From contig NZ_JBBCAT010000002.1 in the NCBI RefSeq assembly GCF_037203705.1, forward strand, positions 124,001 through 188,000: a stretch of DNA of 64,000 nucleotides, written 5' to 3'. The notes beneath the pieces are model-generated. The model was not told where the DNA came from and did no database searches. It saw nothing but the letters and a program-made list of their open reading frames with translations. The position numbers and the translations under genes were made by a program. The stretch is from Prosthecomicrobium sp. N25 (GTDB lineage: Bacteria; Pseudomonadota; Alphaproteobacteria; Rhizobiales; Ancalomicrobiaceae). This document shows positions 1-64,000 of this stretch, piece by piece. Each line of letters begins with the position of its first letter. Position 1 is the stretch's first letter.

Positions 1-1724
1 ACGGTGTCGGTCTCGGCCGGCGAGAGGCCGAAGCGCGGGCAGAGCCGGGCGGCGATGCGGGCGCCGATGAACGAGTGGTCCTCCGGCCGGCCCTTGCCGA
101 CATCGTGCAGGAAGAGGGCGACGTAGAGGAGCCGGCGGTTCTGGATGCCGGGCATCAGCTCGGTGGCGAGAGGAAGCTCTGCGGCGCGGCTGCCCTTCTC
201 GATCAGCGACAGCTCGCCGATGGAGCGGATCAGGTGCTCGTCCACCGTGTAGTGGTGGTACATGTTGAACTGCATCATCGCGACCACCTTGCCGAACTCC
301 GGCACGAAGCGGCCGAGCACGCCGGTCTCGTTCATCCGGCGCAGGATGGTCTCCGGGTCGTTGCGCGAGGTGAGCACGTCGAGGAAGAGCGTGTTCGCCT
401 CGCGGTTCCGGCGCAGGTCGTCGTCGATCAGCTTGAGCGAGCGTGTGACCAGCTTGAGGACGTCCGGGTGGAACGCCAGGTTCTCCTTGTCGGCGATGGC
501 GAAGAGCCGGATGAGCTGGACCGGATCCTTCCGGAAGACGTCCGCGTCCGCGACGTTGATGCGGTCGTTGTCGACCGTGAAGGCGCCGCCGCCGAGCACC
601 TTGCGGGTCCGGCGGGTGAAGCGGCTGATGAAGCGGTTCAGGACCGGCGCGGTCTTGACGTGCTGCTCCTCGAGCGCCGCGCAGAAGATCAGCGTCAGGT
701 CGCCGACGTCCTTGGCGACCAGGAAGTAGTGCTTCATGAAACGCTCGACGGCGCGCAGGCCGGCACGCTCGACATAGCCGAGCCGGCGAGCGATCTCGCG
801 CTGCAGCTCGAAGCTCAGCCGCTCCTCCGAGCGGTTGGTGACGAAGTGCATGTTGCAGCGGACCGCCCAGAGGAAGTCCTCGCAGCGCTTGAAGCGGACA
901 TACTCCGCCTTGGAGAGGACGCCCGCGCCGATCAGGTCCTCGGGCTGGCGGACGCGGTAGAAGTACTTGGCGATCCAGAAGAGGGTCTGCAGGTCGCGCA
1001 GGCCGCCCTTGCCCTCCTTGATGTTCGGCTCGACCAGGTAGCGCGACGTGCCCTGGCGCTTCAGGCGGTCGTCGCGCTCGCCGAGCTTGGCGGCGATGTA
1101 TTCCGATCCGGTGTTGCGGACGACATCCTCGTCGAAGCGGCGGGTCAGGTCGCGGAACAGCGGCTCGTCGCCCCAGATGTAGCGCGCCTCCAGGATGGCG
1201 GTGCGGATGGTTAGGTCCGACCGCGACAGGCGGATGCACTCCTCGACGTTGCGGGTGGCGTGGCCGACCTTCAGGCCGAGGTCCCACAGCATGTAGAGGA
1301 TGTATTCGATGACGCTCTCGCCCCAGGGCGTCTGCTTGTAGGGAAGCAGGAACAGGAGATCGATGTCGGAGCCCGGCGCCAGCGTGGCGCGGCCGTAGCC
1401 GCCGACCGCCGTGATCGCCATGCGCTCGGCCGAGGAGGGGTTCTTGACCGGATAGACGAACTGGATGGCGAAGTCGTAGACGACCCGGATGATCTGGTCC
1501 TGCACGTAGGAGAGGCGCTCGGCGCAGAGCGACCCGCGGCGGTCCTCGAGCAGCAGGGCCTCGATGCGGGCGCGGGTGGCGGCCCGGACCTCCTTCAGGG
1601 CGGACAGGACCTTGGCGCGGATGGCCGGATTGCCGCCGTCCGAACCGGGCTCGACGAAGGCCGCCAGGCGCCGCCTGAGCGCGTCCGCGTCGACGAGGGA
1701 CTCGAAGCCCTTGTGTGTTGCCAT
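1..1724 (-). CDS. glnD: [protein-PII] uridylyltransferase/uridylyl-removing enzyme GlnD (3' end beyond window)
   Basis: Bifunctional nitrogen sensor that uridylylates PII proteins when glutamine is low and deuridylylates them when it is high. The first 574 codons are present; the rest lies beyond position 1. Reading from ATG at 1724, residues 108-122 carry the nucleotidyltransferase signature: GGYGR followed by D120-x-D122. A central helical region follows, and near residue 540 an HD motif (HDVGKG) begins the uridylyl-removing domain. The C-terminal ACT domains expected in the family (about 930 residues in total) are outside the window. The gene starts 104 bp downstream of maeB on the same strand and could share its transcript. 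The identification is secure from the two motifs and their spacing. Confidence 0.95.
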
Positions 1725-1828
1725 GGTGGTCCGGTCCCGCTCAGCGCCCCTCGAAGGGGCGCGAGGTTAGCGCCGAGCCGTTGCGGATTCCACAAGAACG
1801 GATGAGCCCGACCGGCGCGGCCGGCCGG

Positions 1829-4108
<2,280 letters not shown>

Positions 4109-4279
4109 GGGAATTCTTCTTTCCGGGCCGTGCCCCGACCTTGGGGAGCCGACCTTATCTGCGACATTCTGCCGCCTCAAGGGTGCGGAGGGCCGGACTG
4201 CTCAAACCCGTGGAATTCCGGATGGGCGGCGGTCGCCGGCCTCGCGCGGCGCGGGGGCGATCTGCTAGCGTCCGGGCCC

Positions 4280-7021
4280 ATGACGGACATCGCAGAGCCC
4301 GAGATCGACGCCGCAGCGGGGCACGTGACGCCCTCGATGGCGCAGTTCATGGAGATCAAGGCCGCCAATCCGGACTGCCTGCTCTTCTACCGGATGGGAG
4401 ACTTCTACGAGCTCTTCTTCGACGACGCGGTGGAGGCCTCGCGGGCGCTCGGGATCGTGCTGACCAAGCGCGGCAAGCATCTCGGGCAGGACATCCCGAT
4501 GTGCGGCGTGCCGGTCGTGCGCTCCGACGAGTACCTGCAGAAGCTGATCGCGCTCGGGTTCCGGGTCGCGGTCTGCGAACAGCTCGAGGATCCGGCCGAG
4601 GCGCGCAAGCGCGGCGCGAAGGCGGTGGTGCGGCGCGACGTCGTCCGGCTCGTCACGCCGGGCACGATCACGGAGGAAACGCTCCTCGACGAGGGCCGCT
4701 CCAACTGGCTCCTGGCGATCGCGCGGACGCGGGGCGGCGGTGAGGCGGAGGACCGCTTCGGCCTCGCCTGGGCGGACATCTCGACGGGCGCGTTCAGGCT
4801 CGCGGAGACGGACAGGCCGCGCCTGGCCGCCGATCTGGCGCGGATCGACGCGAAGGAGATCGTCGTCCCGGACCGCGTCTTCGAGGACGAGGCGCTGAAG
4901 CCGGTGTGGCGCCAGTGCCGCGCCGCCGTGACGCCGGTGCCGGCCGCGCTCTTCGACGGGGCGACGGCGGCCGACCGGGTCGCGGGCTATTTCGCCGTCT
5001 CGACCCTCGACGGCTTCGGGGTGTTCGGCCGCGCCGAGACGGCCGCGGCGGCGGGGCTCGTCGCCTACGTGGAGAAGACGCAGATCGGCAAGCGCGCCAG
5101 GCTCGACCCGCCGGTGCGCGAGGCGGGTGCCGCCGTCATGCTGATCGACGCGGCCACGCGGGCGAACCTGGAGATCCTGCGCACGCTCTCGGGCGACCGC
5201 CGCGGCAGCCTCGCGGGGGCGATCGACCGCACCGTGACGGGCGGCGGGCAGCGCCTCCTCACCGAGCGGCTGGCGAGCCCGTCGACCGTGGCGGCCACCA
5301 TCGAGCGGCGGCTCGACGCGGTCGCGTATCTCGCCGACGACACGCTGCTGGCGGCGGACCTGCGGCAGGCCCTCAAGGCGGCCCCCGACATGACACGCCC
5401 GCTCGGCCGGCTGGCGCTGCAGCGGGGGGGCCCGCGCGACCTCGGCGCGATCCGGGGCGGCCTGGAGGCGGCCTTGCGCATCGCCGCGCGGCTCGCGGAC
5501 GCGGCGTTGCCGCCGCCCGAGATCGCGGAGGCGCGCGACGCGCTCGCCGCGGCCCCGTCCGAGCTCGCGTCCGAGCTCGGACGGGCGCTCGCCGACGACC
5601 TGCCGCTGGTGCGCCGGGACGGCGGCTTCGTGCGCGCCGGCTACGCGGCGGCCCTCGACGAGTGCCGCGAGCTCTCCGCCGATTCGCGCCGGCTGATCGC
5701 GCGGCTGGAGGCGGACTACCAAGCGGAGACCGGCATCCGCTCCCTCAAGATCCGGCACAACAACGTGCTCGGCTTCTTCGTCGACACGACGCCCGCACAT
5801 GCCGAGAAGCTCATGGGCCCGCCCCTGTCGGCGCGCTTCATCCACCGGCAGACGCTCGCCAACGCGGTGCGCTTCACGACCGTCGAGCTCGCCGACCTGG
5901 AGGCCAGGATCGCTTCGGCGGGCGAGCGGGCGCTCGGACTGGAAAGCCAGATCTTCGAAACGCTCGCCGCGGAGGCGGTCGCGGCCGGCGATCGGATCCG
6001 GCGGGCCGCCGAGGCGCTCGCGGTGCTGGACGTGACGCAGGGCTTCGCGGCGCTGGCGGCGGAGGACGGCTACGTCCGGCCGGTCGTGACCGAAGGGCTC
6101 GACTTCCGCATCCGGGCCGGGCGGCACCCGGTCGTCGAGCAGGCGCTGAGGCGCGACGGGCAGGATGCCTTCGTGGCCAACGACGCCGACATCGGGCCGG
6201 CGGCGCCGGACCAGGACGGACGGCTCGTGGTGCTGACCGGCCCCAACATGGGCGGCAAGTCGACCTGGCTCCGGCAGAACGCGCTGATCGCGATCCTGGC
6301 CCAGACGGGCGCCTTCGTGCCGGCCGCGGAGGCCCGGATCGGCATCGTCGACCGGCTCTTCAGCCGCGTCGGGGCGGCCGACGACCTGGCGCGCGGGCGG
6401 TCGACCTTCATGGTCGAGATGGTCGAGACGGCGGCGATCCTCAACCAGGCGGGGCGGCGCTCGCTGGTGATCCTCGACGAGATCGGCCGCGGCACGGCGA
6501 CCTTCGACGGCCTCTCCATCGCCTGGGCGGCGATCGAGCACCTGAACCAGGTGAATCGCTGCCGCGCCCTCTTCGCGACCCACTATCACGAGCTGACCGG
6601 GCTGGCCGACCGGTTGCCGCGCGTCGTCAACGCCACGGTCCGGGTGCGCGAGTGGAAGGGCGATGTCGTGTTCCTGCACGAGATCGTGCCGGGGGCGGCG
6701 GACCGGTCCTACGGCATCCAGGTGGCACGGCTCGCGGGCCTGCCGGCGGGGGTGATCGAGCGGGCCCGGCAGGTGCTGCGCCAGCTCGAGGAGCACGACC
6801 GCAAGCGGCCGGCCTCCACGCTGATCGACGACCTGCCGCTCTTCTCGGCGCTGAAGCCCCGGACGCCGGATCCCGGGCCGGCGGAGACGCCCGCGCCGAC
6901 TGTGCCGCCGGGCGCGGCCGCGGCGCTGCAGGAACTGGCCGCGCTGGCGCCCGACGACCTCAGCCCGCGCGAGGCGCTGGAGGCCCTCTACCGGCTGAAA
7001 GCCGCGCTGGCGAAAAGCTGA
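4280..7021 (+). CDS. mutS: DNA mismatch repair protein MutS
   Basis: Recognises base mismatches and small loops and starts methyl- or nick-directed repair with MutL. The protein has 913 residues, a normal length. The mispair-binding motif is F42-Y-E44 near the N-terminus. Connector, lever and clamp regions follow, then the ABC-type ATPase with Walker A (GPNMGGKST) from residue 654 and Walker B (LDEIGRGT). The C-terminal tail is proline-rich and then helical. The open frame continues far upstream through sequence antisense to maeB; the first plausible start is ATG 4280, 171 bp from the maeB start. Its Shine-Dalgarno sequence is poor. Convergent with olsB, 28 bp apart. Confidence 0.96.
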
Positions 7022-7049
7022 TGCCCTCCCCGGCTCGCGGCAGCGGCCC

Positions 7050-8021
7050 TCACGCGGCGTGGCGGCTCGCGTCGGCGCCGTAGTAGTTCACGTAGCGGGT
7101 CGAGATGCGGGCGACGGGCAGGATCATGCAGACGTCCGTCGTGCCGAACTGGGCATCCACGACGGCGCCGTCCCCGATCATGGCGCCGAGGCGGAGGTAG
7201 CCCTTGACCAGGGGCGGCAGGGCCTGCAGGGCGCGGCGCGCGTCGACGGCCTCGCGGGCGAGCCGGTTCATCGCGACGGCGCGTTCCGGGCGCGCCGAGA
7301 CGCGCCACTCGGCGTCGGCGCGCGCATGGTGGTGCAGGAAGGAGAGCGGCAGGGCGAGGCGGTCCGGGTCGGTGCCCTCCAGGCTGGCGCAACCGATCAT
7401 CACGTCGACGCGGTGGCGCAGGACATAGGCCCAGACCCCGTGCCAGAGCAGCTCGACGGTGCGCTTGGTGCGGTATTCCGGGAGCACGCAGGAGCGGCCG
7501 AGCTCCAGGAAGCGAAGGCCCGGCTTGCGGGCGATCAGGGGGGCGACGTCGAACTCCGAGGCCGTGTAGAAGCCGCCGGCGCGGGCAGCCGCCTCCTGGC
7601 GGAGCAGGCGGTAGGTGCCGACGATGCGCGGGCCGGTCCGGCCGAAGCGACGCGGCTCGACGGACTCGTGATCGACCACCAGCATGTGGTCGCAGACCCG
7701 GTCGAAGCGATCGGCGTCCCGGCCGGTCACGAGCGTGCGGCCGTCCGCGACCGCGCCGAGCTCCTCGTAGAAGACGCGGTAGCGCAGCTTCTGGCAGCGG
7801 CGAACCTCGCCGACCGTGCGCGCGAGCCGCACCTCCAGGCTGCCGATCCGGCCGAGCGAGGTCTCCCGGGCACCCGGCAGGGGCCCGAGCGGCAGCGGGA
7901 GAGCCACTCCGGGCGCGAGCGGCAGGCGGCCGAGGGGCAGGTCGCGGAAGGGCAGCAGGTCGAACAGGGCGGCTGCGGGCCGGCGACCTGGGGAGGCGGG
8001 GGCGTCGAGCGCGTCGGTCAT
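7050..8021 (-). CDS. olsB: L-ornithine N-alpha-acyltransferase, GNAT/hemolysin-like family
   Basis: Probably transfers a 3-hydroxyacyl group from acyl carrier protein to ornithine, giving lyso-ornithine lipid, the first step of phosphorus-free ornithine lipid synthesis. The 323-residue protein has a proline/leucine-rich N-terminal extension of about 50 residues. An acyltransferase core follows, with the family patterns CQKLRYRVFYEE, CDHMLVVD, FLELGRSCV and LPLVKGYLRLGA. No membrane helix is evident. olsA, the second acyltransferase, is not adjacent. Starts at ATG 8021 and is divergent from comM. A generic GNAT protein is the alternative reading, but the motif order matches OlsB well. Confidence 0.82.
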   Translation of the reverse strand: MTDALDAPASPGRRPAAALFDLLPFRDLPLGRLPLAPGVALPLPLGPLPGARETSLGRIGSLEVRLARTVGEVRRCQKLRYRVFYEELGAVADGRTLVTGRDADRFDRVCDHMLVVDHESVEPRRFGRTGPRIVGTYRLLRQEAAARAGGFYTASEFDVAPLIARKPGLRFLELGRSCVLPEYRTKRTVELLWHGVWAYVLRHRVDVMIGCASLEGTDPDRLALPLSFLHHHARADAEWRVSARPERAVAMNRLAREAVDARRALQALPPLVKGYLRLGAMIGDGAVVDAQFGTTDVCMILPVARISTRYVNYYGADASRHAA

Positions 8022-8178
8022 GAAGGTTGCACCGCAGGAGGCCGCCCGCGGCGGCCAGCGCGACCACTAAGCACGATTGGCTGACGGTGTCATGACGAAG
8101 GGGCGGGCCGCGGCGGCGGCGGCGGCGCCCGGTCGCATGCGTCGATTGCAATCTGTGTGTGCAAATCATGATTCGGGG

Positions 8179-8207
8179 TTGCATTCGTTCTGAGAACGTT
8201 CTAGGAA
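8179..8207 (+). promoter_or_regulatory. candidate comM promoter
   Basis: TTGCAT (8179-8184), a 17-bp spacer, then TAGGAA (8202-8207). Both hexamers are only partial matches, so the call rests mainly on its position relative to comM and to the LexA box in the spacer. Confidence 0.35.
8187..8201. promoter_or_regulatory. LexA (SOS) box, GTTC-N7-GTTC
   Basis: GTTC at 8187-8190, seven bases (TGAGAAC), then GTTC at 8198-8201. This exactly fits the alphaproteobacterial LexA operator GTTC-N7-GTTC. It lies 37 bp upstream of the comM start and sits within the spacer of the best promoter candidate, where a bound repressor would block RNA polymerase. Part of it also reads as the palindrome AGAACGTTCT. 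Confidence 0.72.
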
Positions 8208-8237
8208 TTCCCGGAGTGTTTCCGAGGGGCGTTGTCG

Positions 8238-9770
8238 ATGGTCGCGCATGTCACGACGGTGTCGTTCCAGGGGATCGAGGCGGTTCCCGTCGACGTGCAG
8301 GTCCAGCTGACCGGCGGCAAGCCGGTCTTCGCGATCGTCGGGCTGCCGGACAAGACGGTGGCGGAGAGCCGCGAGCGGATCCGGGCGGCGCTCTACGCGA
8401 CGGGGCTGGCGCTGCCGGCCAAGCACATCACCGTCAATCTGGCGCCGGCGGACCTGCCCAAGGAGGGCAGCCACTACGACCTGCCGATCGCGCTCGGCAT
8501 CATGGCCGCCATCGGGGCGCTGCCGGGCGACCAGCTGGACGGCTACGCGGCGGTGGGCGAACTGGCGCTCGACGGCACGATCGCGCCGGTCGCGGGCGTG
8601 CTGCCGGCCGCCATCGGGGCGAACGCGCTGGGCAAGGGCCTGATCTGCCCGGCGGACTGCGGGTCGGAGGCCGCCTGGGCGAGCCCCGACCTCGACATCG
8701 TGGCGGGCCGCAGCCTCGTCCAGCTCGCCAACCACTTCAAGGGGACCCAGGCGATCGCCCGGCCGACGCCGCGCATGCGGGAGAACGGCCCGGCGCTGCC
8801 GGACCTCAGGGACGTGAAGGGCCAGGAGACGGCGAAGCGGGCGCTCGAAGTCGCGGCGGCGGGCGGGCACCACCTCCTGTTCGTCGGCCCCCCGGGATCC
8901 GGCAAGTCGATGCTGGCGAGCCGGCTGCCCTCGATCCTGCCGCCGCTCGAGCCGCGCGAGCTGCTCGAGGTCTCGATGGTCGCCTCCATCGCGGGCGAGC
9001 TGCCGGAGGGCGCGCTGTCGTCGCGCCGGCCCTTCCGGGCGCCGCACCACTCCGCCTCGATGGCGGCGCTGGTGGGCGGCGGCATCCGGGCCCGGCCCGG
9101 GGAGATCTCGCTCGCCCACCACGGCGTGCTGTTCCTCGACGAGATGCCCGAGTTCAACCCGCAGGTGCTCGATTCCCTGCGCCAGCCGCTGGAGACCGGC
9201 TCGGTGATGATCGCGCGGGCGAACCACCGGGTCAGCTATCCGGCGCGCATCCAGCTGGTGGCGGCCATGAACCCGTGCCGCTGCGGGCACGCCGGCGATC
9301 CGGGGCACGTCTGCCGGCGCGGCCCGCGCTGCGCGGACGACTACCAGGAGCGGATCTCCGGCCCTCTCCTCGATCGGATCGACCTGCGCGTCGAAGTGGC
9401 CGCGGTGACGGCCGCCGACCTCGTCCTGCCGGCGCCGCGGGAGGGCTCGGCCGAGGTCGCGGCGCGGGTCGCCCGGGCCCGCACGATCCAGAGGGAGCGC
9501 TTCGCCGCCCTCGGCGTCGAAGGGCTGCGCACCAACGCGGACTGCAGTCCGGCGGTCGTGGAGGAGATCGCCCGCCCGGATTCCTCCGGGGCCCGGCTTC
9601 TGGTCGAGGCCGCCGAGGCGCTGAAGCTCTCCGCCCGCGGGTACCACCGGGTGCTGAAGGTGGCGCGGACGCTCGCCGACCTCGACGAGGCGCCGAAGGT
9701 CGGCCGCATCCACATCGCCGAGGCGATCGGCTACCGCGGCGCCGGCGAAAGGCTCGCGACGGCGGCGTGA
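8238..9770 (+). CDS. comM: ComM/YifB family Mg-chelatase-like AAA+ ATPase
   Basis: AAA+ helicase that promotes branch migration during integration of single-stranded DNA in natural transformation and probably in recombinational repair. About 510 residues. The N-terminal ChlI-type domain contains IVGLPDKTVAESRERIRAAL. The AAA+ core has Walker A GPPGSGKS and Walker B VLFLDEMPEF, and the C-terminal part has the MNPCRCGH...CxxxxxxxY cysteine cluster. ATG 8238 is chosen because GAGGGGCG ends 6 bp upstream; TTG 8232, two codons earlier, is possible. The upstream LexA box suggests SOS control. No other competence gene is nearby, so a general repair role is as likely as DNA uptake. Confidence 0.93.
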   Translation: MVAHVTTVSFQGIEAVPVDVQVQLTGGKPVFAIVGLPDKTVAESRERIRAALYATGLALPAKHITVNLAPADLPKEGSHYDLPIALGIMAAIGALPGDQLDGYAAVGELALDGTIAPVAGVLPAAIGANALGKGLICPADCGSEAAWASPDLDIVAGRSLVQLANHFKGTQAIARPTPRMRENGPALPDLRDVKGQETAKRALEVAAAGGHHLLFVGPPGSGKSMLASRLPSILPPLEPRELLEVSMVASIAGELPEGALSSRRPFRAPHHSASMAALVGGGIRARPGEISLAHHGVLFLDEMPEFNPQVLDSLRQPLETGSVMIARANHRVSYPARIQLVAAMNPCRCGHAGDPGHVCRRGPRCADDYQERISGPLLDRIDLRVEVAAVTAADLVLPAPREGSAEVAARVARARTIQRERFAALGVEGLRTNADCSPAVVEEIARPDSSGARLLVEAAEALKLSARGYHRVLKVARTLADLDEAPKVGRIHIAEAIGYRGAGERLATAA

Positions 9771-9839
9771 GGCGGGCCTGGGCGCGGCATCGGGCGCCCG
9801 GTGGCGCGGAGCCGGAGGGTCCGGCGCGGGCCCGAGGTT

Positions 9840-9865
9840 CCGCAGCAGCGACCGGAGCGCTGCGG
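9840..9865. terminator. weak hairpin between convergent comM and ABC permease
   Basis: CCGCAGC (9840-9846) pairs with GCTGCGG (9859-9865) in the 162-bp gap between two convergent genes. No T-run follows, so it may act only as a Rho-independent pause or mRNA-end structure. Nothing else is recognisable in this gap. Confidence 0.25.
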
Positions 9866-9932
9866 TCCCCAGCGAGAGCCCCCGCCGGGCAGCCTCTCGC
9901 GAGCGCCGAGACGCGGGCCGCGAGGGCGCGCC

Positions 9933-10751
9933 TCAGCGGATGCCGGCGCGCATGAAGGACTGCACGAACTGGCGCTGAAAGACCAGGAAGGCGACGAGCA
10001 GGGGGCCGGAGGTGATGAGGGTGGCGGCGGTGATCACCGACCAGTCGATGCCCTGGTCGACGGAGGCGAAGACCGAGAGGCCGACCGTCAGGGGCCGGGT
10101 CTCGACCGAGTTGGTGATGATCAGCGGCCAGAGGAAGTTGTTCCAGTGATAGCTGACCTGGACCAGCCCGTAGGCGAGATAGATCGGCCGGGCGGCCGGC
10201 ACATAGACGCGCCAGAGCACGCCCGCGGTGCCGCAGCCCTCGATGCGGGCCGCCTCGTCGAGTTCCTTCGGCACGGTCATGAAGGTCTGGCGCAGGAGGA
10301 AGATGCCGAAGGCGGAGGTGAGGTAGGGGAGCGCGATGCCCCAGATCGTGTCGACCGCGCCGAGCGCCCGCATGGTCCGGTAGTTCACCACCGCGAGGAT
10401 GTCGGGCGTGATCATCAGCTGCAGAAGGACGAGGCCGAAGAGCAGGCTTCGCCCCGTGAAGCGGTAGCGCGCGAAGGCGAAGGCCGCCAGCGTGCAGAGC
10501 ACCATCTGGGAACCGACGATCAGGGTCACGATGAGGACCGTGTTCAGGAAATACCGGGCGAAGGGCGCGGCCGCCCAGGCCCGGGCGAAGTTCTCGAACG
10601 TGAGCGGCGCCAGGAGGTCGAAGCGGGTGGCGTATTCGGCCGTGTGGAAGGCCGTCCAGGCGGCATAGAGAAGCGGCGCCAGCCAGGCGAGGCCGAGGGC
10701 CCAGGCCGCGGCGGTCGCGGCGGCGCGGCGGATCGGGCGGCGGTCGCGCAT
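9933..10751 (-). CDS. ABC sugar/glycerol-phosphate-type transporter permease (UgpE/MalG-like)
   Basis: Inner-membrane permease, 272 residues with about six predicted membrane segments. The cytoplasmic coupling (EAA) loop is visible around EAARIEGCGTAGVLWRVYVP, which docks on the ATPase. Start at ATG 10751, 8 bp after the stop of the partner permease, so translation is probably coupled. It is the last gene of a four-gene importer set transcribed leftward (ATPase, binding protein, permease A, permease B). The family points to an oligosaccharide, polyol or glycerol-3-phosphate-like substrate; the exact ligand cannot be read from sequence. Confidence 0.88.
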   Translation of the reverse strand: MRDRRPIRRAAATAAAWALGLAWLAPLLYAAWTAFHTAEYATRFDLLAPLTFENFARAWAAAPFARYFLNTVLIVTLIVGSQMVLCTLAAFAFARYRFTGRSLLFGLVLLQLMITPDILAVVNYRTMRALGAVDTIWGIALPYLTSAFGIFLLRQTFMTVPKELDEAARIEGCGTAGVLWRVYVPAARPIYLAYGLVQVSYHWNNFLWPLIITNSVETRPLTVGLSVFASVDQGIDWSVITAATLITSGPLLVAFLVFQRQFVQSFMRAGIR

Positions 10752-10759
10752 CGCGGCCC

Positions 10760-11650
10760 TCACTGGTAATGCACCCGCCGGCCGGCGGCGAGGAACTGGA
10801 CGAGGGCGAGGAGCGACAGGATGGCGAGCAGCACCATGGTGAGCGCGGTGGCGTAGCCCTGGTCCCAGAACTTGAAGCCCACCTGATAGAGGTGGAAGAG
10901 CAGGACGTTGGTGGCGTTGTCGGGCCCGCCGCCGGTCATGACGAAGATGTGGTCGACCATCCGGAAGGCGTTGATGACCGCGTTGACCAGGATGAAGAGC
11001 GTGACGGGCATCAGGAGCGGCCAGGTGATCCGCCGGAAGACGGTCAGGTCCGAGGCGCCCTCGATGGCGGCCGCCTCCTTCAGGTCCGGGGGGATGGTCT
11101 GCAGGGCGGCGAGGTAGAAGATCATGAAGAAGCCGGCCTCCTTCCAGACCGTCACCACCATGATGGCGCCGAGCGCGGTCGACTGGGTGCCGAGCCAGTT
11201 GGTCGCGCCGATGCCGAAGAGGCCGGCGATCTGGTCCAGCAGGCCGTAGTGGGGGGTGTAGAAGAAGAGCCAGATGTTGGCGACCGCGATCATCGGCAAC
11301 ACGGTCGGGGTGAAGTAGGCCATGCGCAGGAGACCGCGCCCGGCGATGCGCCCGTCGACGAAGAGCGCCATGGCGAGGGCGAGGCCGATCGACAGCGGGA
11401 TGGTGCCGAGGGCGTAGACGAGGTTGTTGACGAGCGCCTTCCAGAAGATCGGGTCCGCGGCCATGTCCTCGTAGTTGGCCAGCCCGACGAAACGCGACGG
11501 GCGTGCCCCCTTCGGGGTCGAGTAGAGGCTGTCGATCGCGGTGCGGACGATCGGCACATGCGTGAAGGCGGCGAAGAGGACGATCGACGGCAGCAGGAGG
11601 AGCCAGGGCTCCGCCCTTGCGGCAAGCGACCGTCGCGGCGATGTCTTCAC
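10760..11650 (-). CDS. ABC sugar/glycerol-phosphate-type transporter permease (UgpA/MalF-like)
   Basis: Inner-membrane permease of 296 residues with six predicted membrane helices. The EAA motif is EAAAIEGASDLTVFRRITWP. Residues near the N-terminus (FVGLANYEDM) are typical of the MalF/UgpA group. GTG start at 11650. It pairs with the permease immediately downstream and lies 146 bp after the binding-protein gene, a gap that holds a strong GC hairpin. Confidence 0.88.
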   Translation of the reverse strand: MKTSPRRSLAARAEPWLLLLPSIVLFAAFTHVPIVRTAIDSLYSTPKGARPSRFVGLANYEDMAADPIFWKALVNNLVYALGTIPLSIGLALAMALFVDGRIAGRGLLRMAYFTPTVLPMIAVANIWLFFYTPHYGLLDQIAGLFGIGATNWLGTQSTALGAIMVVTVWKEAGFFMIFYLAALQTIPPDLKEAAAIEGASDLTVFRRITWPLLMPVTLFILVNAVINAFRMVDHIFVMTGGGPDNATNVLLFHLYQVGFKFWDQGYATALTMVLLAILSLLALVQFLAAGRRVHYQ

Positions 11651-11687
11651 GGCTGGATCCCCTCGTCCTGCGCGCCTCGGGCGCCCC

Positions 11688-11703
11688 GGCGCCGTCCGGC
11701 GCC
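11688..11703. other. intercistronic stem-loop between binding protein and permease genes
   Basis: GGCGCC (11688-11693), loop GTCC, GGCGCC (11698-11703). Hairpins after binding-protein genes commonly stabilise upstream mRNA so that the binding protein is made in excess over the membrane subunits. Here the placement fits that idea, but no T-run makes it a terminator. Confidence 0.35.
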
Positions 11704-11796
11704 AAGGGCTCCCTGTTGTACCCGCCCCGTGGCGGCCATCCCCGTGCCCCCGACCCGGCCGCGTCCGGCTCGTCGGCGACCGGGCCGACCCTCGCC

Positions 11797-13086
11797 CTAC
11801 TTGTAGGGCTTCAGGATGCGGTCCGCCTCCGCCTGGGCGTCCTTCATGGCCTGGGCCGGCATCTTGGTGCCGGTCAGCGCCGCCTGCAGGTTATCGTTCA
11901 GGGCCTTGGCGACACGCTGGTTGTCATGGGTGGAGAGCTCCGCGACGGCGAACTGCAGCTGGTCGCGCGCCACCGCGGCGGCCGGGAAGCCGGCGATATA
12001 GTCCTTCATGGCCTTGGTCTCGAAGGCGGCGGGCGAGACCGCCACGTAGCCGGTCGCGATCGACCACTGGGCGGCCCGCTCGGGGGCGGTCATCCACTCG
12101 GCGAAGACGGCCGCGGCCTTCTGCTGCTCGGGCGAGGCAGCCTTGAAGACGTAGAAGTTGCCGCCGCCGGTCGGCGAGCCGCGCCGCTTCTTCTCGGGAA
12201 GCATGGCGACCCCGAAGTCGAACTTGGCGTTGGTCTTCACGTTCGTCAGGTTGCCGGTGGTCGTCCACATCATGGCGACCTTGCGCTCGAAGAAGTCCTT
12301 CGGCGTGGTGCCCCATTCGACGATGCCGGGCGGGTGGACCTTGTCCTTGGTGGCGAGATCGACCCAGTACTGCAGCGCCTCGACGACCTCCGGCCTGTCG
12401 AACGCGACCGCCGTGCCGGCCTCGTTGGCGAGGAGAGCGCCGTTCGGCGTGGTCAGGCCCTGGAACAGCCAGTAGGGAAAGCCGGAGGACGGGATCGACA
12501 CGCCCCACTGGGTGACGGCCCCGGAGGCGTCCCGCTTCGTGAGCTTGGCCGCCATGGCGCGCATCTCGTCCCAGGTCTGCGGCGCCTTCTCGGGATCGAG
12601 GCCGGCCTCCTTGAAGGCCTCCTTGTTCCAGTAGAGCACGATGGTCGAGCGCTGGAACGGGATGCCCCAGGTCTTGCCGCCCGTCTGGCTGTTCGCCATG
12701 AAGCCCGGGTAGAAGCTCTTGAACCAGGTCGCGGCCTTCTCCTTCGACACGATGTCGTCGAAGGGCACCACCGCGTCCTCGTCGATGAGGGTGAACATGT
12801 CGGTGGAGAGCGCGACCGCCACCGACGGCGCATCGCCGCCCTTCACGGCCGTGAGGATCTTGGCGATCGTGTCCTGGTAGGAACCCGAATAAACCGCCTT
12901 GACCTTGATGCCCGGGTTGTCCTTCTCGAAGTCGGCCACCATGCCGTCCACGATCTTGGTCACCGGACCGCCGACCGCGACCGGATAGTAGAAGGTCAGC
13001 GCGGTGTCGGCCGCCGCCGCGGGGGCGGCGATGCCGATCAGGGCGGCCGCGGCGGCGGCCAGGGTAGTGCGTCGGGTCATCCTCAT
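11797..13086 (-). CDS. ABC transporter periplasmic substrate-binding protein (UgpB-like, family 1)
   Basis: Periplasmic receptor of the importer, 429 residues. An N-terminal signal peptide (MRMTRR, hydrophobic Ala/Leu stretch, cleavage near residue 25 after AAA) precedes a family-1 extracellular solute-binding fold. It resembles UgpB in LTFYYPVAVGG, IPFQRSTIVLYWNKEAF and the late GGGNFYVFK region. The start ATG 13086 has a GGAG 8 bp upstream. It lies between the ATPase gene (12 bp upstream) and the permeases. The resemblance suggests glycerol-3-phosphate or a related polyol phosphate, but a sugar is equally possible. Confidence 0.88.
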   Translation of the reverse strand: MRMTRRTTLAAAAAALIGIAAPAAAADTALTFYYPVAVGGPVTKIVDGMVADFEKDNPGIKVKAVYSGSYQDTIAKILTAVKGGDAPSVAVALSTDMFTLIDEDAVVPFDDIVSKEKAATWFKSFYPGFMANSQTGGKTWGIPFQRSTIVLYWNKEAFKEAGLDPEKAPQTWDEMRAMAAKLTKRDASGAVTQWGVSIPSSGFPYWLFQGLTTPNGALLANEAGTAVAFDRPEVVEALQYWVDLATKDKVHPPGIVEWGTTPKDFFERKVAMMWTTTGNLTNVKTNAKFDFGVAMLPEKKRRGSPTGGGNFYVFKAASPEQQKAAAVFAEWMTAPERAAQWSIATGYVAVSPAAFETKAMKDYIAGFPAAAVARDQLQFAVAELSTHDNQRVAKALNDNLQAALTGTKMPAQAMKDAQAEADRILKPYK

Positions 13087-13098
13087 GCTCGTCTCCTC

Positions 13099-14136
13099 TC
13101 AGGACATCGTCGCGGTCGCCGGCCGGGATTCGGGTGCCCCGGCGGATGGGCTGTCGAGGCGGCGTCCGGTGACGCCGTCGAACCGGTGTTCGTGGGCCGG
13201 GTCCCAGCCGAGCGCGAAGCGATCGCCGACGCGCGCGGCGGTCCGGCCGGGGACGCGCACCGACACGGCCTCGCCGTCCAGCATTAGGCCCACGATGGTG
13301 TCGGCGCCGAGATACTCCACGCTCGACACGGTGGCGTCGCGCGGGCCGCCGGCGGGCGGGTCGAGGCGCATGTGCTCGGCGCGAAGGCCCAGGATCGTGC
13401 CCTGCTGCCGTATCAGGTTCATGGCCGGGGCGCCGATGAAGCGCGCCGCGAAGGTAGTGGCGGGCCGTTCGTAGAGTTCGGCCGGGCTGCCCTGCTGCTC
13501 GATGCGACCGTCCTTCATCAGAATCACCCGGTCGGCCATGGTCATGGCCTCGATCTGGTCGTGGGTGACGTAGATCATGCTGAGCCCGAGCCGCTGCTGC
13601 AGGGCGCGGATCTCCACCCGCATCTCGCCGCGCAGCTTGGCGTCGAGGTTCGACAAGGGCTCGTCCATCAGGCAGACGGGCTGCTCGGCGATGATGGCGC
13701 GGGCGAGGGCCACGCGCTGGCGCTGGCCGCCGGACATCTGGCCGGGCTTTCGCTTCAGATAGTCGGAGAGGCCGACCAGGGCGGCGACGCGGGCGAGGCG
13801 CTCGCGGCGTTGCGCCCTCGGCACGCCGCGGACCTCGAGGCCGAAGGTGATGTTGTCGGCGACCGTCAGATGGGGGAAGAGCGCGTAGGACTGGAACACC
13901 ATGGCGATGCGCCGGTCCTTCGGCGCCAGGTGGGTCACGTCGCGGTCGGCGATGCGGATGGTGCCGTCGTCCGGGTCCTCGAGGCCCGCGATCAGGCGCA
14001 GGGTCGTCGACTTGCCGCAGCCGGAGGGGCCGAGCAGGACGCAGAGCTCGCCCGCCTCGACCCGGAACGAGACGGCGTCGACGGCGCGCCGGTCGTCGAA
14101 GGCCTTGGTGAGTTCCGTGACTTCGATACGCGACAC
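13099..14136 (-). CDS. ABC transporter ATP-binding protein (UgpC/MalK-like)
   Basis: ATPase driving the Ugp-type importer, 345 residues. Walker A GPSGCGKS at 36-43, the Q-loop in [10 protein letters not shown], the ABC signature MSGGQRQR (Met in place of the usual Leu) and Walker [14 protein letters not shown]. The C-terminal TOBE-like regulatory domain includes FIGAPAMNLI, a phrase characteristic of UgpC. The start is GTG 14136, preceded by AAGGGGGG; the frame runs further upstream without support. It is the first gene of the operon and is divergent from the histidine kinase 187 bp away. Confidence 0.9.
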   Translation of the reverse strand: MSRIEVTELTKAFDDRRAVDAVSFRVEAGELCVLLGPSGCGKSTTLRLIAGLEDPDDGTIRIADRDVTHLAPKDRRIAMVFQSYALFPHLTVADNITFGLEVRGVPRAQRRERLARVAALVGLSDYLKRKPGQMSGGQRQRVALARAIIAEQPVCLMDEPLSNLDAKLRGEMRVEIRALQQRLGLSMIYVTHDQIEAMTMADRVILMKDGRIEQQGSPAELYERPATTFAARFIGAPAMNLIRQQGTILGLRAEHMRLDPPAGGPRDATVSSVEYLGADTIVGLMLDGEAVSVRVPGRTAARVGDRFALGWDPAHEHRFDGVTGRRLDSPSAGAPESRPATATMS

Positions 14137-14323
14137 GCGACGTCGCCCCCCTTGGCGCCGGACCTGATCACCGGCCCGTGACGGCCCGATGACGGCGCAT
14201 GCTAGGACATCTGCGCAGGAAATCGTAGGGACCAGCCCGGCTTGGTCGAACACCGCCCGGGGCGGCCCTGCGGAGGGCGGCGGCGCAAGCCTTTCCTAAC
14301 GGGCCGGCGGCTATCCTGCCGCC

Positions 14324-16495
14324 ATGACGCGAACTCCCAAGGCGAAGGGCGGCGGCGGCCGGGACGGCGCGATACCGCCGCGGCCGGCGCACCGGATGGC
14401 GATCCGGCTGGCGCGGCTGGCGCGGCGCGCCCGGGGGCCCGGCGCCCGGGGCGGTGCCGCGCTGGCGGCCAGGGTCGAGCGGCTGGAGGACGAGAACTGG
14501 TCGCTGCGCGACGCAGCGGAGCGGTACCGGTCCGTGCTGGAGGTTTCGGGCGACGTGGTCCTGCGCTGCGACGCGGACCGGCGGATCGTCTTCGTCAACG
14601 ACGGCTTCTCGACCACCTTCGGCCTGCCGGCCGCGCGCGTTCTCGGGCGGCGGCTCGACCGGCTGGTCGCGGGGCTCGTCGTGCCGGGCGGCGAGGCGGC
14701 ACGGGCGGACGAGTCGGAACCCGGGGCGGGCGACCTCCTGCTTTCGACCCCGGCGGGGCCGCGCTGGTTTTCCCTGCGCGAGGTGCCCCTGGCCGCGCGC
14801 GACGGGGACCGCGCCACGCGGCAGTGCATGCTGCGCGACGTGACCGACCGGCGGGCAACCGAGACGGAGCTGCGGCGCGCGCGAGACCTCGCGGAGGCCG
14901 CCAACGCGGCAAAGTCCCGTTTCCTGGCGCTCGCCAGCCACGAGATCCGGACGCCGCTGAACGGCATCCTGGGCATGGCCGACCTTCTCCTGCAGACGCC
15001 GCTCTCCTCCGAGCAGCAGACCTATGCGGCCGCCGTGCGGACCTCCGGCGAGGCCCTGCTGTCGCTCGTCGACGACGTGCTCGACCTGGCGAAGATCGAG
15101 GCCGGACGGCTCGACCTGCAGCCCGGCCCGCATGCCCTGGAGACCGAGATCGAGAGCGTGGTCGAGCTGATCGCGCCGCGCGCGCAGGCGAAGGGGATCG
15201 AGCTCGCCGCCTATAGCGGGCCCGGCCTGCCGGCGCGGATGGTCTTCGACGCGGTGCGGCTGCGGCAGGTTCTGATCAACCTGGTCGGCAATGCCATCAA
15301 GTTCACCGAGACCGGCGGGGTGTCGCTGTCGGTGACGCGGGCGGGCGGCGCCGAGAACGCCGCGGACGGCGATGCGGGTGCGGTGCGGCTTTCCTTCACG
15401 GTCACCGACACGGGCATCGGCATCGCGGCGGCGGATCTCGACCGCATCTTCGGGGAATACGAGCAGGCCGACTCCGGGCCGGCGCGGCGCTTCGGCGGCA
15501 CCGGGCTCGGTCTCGCCATCGCCCGGGCCATCGTGCGGCGCATGGGGGGCGACATCGCGGTGGCGAGTTCGCCGGGGGCGGGTTCGGCCTTCTCGTTCGA
15601 GGTCGCCTTTCCGGTCGCGGCGGCGGAGAGGAGCGGGCCGGAGCGGCGGCGCGCCCCGCGCGAGCGGCTGCTGGCGGGTCGGCGGGTGCTGGTCGTCTCG
15701 GCCGGCCGGATCGAGGCGCCGCTGATCCTCCGCCGCCTGTCGGACCTCGGGGCCGAGGCCCGGCTGGTCGGTCCCGCGGACGCGCCCGGCGCCGCCTCGG
15801 CGGCCAGGGCGGACGCGGTGCTGGTCGACCACGGGCCGGCGGCGGATGCCGAGCCGCTGCTCGCCGGGCTCGCGGGCCTTGCCCCGGCCGCCGTGCTCAT
15901 CGCGCCCTCGGACCGCGGATCGCTGGCGAGGCTCAAGGCCGCCGGCGCGGTCGGCTACCTGGTGAAGCCGGTGCGCCGGCGGTCGCTGGAGCGGGTCGCC
16001 GCGGCGCTGGTCGAGGGACGGCCGGTGGCGAGCGACGCCACGGACGTGCGGGTTCCCGGTGAGCCGACCCTGCCCGGGGGCCGCAGCCTCCGCCTCCTGG
16101 TGGCGGACGACAACCCCATCAACGCGCTCCTGGCGCGCGCCCTGCTGGCCAACCTCGGCCACGCGGCCGAGACGGTCGGGGACGGCGCGGTGGCGGTCGA
16201 CACTGTCGAGGCGGCGCTGTCGGCGGGCCGGCCCTTCGACGCGGTGCTCATGGACCTGCACATGCCGACGCTCGACGGCTACGGGGCGATCCGGGCGATC
16301 CGGGCCGCCGAGGCGGCCGCAGGGCGGGCGCGGCTGCCCATCGTGGCGCTGACGGCGGACACCACCCCCGACACGGAGCGCGCCGCGCTCGACGCCGGCG
16401 CGGACGCGAGGCTGGTCAAGCCGATGGATGCCGGGGCGGTCTCCGCGGTGCTCGACCAGCTCACGGCGCCGGCCGCGGGGCGCCGGCGGGCCTGA
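14324..16495 (+). CDS. soluble hybrid sensor histidine kinase with PAS, kinase and two receiver-like domains
   Basis: Two-component signal transducer of 723 residues with no membrane segment, so it senses a cytoplasmic signal. Order: basic/Gly-rich N-terminus, short coiled coil (about 40-65), PAS domain (about 65-185), HisKA with phospho-acceptor H206 in SHEIRTPLNG, HATPase_c with N-box (NLVGNAIKF), DTGIGIA and GTGLGLA, then a degenerate receiver (about 448-560) and a complete receiver (about 588-715) with phospho-acceptor D644 (VLMDLHMP). The first receiver lacks the acidic pair at its start (LVVSAGR) but keeps the lysine (LVKP). There is no cognate response regulator gene nearby. Ends 12 bp from the convergent dehydrogenase gene. 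Confidence 0.92.
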   Translation: MTRTPKAKGGGGRDGAIPPRPAHRMAIRLARLARRARGPGARGGAALAARVERLEDENWSLRDAAERYRSVLEVSGDVVLRCDADRRIVFVNDGFSTTFGLPAARVLGRRLDRLVAGLVVPGGEAARADESEPGAGDLLLSTPAGPRWFSLREVPLAARDGDRATRQCMLRDVTDRRATETELRRARDLAEAANAAKSRFLALASHEIRTPLNGILGMADLLLQTPLSSEQQTYAAAVRTSGEALLSLVDDVLDLAKIEAGRLDLQPGPHALETEIESVVELIAPRAQAKGIELAAYSGPGLPARMVFDAVRLRQVLINLVGNAIKFTETGGVSLSVTRAGGAENAADGDAGAVRLSFTVTDTGIGIAAADLDRIFGEYEQADSGPARRFGGTGLGLAIARAIVRRMGGDIAVASSPGAGSAFSFEVAFPVAAAERSGPERRRAPRERLLAGRRVLVVSAGRIEAPLILRRLSDLGAEARLVGPADAPGAASAARADAVLVDHGPAADAEPLLAGLAGLAPAAVLIAPSDRGSLARLKAAGAVGYLVKPVRRRSLERVAAALVEGRPVASDATDVRVPGEPTLPGGRSLRLLVADDNPINALLARALLANLGHAAETVGDGAVAVDTVEAALSAGRPFDAVLMDLHMPTLDGYGAIRAIRAAEAAAGRARLPIVALTADTTPDTERAALDAGADARLVKPMDAGAVSAVLDQLTAPAAGRRRA

Positions 16496-16507
16496 CCGAG
16501 CCGGCCC

Positions 16508-17533
16508 TCACGCCTTAGCGTAGCCCTCGATGCGGGCGAGGAGCGCCGCCGGAACGGTGATGCCCTCCGCCGCGGTGCGCAGGCGGGCGGCGGCGCGACG
16601 GTCGCCGGGAAGCCTTGCACCAGGCTGCTCGGCGATCGCGCCGAGGAGGCGGGCGAGGCGCGGGCCGGCGGCCTCCCCGGTGAGCGGCGACGGCGCGACG
16701 GCGATGAAGAACTGGCCCGTGCGGGGCGGTCCTCCCGTGTTGTCGGCGAAGGACGAGGCGTCCATCGACAGGCAGGCGCCGGTGACCCAGGCCGCCAGGA
16801 TCTCGACCATCAGGGCAAGGCCCGCACCCTTGTGGCCGCCCGCCGGCACCATGGTTCCGCCGTCCAGGGCGGCGGCCGGGTCGGTGGTCGGCCTGCCGTC
16901 GCGGTCGAGCGCCCAGCCGAGCGGGATCGGCTCGCCGCGCTGCCGGTGCAGGACGATCTCGCTCTTGGCGACGACGCTCGACGACTGGTCGAGGACGAGC
17001 GGGTCCGCGCCGGGCCGGGGAACCGCGAAGGCCAGCGGGTTGGTGCCGAAGACCGGGACGGTGCCGCCGACGGGCGCCATGGAGGCCGGGGCGTTGACGA
17101 AGCCGAGGGCGAGGAGGCCCTCTGCGGCGATCCGGCGGACGTGGTAGCCGACGACGCCGCAGTTGTAGGAGTTCGTCACGGCCAGCGCGGCGATGCCCTG
17201 GCGGCGGGCCGTCCCGGCGAGCACCGGCAGGCCGAGGTCGATGGCCGGGTGGGCGAAGCCGTCGGCGGCGTCGACGCGGACGAGACCGGGGGCGGGGCGG
17301 CTCAGGGTCGGCGTGGCGCGGCCGTCGATCTTGCCCACCCGGGCATGCTCGCAATAGGTGGGCAGCCGGGCGAGGCCGTGGCTGTGGACGCCCTCGGCCT
17401 CGGCATCGACCACCGAGGCCGTGACGGCGCGGTTCTGCACCTCCCCGACTCCGGAGCCGGCGAGGGCGCGGAAGGTCAGGTCCTCGACCTCGCGGAGCGA
17501 GAGGCGGATGCCGCCGGGCGCGGTCGTGCTCAT
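16508..17533 (-). CDS. malate/L-lactate/ureidoglycolate dehydrogenase family oxidoreductase (Ldh2)
   Basis: NAD(P)-dependent 2-hydroxyacid dehydrogenase of the Ldh_2 superfamily (relatives act on malate, L-lactate, ureidoglycolate, or reduce imine/2-oxo acids). 341 residues, normal length. Family marks: GVHSHGLARLPTYC near residue 50, NSYNCGVVGYH, PVFGTNPLAFAVP, GHKGAGLALMVEILA. The ATG at 17533 overlaps the stop of hyuB by 4 bp (ATGA), indicating translational coupling. It is the last gene of the ten-gene cluster, so it likely oxidises or reduces a product released by the ring-opening or aldolase steps. The substrate cannot be deduced. Confidence 0.85.
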   Translation of the reverse strand: MSTTAPGGIRLSLREVEDLTFRALAGSGVGEVQNRAVTASVVDAEAEGVHSHGLARLPTYCEHARVGKIDGRATPTLSRPAPGLVRVDAADGFAHPAIDLGLPVLAGTARRQGIAALAVTNSYNCGVVGYHVRRIAAEGLLALGFVNAPASMAPVGGTVPVFGTNPLAFAVPRPGADPLVLDQSSSVVAKSEIVLHRQRGEPIPLGWALDRDGRPTTDPAAALDGGTMVPAGGHKGAGLALMVEILAAWVTGACLSMDASSFADNTGGPPRTGQFFIAVAPSPLTGEAAGPRLARLLGAIAEQPGARLPGDRRAAARLRTAAEGITVPAALLARIEGYAKA

Positions 17534-19212
17534 GGGGTGTTCTCCTTCCGGGCCGGGTAGTCGGCGGAGACCCGTCCGGGGGTGACGAAGCCGTCCGCGA
17601 GGTCGCGCGCGACGCTGGCCGGGTCGCGCCGGGCCGGGTCGCCCCAGCCGCCGCCCCCGGAGGTCTCGATCGTGACAACGTCGCCGGCGCGGATCGGCAC
17701 GCCCGAGACCTTGGACCGCAGGGGCTCGACGGTGCCGTCGGCACGCGTCACCGTGGTGCGGCTCAGGGAGCCCGGGCGGCCGCCGGCCAGCCCGTAGGGC
17801 GGATGGCGGAAGCGCTCGAAGTTGGTGCTGAGCGAGCCCGCGGGGGCGTCGAGGCGGAATTCGCGGACGAGCCCGAGGCCGCCGCGGTGGCGGCCGGGAC
17901 CGCCGGAGTCGGGCAGCAGTCCGTAGCGCAGGAAGGTGACGGGGTACTTCGCCTCGACCATCTCGATCGGGGCGTTGGTGTTGTTGTGCAGGCCGCACGA
18001 GAGCGCGCTCGCGCCGTCGCCGCCGGCGTGGCCGCCCCAGCCGCCGACCTCGATGTCGAAGTAGACGCGGCGGCGGCCCGAGGCCTCCACGGTGGCGAGC
18101 GCGTAGACGTACGAGATGGCGTAGTAGGCGGCCGGGATGCGCTCCGGCACGATGGCGGCCAGCGCGCCGAAGACCGCGGTGGCGATGCGGTGGTTGACCA
18201 CCATGCGGCCGGTCACCGGGGCGGGGAAGCGGGCGTCGACCACGCTGCCGGGGGGCAGGACCACCTCGATCGGACGATAGCAGCCGCTGTTGGCCGGGAT
18301 GTCCGTCCCGAGGGCCGCCAGCAGGGCGTAGTAGACGGCCGATTCGGTCATCGCCCGGGTGTTGTTGACCGGACCCTGCACCTGCGGGCTCGACCCGGCG
18401 AAGTCGAGGCGGATGCGGTCGCCGGCCTTGTCCAGGCGGACCTCCAGGCGGATCGGGCCCTCGGTTTGGCCGTCGTCGTCGACGAGCTCGACGAAACTCG
18501 CGGTGCCGTCGGGCAGGCCCGCGATGGCGGCGCGCATCATGGCCTCCGAGCCGTCGAGGATCGCCGCCATGGCGGCGGCGAGATCGGCCGGGCCGTACTT
18601 GGCGGCGATCCGCTCCAGGGCGCGGGCGCCGATGCCGAGGGCGGCGATCTGGGCTTGCAGATCGCCGGAGGTCTCGTCCGGCTGGCGAACGTTGGCGAGC
18701 ACCAGGTCCATGACGGCGCGGTTCGGCACGCCGCGCTCGACGAGCTTGAGGGGCGGGATGCGGATGCCCTCTTGGAAGATCTCGCGAGCGTCGGCGTAGT
18801 AGCTCCCCGCGGCGCCCCCGCCGACGTCGACGTGATGGCAGAGCGTGCCCACGATGGCGACGCGCCGGCCCTGGTGGAACACGGGGCGGAAGGTCTGGAT
18901 GTCGGGCAGGTGCTGGCCGCCCGAATAGGGGTCGTTGGTGACGACGACATCGCCCTCGTGCCAGTCGGCGAGGGGGATGAAGTCGGCGATCAGGCGCTCC
19001 AGGCAGGCCGACATGGAGTTGAGATGGACGGGGATGCGCGCCGACTGGGCGATCTGGCGACCCTCGGCGTCGAAGACGGCGGTCGAGAAGTCCAGGATCT
19101 CGCGCACCACGGTCGAGCGGCTGGTGCGCCAGATCGTGATGCTCATCTCCTCGGCGGCGGCGACGAGGGCGTTGCGGATGATTTCGACGCGGACGGGGCC
19201 GATGGCGGTCAT
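17530..19212 (-). CDS. hyuB: hydantoinase/oxoprolinase family protein subunit B (HyuB)
   Basis: Probable beta subunit of an ATP-dependent cyclic-amide hydrolase (N-methylhydantoinase, 5-oxoprolinase or acetone-carboxylase-like family). 560 residues. Characteristic segments: GDVVVTNDPYSGGQHLPDI, CHHVDVGG, the GPVNNTRAMTESAVYYAL region, and the glycine-rich C-terminus ETSGGGGWGDP. Start ATG 19212 follows hyuA by 10 bp, so the two subunits are co-translated. HyuA/HyuB together would open a five-membered imide or lactam ring at the expense of ATP. The family is broad, so hydantoin itself is not proven as substrate. Confidence 0.88.
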   Translation of the reverse strand: MTAIGPVRVEIIRNALVAAAEEMSITIWRTSRSTVVREILDFSTAVFDAEGRQIAQSARIPVHLNSMSACLERLIADFIPLADWHEGDVVVTNDPYSGGQHLPDIQTFRPVFHQGRRVAIVGTLCHHVDVGGGAAGSYYADAREIFQEGIRIPPLKLVERGVPNRAVMDLVLANVRQPDETSGDLQAQIAALGIGARALERIAAKYGPADLAAAMAAILDGSEAMMRAAIAGLPDGTASFVELVDDDGQTEGPIRLEVRLDKAGDRIRLDFAGSSPQVQGPVNNTRAMTESAVYYALLAALGTDIPANSGCYRPIEVVLPPGSVVDARFPAPVTGRMVVNHRIATAVFGALAAIVPERIPAAYYAISYVYALATVEASGRRRVYFDIEVGGWGGHAGGDGASALSCGLHNNTNAPIEMVEAKYPVTFLRYGLLPDSGGPGRHRGGLGLVREFRLDAPAGSLSTNFERFRHPPYGLAGGRPGSLSRTTVTRADGTVEPLRSKVSGVPIRAGDVVTIETSGGGGWGDPARRDPASVARDLADGFVTPGRVSADYPARKENTP

Positions 19213-19222
19213 GGATGCCTCC

Positions 19223-21265
19223 TCAGGCGCCGACGAGCCGGGCGACCAGCGCGCCGGACGGCTCGAGCCGGGCTTCCCAGCCCGGCGGGATGTAGGACGA
19301 GGTGTAGGCCTCCTCGACGACGGCGGGGCCGAGGACCGGTTCGGCGTCGAGCCCGTCGCGGCTCCTGACCGCCGTCTCGACGAAGCCGCCGCGGGCCCAG
19401 GCCCGGCGGGAGCCGGCGCGGTCGCCCCCGGCGCGGGCGGGCGGGGGCTCGGGGGCGGGCTTGGCGAGGCGTCCGACGGCGGCGAGGCGCAGCGCCACGA
19501 GCTCGACCGGCGTGGCGGGCTCGTCGTAGGAGAAGCGCTGGCGGTGCAGGGCGTGGAAGGCCGCCGCCGCGCCGGCCAGCCCGGCGGCGGAGAAGTCCGG
19601 CCCCGCGATCGGGACGGGCAGGTCGAAGGCCTGGCCGGCGTAGCGCAAGTCCAGGCTCCAGTCGAAGCGGCGGGCGTCGGCCGGGACGCCATCCTCGTCG
19701 AGCAGGCGCGCCGCCTCGGCGGCGAGCCGGCCGGCCGCCGCTTCCAGGCGGGATCCCGCCTCGGCGAGCGGCGCGATGTCGGTGCGGGCGAGGTCGTGGA
19801 CGATGTCGGACCAGAGGATGCCCCAGGCGGAGAGCGTCGAGGCGTGCGGCGGGAAGACGACCCGGCGGATGCCGAGATCCTCGGCCACCTCACAGGCATG
19901 GAGGCCGCCGGCACCGCCGAAGGAGAGGAGCGCGAAGTCCTCCGGGTCGAGCCCCTTTTCGAACAGGCTGAGGCGGATCGCGGTGGCGAGGTTGGAGTTG
20001 GTGACCGAGACGGCGCCCGCCGCCGTCTCCTCGGCCGAGAGCCCGAGCCGGGCACCGACGCGCGCGGCCGCGGCGCGGGCGGCCGCCGGATCGAGCGGCA
20101 TGGCGCCGCCCATGAAGCGGGCGGCGTCGAGGCGGCCGAGGACCAGGTTGGCGTCCGTGACCGTCAGGTCTGTGCCGCCGCGCCCGTAGCAGGCGGGGCC
20201 CGGCCGCGCGCCGGCGGATTGGGGGCCGATGCGGAGGCGCCCGCCGTCGTCGACCCAGGCGATCGAGCCGCCGCCGGCCCCGATGGTGCGCATCTCGACC
20301 ATGGGGAGCCGGACCGGCAGGCCGTCGATGTCGCCCTCGGCCACCATGGCGACGGCGCCCCGATGCACGACCGAGACGTCGAAGGAGGTGCCGCCCATGT
20401 CGACGGCGACGAGGTTGGGTTCGCCGAGGTCGGCGGCGAGGCGCCGGGCCGCGGCAGCGCCGCCGCTCGGGCCGGAGAGGAGCAGGCGGGCGGGCTCGCG
20501 GCCCGCCTTGGCGAGGCCGCTGACGCCGCCGTTCGACTGCACGAGGTAGACCTGGGTCCCGGGCGCCTCGGCGGCGAGGCGCTCGGAGAGGCGGCGCGTA
20601 TAGCCAGAGACCACGGGGACCAGCAGGGCGTTGAGCACCGTGGTGGACAGGCGCTCGTATTCGCGGATCTCCGGGCTGATCTCGGAGGAAAGCGAGATGG
20701 CGACGCCGGGAAGCTCGGCCGCCAGGATCTCACCGACGCGGCGCTCGTGGAGGGGGTTCGCGTAGGCGTGGAGCAGGCAGACCGCCACGGCGGCGACGCC
20801 CGCCTCGCGCAACGCCGTCGCGACTTGGCGCACGGCGGCCTCGTCGAGCGGCTGGCGGACACGGCCGTCGGGGCCGATGCGTTCGGGGACCCCGAAGGCG
20901 TGGCGTCGCGGCACGAGGGGCGGCGGCGGGGCGAGCGTGAGGGCGTAGACGTCGCGGCGGCCGTGCCGGCCGATCTGCAGGAGATCCTCGAAGCCGGCCG
21001 TGGTCACGATGGCGCCGGCCGGCAGCTTGCGCTCCAGCACCGCGTTGGTGGCGATCGTGGTGCCGTGCAGGATGTGCTCCACGGCACCGACGTCGAGGCC
21101 GAAGCGGGCGGCGGCGGCGCGCAGGCCGCCGACGAGGCCGATGGACGGGTCCTCGGGGGTCGACGGGGTCTTGAACTGGTGGACGCGGCCGGTGGCCGTG
21201 TCCAGGACCTCGATGTCCGTGAAGGTGCCGCCGATGTCGACGGCGACGCGCAGGGGGGATGTCAT
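19223..21265 (-). CDS. hyuA: hydantoinase/oxoprolinase family protein subunit A (HyuA)
   Basis: Alpha subunit, carrying the ATP-binding actin-like fold of the hydantoinase A family, 680 residues. The N-terminus has VAVDIGGTFTDIEVLD (phosphate-1 motif), then HGTTIATNAVLERK, and in the middle AVDMGGTSFDVSV and GAGGGSIAW. The C-terminal 190 residues form the extra domain common to N-methylhydantoinase-type subunits. ATG 21265, 54 bp after the aldolase gene. Works with HyuB; the ATP-consuming activation of a cyclic amide is inferred from the family. Confidence 0.88.
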   Translation of the reverse strand: MTSPLRVAVDIGGTFTDIEVLDTATGRVHQFKTPSTPEDPSIGLVGGLRAAAARFGLDVGAVEHILHGTTIATNAVLERKLPAGAIVTTAGFEDLLQIGRHGRRDVYALTLAPPPPLVPRRHAFGVPERIGPDGRVRQPLDEAAVRQVATALREAGVAAVAVCLLHAYANPLHERRVGEILAAELPGVAISLSSEISPEIREYERLSTTVLNALLVPVVSGYTRRLSERLAAEAPGTQVYLVQSNGGVSGLAKAGREPARLLLSGPSGGAAAARRLAADLGEPNLVAVDMGGTSFDVSVVHRGAVAMVAEGDIDGLPVRLPMVEMRTIGAGGGSIAWVDDGGRLRIGPQSAGARPGPACYGRGGTDLTVTDANLVLGRLDAARFMGGAMPLDPAAARAAAARVGARLGLSAEETAAGAVSVTNSNLATAIRLSLFEKGLDPEDFALLSFGGAGGLHACEVAEDLGIRRVVFPPHASTLSAWGILWSDIVHDLARTDIAPLAEAGSRLEAAAGRLAAEAARLLDEDGVPADARRFDWSLDLRYAGQAFDLPVPIAGPDFSAAGLAGAAAAFHALHRQRFSYDEPATPVELVALRLAAVGRLAKPAPEPPPARAGGDRAGSRRAWARGGFVETAVRSRDGLDAEPVLGPAVVEEAYTSSYIPPGWEARLEPSGALVARLVGA

Positions 21266-21319
21266 GGAAGGGTTCCGGTCAGGGCTCGGGCGGGCGGGGT
21301 CAGTCGAGGAGGGTCGGCC

Positions 21320-22051
21320 TTACAGGATGCCCTCGCCCTCGAGCTGCTCGACGAGGGACTTGAAGGCGGCGCGGACCAGGTAGAACTGGGCGCCGACGAC
21401 CAGCACCTCGGCGCCGTGCTCCTTGCCGAGCTGGCGTTCGGGCGCCGTCCAGGCGGGCAGGATCCAGGTCTTGCCGGCGGCGCGGGCCGCGTTCGCGATG
21501 CGGACGAGGTCGGCGCGGTCCTCGGCCGAGAAGCTGTAGCGCGGGCGGCCCTGGCTCAGCGACAGGTCGGTCGGGCCGGCGAAGAGGCCGTCAACGGCCG
21601 GCAGGGCCGCGATCGCCTCCACGTCGGCGAGCGCCTCGGCGCTCTCGATCATGGGGTAGCACCTGGTCCGGGCGTTCTCGGCGGCGCCGTAGTCGTCGGT
21701 CGCCGGCCCGTAGCGGATCGGGCGGCCGCCCGAGTAGGAGCGGTTGCCGAGCGGCGGGTACTTGGCGGACCGGCAGACCGCCTCGGCATGGGCCGCGCCC
21801 CCGATATGGGGGATGACCACGGCGTCGGCGCCGAAGTCGAGGGCCTGCTGGATCGTCTCCGCCAGCGGGCCGAGCACCTTGGCGTAGACCGTCATGCCCA
21901 GGGCCCGGCAGAAGGGGATGACCCGGTCCAGGGTGTCGAGGTCGAAGGTGCCGTGCTCGATGTCGAGCACCACGCGATTGAAGCCGCAGTCCCGGGCGAT
22001 CTCGATATGCGGGATGGTGGGCTGCGTCATCCAGAAGGCGAGCTCGGGCAT
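21320..22051 (-). CDS. HpcH/HpaI family aldolase (2-oxo-3-deoxy acid aldolase type)
   Basis: Class II (divalent-metal) pyruvate-type aldolase, 243 residues, related to 4-hydroxy-2-oxoheptanedioate and 2-keto-3-deoxyglucarate aldolases. Visible marks: VVLDIEHGTFD at the start of the barrel, PHIGGAAHAEA, MIESAEALADVEAI (metal-binding Glu) and GLFAGPTDLSLS (metal-binding Asp). The start ATG 22051 has GGAG 7 bp upstream; the longer frame to 22084 lacks a ribosome site. Located between the transporter permease and hyuA. The expected reaction is retro-aldol release of pyruvate or another 2-oxo acid. Confidence 0.85.
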   Translation of the reverse strand: MPELAFWMTQPTIPHIEIARDCGFNRVVLDIEHGTFDLDTLDRVIPFCRALGMTVYAKVLGPLAETIQQALDFGADAVVIPHIGGAAHAEAVCRSAKYPPLGNRSYSGGRPIRYGPATDDYGAAENARTRCYPMIESAEALADVEAIAALPAVDGLFAGPTDLSLSQGRPRYSFSAEDRADLVRIANAARAAGKTWILPAWTAPERQLGKEHGAEVLVVGAQFYLVRAAFKSLVEQLEGEGIL

Positions 22052-22129
22052 GGGCAAACTCCATCGTTCGCCGAGCCGGGGCATCCGGCACGGCGTGCTG
22101 AGGACAGGGGCGGCGCGAGGGCGCCGGGG

Positions 22130-22924
22130 CTACTTCACGAAGGCCTTGGCGAGACCCAGCGAGCGGTCGACGACCACCACGATGACGAGGGTGAACAGGA
22201 CGAGGAGCACCGAGATGGCCGCGACCAGCGGGTCGGCCCGGGTCTCCACATGGCGGTACATCTCGACCGGCAGCGTGGAGAGCCGCGGGCCGGACATGAA
22301 GAGCGAGAGGACGACTTCGTCGAAGGAGACCAGGAACGACAGCGCGCCGGCGGCCACGATGCCGGGGAGCATGAGGGGCAGCGTCACGCGCCGGAAGACC
22401 GTCAGCGGCGAGGCGCCGAGGGTGGCGGCGGCCTCCTCGACGGCGATCGGCAGGGTGGACAGGGCCGTCGAGACGACGCGCAGCGCATAGGGGAGCGTGA
22501 CCACGAGGTGGGCGAAGTAGAGACCCTGCGGCGTGGCGAGCAGGCCCGCGCGGGCGAAGACGATCAGCATGGCGAGGCCGAGCACGATCGTGGGCAGGAG
22601 CAGCGGGGCCGTGAAGAGGCTCGTCATCGCCTCGGCGCCGCGCGGGGCGAGGCGGACGAGCGCGTAGGCGGCCGGCACGGCGACGATCAGGTCGGTGATC
22701 GTGACGGCGGCGGCGAGCTTCAGGCTGAACAGGAAGGCGTCCAGCATCTTCGGGTTCTGCCCGATGGCCTCGTACCAGCGCAGCGACCAGCTCTTCGGCG
22801 GGAAGGACAGGAAGACCTCGCCCGAGAAGGACAGCGGCACCACCACGAGGACCGGCGCCAGCAGGAACACGAAGGCGAGCGCGGCGCAGAACTTCAGAAA
22901 GGGGGAGACCGGGCGCTCGTCCAT
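22130..22924 (-). CDS. ABC transporter permease (PotC-like)
   Basis: Inner-membrane subunit of a spermidine/putrescine-type importer, 264 residues, about six membrane helices. The coupling loop is [20 protein letters not shown]. The motif SLRWYEAIGQNPKML in the first periplasmic loop is typical of PotC-like proteins. It begins 4 bp after the stop of the partner permease, so the pair is translationally linked. The ligand is likely a small charged or amide compound fed to the enzymes encoded downstream. Confidence 0.88.
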   Translation of the reverse strand: MDERPVSPFLKFCAALAFVFLLAPVLVVVPLSFSGEVFLSFPPKSWSLRWYEAIGQNPKMLDAFLFSLKLAAAVTITDLIVAVPAAYALVRLAPRGAEAMTSLFTAPLLLPTIVLGLAMLIVFARAGLLATPQGLYFAHLVVTLPYALRVVSTALSTLPIAVEEAAATLGASPLTVFRRVTLPLMLPGIVAAGALSFLVSFDEVVLSLFMSGPRLSTLPVEMYRHVETRADPLVAAISVLLVLFTLVIVVVVDRSLGLAKAFVK

Positions 22925-22928
22925 GGCT

Positions 22929-23810
22929 TCACCCGACCGACTTGAGGATGCGGCCGTAGAGCGCGATGGCGACGCCGAACACCACCAGCACGACGATCGA
23001 GAGCGTCGCCGCGAGCGGCCAGTCGAGGTTGACGATCGACTGGTCGTAGACCTCGGTGGCGAGCAGGAAGACCCGGCCGCCGCCGAGGAGCTTCGGGGTG
23101 ATGAAGGACGAGACGGCGAGCACGAAGGTGAGGAGCGAGCCGAGCGCCACGCCGGGCAGCGAAAGGGGCACCACCACGCGCCAGAAGACCTTGAAGGGCG
23201 GCGCGCCGAGGGTCGCGGCGGCCTCCTCGACGCGGGCGTCGAGGCGTCCGAAGCCGGCCAGCAGCGCGAGGATCATGTAGGGTATGAGGATCTCGGTCAG
23301 GCCGATGGTGACGCCGGTCAGGTTGAACATCAGCCGCCAGGGCTCCCGGGCGCCGAACGCCTTCAGGGCGGCGTTGACAAGGCCCTGGTCGGACAGGATC
23401 GCGATCCAGCCGTAGGTGCGGACCACCGCGGAGAGGAGAAGCGGCGAGATGACCAGCACCAGGAGCAGGCTCCGCCAGAGCCCGGTGGAGCGATGCAGGT
23501 AGAGGGCGATCGGGTAGGAGACGACCAGGGTCAGGAGCGTGATGACGAGGCTCGTGCGGATGCTGTTGCCGAGGAGCTCCCAATAAAAGCTGTCGGTCGC
23601 CACCGCCTGCCACTTGGCCGTCGACCAGCCGCCCGTCATGGCGCCGGAGGCCTGCACCTCCTGGAAGGACATGACGGCGAGGTTCAGCACCGGCAGGAGG
23701 AAGCCGATGGCGTTCAGGACCGCGATCGGGGCCAGGAGCAGGGCGACCAGCATGGGGCCGCCCGGGGCGGCTTCGCGGCCGATCGGGGCGGAGAGAACCG
23801 CAGCGGTCAC
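22929..23810 (-). CDS. ABC transporter permease (PotB-like)
   Basis: Inner-membrane subunit pairing with the PotC-like permease, 293 residues, six predicted helices after a short cytoplasmic N-terminus. The coupling loop is [23 protein letters not shown]. The GTG start at 23810 overlaps the stop codon of the ATPase gene (GTGA), indicating coupled translation. Confidence 0.88.
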
Positions 23811-24919
23811 GGGGCGGCCCCGAAGACGAGCGTATCGGCCACGGCCCAGGCCAGCGTGACGGGGGTGCCGGCCGGGGCGAGGCCGCCGGAGCCCCGGGTC
23901 GCCTGCTCGACGGTGAAGATCAGTCCGGCCGCCTCCACCTCGTACTGGACGACGTTGCCGGCATAGATCGTGCGCCGAACGGTGCCGGCCGCGTGGTTCA
24001 TTCCCGCCTGCGCCGGCAGGCCGGCGGGTTCGATCTGGATCCTGTGGGGCCGAACCATGACGTCGACGGCACCCTCGTGGGGGGCGGGAGCGGCCAGCGC
24101 CAGGGCGCCGGCGGTGACCGTCGTGCCCCGGGCGATGCCCGGGAAGCGGTTGGTGCGGCCCACGAAAGCGGCCACGAAGGGGCTGGCGGGGCGCTCATAG
24201 AGGTCCTCGGGCGTTCCGACCTGCTCGATCCGGCCGTGGCTCATGACGACGACCCGGTCCGACATGGTGAGCGCCTCGTCCTGGTCGTGGGTGACGAAGA
24301 CGGCGGTCGTCCCGAGGCGGCGCTGGATGTCCCGGATCTCGGCGCGCATCTCCTCGCGCAGCTTGGCGTCGAGGTTCGACAGGGGCTCGTCGAAGAGCAG
24401 AATCGAGGGGCGGATGACGAGCGCGCGGGCGAGCGCGACGCGCTGCTGCTGGCCGCCGGAGAGCTGCGCGGGGCGGCGGTCCTCCCGACCCTCCAGGCGC
24501 ACCAGCGCGATCGCCTCGGCGACCCGGGCCTTGATCTCCGCCTGGGGCAGACCCCGCATCTCGAGCCCGAAGGCGACGTTGCCGGCCACCGTCATGTGGG
24601 GGAAGAGCGCGTAGCTCTGGAAGACGAGCCCCATGTCGCGGCGGTGCGGCGGGACCCGGGTCAGGTCGCGGCCGGCGACCACGATGCGCCCGGCGGTCGC
24701 CGGCGCGAGGCCGGCGATCATCCGGAGCGTAGTGGTCTTGCCGCAGCCGGACGGCCCGAGAAGGGCGACGAACTCGCCCTTGCTTACGTCGAGGTCGACC
24801 GCGTCGACGGCCACGAAGTCGTGGTAGCGCTTCGTCAGCGCCTGCAGGGACAGGAAACCCTCGCCGGGGGCGGGCCCGGATCCGGCGAGGGTCATGGCGG
24901 TCGGCGCCTGGTGCATCAT
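23807..24919 (-). CDS. ABC transporter ATP-binding protein (PotA-like)
   Basis: ATPase of the Pot-type importer, about 370 residues. Walker A GPSGCGKT at 55-62, [14 protein letters not shown]-loop, signature LSGGQQQR, Walker [14 protein letters not shown], then a TOBE domain in the last 100 residues. Tandem ATGs at 24919/24916 are the likeliest starts, with GGGAC just upstream; ATG 24895 is also possible, and the frame is open to 24970. The stop overlaps the PotB-like start by 4 bp. It follows the binding-protein gene by 85 bp. Confidence 0.88.
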
Positions 24920-25004
24920 CGGTCCCGTACTCTCGTCTCGACTCTGCGCCGGGGCGGCGCGGGGCGGCAAGCGGATCCCGAAGCTCGACGGGTCCCGGCG
25001 AGGC

Positions 25005-26051
25005 TCAGCGCGACAGCGGGATCACCCGGCGGCGCCACTGCTCGGCGACCTGGTCGCGCACCTTGGCGACGGCGAGCCAGTCGATCGGCACGACCTTGTC
25101 GAGGAACTTGACGGCCGTCCGGTCGATGGCCTTGGCGTCGATCTGCGCCTTGGCGTTCGTCGGGGCGTAGAACATCGACTCCGTGAAGGCCTTCTGGGCT
25201 TCCGGCGAGAGCGCGTAGGCGATGAACTTCTTGGCCGCCTCGGGCTGGGGGGCGCCCGCGACGAGGTTGATCACGTTGATCTGGAAGGCGGTGCCCTCCT
25301 CGGGGATGACGGCCTTGAGCTTGCCGCCGGAGGTGTCGGAGTTGACCTGCGCACGGGCGTTCCAGCCGATGCCGATGGTGGCCTGGCCGGCGATCACCGG
25401 GGCGTAGACCTCGGGTTTCGGCTCCCAGGTCTGCACATTGGGGGCGATCGGCGCCATGGCCTCGATGCCCTTCTCGAACTTGCCGTCGACACCCGGGCCG
25501 CCGTTCTTCCTGTCCAGGATGGCGATCAGCGAGAGGCCCTGGATGTCCGGGATCCCCGGAATCACCACCTTGCCCTTGTTGGCCGGGTCGGCGAGGGCGG
25601 TGAGCGCCTTCGGGGGGGTCGGGAAGGCCTCGGTGTTGTAGATCATCACGAGGTTGTCGAAGGTCACGGCGACGCCGGCCACGTCCGGGAAGCGGGCGTT
25701 CGGGTAGAGGTCGGCGATGACGGGCAGGACCTTGTCGTCGAGCTTGACGTAGAGGCCCTCGTCGGTGCCGGCCTTGGCGACCGACACGTCCATGATGACC
25801 ACGTCGGCCTGCGGAGCGGCCTTCTGGGCACGCAACTGGCCGATCATGGCGGCCGAGGACTGCTGCGGCGCGTAGGTGACCTTGATGCCCGGGTTCGCCT
25901 TCTCGAAGGGCTCGATGACGGCCGCGGTGTAGCGGTCCTGGAACAGGCCCGAATAGGCCATGACGGTGACGGTCTGTTGGGCGCCGGCGGGTGCGGCGGC
26001 GAAGCCGAACGCGAGGACGACGGCCGAGACTGCGAAGCTACGCCTGTTCAT
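25005..26051 (-). CDS. ABC transporter periplasmic substrate-binding protein (PotD-like)
   Basis: Periplasmic receptor of the importer, 348 residues. Signal peptide residues 1-24 (MNRRS, hydrophobic core, APAGA then Q). The mature part is a family-6/8 solute-binding fold: [12 protein letters not shown] at the start, [27 protein letters not shown] and the [20 protein letters not shown] helix typical of PotD-like proteins. ATG 26051. It sits after the RraA-like gene (73 bp) and before the ATPase, giving the order enzyme, enzyme, binding protein, ATPase, permeases. Resemblance to polyamine receptors does not establish a polyamine ligand. Confidence 0.87.
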
Positions 26052-26124
26052 GTCGCATGTCCTTCCTTGCTTTTCTGGCTTCCATCCGCGTCCGGACCGG
26101 GAGGCCCGGTGGATCCGCCCCGGG

Positions 26125-26790
26125 TCAGCGGACCCGCTTGGCCTCCACCATGGCACGCGCGCCCGAGATGTCGGGCAGCTTTTCCCCCCTGCGGAGCCGG
26201 TCCAGGAGAACGATCTCGTTCTCCTGCATGGCGATCGCCTTCTCGGCGACCGCGCGGGCACGGGCCGGGTCGAGCACGATCACGCCGCTCTCGTCGCACA
26301 GCACCGCGTCGCCCGGGTGCACCACCTGCCCGCCGACCGACACCGGCACGTTCACGGCGCCTTCGAGGCCGAGCAGCTTGGTGGTGATCGACGAGGGTCC
26401 GCGGCACCACATGGGCATGTCGACCCGGACGATCTCCGAGAAGTCCGTCGCCGGTCCGTCCACCACGCCCGCCTTCACGCCGGCGAGCTTCATGGCGTTG
26501 GTGATGACGCCGCCCCAGCAGGCGTGCCGGTCGTCGCCGCAGCGGTCGACCAGGACGACGTCGCCGGGCCGGACCTCGGCGGTCAGCCAGTGCAAGAGCG
26601 CGGAATCCGCATGCGGGATGCGGATCGTGACGGCCGTGCCGGCGACGCGCTTGCCGGGCAGGACGGCCGCGATCCGGCGGTCGACGAAGCCGGAATGGAG
26701 CACGTGGCCGACGGTCGCCGTCTCCACTCTCTCCAGGAGCGCCACGAGATCGTCCGGGATCTGCGGCGGCATCGGTTCGATGACGAACAT
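26125..26790 (-). CDS. RraA-like / HMG-CHA aldolase family protein
   Basis: 221 residues of the RraA/demethylmenaquinone-methyltransferase-like fold, whose members include 4-hydroxy-4-methyl-2-oxoglutarate aldolase and oxaloacetate decarboxylase as well as regulators of RNase E. Marks: TATVGHVLHSG near the N-terminus, GTAVTIRI, PGDVVLVDRCGDDRHACWGG (active-site loop with the Gly-Gly and preceding acids), GVVDGPATDF and PGDAVLCDESGVIV. In this enzyme-rich operon an aldolase or decarboxylase role is more likely than ribonuclease control. It starts 19 bp after the amidase stop. Unusual residues around DRCGDDRHACWGG may reflect substrate choice. Confidence 0.8.
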   Translation of the reverse strand: MFVIEPMPPQIPDDLVALLERVETATVGHVLHSGFVDRRIAAVLPGKRVAGTAVTIRIPHADSALLHWLTAEVRPGDVVLVDRCGDDRHACWGGVITNAMKLAGVKAGVVDGPATDFSEIVRVDMPMWCRGPSSITTKLLGLEGAVNVPVSVGGQVVHPGDAVLCDESGVIVLDPARARAVAEKAIAMQENEIVLLDRLRRGEKLPDISGARAMVEAKRVR

Positions 26791-26809
26791 GGGGCGGGTC
26801 TCCGGGCGA

Positions 26810-27613
26810 TCAGAGGACGTGATGGTTGGCGACCGGCAGCTTGGTGCGGATCGTGGCCAGGCGGTCGAAGTCGAGGGTCGCGGAGGCGGTGCCGACCATG
26901 TCGGGCACCATGGCGGTCACCTGGCCCCAGGGGTCGATGACCATGGAATGGCCGTAGCAGGCCTTCTTGCCGCCGGCATGGGAGAAGACCTGCGCGGAGG
27001 CGAGCACCCAGCATTGGGTCTCGATGGCGCGGGCGCGCAGGAGCACCTCCCAGTGGTCCTTGCCGGTCATCAGCGTGAAGGCCGCGGGCAGGACGATGAC
27101 CTCGGCGCCCTTGTCGCGGAGCGCCCGGAAGAGCTCGGGGAAGCGCAGGTCGTAGCAGATCGAGCAGCCGACGGTGCGGCCGGCCACCTGGTAGGTGACG
27201 ACCTCGTCGCCGCGGCCCACCATGTCGGACTCGCGGTAGCTCTCGCCGCCGGGCACGTCGACGTCGAAGAGATGGATCTTCCGGTAGCGCGCGATCTCGC
27301 GGCCGTCCGGGCCGAACACGTAGGTGGTGTTGTAGAAGCTGTTGCCGTCCTTCTCGACGATCGAGCCGGCGTGGATCGTGACGTCGAGGCGGGCGGCGAG
27401 CGCCGACATGGTCCGGTAGGCGTCGCCCTCGGGAGGGGTCTCGGCGCTGTCGCGGGCCGACTGGGGATCGGAGCCCAGGAACGCATAGTATTCGGGAAGC
27501 ACGATCAGATCGGCGCCCTCCTGGGTTGCGATCTTCTCGATCAGCTTGGTGGCGACGGCCAGATTGGCGGCCTTGTCGTCCTGGGTGTTCATCTGAACGA
27601 TGCCGACCTTCAT
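26810..27613 (-). CDS. carbon-nitrogen hydrolase (nitrilase superfamily amidase, Nit-like)
   Basis: Cytoplasmic amidase/N-carbamoylase-type enzyme of 267 residues. The nitrilase-superfamily triad is complete: E41 (LPEYY), K112 (RKIHLFD) and C153 (SICYDLRFPEL). The KIHLFDVDVPGG and CYDLRFPEL patterns place it near the Nit1/Nit2 omega-amidase branch, though N-carbamoyl amino-acid hydrolysis would suit a hydantoinase pathway. The ATG at 27613 has GGAGG about 7 bp upstream. It is the first gene of the ten-gene operon; the 136-bp gap to the LysR gene holds a pair of direct repeats. Confidence 0.87.
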   Translation of the reverse strand: MKVGIVQMNTQDDKAANLAVATKLIEKIATQEGADLIVLPEYYAFLGSDPQSARDSAETPPEGDAYRTMSALAARLDVTIHAGSIVEKDGNSFYNTTYVFGPDGREIARYRKIHLFDVDVPGGESYRESDMVGRGDEVVTYQVAGRTVGCSICYDLRFPELFRALRDKGAEVIVLPAAFTLMTGKDHWEVLLRARAIETQCWVLASAQVFSHAGGKKACYGHSMVIDPWGQVTAMVPDMVGTASATLDFDRLATIRTKLPVANHHVL

Positions 27614-27681
27614 GGCTCCGCCTCCTCGTTTCGTCGACGTCAACGAAGCAGACGGGGTCGGTTCCGACAAACGGGAAAAAT

Positions 27682-27721
27682 CGATCCGGCCGCACAAGAA
27701 AAACTTATCGAGCGATCCGGC
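27682..27721. promoter_or_regulatory. direct repeat CGATCCGGC x2, candidate LysR operator
   Basis: CGATCCGGC occurs at 27682-27690 and again at 27713-27721, 31 bp apart (about three helical turns), with A-rich runs beside each copy. It lies in the only gap between the LysR gene and the first catabolic gene. The spacing suits a dimer-of-dimers regulator, but no transcription start is evident. Confidence 0.4.
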
Positions 27722-27749
27722 GGCGGGCGGCCGGAGGCCGGCGGGGGCG

Positions 27750-28664
27750 TCAGGCCGGGCCGGTTTCCGTCGCGGCGCGGAAATCCGCCGCGATCTCGGC
27801 CGCCATGCCGGCGATGGCGGCGGGGATCGGATTGCCCGGCCGCTCGGCATAGGCTGCATGGAAATGCAGCGGCGGGATCGCGGCGTTGACCTCGATCTCG
27901 CGGATGCGGCCGGCGTCGAGATGCTCCTGGACGACGCAGCGGGGCAAGGTGGTCACGCCGACCCGGTCGCAGAGCAGGCGGATCATGGTGGCGATCGAGT
28001 TGGTGTTGTAGATCCGCGCCTCGTCGGGCTGGATGCCGACGCGGGCGAGGAGGCGCAGGATGGCGTGGTGCGGCTGGGACCCGCGCGAGTAGGCGAGGAT
28101 CGGCACGCGGACGAGGTCGGAGAGCTCCAGCGGCTCGGCGGGGAGATCGAGCCCGGCGGCCGCGAACCAGACGCAGTCGAAGCTGCAGATCTCCAGGTTG
28201 TGGATGTCCGGGCCGATGACCGGACCCATCAGGATGCCGAGGTCGACGGTGCCCTCCTGCAGCTGGCGGGCGATGTTGAGGCTCGTGTCGACCGCCAGGT
28301 CCATGCTGACGTTCGGGTAGCGGTTCTTCATCTGCTCGATCAGGCGCGGCAGCCAGGCGTACACGATGGTGTCGACCGTGCCGATCGCGATGGAGCCGCG
28401 CAGGCGGGAGCCGTCCCCGGCGAGGTCGCGGAACTCGGTGGCGAGCCGCACGATCTCCTCGGCGCGGCGCAGCGCGTCCTGTCCCTGCGGGGTGAGGCGC
28501 ACGGTGCGCAGGTCGCGCTCGAAGAGGCGCACCCCGAGGTCGCGCTCCAGGGTCGCGATGCGGTTGGAGACGGCCGCCTGGGTCGTGTGCAGCTTCTCGG
28601 CCGCGCTCGAGAAGCTGCGCAGCTTGGCGACCCACAGGAAGGTTTCGAGGAAGCGCAGGTTCAA
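27750..28664 (-). CDS. LysR-family transcriptional regulator
   Basis: DNA-binding regulator of 304 residues. The N-terminal winged helix-turn-helix spans about residues 3-62 (FLWVAKLRSFSSAAEKLHTT, then QAAVSNRIATLE), followed by the periplasmic-binding-like effector domain. The start is taken as TTG 28664, which aligns the HTH normally; the frame stays open upstream, but those residues look non-coding and an ATG at 28752 lacks support. It lies directly upstream of the amidase/RraA/transport/hydantoinase genes on the same strand and is the obvious candidate to sense their substrate. Confidence 0.85.
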   Translation of the reverse strand: MNLRFLETFLWVAKLRSFSSAAEKLHTTQAAVSNRIATLERDLGVRLFERDLRTVRLTPQGQDALRRAEEIVRLATEFRDLAGDGSRLRGSIAIGTVDTIVYAWLPRLIEQMKNRYPNVSMDLAVDTSLNIARQLQEGTVDLGILMGPVIGPDIHNLEICSFDCVWFAAAGLDLPAEPLELSDLVRVPILAYSRGSQPHHAILRLLARVGIQPDEARIYNTNSIATMIRLLCDRVGVTTLPRCVVQEHLDAGRIREIEVNAAIPPLHFHAAYAERPGNPIPAAIAGMAAEIAADFRAATETGPA

Positions 28665-28800
28665 GGGCGGCGTCCGGGTCCGGTCGGGTCCGCATGATAC
28701 CCCGGATCGACGCGGAGGCCATGGCGCCTCTCCTCGCGGGCGCCGCAACATGGCAGAAGAGGCGGCACCGGTGGCCGGCAGGGAACGGAGAGCAGCCGAC

Positions 28801-31596
28801 ATGATGCTGAAGCACGGGCTGTATCCGCCGCTATTGCCGTTCCGCTCGTTCCGCCTCGCGGTCGACCCGCCGCACGAGCTGCATGTGGAGGAGGGCGGCG
28901 ACCCGGCGGGGATCCCCGTCCTGGCCCTGCACGGCGGGCCGGGCTCCGCCTTCCGGTCGCACACGCCGCAGAGCTTCCACCCCGGGCGCTTCCGGGTGGT
29001 CCGCTTCGACCAGCGCGGCTGCGGCCGCTCCACCCCGCTCGGGTGCCTGGACGCGAACACGACGGAGCACCTGGTCGCCGACATCGAGCGGGTGCGGGAG
29101 GCGCTCGGGATCGAGCGATGGCTGGTGACGGGGGCGTCCTGGGGCTGCCTGCTGGCGCTCGTCTACGGCCTCGCGCACCCGGACCGCTGCCTGGGGTTCC
29201 GCCTGCAGGGCGTCCAGTTCGCCGACCGCGCGGGCATCCGCGCCTGGTTCCACGACGCCGGGCGCTTCTTCCCGGAGGCCTACGAGGCCTTCGCGGGGCA
29301 CGTGCCGGAGGAAGAGCGCGGCGACCTGGTGGCGGCCTACCATCGCCGGCTGGTCGATCCCGACCCGGCCATGCACGAGCCGGCCGCGCGCGCGCTCCGC
29401 CTCTGGCTGGCGACCGTGCAGGTGGTCTCGGCGAGCCCCGCCTACGTCTTCTCACTGTCGGACCCGGTGGCGGCGCGGGTGATCGGGACACTGATCACGC
29501 ACTATTGCCTCAACGGCTATTTCGTGCCCGAAGGCGCGGTGCTCGCCGGGATCGGCCGGCTCCGGCACCTGCCCTGCGAGATCGTCCAGGGGCGCATCGA
29601 CATGGTCACGGCGCCGGAGGCGGCGTGGCGGCTGAAGGCGGCCTGGCCGGGGGCGCGGCTCACCGTCGTGGACGTCGCCAACCACGTGGCGACGCCCGAG
29701 GCGCCGGACCTCTCGACGGCCATCACGGAGGCGACGGACCGGCTCGCCGACCGGCTGGAGGGCCGCGGCCCGGCGCTCGCCGACTACCTGGCGCTCGCGT
29801 CCCATCAGGCCCCCACCCTCTCGGACGACGGTACGCTGCTCGCCTGGATCGCCGACGAGACCGGCTCCGGGCAGATCTGGACGATGGCGCGCCCCGGCGG
29901 CCGTCCCTCCCCCCGGCTGATCCTTCCCGATCCGGTGACCAGCGTCGCGTTTCGGCCGAAGAGCCGGGACATCCTGTTCACGACCGATGGCGGCGGCGAC
30001 GAGCGGACCCAGCTTTGGCTGCTCCGGGACGGGCAGGCCGCGCCGGAGCCGCTGACGCAGGACCCCAGGGTCTTGCACGCGGGGGCGACCTTCGATCCGC
30101 CCGGGCAGCGCCTCGTCTACGCGGCGAACGCCCGGACCGCGGCCGACATGGACATCCACCTGAAGAGCCTCGAAACCGGGGAGACCCGCGTGATCCTCGC
30201 CGGCCAGGGCTGGCGGACGCCCATGAAGGTCTCGCCGGACGGAACGCTGATCCTGGTCCAGGACAACGGGCGCGGCCTCCACGACGCCGATCTCCTGACC
30301 GTCGAGGTGGCGACGGGCGAGATCCGGCCGCTCCTATCGCGCCGGGAAGCCCATGTGGCGGCGGCGCGTTTCGTGGAGGGCGGCGCGGCGCTGCTGCTCG
30401 TCACGGATGCCGGCCGCGCGTTCCACGGCCTGGCCCGTCTCCCGCTCGCCGGCGGCGCGCTCGAATGGCTGGCGACCCCGGAGGGGGACGTGGAGGCGGC
30501 GGTCACGCTCGGCGACGACGGCCATGCGGCCGTGGCGGTCAACCGGGACGGGGTGTCCCGCATCCTGATCTTCGACCTCGGCACGGGCGAGAGCCGCCCG
30601 GTCGAGGGCCTGCCGGCGGGGCGCGTCACGAGCCTGCTCGCGGCCGACGGCGGCCGACGGCTCGTGGTGGCGCTGGCGCGATTCGACCGGCCGTCCGCGA
30701 TCCTTGAGGTCGACCTGGATGCCGGGGCCGTCGCGACGCTGGCGGCCGGGGCGCATCCGCTGGCCGCGGAGGATACTGTGGTGCCGATGCCGGTCGCGAT
30801 CCCCAGCTTCGACGGCGCCACGGTGCCGGCCTTCCTGTTCGAGCCGGCGGAGCCACGCCCCGGCAGGCCGGCGCTCGTCTTCGTGCATGGCGGGCCGGAA
30901 TCGCAGTTCGCGGCGCATTGGCGGCCAGACCTGCAGTACCTCGTCCGCCGCGGCTGGACGGTGCTCGCCCCCAATGTCCGGGGCTCGACGGGCTACGGAC
31001 GCGCCTGGCAGGCGGGCGACGACCTGGACAGGCGGATGGACAGCGTGCGCGACCTCGAGGCGGTGCGGGCCTGGCTCGCCGCGCAGCCCGGACTTGATGC
31101 GGCGCGCATCTGCGTGGCCGGCCAGTCCTACGGAGGGTTCATGGCGCTCTCGGCCCTGGCCGAATGTCCCGACCACTGGTGCGCCGGCGCGGACTTCTAC
31201 GGGATCGCCGACTTCCCGGCCTTCATGGCCACGACCGGGCCGTGGCGGCGCAGGCTGCGCGCGGTCGAGTACGGCGATCCGGATACGCCGGAGGGAGCCG
31301 CGCTGCTGGCCTCGCTGTCGCCCCTGGCGAAGCTCGACCGGATCCGGGCGCCGCTCTTCCTGGCCCACGGCCTGGAGGATCCGCGCGTCAGCCCGGCGCA
31401 GAGCGAGGCGGTGGCCTCGGTGCTGCGCGGACGGGGCCATCCGGTCACGCTGGTGCGGGTTGCGGACGAGGGGCACGGGTTCCGGCGGGCGGCGAGCCGA
31501 CGGCTGGTCTTCGACACGTTCGTGCGCTTCCTCGAAGCGGCGGCCGGCGTCCACGAACCGGGCCGGCGCGCGGCGGCGGCTTCGCAATTAACGTAA
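28801..31596 (+). CDS. two-module serine peptidase: prolyl iminopeptidase (S33) fused to prolyl-oligopeptidase-like (S9)
   Basis: A single 931-residue frame contains two alpha/beta-hydrolase peptidases. Residues 1-318 are a full prolyl iminopeptidase: HGGPGS oxyanion loop, FDQRGCGRS, nucleophile S113 in GASWG, D267 (GRID) and H295 (ANH). From about 325 a seven-bladed-type beta-propeller begins (APTLSDDGTLLAWIADE), and residues 660-925 form an S9 catalytic domain: nucleophile S776 (GQSYGGF), D860 (LEDPRVSP), H892 (EGHGF). No signal peptide is evident. The start is ATG 28801 with GGAGAG about 8 bp upstream. S33 and S9 enzymes are normally separate; I see no stop or frame change at the joint. 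Confidence 0.88.
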   Translation: MMLKHGLYPPLLPFRSFRLAVDPPHELHVEEGGDPAGIPVLALHGGPGSAFRSHTPQSFHPGRFRVVRFDQRGCGRSTPLGCLDANTTEHLVADIERVREALGIERWLVTGASWGCLLALVYGLAHPDRCLGFRLQGVQFADRAGIRAWFHDAGRFFPEAYEAFAGHVPEEERGDLVAAYHRRLVDPDPAMHEPAARALRLWLATVQVVSASPAYVFSLSDPVAARVIGTLITHYCLNGYFVPEGAVLAGIGRLRHLPCEIVQGRIDMVTAPEAAWRLKAAWPGARLTVVDVANHVATPEAPDLSTAITEATDRLADRLEGRGPALADYLALASHQAPTLSDDGTLLAWIADETGSGQIWTMARPGGRPSPRLILPDPVTSVAFRPKSRDILFTTDGGGDERTQLWLLRDGQAAPEPLTQDPRVLHAGATFDPPGQRLVYAANARTAADMDIHLKSLETGETRVILAGQGWRTPMKVSPDGTLILVQDNGRGLHDADLLTVEVATGEIRPLLSRREAHVAAARFVEGGAALLLVTDAGRAFHGLARLPLAGGALEWLATPEGDVEAAVTLGDDGHAAVAVNRDGVSRILIFDLGTGESRPVEGLPAGRVTSLLAADGGRRLVVALARFDRPSAILEVDLDAGAVATLAAGAHPLAAEDTVVPMPVAIPSFDGATVPAFLFEPAEPRPGRPALVFVHGGPESQFAAHWRPDLQYLVRRGWTVLAPNVRGSTGYGRAWQAGDDLDRRMDSVRDLEAVRAWLAAQPGLDAARICVAGQSYGGFMALSALAECPDHWCAGADFYGIADFPAFMATTGPWRRRLRAVEYGDPDTPEGAALLASLSPLAKLDRIRAPLFLAHGLEDPRVSPAQSEAVASVLRGRGHPVTLVRVADEGHGFRRAASRRLVFDTFVRFLEAAAGVHEPGRRAAAASQLT

Positions 31597-31740
31597 AGTC
31601 AACGGCCCTGAACATTCCGCGATCGGGTGCGGGCAGGACCGGCAACGACCGGTACTCTTCCCGAGGAACGAAGCACGACCATCAGGCGAGCCGGGGATGG
31701 CCACGCAGCGCCGGAACCTTTCGCGAACAGTGGACGATCC

Positions 31741-31760
31741 GCGGTTGCAGGCGGTTGCAG
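31741..31760. repeat. tandem 10-bp duplication
   Basis: GCGGTTGCAG occurs twice head to tail (31741-31750 and 31751-31760) in the 191-bp gap between two convergent genes. No terminator hairpin with a T-run is seen in this gap, and nothing else is recognisable there. Confidence 0.6.
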
Positions 31761-31787
31761 GACCGGAACGGACCGCGTCCGCCCGGC

Positions 31788-32741
31788 CTAGCCGCCCGGC
31801 TTGATCAGGTCGAGGCGCGTGAAGGTGTCGAAGCCGACATAGACGACCTCCGGGACCTTGCGCCCCTTCTTGAGGTCGAGCAGCAGGTCGACGGCCTTCA
31901 CGCCCATGTCGCCCGGGCGCTGGCCGACCAGGACGTGGCCGAGCCCCTCGCGCACCAGCGCCTTCTGGGCGGGAAGCGCGTCGGCGACGACCAGAACGGT
32001 CTGCGCCTGGTCGATGCGGGGCTTGTACTTGGCGACCATGGCGCGCCAGTCCTCCGGCGCCAGCATCGGCCAGGCGCCGACCGAGAAGACGACGTCGAGG
32101 TCGGGGCGGCGGGCGAGCGTCTGGTCCATCATGCGCACGGCATCCACGAAGGTGCCGTCGGTCACGACCGGGCTCTCCTTCGCCTCGCTCCAGGATCCCG
32201 TCGACAAGGCGTCGCGGATGCCGGCGATGCGCTCGGACAGGTTGGGCAGGGTCGGATCGGCGGTCAGGATCACGAATGTGCCGCCCTTCGGCTTCCAACG
32301 CTTCACCGACTGGCCGAGGGTGCGGCCGAAATCCTTGGCGTTGGTGCCGATGAAGGCCTGGCGCCGGGTGCGCGGCAGGTCGGCGTCGAAGGTGACGACC
32401 GGGACGCCGGCCGCGACCGCCTCGTCGATCGCCTGGGCGGTCTCCTGGGTCGGGTCGGGGGAGAGGGCGATGCCGTCGATTCCTTCCTTCACGAGGTCCC
32501 GGAGCAGCTGGGCCTGGCTGCGCTTCTCCTCGCCGCCCGGGGCGGCGTAGAGGCAGGTGACCCCGGTGACCTGGCGGGCGCGTTCGCCGCAGCCGTCGCG
32601 GATCGCCTGGAAGAAGGGGCTGTCGGCGGTCGGGGGCACGATAGCGAAGCGATAGGGCTGCGCCGCGGCGCCGAGGGACGGCGCCAGCCAGAGCAGCGCG
32701 AAGGCCAGCAGCAGGGCGAGGGCGCGCCGGTGGTCCGACAT
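31788..32741 (-). CDS. orphan periplasmic sugar-type binding protein (Peripla_BP_4, TorT/RbsB-like)
   Basis: Exported protein of 317 residues with a clear signal peptide (LALLLAFALLWLAPSLGAAA, cleavage near residue 27). The mature part is a type-1 periplasmic binding fold: FAIVPPTADSPFFQAIRDG, LVKEGIDGIALSPDP, VPVVTFDADLP and a closing VYVGFDTFTRLDLI. No permease or ATPase gene is near, so it could supply a distant ABC transporter or, like TorT, present a ligand to a sensor kinase. Starts 14 bp after gshB in the rsmI-yraN-gshB run. Confidence 0.78.
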   Translation of the reverse strand: MSDHRRALALLLAFALLWLAPSLGAAAQPYRFAIVPPTADSPFFQAIRDGCGERARQVTGVTCLYAAPGGEEKRSQAQLLRDLVKEGIDGIALSPDPTQETAQAIDEAVAAGVPVVTFDADLPRTRRQAFIGTNAKDFGRTLGQSVKRWKPKGGTFVILTADPTLPNLSERIAGIRDALSTGSWSEAKESPVVTDGTFVDAVRMMDQTLARRPDLDVVFSVGAWPMLAPEDWRAMVAKYKPRIDQAQTVLVVADALPAQKALVREGLGHVLVGQRPGDMGVKAVDLLLDLKKGRKVPEVVYVGFDTFTRLDLIKPGG

Positions 32742-32755
32742 GGGGGGTCTCCCGC

Positions 32756-33703
32756 TCAGGACCGGCCGAGCCGCGCTTCGATGCGGTCCCAGACGAGGGC
32801 GGCGATGTCGGGGCCGCCGAGGCGCTTGACCGCCCGGATGCCGGTCGGCGACGTCACGTTGATCTCGGTCAGGAAGCCGCCGATCACGTCGATGCCGACG
32901 AAGATCAGGCCGCGTTCCCGGAGCGCCGGGCCGAGGCGCTCGCAGATCTCGCGTTCGCGCGGAGTGAGCTCGGTGGCGACGGCCTGGCCGCCGCGCACCA
33001 TGTTGGAGCGGAGGTCGTCGACCGCCGGGACCCGGTTGATCGCCCCGGCGAACTCGCCGTCGACCAGGATGATGCGCTTGTCGCCGTCGCGCACCTCGGC
33101 GCGGTATTGCTGGGTCACCCAGGGCTCGCGGAAGGTGGTGGTGAACATGTCGAGCAGGGAGCCGAAATTCTCGTCCTCGGCCTTCACCCGGAACACGGCC
33201 GCGCCGCCGTTGCCGTAGAGCGGCTTCATGACGACGTCCCGGTATTCGGCCCGGAAGGCACGGATCTCGTCCGGATCGCGCGAGATCAGCGTCGGCGGCA
33301 TCAGGTCGGGGAACTCGGTGACGAAGACCTTCTCGGGGGCGTTGCGGACATGCGCCGGGTCGTTGACGACGAGGGTCTTCGGATGCACGCGCTCCAGGAG
33401 GTGCGTGGCCGAGACGTAGTGCATGTCGAAGGGGGGATCCTGGCGCATGTGGATCACGTCGAAGCGGGAAAGGTCGGCGCGCTCCTTCGTGCCGAGGGTG
33501 AAGTGGTCGCCCTCCTGGTCGCGCACCTCCACGGGCTCGACAGCGGCGTAGACCTTGCCGTCGCGCAGCGCCAGCCGGTCGGCGGTGTAGTGCCAGAGGC
33601 GGTGGCCGCGGGCCTGGGCCTCCAGCATGAGCGCGAAGGTGGAATCGCCGCGGATCCGGATCCCCGCGATGTGGTCCATCTGCACGGCGACGTCGAGCGG
33701 CAT
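32756..33703 (-). CDS. gshB: glutathione synthetase
   Basis: ATP-grasp ligase joining gamma-glutamylcysteine and glycine, the last step of glutathione synthesis. 315 residues, typical length. N-terminal substrate domain ([19 protein letters not shown]), then [19 protein letters not shown], the ATP-grasp lysine region [14 protein letters not shown] and the magnesium site [15 protein letters not shown] 33703 has GGAG 7 bp upstream; the in-frame ATG 33760 is not needed. Located 71 bp after yraN, a common alphaproteobacterial arrangement. Confidence 0.95.
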
Positions 33704-33774
33704 GGCGGGCTCCGATCCTTCTGGTTCGTCCTGTCTAGCGCCCGCCGCGCCGGGGGGCAACGCGGGCCGGGCCC

Positions 33775-34149
33775 TCAGCGGGCGGGCCGGAACGCGTCCT
33801 TCATGTGGTGGGGCCAGCGGCGCGGGACCACCAGCACGATGTCGAAGCGCTGGTCGAAGTCGGCGAAGGCGGGATGGCGGGCGACCCAGAGCTCGGCGGC
33901 GGCGGCGATCCGGCGCGCCGCCGTGTCGGAGACCGCCTCCAGGGCGGCCTCGCGGGTCTGCCGGGCCTTCACCTCGACGAAGGCGAGGAGGCGGCCGCGC
34001 CGGGCGACGAGGTCGATCTCGCCGGCGCCCGAGCGGTAGCGGCGGTCAATGACCGCGTAGCCCTTGAGCCGGAGCGCCCAGGCGGCCAGGGTCTCGGCGG
34101 AGAGCCCCCGGCGGTAGGCCTGCCGGCGGGCCGGGGCCGGACCGCTCAC
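33775..34149 (-). CDS. yraN: UPF0102 family protein YraN, endonuclease-like fold
   Basis: Small 124-residue protein of the YraN/UPF0102 family. The core [21 protein letters not shown] is a PD-(D/E)xK-type nuclease motif (D, then E-V-K), preceded by the family's [18 protein letters not shown] segment. Cellular role is not established; a DNA-processing function has been suggested by fold. The GTG start overlaps the rsmI stop by 4 bp (GTGA), so translation is coupled. Confidence 0.88.
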
Positions 34150-35084
34150 GGGACGTCCCCGGCCTTTAGGGTGAGGGCGCGCTCGTAGAGCGCCTTGCGG
34201 TCCGCCCCGAGCAGGCGCGCCACCTCGGCGGCCGCCTTGCCGGGCGGCAGGCGCTCCAGGGCGGCGCGAAGCATGCGGTCGATGTCGTCGGGACCGGCCT
34301 CGGCCGGGGCCGGCGGGCCGATGACGATGACGATCTCGCCGCGGGGGTCCTTGTCGGCCCAGCGGCCGGCGAGCTCGCCGAGGCTGCCTCGCACGGTCTC
34401 CTCGAAGGCCTTCGTCAACTCGCGGGCGACGGCGGCGGGGCGCTCCGGCCCGAGCCGGTCGGCGAGGTCGGCCAGGGATTCGGCGAGGCGATGGGGCGAT
34501 TCGTAGAGGACCAGGGTGGCCGGGACGGGCGCGAGTTCCTCGATGCGCCGGCGGCGCGCCTCCGTGCGGGCCGGCAGGAAGCCGGCGAACAGGACCGTGT
34601 CGCTGGGCAGGGCGGAGACAACCAGCGCGGCGAGGAGCGCGGAGGCGCCCGGCAGAGGCACGACCTTGTGGCCCGCCGCCGCGGCGGCCTCGACCAGCTT
34701 GTAGCCCGGGTCGGAGACGAGGGGCGTGCCGGCGTCCGAGACCAGCGCGACCACCTTGCCCTCGGCGAGCGCGGCGAGGATCCGGGGGCGCTCGGCCGCC
34801 GCGTTGTGCTCGTGATAGGCGGTCAGCCGCGGCTTCAGTCCGTAGCGGTCGAGGAGCACGCGGGTCACCCGGGTGTCCTCGCAGGCGACCAGGTCGGCGG
34901 TCGCCAGGGTCTCGAGCGCGCGGATCGTCATGTCGCCGAGATTGCCGATCGGGGTCGCGACGATGTAGAGGCCCGGGGCGGGACGGGCAGCCTCGAAGCG
35001 GTGGGGCCCGATGTGGTAGCCGGGGCGGCTGCCGGTCTCTGCGGCCAAGGCGGGTGTCCTTCGACGGGGATGGTCCCCCTGCAT
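34146..35084 (-). CDS. rsmI: 16S rRNA (cytidine1402-2'-O)-methyltransferase RsmI
   Basis: SAM-dependent methylation of the 2'-hydroxyl of C1402 at the ribosomal decoding centre. 312 residues. The tetrapyrrole-methylase fold shows LYIVATPIGNLGDMTIRA, ACEDTR, VSDAGTPLVSDPG, PLPGASA and LYESPHR, all diagnostic for RsmI. The N-terminus carries about 37 extra, poorly conserved residues from ATG 35084. Divergent from the LpoA-like gene, a widespread pairing. Confidence 0.94.
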   Translation of the reverse strand: MQGDHPRRRTPALAAETGSRPGYHIGPHRFEAARPAPGLYIVATPIGNLGDMTIRALETLATADLVACEDTRVTRVLLDRYGLKPRLTAYHEHNAAAERPRILAALAEGKVVALVSDAGTPLVSDPGYKLVEAAAAAGHKVVPLPGASALLAALVVSALPSDTVLFAGFLPARTEARRRRIEELAPVPATLVLYESPHRLAESLADLADRLGPERPAAVARELTKAFEETVRGSLGELAGRWADKDPRGEIVIVIGPPAPAEAGPDDIDRMLRAALERLPPGKAAAEVARLLGADRKALYERALTLKAGDVP

Positions 35085-35133
35085 AGCCGACCCGTGGCGG
35101 TTCGGCCACAGAGGGGGGCCGCGAAAGGCTATT

Positions 35134-35162
35134 TTGACTAAGGGTCACGACGCGGTCACAAT
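35134..35162 (+). promoter_or_regulatory. candidate sigma-70 promoter of the LpoA-like gene
   Basis: TTGACT (35134-35139), exactly 17 bp, then CACAAT (35157-35162), 45 bp before the GTG start. It is the best-matched housekeeping promoter I see in the left two-thirds of the window. Confidence 0.55.
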
Positions 35163-35206
35163 CCGCCGGCTTTTCCCGCCGAAATCCTGCGCTGGAGATC
35201 GTCCCC

Positions 35207-36409
35207 GTGACGCCTGCCGATCGCCGTTCGTTCCTCCTGTCGGCCGCCCGACTTCCGCTCGCGGGTGGCCTCCTCGCCCTGGCGGGTTGCACCGGGACGA
35301 GCGGGCCGGGCACACTCTTCGGCGACGGCAAGACGGTGACGTCGCCGCCTGCGGGGGCGGGCGGCAACGTGATGGGCGCGGGCGGCGTCAGGGTCGCGAT
35401 GATCCTCCCGAACTCGGCGGGGGGCCAATCGAGCGCGCTCGCCCAGCAGATCAAGAACGCCGCGGACCTGGCGCTGCAGGACTTCCCCGGCTCCAACATC
35501 CAGATCATGGTCAAGGACGATGGCGGCACCACCGAGGGCGGCCAGGCGGCGGCGAGCCAGGCGGCCGCCGAGGGCGCGCAGCTGATCGTCGGGCCGCTCA
35601 ACGCGGTCGCGGCGCGCGGCGCCGCCGGTCCGGCCCGGCAGGCAGGCATTCCGGTCGTCGCCTTCACGACCGACACGAGCGTGGCGAGCCGCGGGGTCTA
35701 CCTGATCGGCTTCCTGCCGAGCGCCGACGTCGAGCGCATCGTCGCCTTCGCGGCCCAGCAGGGACGCCGGTCCTTCGCGGCCCTCGTGCCCGACGACGCC
35801 TACGGGTCGGTCGCCGAGGCCGCCTTCCGGCAGGCGACCGCCCAGGCGGACGCGCGGGTGATGGGCATCGAGCGCTATCGCGACTCCACCGAGATGCAGG
35901 CCAAGGCCGCGGTGATCGCGAAGCTCGGCGCGCAGATCGACGCGGTCTTCGTGCCCGACCTCGCCGCCAATGCCGCCCAGGCGGTGCAGGCCATGTCGGC
36001 TGCCGGGCTCGACACCCGCAAGGTCAAGATCCTCGGGACGGGTCGCTGGGCCGACCCGGCCGCCCTCGCCTCCCCGGCGCTGGCGGGCGGCTGGTACCCG
36101 GGGCCCGACCCGGTCAAGATCGACGGCTTCCGCCAGCGCTACCGGCAGGCCTACGGGGCCGAGCCGGCCTCCCTCGCGGTCCTCGGCTACGAGGCGGTGT
36201 TCCTGGCCGCCGGGCTGGTGCGCAACGCCGGCTCGAACCCGTTCCGCGAGGACGTGCTCCTGTCGCGCAACGGCTTCCTGGGCGTGACCGGCCTGTTCCG
36301 GTTCCGCCCGGACGGGACGAGCGAGCGCGGGCTGGCGGTCTTCGAGATCGCGCAGGGCGGCGCCAAGGTGGTCGGCCCGGCCCCGAAGCAGTTCGGCAGC
36401 GGGACCTGA
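35207..36409 (+). CDS. penicillin-binding protein activator, LpoA-like lipoprotein
   Basis: Lipoprotein of 400 residues. The signal peptide ends in the lipobox LALAGC with acylated C28. The mature part is a type-I periplasmic binding fold (VRVAMILPNSAGGQS, then LIVGPLNAVAARGAAG, LVPDDAYGSVAEAAF) shared with amino-acid receptors and with the N-terminal half-partner of LpoA/YraM. The genomic pairing with rsmI-yraN is characteristic of YraM/LpoA, so stimulation of peptidoglycan synthesis is the preferred role; an orphan branched-chain amino-acid-type receptor is the alternative. GTG 35207 has GGAG 10 bp upstream. Confidence 0.8.
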   Translation: MTPADRRSFLLSAARLPLAGGLLALAGCTGTSGPGTLFGDGKTVTSPPAGAGGNVMGAGGVRVAMILPNSAGGQSSALAQQIKNAADLALQDFPGSNIQIMVKDDGGTTEGGQAAASQAAAEGAQLIVGPLNAVAARGAAGPARQAGIPVVAFTTDTSVASRGVYLIGFLPSADVERIVAFAAQQGRRSFAALVPDDAYGSVAEAAFRQATAQADARVMGIERYRDSTEMQAKAAVIAKLGAQIDAVFVPDLAANAAQAVQAMSAAGLDTRKVKILGTGRWADPAALASPALAGGWYPGPDPVKIDGFRQRYRQAYGAEPASLAVLGYEAVFLAAGLVRNAGSNPFREDVLLSRNGFLGVTGLFRFRPDGTSERGLAVFEIAQGGAKVVGPAPKQFGSGT

Positions 36410-36439
36410 CGCGGATCCCTGCAGACGCGGGGGCGCGAG

Positions 36440-36455
36440 CGTTTCACGTGAGTCC
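36440..36455. promoter_or_regulatory. degenerate parS-like site (12/16)
   Basis: CGTTTCACGTGAGTCC keeps the central GTTTCACGTGA of parS but differs at four of sixteen positions. It lies in the 69-bp gap between convergent LpoA-like and hemW genes. ParB binding is uncertain. Confidence 0.3.
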
Positions 36456-36478
36456 GGCGCGGACCGGGCGGGGGCCGG

Positions 36479-37630
36479 TCACGCGGCGAGGTCGGCGACC
36501 AGCGCATCCAGGACCGCGAAGCCGGCCGGCGTGGCGCGCAGCCGGCGGCCGGGTCCGACCTCGACGAGGCCGTGGCCGGCCAGGTCGGCCAGGCGGGCCC
36601 TGTCGAGGCAGCGCCCGGAGAGCAGCTCGTAGCGGCCCAGGTCGATGCCCTCGCGCAGGCGCAGGCCCATCAGCAGGAACTCGTCCCCCTGCTCGTCGAG
36701 GGTCAGCAGGTCGTCGGTGACGAGGCCATGGCCCGCCGTCTCGACGCTCTGGAGCCAGCGCTCCGGCACCTTCTCGCAGGCCGTCGCGTGGCGGCCGTCG
36801 GCGAGCGCGAGGCGGCCGTGGGCTCCGGGCCCGACGCCGACATACTCGCCGTAGCGCCAGTAGACCAGGTTGTGCCGGCATTCCGCCCCGGGGGCGGCGT
36901 GGTTGGAGATCTCGTAGGCGGGCAGGCCGGCGGCGTCGAGTTCCGCATGGGTCGCCTCGTAGAGGTCGGCGGCGAGGTCCGGACCGGGCACCACCAGCTT
37001 GCCGGCGCGGTGCAGGTCGGCGAAGCGCGTGCCCTCCTCGATGGTCAGCTGGTAGACCGAGAGGTGGTCGGCGGCGAAGGCCAGGGCGCGGGCGAGCTCC
37101 GCGCGCCAGGCCTCGACCGTCTGCCGGGGGCGGGCGTAGATCAGGTCGAAGGAGAGGCGCGGGAAGGTGTCGCGCGCGAAGCCGATGGCCTTCAGGGCGT
37201 CGGCGACGTCGTGAAGACGGCCGAGAGCCTTGAGGTCCGCGTCGTCGAGCGCCTGGACGCCGAGGGAGACCCGGTTGACCCCGGCGGACCGGTAGCCCCG
37301 GAAGCGCTCGGCCTCGACGCTCGACGGGTTCGCCTCGAGGGTGATCTCCACGTCCGGGGCGAAGGCCCAGTGGCGGGCGATCTCGTCCAGGATGGCGCCG
37401 ACGGTGGCGGGGGCCATGAGGGAGGGCGTGCCGCCGCCGAAGAAGATCGAGTCCACGCTGCGCCCCGGCGTGCGCGCCGCCATCGCGGCGAGTTCGGTGG
37501 CGAAGGCGCGGGTGAAGCGGGCCTGGTCGGGCGGGTCGTGCCGGACGTGGCTGTTGAAGTCGCAATAGGGGCACTTGGCCGCGCAGAAGGGCCAGTGCAC
37601 GTAGACGCCGAAGCCGGGATCGGCCGTCAT
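36479..37630 (-). CDS. hemW: radical SAM family heme chaperone HemW
   Basis: Heme-binding chaperone that delivers heme to membrane proteins; often misnamed coproporphyrinogen dehydrogenase. 383 residues. The [4Fe-4S]/SAM motif is C16-x3-C20-x2-C23, followed by Asp-Phe; true HemN has a fourth cysteine two residues after the third, so HemW is indicated. Other marks: FFGGGTPSLM, EANPSS, RVSLGVQ, YQLTIEEGT and the C-terminal HemN_C domain. ATG 37630 lies 1 bp after the rdgB stop; the long frame upstream to 37714 overlaps rdgB and is not used. Confidence 0.92.
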   Translation of the reverse strand: MTADPGFGVYVHWPFCAAKCPYCDFNSHVRHDPPDQARFTRAFATELAAMAARTPGRSVDSIFFGGGTPSLMAPATVGAILDEIARHWAFAPDVEITLEANPSSVEAERFRGYRSAGVNRVSLGVQALDDADLKALGRLHDVADALKAIGFARDTFPRLSFDLIYARPRQTVEAWRAELARALAFAADHLSVYQLTIEEGTRFADLHRAGKLVVPGPDLAADLYEATHAELDAAGLPAYEISNHAAPGAECRHNLVYWRYGEYVGVGPGAHGRLALADGRHATACEKVPERWLQSVETAGHGLVTDDLLTLDEQGDEFLLMGLRLREGIDLGRYELLSGRCLDRARLADLAGHGLVEVGPGRRLRATPAGFAVLDALVADLAA

Positions 37631-37631
37631 C

Positions 37632-38267
37632 TCAGGCGTCCAGGCAGGCGCGGGCGAACTGGCTGAAGGCGCGGGCCCGGTGGGAGAGGCCGTCGCGCCC
37701 GGGCCCGCGGCCATGCTTCTCCTCGGCGGTCATCTCGCCGAAGGTGCGCGTCTCGCCGTCGGGCAGAAACATCGGGTCGTAGCCGAAGCCGCGCTCGCCC
37801 CGCGGCGGCCAGACCAGCATGCCGTGGACCTCGCCCCGGAAGGTCTCCTGGTGGCCGTCCGGCCAGCACAGGCAGAGGGCGGCGACGAAGTAGGCGCGGC
37901 GCGCGTCGGGGGTGACGGCGCCCTTCTGCTGCAGGAGCTCCTCGACGTTGCGCATGGCGCGGCCGAAGTCCTTGTCGGGACCGGCCCAGCGGGCGGAGTA
38001 GATGCCCGGGTCGCCGCCCAGCGCCACCACGGCGAGGCCGGAATCATCGGCGAGCGCCGGCAAGCCGGAGGCCTCGGCGGCCGCGCGGGCCTTGAGTTCG
38101 GCGTTGGCCTCGAAAGTCAGGCCGGTCTCCTCCGGCTCGGGCAGGCCGAGGCTACCGGCCGAAACCGCCTCCAAGCCGTAGGGCGCGATCAGGTCGTTGA
38201 TCTCGACGAGCTTGCCCTTGTTGTGGGTGGCGACCACGAGGCGGCCCGACTCGAGCTTGCGGGGCAT
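37632..38267 (-). CDS. rdgB: dITP/XTP pyrophosphatase RdgB (HAM1 family)
   Basis: House-cleaning enzyme that hydrolyses dITP, ITP and XTP to monophosphates so that deaminated purines are not incorporated. 211 residues. Family patterns: [54 protein letters not shown] and LSHRARAF. The ATG (38265-38267) overlaps the rph stop by one base (TGATG), coupling the two genes. Confidence 0.95.
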
Positions 38268-38980
38268 CAGAGGATCGCCATCCGCTGCAGGTCGACGAGG
38301 CGGCCGATGCCGGTCCGCGCGAGGCCGAGGAGGGCGTGCAGCTGCTCCTCCGTGAAGGGCTTGCCCTCGGCCGTGCCCTGGATCTCGACGATGCCGCCCG
38401 AGCCGGTCATGACGAAGTTGGCGTCGGTCTCGGCGGCGGAGTCCTCCACATAGTCGAGGTCTAGAACCGGCTCGCCCTTGACGATGCCGCAGGAGACCGC
38501 GGCGACGTGGTCGCGCAGCACCTTGGTCTTGATCAGGTCGCGGGCGCGCATCCAGGCGAGGCAGTCGTTGAGGGCGATCCAGGCGCCGGTGATCGAGGCG
38601 GTGCGGGTGCCGCCGTCCGCCTGGATCACGTCGCAGTCGACCGAGATCTGGCGCTCGCCGAGGGCCTCCAGGTCGACGACGGCGCGCAGCGAGCGGCCGA
38701 TCAGGCGCTGGATCTCCTGCGTGCGGCCGGAGGGCTTGCCGGCGTTCACCTCGCGGCGGGTGCGGTCGTGTGTGGCGCGCGGCAGCATGCCGTATTCGGC
38801 GGTGACCCAGCCGCGGCGCTGGCCGCGAAGCCAGGACGGGACGCCCTCCTCCAGGCTCGCCGTGCAGTAGACGTGCGTGTCGCCGAACTTCACCAGGCAG
38901 GAGCCCTCGGCATGCTTGGAGACACCTCTCTCGAGGGTCACGGGGCGCATCTCGTCGGGCGCGCGCTTGGATGGACGCAT
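38267..38980 (-). CDS. rph: ribonuclease PH
   Basis: Phosphorolytic 3'-5' exoribonuclease trimming tRNA precursors. 237 residues, normal length. Marks: [69 protein letters not shown]. Start at ATG 38980 ([14 protein letters not shown]); the frame is open to 39103 but with no family similarity. First gene of rph-rdgB-hemW and divergent from hrcA. Confidence 0.95.
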
Positions 38981-39133
38981 TCGGCGGTCTCGCTTCTCGG
39001 GTCGATCCGGGTTCCGTACTCCTCGACGGCGCGGCGAGCAAGCCGAAAGGGGAACCGAGACGGCCTCCGGGTGATTGAACGGCGCGGCCAGCCGTGGTTC
39101 CATCGGCGGCGGTAAGGCGAGGACAGGAGGTCC

Positions 39134-40213
39134 ATGACGAAGGCCGTGACCATCCCCCCGAGCAACAGCCTGTCGCAGCTCGACGAACGCTCGCGCGAGA
39201 TCTTCAAGCGCATCGTCGAGGCCTATCTCGACACCGGCGAGCCGGTCGGTTCGCGCAACGTCTCGCGCGTCCTGCCCATGACGCTATCGCCCGCCTCGGT
39301 GCGCAATGTCATGCAGGACCTGGAGCATCTCGGCCTCATCTATGCGCCGCACACGTCGGCCGGGCGTCTGCCGACCGAGCAGGGCCTGCGCTTCTTCGTC
39401 GACGCGCTCCTGGAGATCGGCGACATCGCCCAGGACGAGCGGGCGCGTATAGAGGCCGAGATGAAGGCCGGCGGCGAGACGCGCCCGATGGAGAAGGTGC
39501 TCACGGAAGCGAGCCAGATGCTGTCCGGCCTGTCACGCGGGGCCGGCGTGGTGCTGACCCACAAGGCGGACCTTCGGCTGAAGCACATCGAGTTCGTCCG
39601 GCTGGAGCCGCAGAAGGGCCTCGTGGTGCTGGTCAGCGAGGACGGCACGGTGGAGAACCGGATCGTCGACCTGCCGGCCGGCCTGCCGCCTTCGGCGCTG
39701 GTCGAAGCCTCGAACTTCCTCAACGCCAACATCCGCGGCCGGACGCTCGCGGAGGCGCGGGCGGAGAACGAGCGGCTGCAGGCGGAGCGCCAGGCGCGGC
39801 TCGACGAGCTGACCGCGCGGGTGGTGCAGGCCGGGCTCGCGACCTGGGCGGGCGCCGCGGAGGACCGGCCGCAGCAGCTCATCGTGCGCGGCCGCGCCAA
39901 CCTGCTCGAGGACGTCAAGGCGGCGGAGGACCTGGAACGCCTCCGGCTCCTCTTCGACGACCTGGAGCGCAACCGGGACCTGATCCAGCTTCTCGGCTCC
40001 GCGGAACGGGGCGAAGGGGTCAGGATCTTCATCGGCTCGGAGAACAAGCTCTTCTCGCTCTCAGGCTCCTCGCTGGTGGTCTCGCCCTACCGCGACAAGG
40101 AGAACCGGATCGTCGGCGCGCTCGGCGTGATCGGCCCGACCCGCCTCAACTACGGCCGCATCATCCCGATGGTCGACTTCACCGCCAAGATGGTCGGCAA
40201 GGTGCTGGGGTGA
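39134..40213 (+). CDS. hrcA: heat-inducible transcription repressor HrcA
   Basis: Represses groESL-type chaperone operons by binding the CIRCE inverted repeat; its activity depends on GroEL. 359 residues. N-terminal winged helix ([25 protein letters not shown], with [20 protein letters not shown]), middle GAF-like domain, C-terminal [39 protein letters not shown] 39134 follows GGAGG by 4 bp. I see no CIRCE element in the gap to rph. grpE, the usual downstream gene, is absent; hslVU follows. Confidence 0.94.
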
Positions 40214-40358
40214 GGCGGCGGCTGACCCTGTGGAAATCCCGCGAGGGCATGACTAAGTGAAGGCGCGTGGCGGGACGCCCGTCCCGCCGTTCGTATCGCC
40301 GTCCGCGTTCGGCCATCCTCCCGATCGCGCGCCCGCGGGCCGGCCGGAGTCGCTTTCC

Positions 40359-40922
40359 ATGGACAATCAACAGGGTTCGCCCCTCGCCTGGCACGGCACA
40401 ACCATCCTGGCGGTGCGCAAGGCGGGCCGGGTGGTCATCGCCGGCGACGGGCAGGTGAGCCTCGGGCAGACGGTCTTGAAGTCGACCGCCCGCAAGGTGC
40501 GGCGCATCGCCAAGGGCGAGGTGATCGCCGGCTTCGCGGGCGCCACCGCGGACGCCTTCACGCTGTTCGAGCGGCTGGAGTCGAAGCTCGAGCAGTATCC
40601 GCGGCAGCTGACGCGGGCCTGCGTGGAGCTCGCCAAGGACTGGCGGTCGGACCGCTACCTGCGCAAGCTCGAGGCCATGATGCTGGTCGCCGACAAGACG
40701 GTCACGCTGGTGGTCACCGGCAACGGCGACGTGCTTGAGCCTGAGGGCGACGTCATGGGCATCGGGTCGGGCGGCAACTATGCGCTGGCGGCCGCCCGGG
40801 CGCTCGTCGACCTCGACCTCGACGCGGAGGCGATCGCCCGCAAGGCGATGGGCGTGGCCGCCGAGATCTGCGTCTACACCAACACCAACCTCACCATCGA
40901 AACGCTCGACAGCGAGCGCTGA
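40359..40922 (+). CDS. hslV: ATP-dependent protease subunit HslV (ClpQ)
   Basis: Proteolytic core of the HslUV (ClpYQ) protease, an N-terminal threonine hydrolase forming two stacked hexamers. 187 residues encoded. The nucleophile is expected to be T14 in HGTTILAVR, exposed by removing a 13-residue propeptide; the longer propeptide is usual in alphaproteobacteria. Other marks: [50 protein letters not shown] 40359 with GGAG 10 bp upstream; a GTG at 40257 opens the frame but encodes unrelated residues. Confidence 0.95.
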
Positions 40923-40954
40923 GCCGGGCCCGGCCCCAACGGATTTTTTGAGCG

Positions 40955-42268
40955 ATGACCCAGTTCTCCCCGCGCGAGATCGTGTCCGAACTCGACCGCT
41001 ACATCGTCGGCCAGAAGGAGGCGAAGCGGGCGGTCGCCATCGCCCTCCGCAACCGCTGGCGCCGCCAGCAGCTGACCGGCGCCATGCGGGACGAGGTGCT
41101 GCCGAAGAACATCCTGATGATCGGGCCGACCGGCGTCGGCAAGACGGAGATCTCGCGGCGGCTCGCGAAGCTCGCCGGGGCGCCGTTCCTGAAGGTGGAG
41201 GCGACCAAGTTCACCGAGGTCGGCTACGTGGGACGGGACGTCGAGCAGATCGTGCGCGACCTCGTCGAGGTCGGCGTCGGCCTGGTGCGCGAGCAGAAGC
41301 GCAAGGCCGTGGAGGCCAAGGCGCATCTGGCCGCGGAGGAGCGCGTGCTCGACGCGCTGGTCGGCAAGAGCGCGAGCCCGGCGACGCGCGAGAGCTTCCG
41401 GGTGAAGCTGCGCGCCGGCGACCTCGACGACAAGGAGATCGAGATCGAGGTGGCGAGCAGCGGACAGGGCACGCCCAACTTCGAGATTCCCGGCATGCCG
41501 GGCGCCACCATCGGGGTCATGAACCTCGGCGACGTGCTGGGCAAGGCCTTCGGGGGGCAGAAGAAGCCGCGCCGCGTGACCGTCAAGGACAGCCACGGAA
41601 TGCTGCTGACGGAGGAATCCGACAAGCTGCTCGACCAGGATCAGGTGGTCGCGGAGGCGATCCGCTCGGTCGAGAACGACGGTATCGTGTTCCTCGACGA
41701 GATCGACAAGATCTGCGCCCGCAGCGAGGGCGGCCGCGCCGGGGCCGACGTCAGCCGCGAAGGCGTGCAGCGCGACCTGCTGCCGCTCATCGAGGGCACG
41801 ACGGTGGCCACCAAGTACGGGCCGGTGAAGACGGACCACATCCTCTTCATCGCGTCGGGGGCCTTCCACGTGGCGACGCCGGCCGACCTGCTGCCCGAGC
41901 TGCAGGGCCGCCTGCCGATCCGCGTGGAGCTGAAGCCGCTCGACCGGGACGACTTCCGCCGCATCCTGACCGAGACCGAGGCGAGCCTGATCAAGCAGTA
42001 CGTGGCCCTGATGGCGACGGAAGGCCTGACCATCAGCTTCACGGACGACTGCATCGACGAGATCGCCTCGGTGGCGGTCGACATCAATGCGACCGTGGAG
42101 AACATCGGCGCCCGCCGGCTGCAGACCGTGATGGAGCGCGTCCTCGACGAGATCTCGTTCACGGCGCCCGACCAGGCCGGCGAAGAGGTCGTGATCGACC
42201 GCGCCTATGTGCGGGACCACATCGGCGACCTCGCCAAGAACGCGGACCTCAGCCGGTTCATCCTCTGA
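40955..42268 (+). CDS. hslU: ATP-dependent protease ATPase subunit HslU (ClpY)
   Basis: AAA+ unfoldase that feeds substrates to HslV. 437 residues. Walker A GPTGVGKT at 57-64, inserted I-domain (about 110-240), pore loop [18 protein letters not shown], Walker [12 protein letters not shown], sensor-2 [16 protein letters not shown] and the C-terminal tail LSRFIL that docks in HslV. Begins 32 bp after hslV. Confidence 0.97.
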
Positions 42269-42346
42269 CGGCTTGCCGACTCCTTCGGGTCGGACCCATC
42301 CGGCTCGACCTCTCGATCTGCGCCGCGAGGCCGGACGCTCGGTTGG

Positions 42347-42370
42347 ATGCCCGGGACAGAGCCCGGGCAT
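42347..42370. repeat. REP-like palindrome
   Basis: ATGCCCGGG (42347-42355), loop ACAGAG, CCCGGGCAT (42362-42370): a perfect 9-bp stem followed by GACAG. The pattern ATGCCCGGG-loop-CCCGGGCATGAC is a familiar intergenic repeat in alphaproteobacteria. It lies between the convergent hslU and xre genes, where it may also end transcripts. Confidence 0.6.
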
Positions 42371-42417
42371 GACAGAGACTGAGTCCGTGCAAGGGTCATG
42401 TCTCGGGCCACCCGCCG

Positions 42418-42789
42418 TCACACCCCGTCCTTGGCGGCCGCGGCGCGGACCCGGAAGCTGAGGTCCTTTAGGGAGGCCTTGGAGAGGCCCCGGATCTTCA
42501 CGGCCAGGAGGTTGGCGAGCTCGGTGGCCTCCGGGGCGAGGCCGGCGGTGTCGATGACGACCCGGGGGTCCGAGCTCTCGGCGAGGCGCTGGAGTTCCTC
42601 GGCCTCGTCCCAGATCACGTTGAAGTAGGCGATGATGCGCTGGACCATGTACCAGGTCGGCACGCCGCGCTTGCCGTGCTCGAGGGCCGAAAGGTAGGCG
42701 GAGGAGACCCCGAGGGCGCTCGCCATCTCCTTCAAGGTGACGTTGCGGGCGCGGCGGAGCTCGCGGACCTTGGCGCCGAACGGGGTCAT
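42418..42789 (-). CDS. XRE-type helix-turn-helix transcriptional regulator
   Basis: Small DNA-binding protein of 123 residues. The N-terminal cro/C1-type HTH spans about residues 5-60: VRELRRARNVTLKEMASALG, then SSAYLSALEHGKRG. The remainder is helical with no recognised ligand domain. The ATG 42789 overlaps the smr stop by 4 bp (ATGA). The mltA-smr-xre string is common in Rhizobiales, but its regulatory target is unknown to me. Confidence 0.85.
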   Translation of the reverse strand: MTPFGAKVRELRRARNVTLKEMASALGVSSAYLSALEHGKRGVPTWYMVQRIIAYFNVIWDEAEELQRLAESSDPRVVIDTAGLAPEATELANLLAVKIRGLSKASLKDLSFRVRAAAAKDGV

Positions 42790-43427
42790 GCACCGCCCTC
42801 CACCCTGAAGCGCCGCGCCTTGCGCAGGCGGACATAGAGCGCGCCGGCGCCGCCGTGGGCGAGATGCGCCTCCTCGAAGCCGACCACGTAGTCGCGCATG
42901 TCCGGCAGGGCCAGCCATTGCGGCACGACGCGGCGCAGGATGCCGCGCTCGTCCGGGTCGCGGAACCCGCCCTGGACCGGCCGGGCGCCCTTGCCGGTGA
43001 TGACGATCACCATGCGGGCGCCGCGTGCCTGGGCGCCGGCGACGAAGCGGCGTAGCGCCGCATGCGCCTCGTGCTGGGTCATGCCGTGCAGGTCGAGGCG
43101 CTCGTCGACGCCCATCGTGCCGCGGACGAGCTTGCGCTTGGTGCGCTGGTCGATCGGGGCGAGCGGCGTCGGCTGCGGGCGAGCCTTCGGCTTCGCGGGC
43201 GCAGGATCGGGGCGCGGCTGGGGGGGATGCGGATGGGCGGTCGGCGATGCGGCGGAAACCGGGGCGTCGTCGTGGACCGGCTCGATCATCGACTCGGCGG
43301 GGGGCGGCGGCGCGGCCTTGCGGCGGCGGGTCTTGCGTCCGGGCTCGAGCGGCGCCACCGACTCGGCGACCTTGCGCCACAACGCCCGCTCCTCCTCGCT
43401 CAGGTCGCGCTTGCGCCGGCTCGCCAT
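42786..43427 (-). CDS. Smr/MutS2-domain protein
   Basis: 213-residue protein with a C-terminal Smr domain, a fold with nicking endonuclease or RNase activity in several relatives. The first 110 residues are basic and then proline-rich, probably disordered. The Smr motifs are RLDLHGMTQHEA and VITGKGARP, with HGGAGALYVRLRK near the end. Starts at ATG 43427, one base after the mltA stop, and overlaps the following xre start. Function in the cell is not established; nucleic-acid repair or ribosome rescue are family-based possibilities. Confidence 0.85.
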   Translation of the reverse strand: MASRRKRDLSEEERALWRKVAESVAPLEPGRKTRRRKAAPPPPAESMIEPVHDDAPVSAASPTAHPHPPQPRPDPAPAKPKARPQPTPLAPIDQRTKRKLVRGTMGVDERLDLHGMTQHEAHAALRRFVAGAQARGARMVIVITGKGARPVQGGFRDPDERGILRRVVPQWLALPDMRDYVVGFEEAHLAHGGAGALYVRLRKARRFRVEGGA

Positions 43428-43428
43428 G

Positions 43429-44544
43429 TCAGTCCCTCGGCACCAGGACGACGAAGGACCGGGGCTCGTGGCGGACGTACCCGGCAAGGACGCCGGCCTC
43501 GGGCCCGCAACCGACGAAGACGTCGCCCCGGGCCGGGCCGACGATGGCCGAGCCGGTGTCCTGGGCGACCATCAGGCGGCGGACCGGCGCCAGGGCGCCG
43601 CCGGGGCCGAACGGCAGGTCGGCGTCGAGGAAGACGGGCGTGCCGAAGGTGTGCAGGCGGCGGTCGACGGCGAGGGACCGGCCCGGCGTCAGCTGCACCC
43701 CGGCGGCCGCCACGGCGCCGAGCGCGGGGTCCAGGCCGTCGAGCACCTTGAAGAAGATGTAGGAGCGGTTCTCGCGCATCAGCGCGCGGCCGGCCGCCGG
43801 GTCGGCCTCCAACCAGGCCCGGAGCCGGTCGGCCGTCATGGCCTCGGCGGGCGCCACGCCGCGCTCCACGAGCCGGCGGCCGATGGAGGTGTAGGGCCAG
43901 CCGGCCTTGCCGTCATACGCGACCCGGAGCGGGTCGCGGCCGGGCAGGCGGATGCGCGCGGAACCCTGGACGTGGATGAAGAAGGCGTCCACGGGGCTTT
44001 CCAGCCAGACCAGCTCGAGGCCGCGGCCCGCCAGGGCGCCGTCCTCGATCTCGGCGCGGTCGAAATAGGGTACCAGCCCGTCCGGGGCTCGGCGGGCGAA
44101 GGCGAAGGACGGGTCCATGCCGGCCGGGCGATTGCGGTCGTTGACGTCGACGAGGTCGTCGGGGCGGGCCAGGAGCGGGACGGCGAAGCGCCCGGTGCGG
44201 ACGGGCGAGCCCTCGACTTCCGGTTCGTAGTAGCCGGTCAGGAAAGGCCGGCCCTCGGTCGGGCGAACGCGGAAGGGCGCAAAGGAGGTCTCGAAGAAGC
44301 GGCGGCAGGCCGCGTCGCCCTCGGGGTTCTCCGCGAGAAGGCGGCGCGCGACGCGCGCGAGTGCCTCGCCGTCGACCCCCGCCGGCCCGAAGGCGGCATC
44401 GGCCAGAGTGCGGGACTTCGGCGCCGCGCCGGCGATGTGGCGGGCGGTCAGCCGGAAGGCCGCCATGGCTTCGGCGTGGCGGTCCTCGGCCCAGCCGGGC
44501 AGGTCCGCGAAGGCGAGGGGTTCGAGGCTTGCGGCGGCGGTCAT
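43429..44544 (-). CDS. mltA: membrane-bound lytic murein transglycosylase A (MltA-like)
   Basis: Cleaves peptidoglycan glycan strands to anhydromuropeptides. 371 residues. MltA domain from about residue 60 (FLTGYYEPEVEGS, the mark of the family) and the C-terminal 3D domain with RLMVAQDTGSAIVGPARGDVFVG, whose aspartates include the catalytic one. No obvious signal peptide or lipobox follows the ATG at 44544 (MTAAASLEPLAFADL), which is odd for a periplasmic enzyme; an upstream start is possible. Confidence 0.88.
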   Translation of the reverse strand: MTAAASLEPLAFADLPGWAEDRHAEAMAAFRLTARHIAGAAPKSRTLADAAFGPAGVDGEALARVARRLLAENPEGDAACRRFFETSFAPFRVRPTEGRPFLTGYYEPEVEGSPVRTGRFAVPLLARPDDLVDVNDRNRPAGMDPSFAFARRAPDGLVPYFDRAEIEDGALAGRGLELVWLESPVDAFFIHVQGSARIRLPGRDPLRVAYDGKAGWPYTSIGRRLVERGVAPAEAMTADRLRAWLEADPAAGRALMRENRSYIFFKVLDGLDPALGAVAAAGVQLTPGRSLAVDRRLHTFGTPVFLDADLPFGPGGALAPVRRLMVAQDTGSAIVGPARGDVFVGCGPEAGVLAGYVRHEPRSFVVLVPRD

Positions 44545-44616
44545 CGGGGGCGGGGCAGCGGCGTCGGAGACGGGAGATCGCGGCCGGCACCCGCCACTTT
44601 CCCGGCCTCGGCGGGG

Positions 44617-45318
44617 TCAGTCGGGGGTCTGGGTGGCGACGAGATACCAGTTCGGGTCGCTCGACGTGGCATTCCGCTCGAAGGTCCAGACGTCGACGAG
44701 CTCGGCGACCTTGCCCGGATCGCCGTCCACCACCTCGCCCTTCTGGTCGCGGGTGACGGTGATCAGGTGGCTGACGAAGCGGACGGTGATCTGCACGAGC
44801 GAGCCGCGCAGGGAGGCCTCGACGATCTCGGCCTTGTCGATACCCACGAAGGTGGTCTCGACCGTCTCGCCGCGCGCCTCGCGGTCCTGGATGGCGGCCA
44901 CGAAGCCGTCGTAGACCTCGCGGGAGAGGAGCGGCTTCAGCGCCTTGCGGTCGCCCGCCGCGAAGCTCGTCACGATCATCTCGTAGGCGATGCGCGCGCC
45001 GGCCAGGAAGCCGTTCGGATCGAAGGTACGGTCGGCCGAGACGATGGTCCTCAGCGCCCGGTCGAGCGCCGGGCTCTTGGCGAGGGGCGGAGCCGGCGCC
45101 TCGGCGGCCTCGGGGGCCCCGACGCCGTTCGGGCGCGGCATGGGGATGACGTTGTCGCGGTCGGCGGCGTTGTCGACCCGGTCGCGGTTGGCATAGGGCG
45201 GCTCGATCGGGGGCCGCTCGCTGCCGGTCTTGCGCCCGAGCACGCTGCGGAGCCGCAGGAAGATGACCACCGCCAGCACGAGGAAGATGATGTTGTAGAT
45301 ATCCAGGAACTGACCCAT
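44617..45318 (-). CDS. timA: Tim44/TimA family membrane-associated protein
   Basis: Inner-membrane protein of 233 residues related to mitochondrial Tim44. One N-terminal membrane helix (IYNIIFLVLAVVIFLRLRSVLG), a polar linker with a proline-rich stretch, then the Tim44-like domain from about residue 85 (FLAGARIAYEMIVTSFAAGD to WTFERN). In alphaproteobacteria TimA is membrane-anchored; its exact function is not settled. Start ATG 45318, preceded by AGGTCCG; the frame runs further up without support. Divergent from fxsA; the 246-bp gap between them shows no clear site. Confidence 0.88.
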   Translation of the reverse strand: MGQFLDIYNIIFLVLAVVIFLRLRSVLGRKTGSERPPIEPPYANRDRVDNAADRDNVIPMPRPNGVGAPEAAEAPAPPLAKSPALDRALRTIVSADRTFDPNGFLAGARIAYEMIVTSFAAGDRKALKPLLSREVYDGFVAAIQDREARGETVETTFVGIDKAEIVEASLRGSLVQITVRFVSHLITVTRDQKGEVVDGDPGKVAELVDVWTFERNATSSDPNWYLVATQTPD

Positions 45319-45564
45319 CGGACCTCGACCTCGCGCGCGACGGCTCCGGCCCGAAGGCGGGGCCCGCGCCGTGTTATGTATGCTATCCCATCCTGCGATC
45401 CAGACGGAATCGTCGGCCGGGGCCGTTTTCGCGACCCTCCATCCCACAGGCTGCACGAAACGTGAAGATCACGGGGCGGCCCGCATCTTTCCCCGGCGGC
45501 CGGCCGACCCCATCTGAACCGCCATCGGCGGACGCATGGCGCCGCCCACCGAGGATTCGTGACG

Positions 45565-46068
45565 ATGCCCTTCGGGCTCCTGCTTCTCGTCGGCCTCGCG
45601 GCCTGGCCATTCCTGGAGATCGCGGCCTTCATCGCCGTGGGGCGCGAGATCGGCATCCTGCCGACCCTTCTGACGATCGTCGCGACGTCGGCGACCGGCG
45701 CGCTGCTGCTCAGGGTCCAGGGCCTCTCGGCCCTGAACGCCATCCGTCGCGACCTGAGGGCCGGCGGCCTGCCCGTCAACGCGCTCGGCCATGCCGCCCT
45801 GATCGGGATCGGCGGGCTGATGCTGCTCCTGCCCGGCTTCGTCAGCGACGTCGTCGGCCTGCTCCTGTTCCTGCCGCCCGTCCGCAGCCTGATCCTGGCG
45901 GCGCTCTCCCGCAATGCCAGCGTGGTCGTCGTGCGCTCGCGCCAGTCGCGGCGCGTGCTCGACCTGGAGCCCGAGGAGTGGCAGCGCCGGGGGGACGACG
46001 GGCCGGGGCCCGAGGGCTACCGCCCGGCTCTCCCCGAGGCCGATCGGCGGGAGCCGCCGCGGCCCTGA
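45565..46068 (+). CDS. fxsA: FxsA family membrane protein
   Basis: Inner-membrane protein of 167 residues. FxsA-domain patterns: PFLEIAAFIAVG, LLTIVATSATGALLLRVQG, and LMLLLPGFVSDVVGLLLFLPP, forming about three membrane segments; the C-terminal 50 residues are charged and soluble. E. coli FxsA relieves exclusion of phage T7 when overproduced; the native role is unknown. ATG 45565 is 9 bp after GAGGA; the GTG at 45559 is the alternative. Lies next to secB, as in other alphaproteobacteria. Confidence 0.88.
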   Translation: MPFGLLLLVGLAAWPFLEIAAFIAVGREIGILPTLLTIVATSATGALLLRVQGLSALNAIRRDLRAGGLPVNALGHAALIGIGGLMLLLPGFVSDVVGLLLFLPPVRSLILAALSRNASVVVVRSRQSRRVLDLEPEEWQRRGDDGPGPEGYRPALPEADRREPPRP

Positions 46069-46214
46069 GGCTGCGGCCGGGTCCGCAGGGGCGGTTTCCG
46101 GCCATTCGGCTTGTCGGGCCCGGCGGGGCGTGCTAGCGGGGTGCCTCCCCGGAGCGAAGGATCGGCCAGCTCGGCCCGGTCGCGTGCTCCGGCCCGCGAT
46201 CTTCCGAGGAAACC

Positions 46215-46706
46215 ATGACCGACATCGACGGCAACGCCCGTTCCAACATCGGCGGCCCCGCGCCGACCGAAGCGCCGTCCATCAACGTGCTCGCCCAGTA
46301 CGTGAAGGATCTCTCCTTCGAGAACCCGAACGCGCCGCAGTCGCTGCAGCCGCGCGAGAACGGGCCGGCGCTCAACATCAACGTGAACGTCGGCGCGCGC
46401 CCGCTCTCCAACACCGAGTTCGAGGTCGACCTGACCCTGCAGGCCCGGGCCGCGCAGGGGCAGGAGGTCGTGTTCGCGGTGGAGATCGTCTATTCGGGCC
46501 TGTTCCGGATCGTGAACGTGCCGGAGGAGCACCTGCACCCCTTCGTGCTCATCGAGTGCCCGCGGCTGCTCTTCCCCTTCGCGCGCCAGATCGTCTCGGA
46601 CGCCACGCGCAACGGCGGTTTCCCCCCGCTGATGATCGACCCGATCGACTTCGTGGCGCTCTACCAGCAGAACATGGCGCAGGCGCAGGCCGCCCAGCCT
46701 AACTGA
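46215..46706 (+). CDS. secB: protein-export chaperone SecB
   Basis: Cytoplasmic tetrameric chaperone that keeps preproteins unfolded and hands them to SecA. 163 residues. Marks: [16 protein letters not shown] at the N-terminus, [19 protein letters not shown], and the C-terminal [37 protein letters not shown] 46215 follows GAGGAAACC. Ends 27 bp before a strong terminator. Confidence 0.96.
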
Positions 46707-46733
46707 CCGCCGCGGTCCGTCGGACGATCAAGA

Positions 46734-46758
46734 AGCCCGGCTCCGGCCGGGCTTTTTC
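46734..46758. terminator. Rho-independent terminator between secB and dnaQ
   Basis: AAGCCCGGC (46734-46742), loop TCCG, GCCGGGCTT (46747-46755), running into TTTTT (46754-46758). A perfect 9-bp GC stem. The A-run on the other side (AAGAAG) makes it partly usable for the convergent dnaQ transcript too. Confidence 0.88.
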
Positions 46759-46781
46759 GTTCCGGACCGGCGCAGCCCGGT

Positions 46782-47516
46782 TCAGCCGGCCAGGGCGGGC
46801 GCCGGGACCTCGGCGGGCTTGTCCTCGTATTTCCTCCAGACCGCCGCGTCGCCGAGCCGGGCCACGAAGGCCTCGTGGGCGGTAATCTCCTCGGGCGTGA
46901 GGCGGGAGGGGAGCGGCACCGGGCGCTGGCGTGCCTGGCGCACCCGGGTGACGTTGCGACTCGTTGTCGCGGTGGCCGTCTCGGTGGCGAGCAGCAGCGC
47001 GGCCTGCCGCCCGCCGATCAGCTCGATGTAGACCTCGGCGAGCAATTCCGAATCGAGCAGCGCGCCGTGCTTGGTGCGGCGGCTGTTGTCGATGCCGTAG
47101 CGGCTGCAGAGCGCGTCGAGGGAGTTCGGCCCGGCCGGATGGCGGCGCTTGGCGAGCGCCAGGCTGTCGACCACCAGGTCCGGCGGGATCGGGCCCCTGC
47201 CGAGGCGGGCGAACTCGGCGTTAAGGAAGCCGATGTCGAAGGCGGCGTTGTGGATGACCAGGCGCGCGCCCTCGATGAAGCGGGCGAACTCCTCCGCCAC
47301 GGCGGCGAAGACCGGCTTGTCGCGCAGGAACTCGTCGGAGAGCCCGTGAACGTCGAAGGCCGCCTTGGGCATCGAGCGTTCCGGGTTGATGTAGACGTGG
47401 AACGTGCGGCCGGTCGCGATGTGGTTGACGAGCTCGATGGCGCCGATTTCGACCACGCGGTCGCCAGTCCTCGGATCGAGGCCGGTCGTTTCTGTATCGA
47501 GGACGATCTCGCGCAA
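46782..47516 (-). CDS. dnaQ: DNA polymerase III epsilon subunit (3'-5' proofreading exonuclease)
   Basis: Proofreading subunit of the replicative polymerase, 244 residues. DEDDh exonuclease: D7 and E9 in LDTETTGLDP, IHNAAFDIGFLN (Exo II Asp), and the H-x4-D Exo III region KHGALLDSELLAEVY. A C-terminal tail after residue 185 binds the alpha subunit. The start codon is TTG (47516) with GGGAG 8 bp upstream. Part of the origin-proximal series ppsR-maf-aroE-coaE-dnaQ. Confidence 0.94.
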   Translation of the reverse strand: MREIVLDTETTGLDPRTGDRVVEIGAIELVNHIATGRTFHVYINPERSMPKAAFDVHGLSDEFLRDKPVFAAVAEEFARFIEGARLVIHNAAFDIGFLNAEFARLGRGPIPPDLVVDSLALAKRRHPAGPNSLDALCSRYGIDNSRRTKHGALLDSELLAEVYIELIGGRQAALLLATETATATTSRNVTRVRQARQRPVPLPSRLTPEEITAHEAFVARLGDAAVWRKYEDKPAEVPAPALAG

Positions 47517-47546
47517 GCTGCGGCTCCCGGGAACAGGGAGACGGAA

Positions 47547-48176
47547 TCACACCGGGGAGTCGGGCGCAAGCCCGCGGCGTCCGACCGTCCCCACCATCTG
47601 GGCGGTCGTCCGCAGGATGCCGTCGACCTGGGCGCGCGCGGCCTCGAGGCCACGGCCGGTGTCGATCACGAAATGGGCGCGGCGGCGCTTCTCGGCGTCC
47701 GGCATCTGCCGGGCCAGGATGGCATCGAGCTTCTCGGCCGTCATGCCGGGACGGGCGAGCACCCGGGCGCGCTGGACCTCCGGCGGGGCGCTGACGACCG
47801 CCACCGCGTCGACGCGGTCCGCCCCTCCGGTCTCGAAGAGGAGCGGGATGTCGAGCAGGACGAGCGGAACGCCGGCGGCGCGGCAGCGGTCCAGGAACGC
47901 GGCCTCCTCGGCGCGGACCAGCGGATGCACGATCGCCTCCAGGCGGGCGATGGCCTCCGGGCGGCCGAGCACGGCGGCGGACAGGCGCTCGCGGTCGACC
48001 GCGCCGTCGCGGGTCGTGCCCGGGAAGGCGGCCTCGACGAACGGCACGGCGGAGCCCCGATAGAGGCGGTGCACGGTCGCATCCGCCTCGTGGACCGGCA
48101 CGCCGCGCTCGGCGAAGATGCCGGCGGTCGTCGACTTGCCCATGCCGATCGAGCCGGTCAGGCCCAGGACGATCAC
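47547..48176 (-). CDS. coaE: dephospho-CoA kinase
   Basis: Phosphorylates dephospho-CoA at the 3'-hydroxyl, the final step of coenzyme A synthesis. 209 residues. P-loop GSIGMGKS at 8-15, then [22 protein letters not shown] and [11 protein letters not shown]. The GTG start (48176) overlaps the aroE stop (GTGA). Followed by dnaQ after 30 bp. Confidence 0.94.
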
Positions 48177-49009
48177 GGTGCCCTCCCCTCGATGTCGGCG
48201 AGGATGATATCCCGCAATTCGGGCGTCACGGTCGGGCGGAGGCCGAACCAGCGTTCGAAGCCGGGCACTGCCTGGTGCAGGAGCATGCCGAGCCCGTCGA
48301 CGGTGCGCAAGCCGCGGGCGCGGGCTGCGGCCAGCAAGGGCGTCTCGAGCGGCACATAGACGGCATCGGTGACGAGCACGTCCCCTGGCAACGGGGACAG
48401 GTCGATTTCCAGGTCGCCCTTGCCGGCCATGCCGAGCGAGGTCGTGTTGACCAGAAGGCGGCTGTCGCCCAGGAGCCCGGGCAGGTCCGGCCAGCCGTGG
48501 GCGGTCGTGCCGGAGCCGAAACGGCGGGCGAGCTCCTCGGCGCGGGCGAGCGTGCGGTTGACGAGGCGGACCGTGAAGCCCCGGCCGATCAGTCCCCAGG
48601 CGATCGCGCGGGCCGCCCCGCCGGCCCCGAGCACGACGGCGACGCCCGGGTCTCGGTCCCAACCTTCGGCACGGTCGTCGAGATTGGCGAGGAAGCCGAT
48701 CGCGTCCGTATTCGTGCCGCAGAGTTCTCCCCGCTCGATCCACAGGGTGTTCACGGCCCCTATCGCCTCGGCGGCGGGCTCGACCCGGGCGCAGGCGGCG
48801 AGCGCGGCCTCCTTGTGGGGGACGGTGACGTTGCAGCCGGCGAGCCCGGATCCGGGCAGTTCGGCGAAGAAGCGGGGGGCATCCTCGGGAGCGACGGCGA
48901 TGCGCTCGTAGGATCCGTCGATGCCGTACCGGCGAAGCCAATGACCATGGATGAGCGGCGAGCGGGAATGGGCGATGGGCCAGCCGATGACTGCGGCGCG
49001 GATGGTCAT
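48173..49009 (-). CDS. aroE: shikimate dehydrogenase (NADP+)
   Basis: Reduces 3-dehydroshikimate to shikimate in aromatic amino-acid synthesis. 278 residues. Marks: [25 protein letters not shown] (catalytic Lys), [16 protein letters not shown], glycine-rich [12 protein letters not shown] and the NRT motif binding NADP. ATG 49009 overlaps the maf stop by 4 bp (ATGA). Confidence 0.95.
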
Positions 49010-49635
49010 GCGAAACTCTCCCCCGGGGCGTCGATCAGCCCGCGGCCGCGCAGCCAACCGAGGAGCGGCAGCATGGGAAGGCCCAGGACCGTGAAATAGT
49101 CACCCTCGATCGCCTCGAAGAGGCGGATGCCCAGGCCCTCGAGGTGGTAGCAGCCGACGCTGCCCAGGATCCCCTCCCCGGCCGCATCCAGATAGTCGTC
49201 GACGGCGGCGGGGTCGAGGGGACGCATCGTCAGGCGCGCGACCGACACGTGGCGCCAGACGACCACGCCCGCCTCGGCCGCGGCCACCGCGGCATGGAGC
49301 TCGTGAGTGCGGCCCTGCAGGCGGCCGAGCTGGCGGCAGGCCTCGGCGCGGGTCTCCGCCTTGACGAGGACTTCGGCGCCAAGGCCGAGCGTCTGGTCGG
49401 CGCCGAGCACGAGGCGGCCCGGCATCCGGGCCGAGACGGCGAGCGCCTTGGCCTCGGCCAAGTGCAGGGCGACCTCGCCCGGGCCGGCGCCGCGGGCCAG
49501 GAGAGGCGTCTCGACGGCGCGCTCGTCGACGCCGGCGCCGATGGCTTCGAAATCGAGGCCTGCGGCGCCGAGGAGCTTCATGCGGGCGGGGCTCCGGGAG
49601 GCGAGGACCAGGAGCGGGGCGGCGGCGCGGGTCAC
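49006..49635 (-). CDS. maf: Maf family nucleoside triphosphate pyrophosphatase
   Basis: Hydrolyses non-canonical or methylated nucleoside triphosphates; linked to septum control when overproduced. 209 residues. Marks: [25 protein letters not shown], and [19 protein letters not shown] at the C-terminus. The GTG start (49635) overlaps the ppsR stop (GTGA), so the block ppsR-maf-aroE-coaE is joined by three successive 4-bp overlaps. Confidence 0.93.
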
Positions 49636-50453
49636 TTCCGGTCCCTCTGCAGATTGATGATGGCGGCCGCCGTCTCCTCGATCGACCGGCGGGTCACGTC
49701 GATGATCGACCAGCCGTTGTCGGCGCAGAGCCGCCGCATCTGCGCGACCTCCTGCGCGATCGCCTGACGGTCGACGTAGCTCGTGTCGAAGCTGCGTCCG
49801 CCGAGCGCCAGGATGCGGTTCTCGCGGATCTGCGCGATGCGCTCGGGGCTCGCCACCAGGCCGACCACCAGCGGCTTCTCGGCGGCGAAGACCGATTCGG
49901 GGATGGGGACGCCGGGGACGAAGGGAATGTTCATCACCTTCACGCCGCGGTTGGCGAGGTAGATGGAGGTCGGGGTCTTGGAGGTGCGCGACACGCCGAT
50001 GATCACCACGTCGGCGTCGTCCGCATCCTCCGGGAGCTGCCCGTCGTCATGCACGAGGGTGAAGTTCATCGCGTCGATGCGGCGGAAATAGGTGGCGTCG
50101 AGTTCGTGCTGCGCGCCCGCGCGGTGGGTCTGGGCGACGTTCAGGTAGGTGCGGAAGACGTCGTGGACCGGGGCCAGGACCGACACGCAGGGCGCGCCCT
50201 GGTCGCGGCAGAAGCGTTCGAGCCGGGCCGAGAGGTCCTGGTTGACGAGGGTGTAGAGGACGATTCCCGGCGCGGCCTCGATCTCGATGAGCGCCCTGTC
50301 GAGCTGCCGGTCGCTGCGGACGAGGGGATGGACGTGCTCGATCGGCTCGATCGCCTCGTATTGCGCCGCGGCGGCGCGCGCGACGGTGATGAGCGTCTCG
50401 CCGGTGGAATCGGAAACCAGATGGAGATGGAAGTAGTTGGGCGCGTTCTGCAC
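49632..50453 (-). CDS. ppsR: pyruvate phosphate dikinase/PEP synthase regulatory protein (bifunctional kinase/phosphorylase, DUF299)
   Basis: Regulates PPDK or PEP synthase by ADP-dependent phosphorylation and phosphate-dependent dephosphorylation of a threonine. 273 residues. The N-terminal motif [15 protein letters not shown] and the P-loop [15 protein letters not shown] identify the family. The GTG start at 50453 is chosen because relatives begin a few residues before YFHLH; ATG 50522 would add 23 residues. It is the first gene left of the predicted origin, the position of the equivalent gene beside the Caulobacter origin. Confidence 0.9.
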
Positions 50454-50627
50454 GGACTTGTCCCCAGCGCGCGGCGGGTCGGTGGGCAAAGGGCCGCCGA
50501 CCGGCCTCGCCCGTCCAGTCATACCGGTCGGCCAGCGGCGATCAACAGGGCGGTGGGCTGGGGACGAAAATACGGGTTTCTCCGGAGTCGGCCCGACCCC
50601 GTCGGACTCGCAGAGGTGGTCGACTCC

Positions 50628-50636
50628 TTCTCCACA
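50628..50636 (+). promoter_or_regulatory. DnaA-box-like sequence
   Basis: TTCTCCACA matches the DnaA box TTATCCACA at 8 of 9 positions. Weaker 7/9 matches occur at 50458-50466, 50770-50778 (reverse strand) and 50792-50800. Confidence 0.5.
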
Positions 50637-50656
50637 GGGGGGAGTCGCGGCGCGGC

Positions 50657-50700
50657 GGCGTTAACGGTCTGGTAAGAAAGGTAAATGAATGGTTAACGCC
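50657..50700. promoter_or_regulatory. AT-rich inverted repeat with two CtrA-box-like sites
   Basis: GGCGTTAAC (50657-50665) and GTTAACGCC (50692-50700) form a perfect 9-bp inverted repeat around 26 AT-rich bases. Within it, TTAA-N7-GTAA (50661-50675) and TAAA-N7-TTAA (50682-50696) each match the CtrA consensus TTAA-N7-TTAA at 7 of 8 positions. This would let CtrA block initiation. Confidence 0.55.
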
Positions 50701-50752
50701 GACGCTCGGGAAAACAGGGGGCCGCGTCGGCCGTCCGCGCCGGAGGGCGTCG

Positions 50753-50768
50753 AGTTTCACGTGAGTCA
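50753..50768. promoter_or_regulatory. degenerate parS-like site in the origin region (13/16)
   Basis: AGTTTCACGTGAGTCA matches the parS consensus at 13 of 16 positions and overlaps a GANTC site (50763-50767). Confidence 0.4.
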
Positions 50769-50819
50769 TTGTGGAGAGCCGCCGATCCCGGTAATCCACG
50801 GGCCAGACTCAACAACAGA

Positions 50820-50835
50820 TCTCTTCTCGAAGAGA
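50820..50835. other. inverted repeat upstream of hemE
   Basis: TCTCTTC (50820-50826), two bases, GAAGAGA (50829-50835), ending 37 bp before the hemE start. Could be an operator or a 5'-leader hairpin. Confidence 0.4.
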
Positions 50836-50872
50836 AATCTTTAGGGACGAGAAGGGACGAGGGACGTGCCCG

Positions 50873-51910
50873 ATGGCGAGGGAAGGCCGGAAGCTCCTGG
50901 CGGTGATCGAGGGGGAGAGCGTCTTCCCGCCGCCGATCTGGATCATGCGGCAGGCGGGCCGCTATCTGCCGGAGTACAGGGCAACGCGGGCGGAGGCGGG
51001 CGGGTTCCTGGACCTCTGCTACAACCCGCGGCTGGCGACCGAGGTCACCCTGCAGCCGATCCGGCGCTACGGCTTCGATGCGGCCATCCTGTTCTCCGAC
51101 ATCCTGGTGATGCCGGATGCGCTCGGGCAGCCGGTGCGCTTCGCCGAAGGCGAGGGACCGCTTCTCGATCCGATCCGGCTCGACGAGGTGGGACGGCTGG
51201 ATCCTTCCCGCATCGACGCGCACCTGGCGCCGGTTTTCGAGGCGGTCGCGTCCATCCGGGCGAAGCTGCCGGCCGAGACCACGCTTCTCGGCTTCTGCGG
51301 GGCCCCGTGGACGGTCGCCACCTACATGATCGCGGGACGGGGCACGCCCGACCAGGGACCCGCCCGGCGGGCCGCGCTGAGCGATCCTGAGGGCTTCCAA
51401 CGGCTGATGGATCTCCTGGTGGAGGCTTCGGTGCGCTACCTGGCCCGGCAGATCGAGGCCGGCGCGGACGCGGTACAGATCTTCGACAGCTGGGCGGGCG
51501 TGCTGGACGATCTGGAGTTCGGCCGCTGGGTGGTCGAGCCGAACCGGCGGATCGTTGAGGGGCTCAGGGCCCTCAAGCCCGAGGCGCGGGTGATCGGCTT
51601 CCCGAAGGGGGCCGGGGCCATGCTGGAGGACTACGTGAGCCGCACGGGCGTGGACGCGGTCGGGCTCGACTGGACGGTCCCCCTCTCGTACGCACGGGAT
51701 CGCCTCCAGCCCCGGACGGCGGTGCAGGGCAACCTCGACCCGCTCCGCGTGATCCTCGGCGGTCGGCCGATGGAGGAGGGCATCGACCGGATCCTCGCCG
51801 AGCTCGGACAGGGACGGCTGATCTTCAACCTCGGGCACGGAATCACGCCGGACGCCGATCCGGAGACGGTCGGACGGCTCGTCGAGCGCGTCCGCGCGGC
51901 GCGGCGCTGA
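50873..51910 (+). CDS. hemE: uroporphyrinogen decarboxylase
   Basis: Decarboxylates the four acetate side chains of uroporphyrinogen III to give coproporphyrinogen III in heme synthesis. 345 residues. Marks: [17 protein letters not shown] near the N-terminus (active-site Arg residues), [14 protein letters not shown] (essential Asp), [19 protein letters not shown] and FNLGHGI at the end. ATG 50873 with GAGGGAC upstream. First gene right of the predicted origin, followed by hemJ after 13 bp. Confidence 0.96.
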
Positions 51911-51923
51911 GGGGCGGCCTGCC

Positions 51924-52463
51924 ATGACCGTTCGGGACGAGACGACGGCCGGCAAGGCCAATCCGGGGCTCAGGGCCATGGTGGCGCTGGTCATCACCGT
52001 GGCGCTCTTCGGTGCCCTGGCCTGGGTCGCGCCCACCGGGGCCTACGACTGGGTCAAGGCGCTGCACGTGATCGCCATCATCTCCTGGATGGCCGGGATG
52101 CTATATCTGCCGCGGCTCTTCGTGAACCATTGCGGCGTGGCGGTCGGCTCGCCCGAATCGCAGTTGCTCAAGGGCATGGAGCGCCGCCTTCTGCGCATCA
52201 TCGTCAATCCGGCGATGACGCTCGCCTGGGTGTCGGGGATCTGGATCGCCTGGAACGGTGCCTGGCTGAAGTCCGGCTGGTTCCACGGCAAGCTGCTGCT
52301 GGTCCTGCTGCTGTCGGGCGCGCACGGCTACTTCTCGGCGGCCGTCCGCAAGTTCGCCGAGGATCGCAACACCGTCTCCGAGCGCCACTGGCGCATGATC
52401 AACGAGATTCCGGCAGTGCTGATGATCGGGATCGTGATCCTCGTGGTCGTCAAGCCCTTCTGA
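51924..52463 (+). CDS. hemJ: protoporphyrinogen IX oxidase HemJ (membrane)
   Basis: Membrane protoporphyrinogen oxidase of the HemJ type, the penultimate step of heme synthesis, using heme as cofactor. 179 residues, four to five membrane helices. The conserved His H48 (ALHVIAIISWMAGMLYLPRLFV) and Lys K123 (FHGKLLLVLLLSGAHGYF) that define HemJ are present. The first 38 residues, including a membrane segment, extend beyond the commonest N-terminus. Forms hemE-hemJ with the preceding gene. Confidence 0.92.
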   Translation: MTVRDETTAGKANPGLRAMVALVITVALFGALAWVAPTGAYDWVKALHVIAIISWMAGMLYLPRLFVNHCGVAVGSPESQLLKGMERRLLRIIVNPAMTLAWVSGIWIAWNGAWLKSGWFHGKLLLVLLLSGAHGYFSAAVRKFAEDRNTVSERHWRMINEIPAVLMIGIVILVVVKPF

Positions 52464-52529
52464 GCCGATGCTCGTGTGGTGCGTGAACGCGTCCCGCCGG
52501 GCAGGGGCACTGAAACTTCGGCGGGGGGC

Positions 52530-52558
52530 TTGTTCGAATCCTCCGGCGCGACTAAATT
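52530..52558 (+). promoter_or_regulatory. candidate promoter in the rho leader
   Basis: TTGTTC (52530-52535), 17 bp, TAAATT (52553-52558), inside the 294-bp gap between hemJ and rho. If used it would give rho a 5' leader of about 190 nt. Nothing else in the gap looks coding or structured. Confidence 0.35.
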
Positions 52559-52757
52559 CCCCGCGCCTCGCACTTCCCGAGAGACGGTCGGGCGGCACCC
52601 ATCGGTCGCCGGCCCGACGCCACCGGAACAGATGTTCCGAGCGCGCGCTCCGTTTCTCTCGTTCCCCACCGTCCCGTTCCGATCCCTGTCCCCCCGTATC
52701 GGAACTCTCGCCGATCGGCCTCGCTTCAGGACGGCCCTGCCGAAAGAACCCCCGCCT

Positions 52758-54023
52758 ATGCAGCAGTTGAAACTCCAGGACCTCAAGTCGAAATCGCCCA
52801 CCGAACTGCTCGCCTTCGCGGAGGAGCTGGAGGTGGAGAACGCCAGCACGATGCGCAAGCAGGAGCTGATGTTCGCCATTCTGAAGCAGCTCGCGGCGCA
52901 GGACGTGGAGATCATCGGCGAGGGCGTCGTCGAAGTGCTGCAGGACGGGTTCGGGTTCCTGCGGTCCCCCGATGCGAACTACCTGCCCGGTCCGGACGAC
53001 ATCTACGTCTCGCCCTCCCAGATCCGCCGCTTCTCGCTCAGGACCGGCGATACGGTCGAAGGGCATATCCGCAGTCCGAAGGAAGGCGAGCGCTACTTCG
53101 CGCTCCTGAAGGTCAACACGATCAACTTCGAGGATCCCGACAAGGCGCGTCACAAGGTCCACTTCGACAACCTGACGCCGCTCTATCCGGACGAGCGCTT
53201 CAAGATGGAGCTCGACGAGCCGATCTCGAAGGACATGTCGGCGCGGGTGATCGACATCGTGGCACCCCTCGGCAAGGGACAGCGCGCCCTCATCGTGGCG
53301 CCGCCGCGCACCGGCAAGACGGTGCTCCTGCAGAACATCGCGCGATCGATCACGACCAACCACCCGGAGTGTTACCTCATCGTGCTGCTCATCGACGAGC
53401 GGCCCGAGGAAGTGACCGACATGCAGCGCACCGTGAAGGGCGAGGTCGTCTCCTCGACCTTCGACGAGCCGGCCATCCGCCACGTGCAGGTCGCCGAGAT
53501 GGTGATCGAGAAGGCCAAGCGGCTGGTCGAGCATGGGCGCGACGTGATCATCCTGCTCGATTCCATCACGCGACTCGGGCGCGCCTACAACACGGTCGTG
53601 CCCTCCTCCGGCAAGGTGCTCACGGGCGGCGTGGACGCCAATGCGCTGCAGAGGCCGAAGCGCTTCTTCGGTGCGGCCCGGAACATCGAGGAGGGCGGCT
53701 CGCTGACCATCATCGCGACGGCGCTGATCGACACGGGCAGCCGCATGGACGAGGTGATCTTCGAGGAGTTCAAGGGCACCGGCAACTCGGAGCTCATCCT
53801 CGACCGCAAGGTGGCCGACAAGCGCACCTTCCCGTCGATGGACATCACGCGGTCGGGCACCCGCAAGGAGGAGCTCCTCGTGCCCTCCGACGTGCTCAAG
53901 AAGACCTACGTGCTGCGGCGCATCCTCACGCCGATGGGCACTGTCGACGCGATCGAGTTCTTGCTCGACAAGCTGCGGCAGACCAAGACGAACGCGGATT
54001 TCTTCGATTCCATGAACACCTGA
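52758..54023 (+). CDS. rho: transcription termination factor Rho
   Basis: Hexameric RNA-dependent ATPase/translocase that releases RNA from stalled polymerase. 421 residues. N-terminal helical domain ([21 protein letters not shown]), RNA-binding cold-shock fold ([23 protein letters not shown] cut at residue 90), Walker A PPRTGKT with K187, Walker [12 protein letters not shown]-loop [13 protein letters not shown] and R-loop. Start ATG 52758 is the family start; the open frame to 52476 is the leader. No insertion domain. Ends before a 10-bp hairpin. Confidence 0.97.
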
Positions 54024-54040
54024 GGCGCTCGGGCCCCACG

Positions 54041-54056
54041 CGATTCACGTGGAACA
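54041..54056. promoter_or_regulatory. degenerate parS-like site downstream of rho (13/16)
   Basis: CGATTCACGTGGAACA matches parS at 13 of 16 positions and overlaps a GANTC (54042-54046). It lies 18 bp after the rho stop. Confidence 0.4.
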
Positions 54057-54077
54057 CTGATCGATTCGGAGATGCAA

Positions 54078-54103
54078 CGAAACCCGGTCCCGGCCGGGTT
54101 TCG
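54078..54103. terminator. hairpin terminator between convergent rho and DUF255 gene
   Basis: CGAAACCCGG (54078-54087), loop TCCCGG, CCGGGTTTCG (54094-54103). The perfect 10-bp stem carries A/T at its base on both sides, so it could serve both convergent transcripts, although no long T-run follows. Confidence 0.65.
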
Positions 54104-54128
54104 TCCATTTGGAGAGGAGCCCTGCTCC

Positions 54129-56183
54129 TCAGCCCGGCGATGCGGCCCTGTCGGGCGCCACGACCGGCACGGCGGACAGAAGAGCCTGGAGCCGGTCCGG
54201 GTCGGTGGTCGGCAGCGAACAGGCGTTGGCCCTGCACACATAGACGGTGGCCCGGCCCTCGAGCGCCTCGCGACCCTGGGCCGGATGGTCGGCCGGCAGA
54301 CCGGCCGTCGAGCGCAGCGGCAGGGCGACGACGCGCCGGTCCGCTGCACCGGCGATCACCCGCAGGAGCGCACGGGGGTCCGTAGCTTCCGGTGCGATCA
54401 GCACGGCCTCGATCGGCTCGAGACGGGTGTCCAGGGCATTCAGCAGCGAGGCCGTGCCATAGACGTTGGCCAGGATGTCCCCCGAGAAGGCCGTCAGGAG
54501 ACGATCCGCCCGCTCGCGGTAGCGGTCCTCGCCGGTCAGGATCCACAGGCGCACGAGGCACTCGGCCATGAGGCCGTTCGGGTTCGGAGTCGCCTCGTCG
54601 AGGGGGGACTTGGGTCGCGTGATCAACGCCTCGGCGTCGTCGGCGGTCAGGAAGTAGCCGCCGGTCCTGTCGTCCCAGTGGTGGGCATGGAGAGCTTCCG
54701 CGAAGCCGACCGCATCGGTGAGGTAGGCGGGCTCGGTGGTCGCCGCGAACAGCGCCAGGGAGGCGGAAGTCAGAGCGGCGTGGTCGCTGGAAAGGCCCGG
54801 GAAGATCAGCTGTCCGCCGCGCCAGCTGTGGCCGAGGCGATCCTGCCGCGTCATCGTACCGGTGACGAACGCGTAGCAGCGCTTGGCGAGGTCAAGCCAG
54901 TCGGGGCGGTCCAACACCGCGGCGGCCCGTGCCAGCGCCGCGATGGCGAGACCGTTCCAGTCTGCCAGAACCTTGTCGTCGAGCCCCGGGCGAATGCGGT
55001 CGGCGCGGCGTCGGAGCAGGAGTTCGTGGGCTGCGGCGAGGCGGGCCTCCTCTTCGGCCCCGCGACGTTCGAGGGCGCCGAGGCGGTTGAGGATCACCTT
55101 TCCTTCCCAGTTGCCGGCGGGCGTGACGTCGTAGACGGCCTTGAACAGGGGAGCCTCCGGGCCGAGCACCGCGTCGATCTCGGCCTCCGTCCAGACGTAG
55201 AACCGGCCCTCTTCGCCTTCCGAATCGGCGTCCAGGCTGGACGCGAAGGCGCCTTCGGGGGTGAGCATCTCCCGCTCGAGCCATCCGACCGTCTCTTCGA
55301 TTCGGATCCGGAACAAGGGATCCCCGGTCCGACACCAGGCGACGGTGAGGAGGTCGACGAGCTGGGCGTTGTCGTAGAGCATCTTTTCGAAATGGGGGAC
55401 CAGCCACCGGTCGTCGACGGCGTATCGCGCGAAACCTCCGCCGAGGTGGTCGTAGATGCCGCCCTGGCAGAGTTGGCGCAGGGTCAGAAGGACTTGGTCG
55501 ATCGGCTTGGAGTCCCCGGTCCGATGGCCGGCGCGCCAGAGGAGGTCGAGCAAGGCGGCCTGCGGGAACTTGGGCGCACCCCGGGTGCCGCCGGTGACCG
55601 GGTCCATCAGGCCGAGGAGGCGGGCGCCGGCCTCGTCGAGCAGGCCGCGGTGGAGGGCCACGCCCGAGCGCGCCCGCGCCTCGATGGCGGCGGTGAGAGC
55701 CGTCCGGTTCGCCTCCACCCTGTCGGGCTCCTCGCGGAAGACGCGGGCGACCTCCTGCATGACCTGGATGAAGCCGGGCCGCCCGTAGCGGGCCTCCTTG
55801 GGGAAGTAGGTGCCGCCCCAGACCGGACCGCCGTCCGGCGTCAGGAACATGGTGAGGGGCCAGCCGCCCTGCTGCCCGAGCGCGTGCAGCGCGGCCATGT
55901 AGATCTGGTCGACGTCGGGGCGCTCCTCGCGATCGACCTTGATGTTCACGAACAACCGGTTCATGACGTCGGCGACGGCCGGATCCTCGAAGGACTCGTG
56001 CGCCATGACGTGGCACCAGTGGCATGCCGCGTAGCCGACGGAGAGGAGAATGGGTCGTCCGGTCTCCCGCGCCTCCGCCAGCGCCTCCGGCCCCCACGGG
56101 CGCCAGTGGACCGGATTGCCGGCGTGTTGCCTGAGGTAGGGGCTCTGCGCTTGGTCGAGGAGATTGCGGGGGGCGAGCGGCAC
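54129..56183 (-). CDS. thioredoxin-domain protein of the DUF255/YyaL family
   Basis: 684-residue protein. N-terminal DUF255 thioredoxin-like domain with C54-H-W-C57 (GYAACHWCHVMAHESFED), then an (alpha/alpha)6-barrel glycosidase-like domain through the middle and C-terminus (GGIYDHLGGGFARYAVD, PHFEKMLYDNAQL, DKVLADWNGLAI). Related proteins include YyaL and human SPATA20; a redox or sugar-processing role is unproven. Start GTG 56183 with GGGAG about 9 bp upstream. It runs opposite to its neighbours and interrupts the usual rho-mnmE adjacency; its start is only 28 bp from that of mnmE. Confidence 0.88.
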   Translation of the reverse strand: MPLAPRNLLDQAQSPYLRQHAGNPVHWRPWGPEALAEARETGRPILLSVGYAACHWCHVMAHESFEDPAVADVMNRLFVNIKVDREERPDVDQIYMAALHALGQQGGWPLTMFLTPDGGPVWGGTYFPKEARYGRPGFIQVMQEVARVFREEPDRVEANRTALTAAIEARARSGVALHRGLLDEAGARLLGLMDPVTGGTRGAPKFPQAALLDLLWRAGHRTGDSKPIDQVLLTLRQLCQGGIYDHLGGGFARYAVDDRWLVPHFEKMLYDNAQLVDLLTVAWCRTGDPLFRIRIEETVGWLEREMLTPEGAFASSLDADSEGEEGRFYVWTEAEIDAVLGPEAPLFKAVYDVTPAGNWEGKVILNRLGALERRGAEEEARLAAAHELLLRRRADRIRPGLDDKVLADWNGLAIAALARAAAVLDRPDWLDLAKRCYAFVTGTMTRQDRLGHSWRGGQLIFPGLSSDHAALTSASLALFAATTEPAYLTDAVGFAEALHAHHWDDRTGGYFLTADDAEALITRPKSPLDEATPNPNGLMAECLVRLWILTGEDRYRERADRLLTAFSGDILANVYGTASLLNALDTRLEPIEAVLIAPEATDPRALLRVIAGAADRRVVALPLRSTAGLPADHPAQGREALEGRATVYVCRANACSLPTTDPDRLQALLSAVPVVAPDRAASPG

Positions 56184-56211
56184 GACGGTTCTCCCAGGAG
56201 GTTCGGCCTGA

Positions 56212-57576
56212 ATGCAGGAAGATAGGGCTTGGGGTCCCGGTTCCCACCCGGGAGCCGCGGGGTACGGGGAGGCAGTCCGGGCCGAGACGATCTTCGCGGT
56301 CTCGAGCGGGCCGGTGCCGTCCGGTGTGGCCGTGATCCGGATCAGCGGTCCGCATGCCCGATTCGTGGCCGAAACGATGGCCGGCGGGCTGCCGCCGCCG
56401 CGCCGAGCGTCGCTCCGCCGCATTCGGGCCAGGGACGGTCGCCTGCTCGACGAGGGCCTGGTTCTATGGATGCCGGGGCCGCGCAGCTTCACCGGCGAGG
56501 ACATGGCGGAACTGCATGTGCATGGGGGACGGGCGGTGGTCGCCGCCGTCCTGGAGGAACTCGGATCCCTGAACGGGCTCCGTCCTGCCGAGGCGGGGGA
56601 CTTCAGCCGGCGCGCCTTCCTGAACGGGCGTCTGGACCTGACCGAGATCGAGGGCCTGGCCGACCTGATCGGGGCCGAAACGGAGTGGCAGCGGCGCCAG
56701 GCGATACGCCAGGCGGACGGCGCTCTGCGGCGCCTCTACGAGGGATGGCGGAGCGAGATCCTCGCCCTGCGGGGGTTCGCCGAGGCGGAGCTCGATTTCG
56801 CTGACGAGGCGGATGTTCCGGAGTCGGTGGGCGCGGGGCTGTCGGAGGGGGCGGCCGTGTTGGCGTCGGCCATCGAGCGGCATCTCGCCGACGGGCATCG
56901 CGGCGAGCGCCTGCGCGCCGGGTTCGAGGTCGTGCTGATGGGACCGCCGAATGCCGGGAAGTCCAGTCTCCTGAATGCGCTGGCGCGGCGGGAGGCGGCG
57001 ATCGTCTCGACGACGCCCGGGACGACCCGGGACCTCATCGAGATCCACCTCGACATCGGGGGTTGGCCCGTGACGCTGGTCGATGCGGCCGGTGTCCGGG
57101 TAGGCGGCGATGCGATCGAGCAGGAAGGGATCCGGCGGGCCCTGACGCGGGCGTCCACCGCGGACCTGGTGCTGTGGCTCGACGCTGCCGATCTGCCGCC
57201 TTCCGATCCGCCCGCAGACGTGGATGCGGAGAAGGTCCTGCGGCTCGTCAGCAAGGTCGACTTGAGCTCGGACAGCAAACGTGGCGTCTCCGTGGAGACC
57301 GGTGCGGGGCTCGACGACCTGCTGGCCGCCATCAGCGAGCGCGCAGCCGGCCAGCTCCTGCCTGGGCCCGAGCCGGCCCTGACCCGAACCCGGCACCGGG
57401 CCGCGCTGGACACGGCCGCGTCCGCGCTGCGACGGGCGTCGAGTGTCGGCCTGCTTCCCGAGTTCCGGGCGGAGGAACTGAGGCATGCCGGAGATGCGCT
57501 GGGCCGAGTCACCGGGGTGATCGCCGTCGATGACGTCCTGGACGTCATATTCTCGCAGTTCTGCATCGGAAAATAA
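56212..57576 (+). CDS. mnmE: tRNA uridine-5-carboxymethylaminomethyl GTPase MnmE (TrmE)
   Basis: GTPase that with MnmG installs the 5-carboxymethylaminomethyl group on wobble U34 of several tRNAs. 454 residues. N-terminal tetrahydrofolate-binding domain (TIFAVSSGPVPSGVAVIRI), helical domain, G domain with G1 GPPNAGKS at 244-251 and G3 DAAGVR (for DTAG), and the terminal FCIGK with the essential cysteine. The N-terminus has about 24 residues before TIFAVSSG, more than usual, but AGGAGG 10 bp before ATG 56212 supports this start and no other start codon lies closer. Confidence 0.94.
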   Translation: MQEDRAWGPGSHPGAAGYGEAVRAETIFAVSSGPVPSGVAVIRISGPHARFVAETMAGGLPPPRRASLRRIRARDGRLLDEGLVLWMPGPRSFTGEDMAELHVHGGRAVVAAVLEELGSLNGLRPAEAGDFSRRAFLNGRLDLTEIEGLADLIGAETEWQRRQAIRQADGALRRLYEGWRSEILALRGFAEAELDFADEADVPESVGAGLSEGAAVLASAIERHLADGHRGERLRAGFEVVLMGPPNAGKSSLLNALARREAAIVSTTPGTTRDLIEIHLDIGGWPVTLVDAAGVRVGGDAIEQEGIRRALTRASTADLVLWLDAADLPPSDPPADVDAEKVLRLVSKVDLSSDSKRGVSVETGAGLDDLLAAISERAAGQLLPGPEPALTRTRHRAALDTAASALRRASSVGLLPEFRAEELRHAGDALGRVTGVIAVDDVLDVIFSQFCIGK

Positions 57577-57603
57577 GGTCATTTCGTATTCGGTTCGATT
57601 CAT

Positions 57604-57619
57604 TGTTTCACGTGAAACA
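57604..57619. promoter_or_regulatory. parS: parS centromere site, perfect consensus
   Basis: TGTTTCACGTGAAACA, identical to the 16-bp bacterial parS consensus. It lies between mnmE and mnmG, about 7 kb from the predicted origin and 3.5 kb from parB. An 8-bp inverted repeat (57590-57597 with 57632-57639) surrounds it and three GANTC sites flank it. Confidence 0.95.
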
Positions 57620-57646
57620 CCGATTCGACTCCGAACCGATCGGATT

Positions 57647-57676
57647 TTGACGTCCGGGGGTTCAACGCGCTAGAGC
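57647..57676 (+). promoter_or_regulatory. candidate mnmG promoter
   Basis: TTGACG (57647-57652), 18 bp, TAGAGC (57671-57676), 34 bp before the GTG start of mnmG. The -35 is good, the -10 weak. Lies just downstream of parS. Confidence 0.4.
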
Positions 57677-57709
57677 AGGGCCAGATGGCCCGTGTGACGG
57701 AGAAGAGAC

Positions 57710-59602
57710 GTGAAGGCCGATGTAATCGTGATCGGGGGTGGGCATGCCGGGGTGGAGGCCGCCGCGGCGTCCGCCCGTGTCGGGGCGTCGACCGTGCTCG
57801 TCACCCATCGCGCGGATACGATCGGAGCCATGTCGTGCAATCCGGCGATCGGCGGCTTGGGCAAAGGTCATCTCGTCCGCGAGGTGGATGCTCTCGACGG
57901 ACTCATGGGTCGCGTGGCCGATCTCGGGGGAATCCAGTTTCGTGTGCTCAACAGGCGGAAGGGTCCGGCGGTGCGCGGCCCCAGGGCGCAGGCCGACCGG
58001 CGTCTCTACGCCGCGGCCATGCGGGCGGCCATCGCCGAAACGGAGCGGCTGACCGTGGTCGAGGGGGAGGTCACGGACCTCTCTCTGGAGAATGGACGCG
58101 TGGAGGGTGTCCGTCTCGGAGACGGCCAGTTCATCCCGTGCGGCGCCGTGGTGGTGACGACCGGGACCTTTCTGCGGGGGGTGATCCACATCGGCGACAG
58201 GCGCATGCCGGCCGGGCGCATGGGGGAGGCTCCCTCACTGGGGCTTTCGCGGCGCTTCGCCGACCTGGGATTCACGCTGGGACGCCTGAAAACGGGGACG
58301 CCACCGCGGCTTGACGGGCGCACGATCGATTGGAGCGCGGTCGAGATGCAGGCCGGCGACGACGTGCCGGAGGCCTTTTCGGCGCTGACGACGCGTCTGC
58401 CGAACCCGCAAGTCTCCTGCGGCATCACGCGGACCACCCCCGCGACCCATGCGGTCATCCGTGGCAATCTGGAGCGATCGGCCCTTTACGGCGGGCATAT
58501 CGAGAGCCGCGGTCCGCGCTACTGTCCGTCCATCGAGGACAAGATCGTCCGCTTCGGCGACCGGGAGGGGCACCAGGTGTTCCTCGAACCCGAAGGACTG
58601 GACGATCCGACCGTCTACCCGAACGGGATCTCGACCTCGCTCCCCGAGGACGCGCAGCTGGCCCTGCTTGCCACCATCCCGGGGCTTGGGCATGTCCGCA
58701 TGGTGCGGCCCGGCTACGCCATCGAGTATGACCATGTGGACCCGCGCGAACTCGAGCCCACCCTGGAAACGCGGCGTGCGCGGGGGCTCTTTCTCGCCGG
58801 CCAGATCAACGGAACCACGGGGTACGAGGAAGCGGCCGCGCAGGGCCTGGTCGCCGGGCTGAATGCGGCTCGATTCGTGTCCGGAACGGTCGGCTGCGTC
58901 TTCACGCGCTCGGAAGGCTATGTCGGGGTGATGATCGACGACCTGGTGACCCGGGGCATCACCGAACCATACCGGATGTTCACCTCGCGGGCGGAATTCC
59001 GGCTGACGCTGCGCGCCGACAATGCCGATCAGCGGCTGACGGCCCGCGGGATCGAACTCGGTCTGGTGGGGGCGGAGCGCCGCGCTGTGTTCACCGCCAA
59101 GATGCAGGCCGTGGAGGCGGCGAGGGCGCTGGCGCGGTCGCTGACCACGACGCCGAGCGAGGCCGCCCGTATGGGCATTCCCGTGAACCGGGACGGGGTG
59201 CGCCGCTCCTGCTTCGACCTTCTGGCCTATCCCGAGATCACGGTCGAGCGCCTCGTGGCGCTGTGGCCGGACCTTGCGGCCCTTTCTCCCGGCGTGGCCG
59301 AGCAGCTCGAAACCGACGCCAAGTACGCGGTCTACATGGAACGGCAGGCGGCCGATATCGAAGCCCTGCGCCGGGACGAGGCGCTCGCCATCCCGGACGG
59401 CTTCGACTATGCGGGGTTGCCGGGGCTCTCGAACGAGTGCCGGCAGAAGCTCTCCGCCGTGCGGCCAAGGACCATCGGCCAGGCCTCGCGCGTCGACGGG
59501 ATGACGCCGGCCGCCCTCACCCTCGTCCTCGCCCATGTGCGCAAGGCGGAGGCGAAGAGCGGCCCGCAGGGCCGCGGGCTTGCGAGGGGGCCAGGGGCGT
59601 GA
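57710..59602 (+). CDS. mnmG: tRNA uridine-5-carboxymethylaminomethyl modification enzyme MnmG (GidA)
   Basis: FAD- and NADH-binding partner of MnmE for wobble-uridine modification. 630 residues. FAD motif GGGHAG at 9-14, family phrases [21 protein letters not shown] (first 20 residues shown as [12 protein letters not shown]), [35 protein letters not shown] and the C-terminal tRNA-binding helical domain. Start GTG 57710 with GGAGA 8 bp upstream. Next in the conserved origin-proximal series with rsmG, parA and parB. Confidence 0.96.
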
Positions 59603-59653
59603 TTCCCTGGCGGGGTCACTGCGCACCGCGAGAGCGATCGATTCGAAACCGAA

Positions 59654-60295
59654 ATGCCATCACGCCTGCCCGAGACTCCCGACAGCCTGGACGCCGTGCT
59701 GACTGTTTCCCGTGAAACAAAGGAACGGCTGTCCGTCTATGTCGAGCTGGTCCGGAAGTGGCAGCGCAGCCAGAACCTGATCGCCCCCGGAACGGTCGAG
59801 CGGATCTGGACCCGGCACGTAGCCGACTCGGCCCAGGCCTTGGCGGCGTTGCCCGAGGCCCGGCGCTGGGCGGACCTTGGATCCGGGGCGGGCTTTCCGG
59901 GCCTGGTCACGGCCATCTGTCTCGCCGGCGCGCCGGGGGCGCATGTGCATCTGGTGGAGAGCAACCGGGGCAAGGCGTCCTTTCTGCGGACCGTGATCCG
60001 CGAGACGGGTGCCCCGGCGTCGGTCCATGCGGAACGGATCGAGGGCTTCACGGCCACCTTCGCGGAGCCGGTCGACGCGGTGTCGGCGCGGGCGCTCGCG
60101 CCTCTTGCGGACCTCTGTCGGTTGGCCGAGCCGTTGTCCCGTCGCGGGGCAGCCCTGGTTTTCCACAAGGGACAAGATTTTGCGTCCGAGCTCGCCGAAG
60201 CTACTCAATCTTGGGTCCTCGATCTGGTAGAACATCCAAGCCGGATCGATCCGGGCGGCCGGATCGTCGTGATTCGATCGCTCAGACCCCGCTGA
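59654..60295 (+). CDS. rsmG: 16S rRNA (guanine527-N7)-methyltransferase RsmG (GidB)
   Basis: SAM-dependent methylation of G527 in 16S rRNA; loss confers low-level streptomycin resistance. 213 residues. Marks: RKWQRSQNLIAPGTVERIW, DSAQALAALP, SAM-binding WADLGSGAGFPGLV and VSARALAPL. ATG 59654; Shine-Dalgarno weak. A near-perfect parS is embedded at codons 17-22. Followed by parA after 19 bp. Confidence 0.94.
   Translation: MPSRLPETPDSLDAVLTVSRETKERLSVYVELVRKWQRSQNLIAPGTVERIWTRHVADSAQALAALPEARRWADLGSGAGFPGLVTAICLAGAPGAHVHLVESNRGKASFLRTVIRETGAPASVHAERIEGFTATFAEPVDAVSARALAPLADLCRLAEPLSRRGAALVFHKGQDFASELAEATQSWVLDLVEHPSRIDPGGRIVVIRSLRPR
59704..59719. promoter_or_regulatory. parS: parS site inside rsmG (15/16)
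   Basis: TGTTTCCCGTGAAACA differs from the parS consensus at one position (C for A at base 7). It is read as codons for VSRET in rsmG, so coding and centromere functions overlap. It is 2.1 kb from the perfect site. Confidence 0.8.
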
Positions 60296-60314
60296 TGGGA
60301 GACCGGAGCAGGCC

Positions 60315-61142
60315 ATGTCGGTTCTCATGAAATCGCCTCGCGTGCTCGCGCTCGCCAACCAGAAGGGCGGCGTGGGCAAGACGACCACCGCGATCAATCT
60401 CGGCACGGCGCTGGCCGCCATCGGCGAGTCGGTGCTGATCGTCGACCTCGACCCTCAGGGCAACGCCTCTACGGGCCTGGGCATCGAGCGGAAGGCCCGC
60501 AAGCGATCGACCTACGACGTGCTGGTCGGCGAATCCACGATCGAGGAGGTGGTGGTCGAGACGGCGGTGCCGCGGCTCTGGGTGGCGCCCTCGACGCTCG
60601 ATCTGCTCGGCGTCGAACTGGAGATCGCCGGCACGGCGGACCGGGCCTTCCGGCTGCGCAAGGCGATCGCGGCCTGCGCCGGGTCGACCGACCCGGCCGT
60701 GCCGCGCTTCACCTATGTGCTCGTCGATTGCCCGCCCTCGCTGAACCTCCTGACCATCAACGCCATGACGGCCTCGCATTCGGTTCTGGTGCCGCTACAG
60801 TGCGAGTTCTTCGCGCTCGAAGGCCTGTCGCAGCTGCTGTCGACGGTCGAGCAGGTGCGCGGGTCGCTGAATCCGGAGCTCACCATCCACGGCATCGTGC
60901 TGACCATGTACGACGCCCGCAACAACCTGTCGGGCCAGGTGGTCGCGGACGTGCGCCAGCACATGGGCGAAACGGTCTACGAGACCATCATTCCCCGCAA
61001 CGTGCGGGTCTCGGAGGCGCCCTCCTACGGCAAGCCGGCGCTGCTCTACGACCTGAAATGCACCGGCAGCCAGGCCTATCTCCGGCTCGCCTCGGAGATC
61101 ATCCAGCGCGAACGGCGGCTCCGCTCCGCTGCGGCGGCGTGA
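60315..61142 (+). CDS. parA: chromosome partitioning ATPase ParA (Soj)
   Basis: Deviant Walker-type ATPase that binds DNA as an ATP dimer and drives movement of ParB-parS complexes. 275 residues. Deviant Walker A KGGVGKTT at 17-24 with the signature lysine at 17, LIVDLDPQGNAST (Walker A'), VLVDCPPSLNLLT (Walker B). ATG 60315; no N-terminal HTH, so the chromosomal type. Forms parA-parB with the next gene. Confidence 0.96.
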   Translation: MSVLMKSPRVLALANQKGGVGKTTTAINLGTALAAIGESVLIVDLDPQGNASTGLGIERKARKRSTYDVLVGESTIEEVVVETAVPRLWVAPSTLDLLGVELEIAGTADRAFRLRKAIAACAGSTDPAVPRFTYVLVDCPPSLNLLTINAMTASHSVLVPLQCEFFALEGLSQLLSTVEQVRGSLNPELTIHGIVLTMYDARNNLSGQVVADVRQHMGETVYETIIPRNVRVSEAPSYGKPALLYDLKCTGSQAYLRLASEIIQRERRLRSAAAA

Positions 61143-61177
61143 ATGTTCCGGTATCGAAACGGACTGGGGGTATGGTG

Positions 61178-62041
61178 ATGGCGGACAATCGCAGACTGGG
61201 CCGGGGGCTTGCGGCCCTCCTGGGCGACATGGCCGAGCCGGACACCGGGTCGGATCGCGGCGGTGCGAAGCGCGTCCCGATCGAGTTCGTGCGCGCCAAT
61301 CCCCGGAACCCCCGCCGGAGCTTCGCGGAGGCCGATCTCGCCGACCTCGCCCAGTCGGTGCGCGAGAAGGGCATTGTTCAGCCGATCCTGGTCCGACCGG
61401 CCCGAGGCATGCCGAACGTCTTCGAGATCATCGCCGGCGAACGACGGTGGCGGGCGGCCCAGCGGGCCGGCCTGCACGAGGTTCCGGTGCTGGTCCAGGA
61501 CGTGACCGATAAGGAGGCCCTGGAGCTCGCCATCATCGAGAACGTCCAGCGGACGGACCTGAACGCGCTTGAGGAGGCCTACGGCTACGAGCAGCTGATC
61601 GCCGAGTTCGGCTACACGCAGCAGGATCTCGGGCAGGTGATCGGCAAGAGCCGCAGCCACGTGGCCAACACGCTGCGCCTTCTCAAGCTGCCCGAGAGGG
61701 TGAAGGACTATGTGCGCGAGGGGCGGCTGACGGCCGGGCATGCCCGTGCGCTGGTGGGCGCTGCGGATCCCGAGGGTCTGGCGGCGCGGATCGTCGAAGA
61801 GGGCATGACGGTCCGCGACGCCGAGGCGCTGGCGCAGGCGCCGAAGGCCGTCGAACCCGCCAAGGCCGAGAAGGCCAGGCGCGAGAAGGACGCGGACACG
61901 AAGGCGCTGGAGAAGTCCTTGTCCGACCTTCTGGGCCTCGCGGTCGCGATCGAGCACAAGGACGGGGGCGCCGGCGAAGTCCGGATCCGCTATCGGACGC
62001 TCGAGCAGCTGGACGAGGTCTGCCGTCGCCTGCGGGACTGA
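61178..62041 (+). CDS. parB: chromosome partitioning protein ParB (Spo0J)
   Basis: CTP-dependent DNA clamp that loads at parS. 287 residues. N-terminal ParA-interacting residues (RRLGRGLAALLG), CTP-binding GERRWRA at 87-93 and ENVQRTDLNALEEA, helix-turn-helix TQQDLGQVIGKSRSHVANTL binding parS, and a C-terminal dimerisation domain. ATG 61178 has GGGGG about 8 bp upstream; ATG 61172, two codons earlier, is too close to it. Starts 35 bp after parA. Confidence 0.95.
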   Translation: MADNRRLGRGLAALLGDMAEPDTGSDRGGAKRVPIEFVRANPRNPRRSFAEADLADLAQSVREKGIVQPILVRPARGMPNVFEIIAGERRWRAAQRAGLHEVPVLVQDVTDKEALELAIIENVQRTDLNALEEAYGYEQLIAEFGYTQQDLGQVIGKSRSHVANTLRLLKLPERVKDYVREGRLTAGHARALVGAADPEGLAARIVEEGMTVRDAEALAQAPKAVEPAKAEKARREKDADTKALEKSLSDLLGLAVAIEHKDGGAGEVRIRYRTLEQLDEVCRRLRD

Positions 62042-62070
62042 CGGCCGGACGAGACCTTGGGCAATACGAG

Positions 62071-62103
62071 GGCCGCGACGGGCAGCACCCGCCGCGGCCT
62101 TCG
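62071..62103. terminator. terminator hairpin between convergent parB and holA
   Basis: GGCCGCGACGGG (62071-62082), loop CAGCA, CCCGCCGCGGCC (62088-62099), one A-C mismatch in a 12-bp stem, then TTCG and further T's. Lies 30 bp after the parB stop and 18 bp from the holA stop. Confidence 0.65.
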
Positions 62104-62116
62104 TGCTTTCAGGAGA

Positions 62117-63163
62117 TCAGCGCCGCGAGGCGGACGAGGCCGCGCGGGCGGCGCGGGCCAACTGAAGGAAGGCCTCGGACAGCAGGGCCGAGGCGAGCGT
62201 TGGCTTCAGACGCGACTGGACCATGGCCTCGTCGAGAATGCCGAGAGCGCGGTCGATGCGCGGCAGCGACCAGAGACCGAGCTGGCGGACAACCGCCGGG
62301 CGCCGCTTGTAGAAGACGGGTGGCTGCAGCCTCTCCACGACGGCATCGGGCCTCTGCCCCGTTTCCATCTCGGCGCGGGCGCGCTGCAGCGTATGGAAGT
62401 GCCGAATCACCATGGTGCCGGCCACGGAGGCGGGGGTGCCGGAGGCCTCGAGTCGCGTCAGGACGCTGTCGAGCGTCTCGGGGTCGCCTCCCGCCACCGC
62501 GTCCACCACCTCGTCCATTGCAAAGGCCGAGGCGTCTCCCACGATCGCCGCGACATCGTCCTCGGTGATGCGGCCGCGGCCATGGGCATAGAGGCAGAGT
62601 TTGCGGACCTCGCTGCGCGACGCCAGCCGGTCGGCGCCGAGCAGGGATTCGAGCGCGTGGCGGGCGGCCGGATCGACCGCCAGGCCCGCGAGGCGGGCCT
62701 CGTCGTCGATCAGCCGGCCGATGGCCGCGGTGTCGTCGGCCATGCAGGCGATGGCGACCGCGCGGGGGTGGTCCTCGAAGCGCTTGCGCAGGCCCGTGCC
62801 GCGTTTCAGGTCGCCGGCCTCGATGACCACGAGGCTCTGCAGGTCGTCGATGGCGAAGAGCGGCTCGACGGCGCCGAGCAGGTTGGCGCGGCCCGGGTCG
62901 CGCAACCAGACCACGCGGCGCCCGCCGAACATGGAGACCGTCAGGGCTTCGTCGACGAGGCGCGACGGGTCCCCGGCGAGGTCGGTGCCCGCGAGGCGGA
63001 CGAGCGTGAAGGGGTCGTCCACGCCGCCCGTGACGGCGTTCACGATGGCGCGGCCCCGTTCGGCGACGAGGCCCTCGTCGGAACCGAACACGAGGACGAG
63101 GCTGGCGCCGGCCGGCGGCTTCTTCTGGAAGGACTCGATCTCGGTGGGCTTCAGGGCGACCAT
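62117..63163 (-). CDS. holA: DNA polymerase III delta subunit
   Basis: Clamp-loader wrench that opens the beta sliding clamp. 348 residues. Marks: VLVFGSDEGLVAERG at the N-terminal AAA+-like domain, LVRLAGTDLAGDPSRLVDEA, SMFGGRRVVWLRD, LEASGTPASVAGTMVIRHF and the C-terminal helical collar. The start is ATG 63163 (MVALKPTEIESF); the open frame to 63322 has no family similarity. Convergent with parB, as in many alphaproteobacteria. Confidence 0.9.
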   Translation of the reverse strand: MVALKPTEIESFQKKPPAGASLVLVFGSDEGLVAERGRAIVNAVTGGVDDPFTLVRLAGTDLAGDPSRLVDEALTVSMFGGRRVVWLRDPGRANLLGAVEPLFAIDDLQSLVVIEAGDLKRGTGLRKRFEDHPRAVAIACMADDTAAIGRLIDDEARLAGLAVDPAARHALESLLGADRLASRSEVRKLCLYAHGRGRITEDDVAAIVGDASAFAMDEVVDAVAGGDPETLDSVLTRLEASGTPASVAGTMVIRHFHTLQRARAEMETGQRPDAVVERLQPPVFYKRRPAVVRQLGLWSLPRIDRALGILDEAMVQSRLKPTLASALLSEAFLQLARAARAASSASRR

Positions 63164-63371
63164 GGACGACCGATTCGGAGGCGGAACGAGGGACGGACCT
63201 GCCCGTCCTTCTCGCATCTCTGCGGGACGGGCGCCAGCGCCGGGGCGCGCCGCGCCAGGGATGCCGTCGCAGCATGGCGTGCCGCGCGCATTTTGCACTT
63301 CAGCTTTTTTCGCGGGCACCATAGCTTGGCGTCGGCTCCCGATCCGGAGCCGATCGTCTTCGAGGATTGCC

Positions 63372-64000
63372 CATGCTCCGTGCCACAGTCGCCGCCGCCG
63401 TCACGCTCGCCCTGGTCGCCGCCGGACCGGCCCCCGCGCAGGGCAAGAAGACGCTGACCATCTCCTGGTGGGGCTTCAACGGCGACAAGCTAGAAGAATA
63501 CCTGATGAAGCCGTTCAAGGCGCAGTGCGGCTGCGACATCGTCTACGAGACGGGAAACAATGCCGATCGCCTGAACAAGGTGAAGATCCGCGGCGGGGGT
63601 GGCGTGGACCTCATCTATCTCACCGACAGCTTTTCGGAGATCGGCATCAAGGAAGGGCTGTTCCAGAAGATCGACCGGTCGAAGATCCCGAATCTTGCAG
63701 GCGTGTACGACATCGCGAAGGCGCCGCAGGGCGACTATGGCCCGGCCTATACGCTCGGGCGCTACGGGATCATCTACGACTCCGCCAAGGTGAAGCCGCC
63801 CGTGACGGCCTGGAAGGACTTGTGGCGCGCCGACCTGAAGAGCGCCCTGTCGCTGCCCGGCATCACCACCACGGCCGGGCCCATGACGGTGATCCTGGCC
63901 GGCACCTATGCGGGCTCGGACGCGTTCAAGGATCCGGACGCGGCCTTCAAGGCCCTGGCGGGACTGAAGCCGAACCTCGTGAAGACCTACAACACGGGGT
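63372..64000 (+). CDS. periplasmic solute-binding protein, PotD-like (3' end beyond window)
   Basis: First 209 codons of an exported receptor. Signal peptide residues 1-23 (hydrophobic VAAAVTLALVAAG, cleavage after APA), then LTISWWGFNGDKLEEYLMKPF, the extracellular solute-binding fold of spermidine/putrescine-type receptors, with DLIYLTDSFSEIG and YDSAKVKPPVTAW. GAGG lies about 7 bp before ATG 63372. A 7-bp hairpin (63333-63339 with 63346-63352) precedes it. Transporter partners, if any, are past the edge. Confidence 0.85.

Follow-up and report, generated by a model that had tools for sequence, protein, structure and literature searches.

The window analysed here is a 64-kb stretch (C2:124001-188000) of genome G000, whose assembly comprises 5.95 Mb in 17 contigs. 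Within it, ppsR (DUF299/COG1806; 49632..50453, minus strand, NCBIfam) and hemE (50873..51910, plus strand, TIGR01464) diverge from the intergenic gap at 50454..50872, which conservation and position make a candidate chromosomal origin, oriC. A first-pass annotation had already predicted an origin here and given the gap 419 bp. This length held, from the GTG start of ppsR at 50453 (minus) to the ATG of hemE at 50873 (plus), and an in-frame ATG at 50522 as an alternative ppsR start would shrink the gap to 350 bp. Its richness in short A/T runs within a GC-rich setting was likewise borne out: there are 8 runs of at least 4 in the gap (19.1/kb vs 1.9/kb in the window), and the GC content is 0.652 vs 0.715 in the window, where equally AT-rich 419-bp stretches make up 3.6%. 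The gap thus shares with the Caulobacter origin type (Cori) a place between hemE and ppsR/COG1806, an intergenic length of about 400 bp and a composition AT-richer than the surroundings. The claim that it is the longest gap in the window was not borne out: with two simple gene callers, 4 and 7 stretches free of called genes exceed it, one of them (27860-28365, 506 bp) uncovered by both, although such callers overlook real genes (the codon-trained one missed coaE).

Among the flanking genes named beforehand, ppsR, hemE, hemJ, rho, aroE and dnaQ were matched by NCBIfam models, as were mnmE and mnmG elsewhere in the window. The assignment of maf stands on an NCBIfam match that falls under the model cut-off, and coaE was identified from its translation alone. 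Genes had been expected to run away from the gap in leading-strand orientation and, with the codon-trained caller, coding bases do lean away mildly on both sides: 4,836 plus vs 7,872 minus on the left (36001-50522), and 7,854 plus vs 4,464 minus on the right (50873-64000). A figure of 69% plus for the left side, obtained with the cruder caller, conflicts with confirmed genes and was set aside as antisense miscalls, which this caller produces; the change of caller altered the gene-direction result and not the strand asymmetry described below. The tRNA and Rfam scans of the 64-kb window found nothing, and 16S rRNA gave no match in this assembly (completeness 99%) in a search that matched in 9 of 14 control genomes only.

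Conservation of the gap and its motifs

We compared 110 loci, at least three of which look like duplicates: the window, 29 from a genome search and 80 from a hemE scan, almost all of whose records carry Hyphomicrobiales titles. Divergent ppsR and hemE were found in 96 of the 110; in the stretch examined, 12 are without ppsR and 2 without hemE. Gap length is 390-450 bp in 84 of these 96 loci, window included (range 360-658 bp). Aligning the gap with its counterparts, a check proposed at the outset, revealed conserved internal blocks along with this near-constant length. Among 15 family members, column identity averages 0.51 across the gap and reaches 0.85-0.94 in TGTCCCCA, GATCAACAG, TCCACAG, TTGTGGA and GGTAATCCAC. 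The first of these blocks (50459..50466, plus; 0.91 in the family) is of the TCCCCA type, which we take to be W-box-like, and the last (50790..50799, plus; 0.94) tops the scored blocks. GATCAACAG (50540..50548, plus; 0.93) is also among the best conserved, with at most one mismatch in 13/15 family gaps and 46/68 gaps from the scan, and fits no factor known to us. Beyond the gap itself, the surrounding 30-kb block is the longest conserved run found against the sampled parts of congener G001. Homology to the G001 origin region amounts to 893 bp/kb inside this block and drops to 78 and 182 bp/kb on either side of it; C2 samples farther out than 360 kb have 84 bp/kb and C1 has 22 bp/kb, with G001 densely sampled near its origin only.

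Two of the conserved blocks resemble DnaA sites. The DnaA-box-like TTCTCCACA at 50628..50636 (plus) has one mismatch to TTATCCACA, and its TCCACAG core has a column identity of 0.91; TTGTGGA at 50770..50776 reads on the minus strand as the DnaA-like core TCCACAA. With one mismatch, TTATCCACA occurs once in the gap and 5 times in the window vs 1.27 expected. Allowing at most one, it is found in 63/68 scan gaps (5.8 when shuffled) and in 7/15 family gaps (0.4 when shuffled). Strict rules for DnaA, CtrA and IHF sites were taken from passages of PMC1914354. By these, the DnaA box TTATNCACA is absent from this gap and found in 1/15 family gaps, while conserved TCCACA, ATCCAC and TCCCCA cores are present.

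Two CtrA-like sites, each one mismatch from TTAA-N7-TTAA, lie at 50661..50675 (TTAA-N7-GTAA, plus; column identity 0.65) and 50682..50696 (TAAA-N7-TTAA, plus; 0.72), with exact sites in some relatives' gaps. They are two of the three such sites in the window, for which 0.11 would be expected overall. The motif with at most one mismatch is present in 13/15 family gaps vs 0.4/15 in dinucleotide shuffles (exact in 7/15), and the 68 scan gaps give a weak signal for it (18 vs 12.4 shuffled). Neither site fits TTWW-N7-TTWW, of which this gap has none, and the IHF site WATCAN5WTR is absent from this gap and found in 1/15 family gaps. As the gap, unlike Caulobacter Cori, lacks the strict DnaA, CtrA and IHF consensuses, the oriC call rests on conserved cores, conservation and position. 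An excerpt of PMC1914354 holds that not every origin element has to be present.

The gap also carries a cluster of six GANTC (CcrM) sites at 50585, 50605, 50622, 50642, 50763 and 50806 (50585..50810) vs 1.3 expected; the window maximum per 419 bp is 7, in a stretch overlapping the gap. GANTC counts are 69 vs 22 expected in 15 family gaps, 47 vs 19 in 13 gaps of the order and 247 vs 101 in 65 others, while flanking coding sequences are depleted (62 vs 95, 42 vs 95 and 260 vs 514, respectively). The sole other spot in the window with at least 5 GANTC per 419 bp is 57506-57934, which spans a perfect parS between mnmE and mnmG. The genome carries dnaA and gcrA, and one N6_N4 methylase matches CcrM (E 2.5e-187, 622 bits, below the model cut-off of 830). 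GANTC in the Caulobacter origin was already noted in PMC3973325, a section of which reports that ccrM loss leaves initiation control undisturbed in Caulobacter, so that the GANTC sites here do not have to act as a switch.

parS sites and a putative composite element

A search for the parS 16-mer with up to 3 mismatches returned 6 places in the whole genome, 4 of them in the window (50753-59719) and 2 on C1. The perfect site lies at 57604..57619, between mnmE and mnmG; a site with one mismatch lies at 59704..59719 (plus), in the 5' part of the ORF at 59654-60295; and a parS-like site with three follows rho at 54041..54056 (plus). Next to them are a ParA-like ORF (60315..61142, plus, read from its translation) and parB, whose ParB_N domain is at 61268..61549 (plus; C2:185268-185549). 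The parS sites and parAB are thus 3-11 kb from the gap. In parts of PMC4468827, Caulobacter parS is placed within 8 kb of Cori, and a DnaA site is described within parS.

The fourth match, AGTTTCACGTGAGTCA at 50753..50768 (plus), is inside the gap, a difference from Caulobacter, whose parS is about 8 kb from Cori. Its 3 mismatches to the TGTTTCACGTGAAACA-like palindrome all fall outside GTTTCACGTGA. Its right half holds a GANTC (50763-50767), and it is the departures from parS in this half that create the CcrM site. The element, with a column identity of 0.73 in the family, was found in 12/15 family gaps, 0/13 order gaps and 3/68 scan gaps, those three looking like family loci; the order and scan counts reject a parS-like element general to the order. 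Its right half reads ACGTGANTC in 13/15 family gaps, with G or A at the N position, and one base separates the element from the TTGTGGA core. The stretch 50753-50776 therefore reads as a parS-like half-site fused to GANTC, beside a DnaA-type core, and is family-specific in the gaps examined. The portions of the literature on parS inside oriC that we drew on hold no description of such a parS-like/GANTC element, and this putative family-specific composite inside oriC looks like a new detail.

KOPS polarity and strand asymmetry

The motif GGGNAGGG, which we take to be KOPS, is polar genome-wide in G000 (848:549; reversed control 745:734). In three near-complete relatives its plus:minus ratio flips across the interval that holds ppsR, with counts on the two sides of 13:43 and 46:12 in G001, 5:20 and 26:1 in G007, and 14:58 and 56:11 in G033 (counts from 20-kb pieces, with arm boundaries set after the counts were seen). 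The position of the flip is resolved coarsely, to tens of kb in G001, where pieces of mixed polarity lie close by, and to several hundred kb in the other two relatives. Some arms show polarity in the reversed control as well (21:38 and 47:22 in G001). The flip in G000 is weak: 13:19 on the left (p 0.38; control 28:11) and 36:16 on the right (control 43:21). On C1, samples as far as 2.74 Mb give KOPS counts of 52:21 (control 38:49), and those past 2.89 Mb give 1:11. A search of four genomes for dif with an enteric-type consensus found none, so the terminus was placed by KOPS alone. On the assumption that the left end of C2 abuts the left end of C1, KOPS puts the origin at the gap and the terminus near C1:2.8 Mb, with arms of about 2.97 and 2.94 Mb (small C8-C17 excluded).

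GC skew had been suggested as a check on the origin. It is clearly positive to the left of the gap as well as to the right, with no sign change there and no lasting one in the sampled 920-kb contig C2, so this genome does not show the shift near the site that PMC1914354 lists as a supporting element for the Cori type, and skew is unusable in it as an origin finder. At four-fold sites, the strand component (mean of the two gene strands) is +0.158 to the left of the gap and +0.132 to its right, with 7/7 and 13/13 informative chunks positive. In the two KOPS parts of C1 it is -0.115 and -0.072, with 1/16 and 0/2 chunks positive. The second, codon-trained caller gave +0.158, +0.140, -0.117 and -0.059 for the same four regions. 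Each large contig (C1, C2) has one sign, with no switch at the KOPS-defined origin or terminus. In 11 sampled chunks of C3-C6, skew and KOPS mostly have the same sign, weak or mixed at C4:472k, C5:1 and C6:256k. Under the assumed contig order, a single physical strand is the G-rich one around the entire chromosome.

This asymmetry is absent in two congeners, G001 (-0.009 and -0.003; second caller -0.009 and 0.000) and G002 (+0.025, -0.048 and +0.016 in three chunks), and is hence best placed in the lineage of G000. As an example, the homologous 30-kb block has 0.000 left and +0.078 right in G001, and +0.143 and +0.162 in G000. A weaker uniform asymmetry is seen in G033, a single 4.49-Mb contig, with -0.079 and -0.054 in the KOPS arms (second caller -0.083 and -0.066). 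Whole-genome counts of GGGTGG are 1390:1792 in G033 (reversed control 1237:1685), 967:686 in G007 and 1479:1412 in G001. With the cruder caller, GGGTGG is commoner antisense in G033 and minus-strand genes are in excess in the samples, a combination that would shift its count in the opposite direction, so gene-strand imbalance does not account for the asymmetry there. Counts of 7-mer G-runs are sparse (G000 143:109, G001 73:91, G007 63:38, G033 55:71). We surveyed GGGTGG strands in 120 genomes of the order, closed and broken assemblies mixed, and inspected 18 further, 12 of which were chosen for imbalance, so that the figures give no rate. Seven of the 18 have a first contig approximating the whole genome; five of these are unbalanced (G067 1566:820, G066 1092:1623, G074 1188:1643, G072 468:735, G053 1267:959) and two balanced (G048 1326:1289, G061 1710:1687).

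The gap as probable origin, and alternatives

Synteny, gap length, conserved blocks, the GANTC cluster, the proximity of parS and parAB, and the KOPS polarity of relatives all support the initial proposal that this gap is oriC. Position, conservation and motif enrichment are plain at the locus, and dnaA, gcrA, parB and CcrM-like genes are present in the genome. We are confident that this Hyphomicrobiales bacterium has its DnaA-dependent oriC in the gap, a homologue of Caulobacter Cori in location and layout, and the gap is very probably a well-supported case of the already known alphaproteobacterial hemE-linked type. Protein binding, unwinding and firing at the gap are steps that we infer. DnaA would load on TCCACA/TCCCCA-type sites and open an AT-richer stretch, either 50654-50703 (50% AT) or 50804-50853 (58% AT); CtrA would repress through the two TTAA-N7-TTAA-like sites within the former stretch. 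CcrM methylation at the GANTC cluster may link initiation to the cell cycle, and ParB at the nearby parS sites may link it to segregation. Locating a likely origin in this Hyphomicrobiales family opens copy-number and cell-cycle work there, and provides a case in which reliance on GC skew alone, strong as the skew is, would put the origin in the wrong place or overlook it.

We read GC skew here as uninformative and not as refuting oriC. Passages of PMC1914354 describe it as a poor universal origin predictor and, together with parts of PMC6650430, report that it fails to mark hemE-linked origins in some relatives. The strong strand asymmetry of this genome looks like a new detail, for which a moved origin, unidirectional replication or some unknown strand-specific process are the alternatives. 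The 920-kb contig, positive left and right of the gap, and the 3.24-Mb contig, negative along its length, have the look of a pair of ordinary replichores that join where contigs end, as they would if the gap were the ancestral origin and main initiation had moved leftward, near a junction of the C1 end and the C2 start, with forks crossing the gap from the left; a homologous block without asymmetry in congener G001 would agree with such a move. We nevertheless give it very little credence: KOPS polarity opposes the skew over most of C1 (52:21 to 2.74 Mb, then 1:11), the blocks in the gap are still conserved, and uniform skew also occurs in the one-contig G033. Less credible still is that the gap does no more than drive ppsR and hemE as a divergent promoter region whose conservation reflects their regulation. 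Divergent and intergenic it is, and CtrA- and GANTC-type sites occur in promoters too, but its near-constant length across the compared loci, its DnaA-type cores, the parS cluster and the flip of KOPS here in relatives argue for more than transcription, as do the origins placed at the same spot in relatives by passages of PMC1914354 and PMC6650430.

With the gap as the working origin, a bolder reading, which we consider unlikely, holds both that one strand is G-rich chromosome-wide irrespective of replichore and that the family has built a ParB half-site/GANTC composite into its oriC. The first part would be an asymmetry detached from bidirectional arms that KOPS, and with it a balanced ori-ter layout, continue to mark; replication (or repair) running mostly one way from the ppsR-hemE origin would fit it, with weaker forms in other Hyphomicrobiales. 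If the asymmetry does reflect the mode of replication, a mainly one-way main chromosome would be very surprising. The composite, as read from its motifs, would bring segregation, methylation state and initiation together at a single site, beside a DnaA core.

Large replicons predicted to be unidirectional also have a GC skew without the usual two arms, as a section of PMC7858055 reports. The cases that it documents by sequencing depth are chromids of Pseudoalteromonas, in most of which dif is near ori, whereas here we deal with a main chromosome with KOPS arms. Here the samples of C1 and of C2 each carry a single sign, and uniformity over the full circle, as in a replicon of that kind, would depend on the assumed contig order.

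As to the gap itself, the initial statement that the Caulobacter origin sits beside hemE agrees with PMC1914354, a portion of which places Cori between hemE and COG1806. The likeness to C. crescentus Cori extends to similar size, CtrA-like sites of the TTAA-N7-TTAA type, GANTC and parS a few kb off (from sections of PMC1914354, PMC4468827 and PMC3973325). For Hyphomonas neptunium, parts of PMC6650430 put the peak of marker frequency near hemE, so that hemE is by the origin there too, with parAB about 7 kb away and a GC skew that is not clear. That origin was mapped by experiment, while ours is predicted from sequence, and its two reported parS sites are upstream of parAB. The origins predicted for Rickettsia, Wolbachia and relatives in portions of PMC1914354 are also hemE-linked, measure 383-620 bp and were called by the same kind of criteria; origins of that group are AT-rich, unlike this one, and COG1253 replaces ppsR in Wolbachia, Ehrlichia and Anaplasma. 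Within our own comparison, the gaps of relatives L013, L028, L031 and L235 are much more AT-rich (GC 0.29-0.46 vs 0.65 here), and L219, titled Bacillus subtilis SK6B4, has an alphaproteobacterial-type ppsR-hemE gap of 414 bp, its title being probably wrong.
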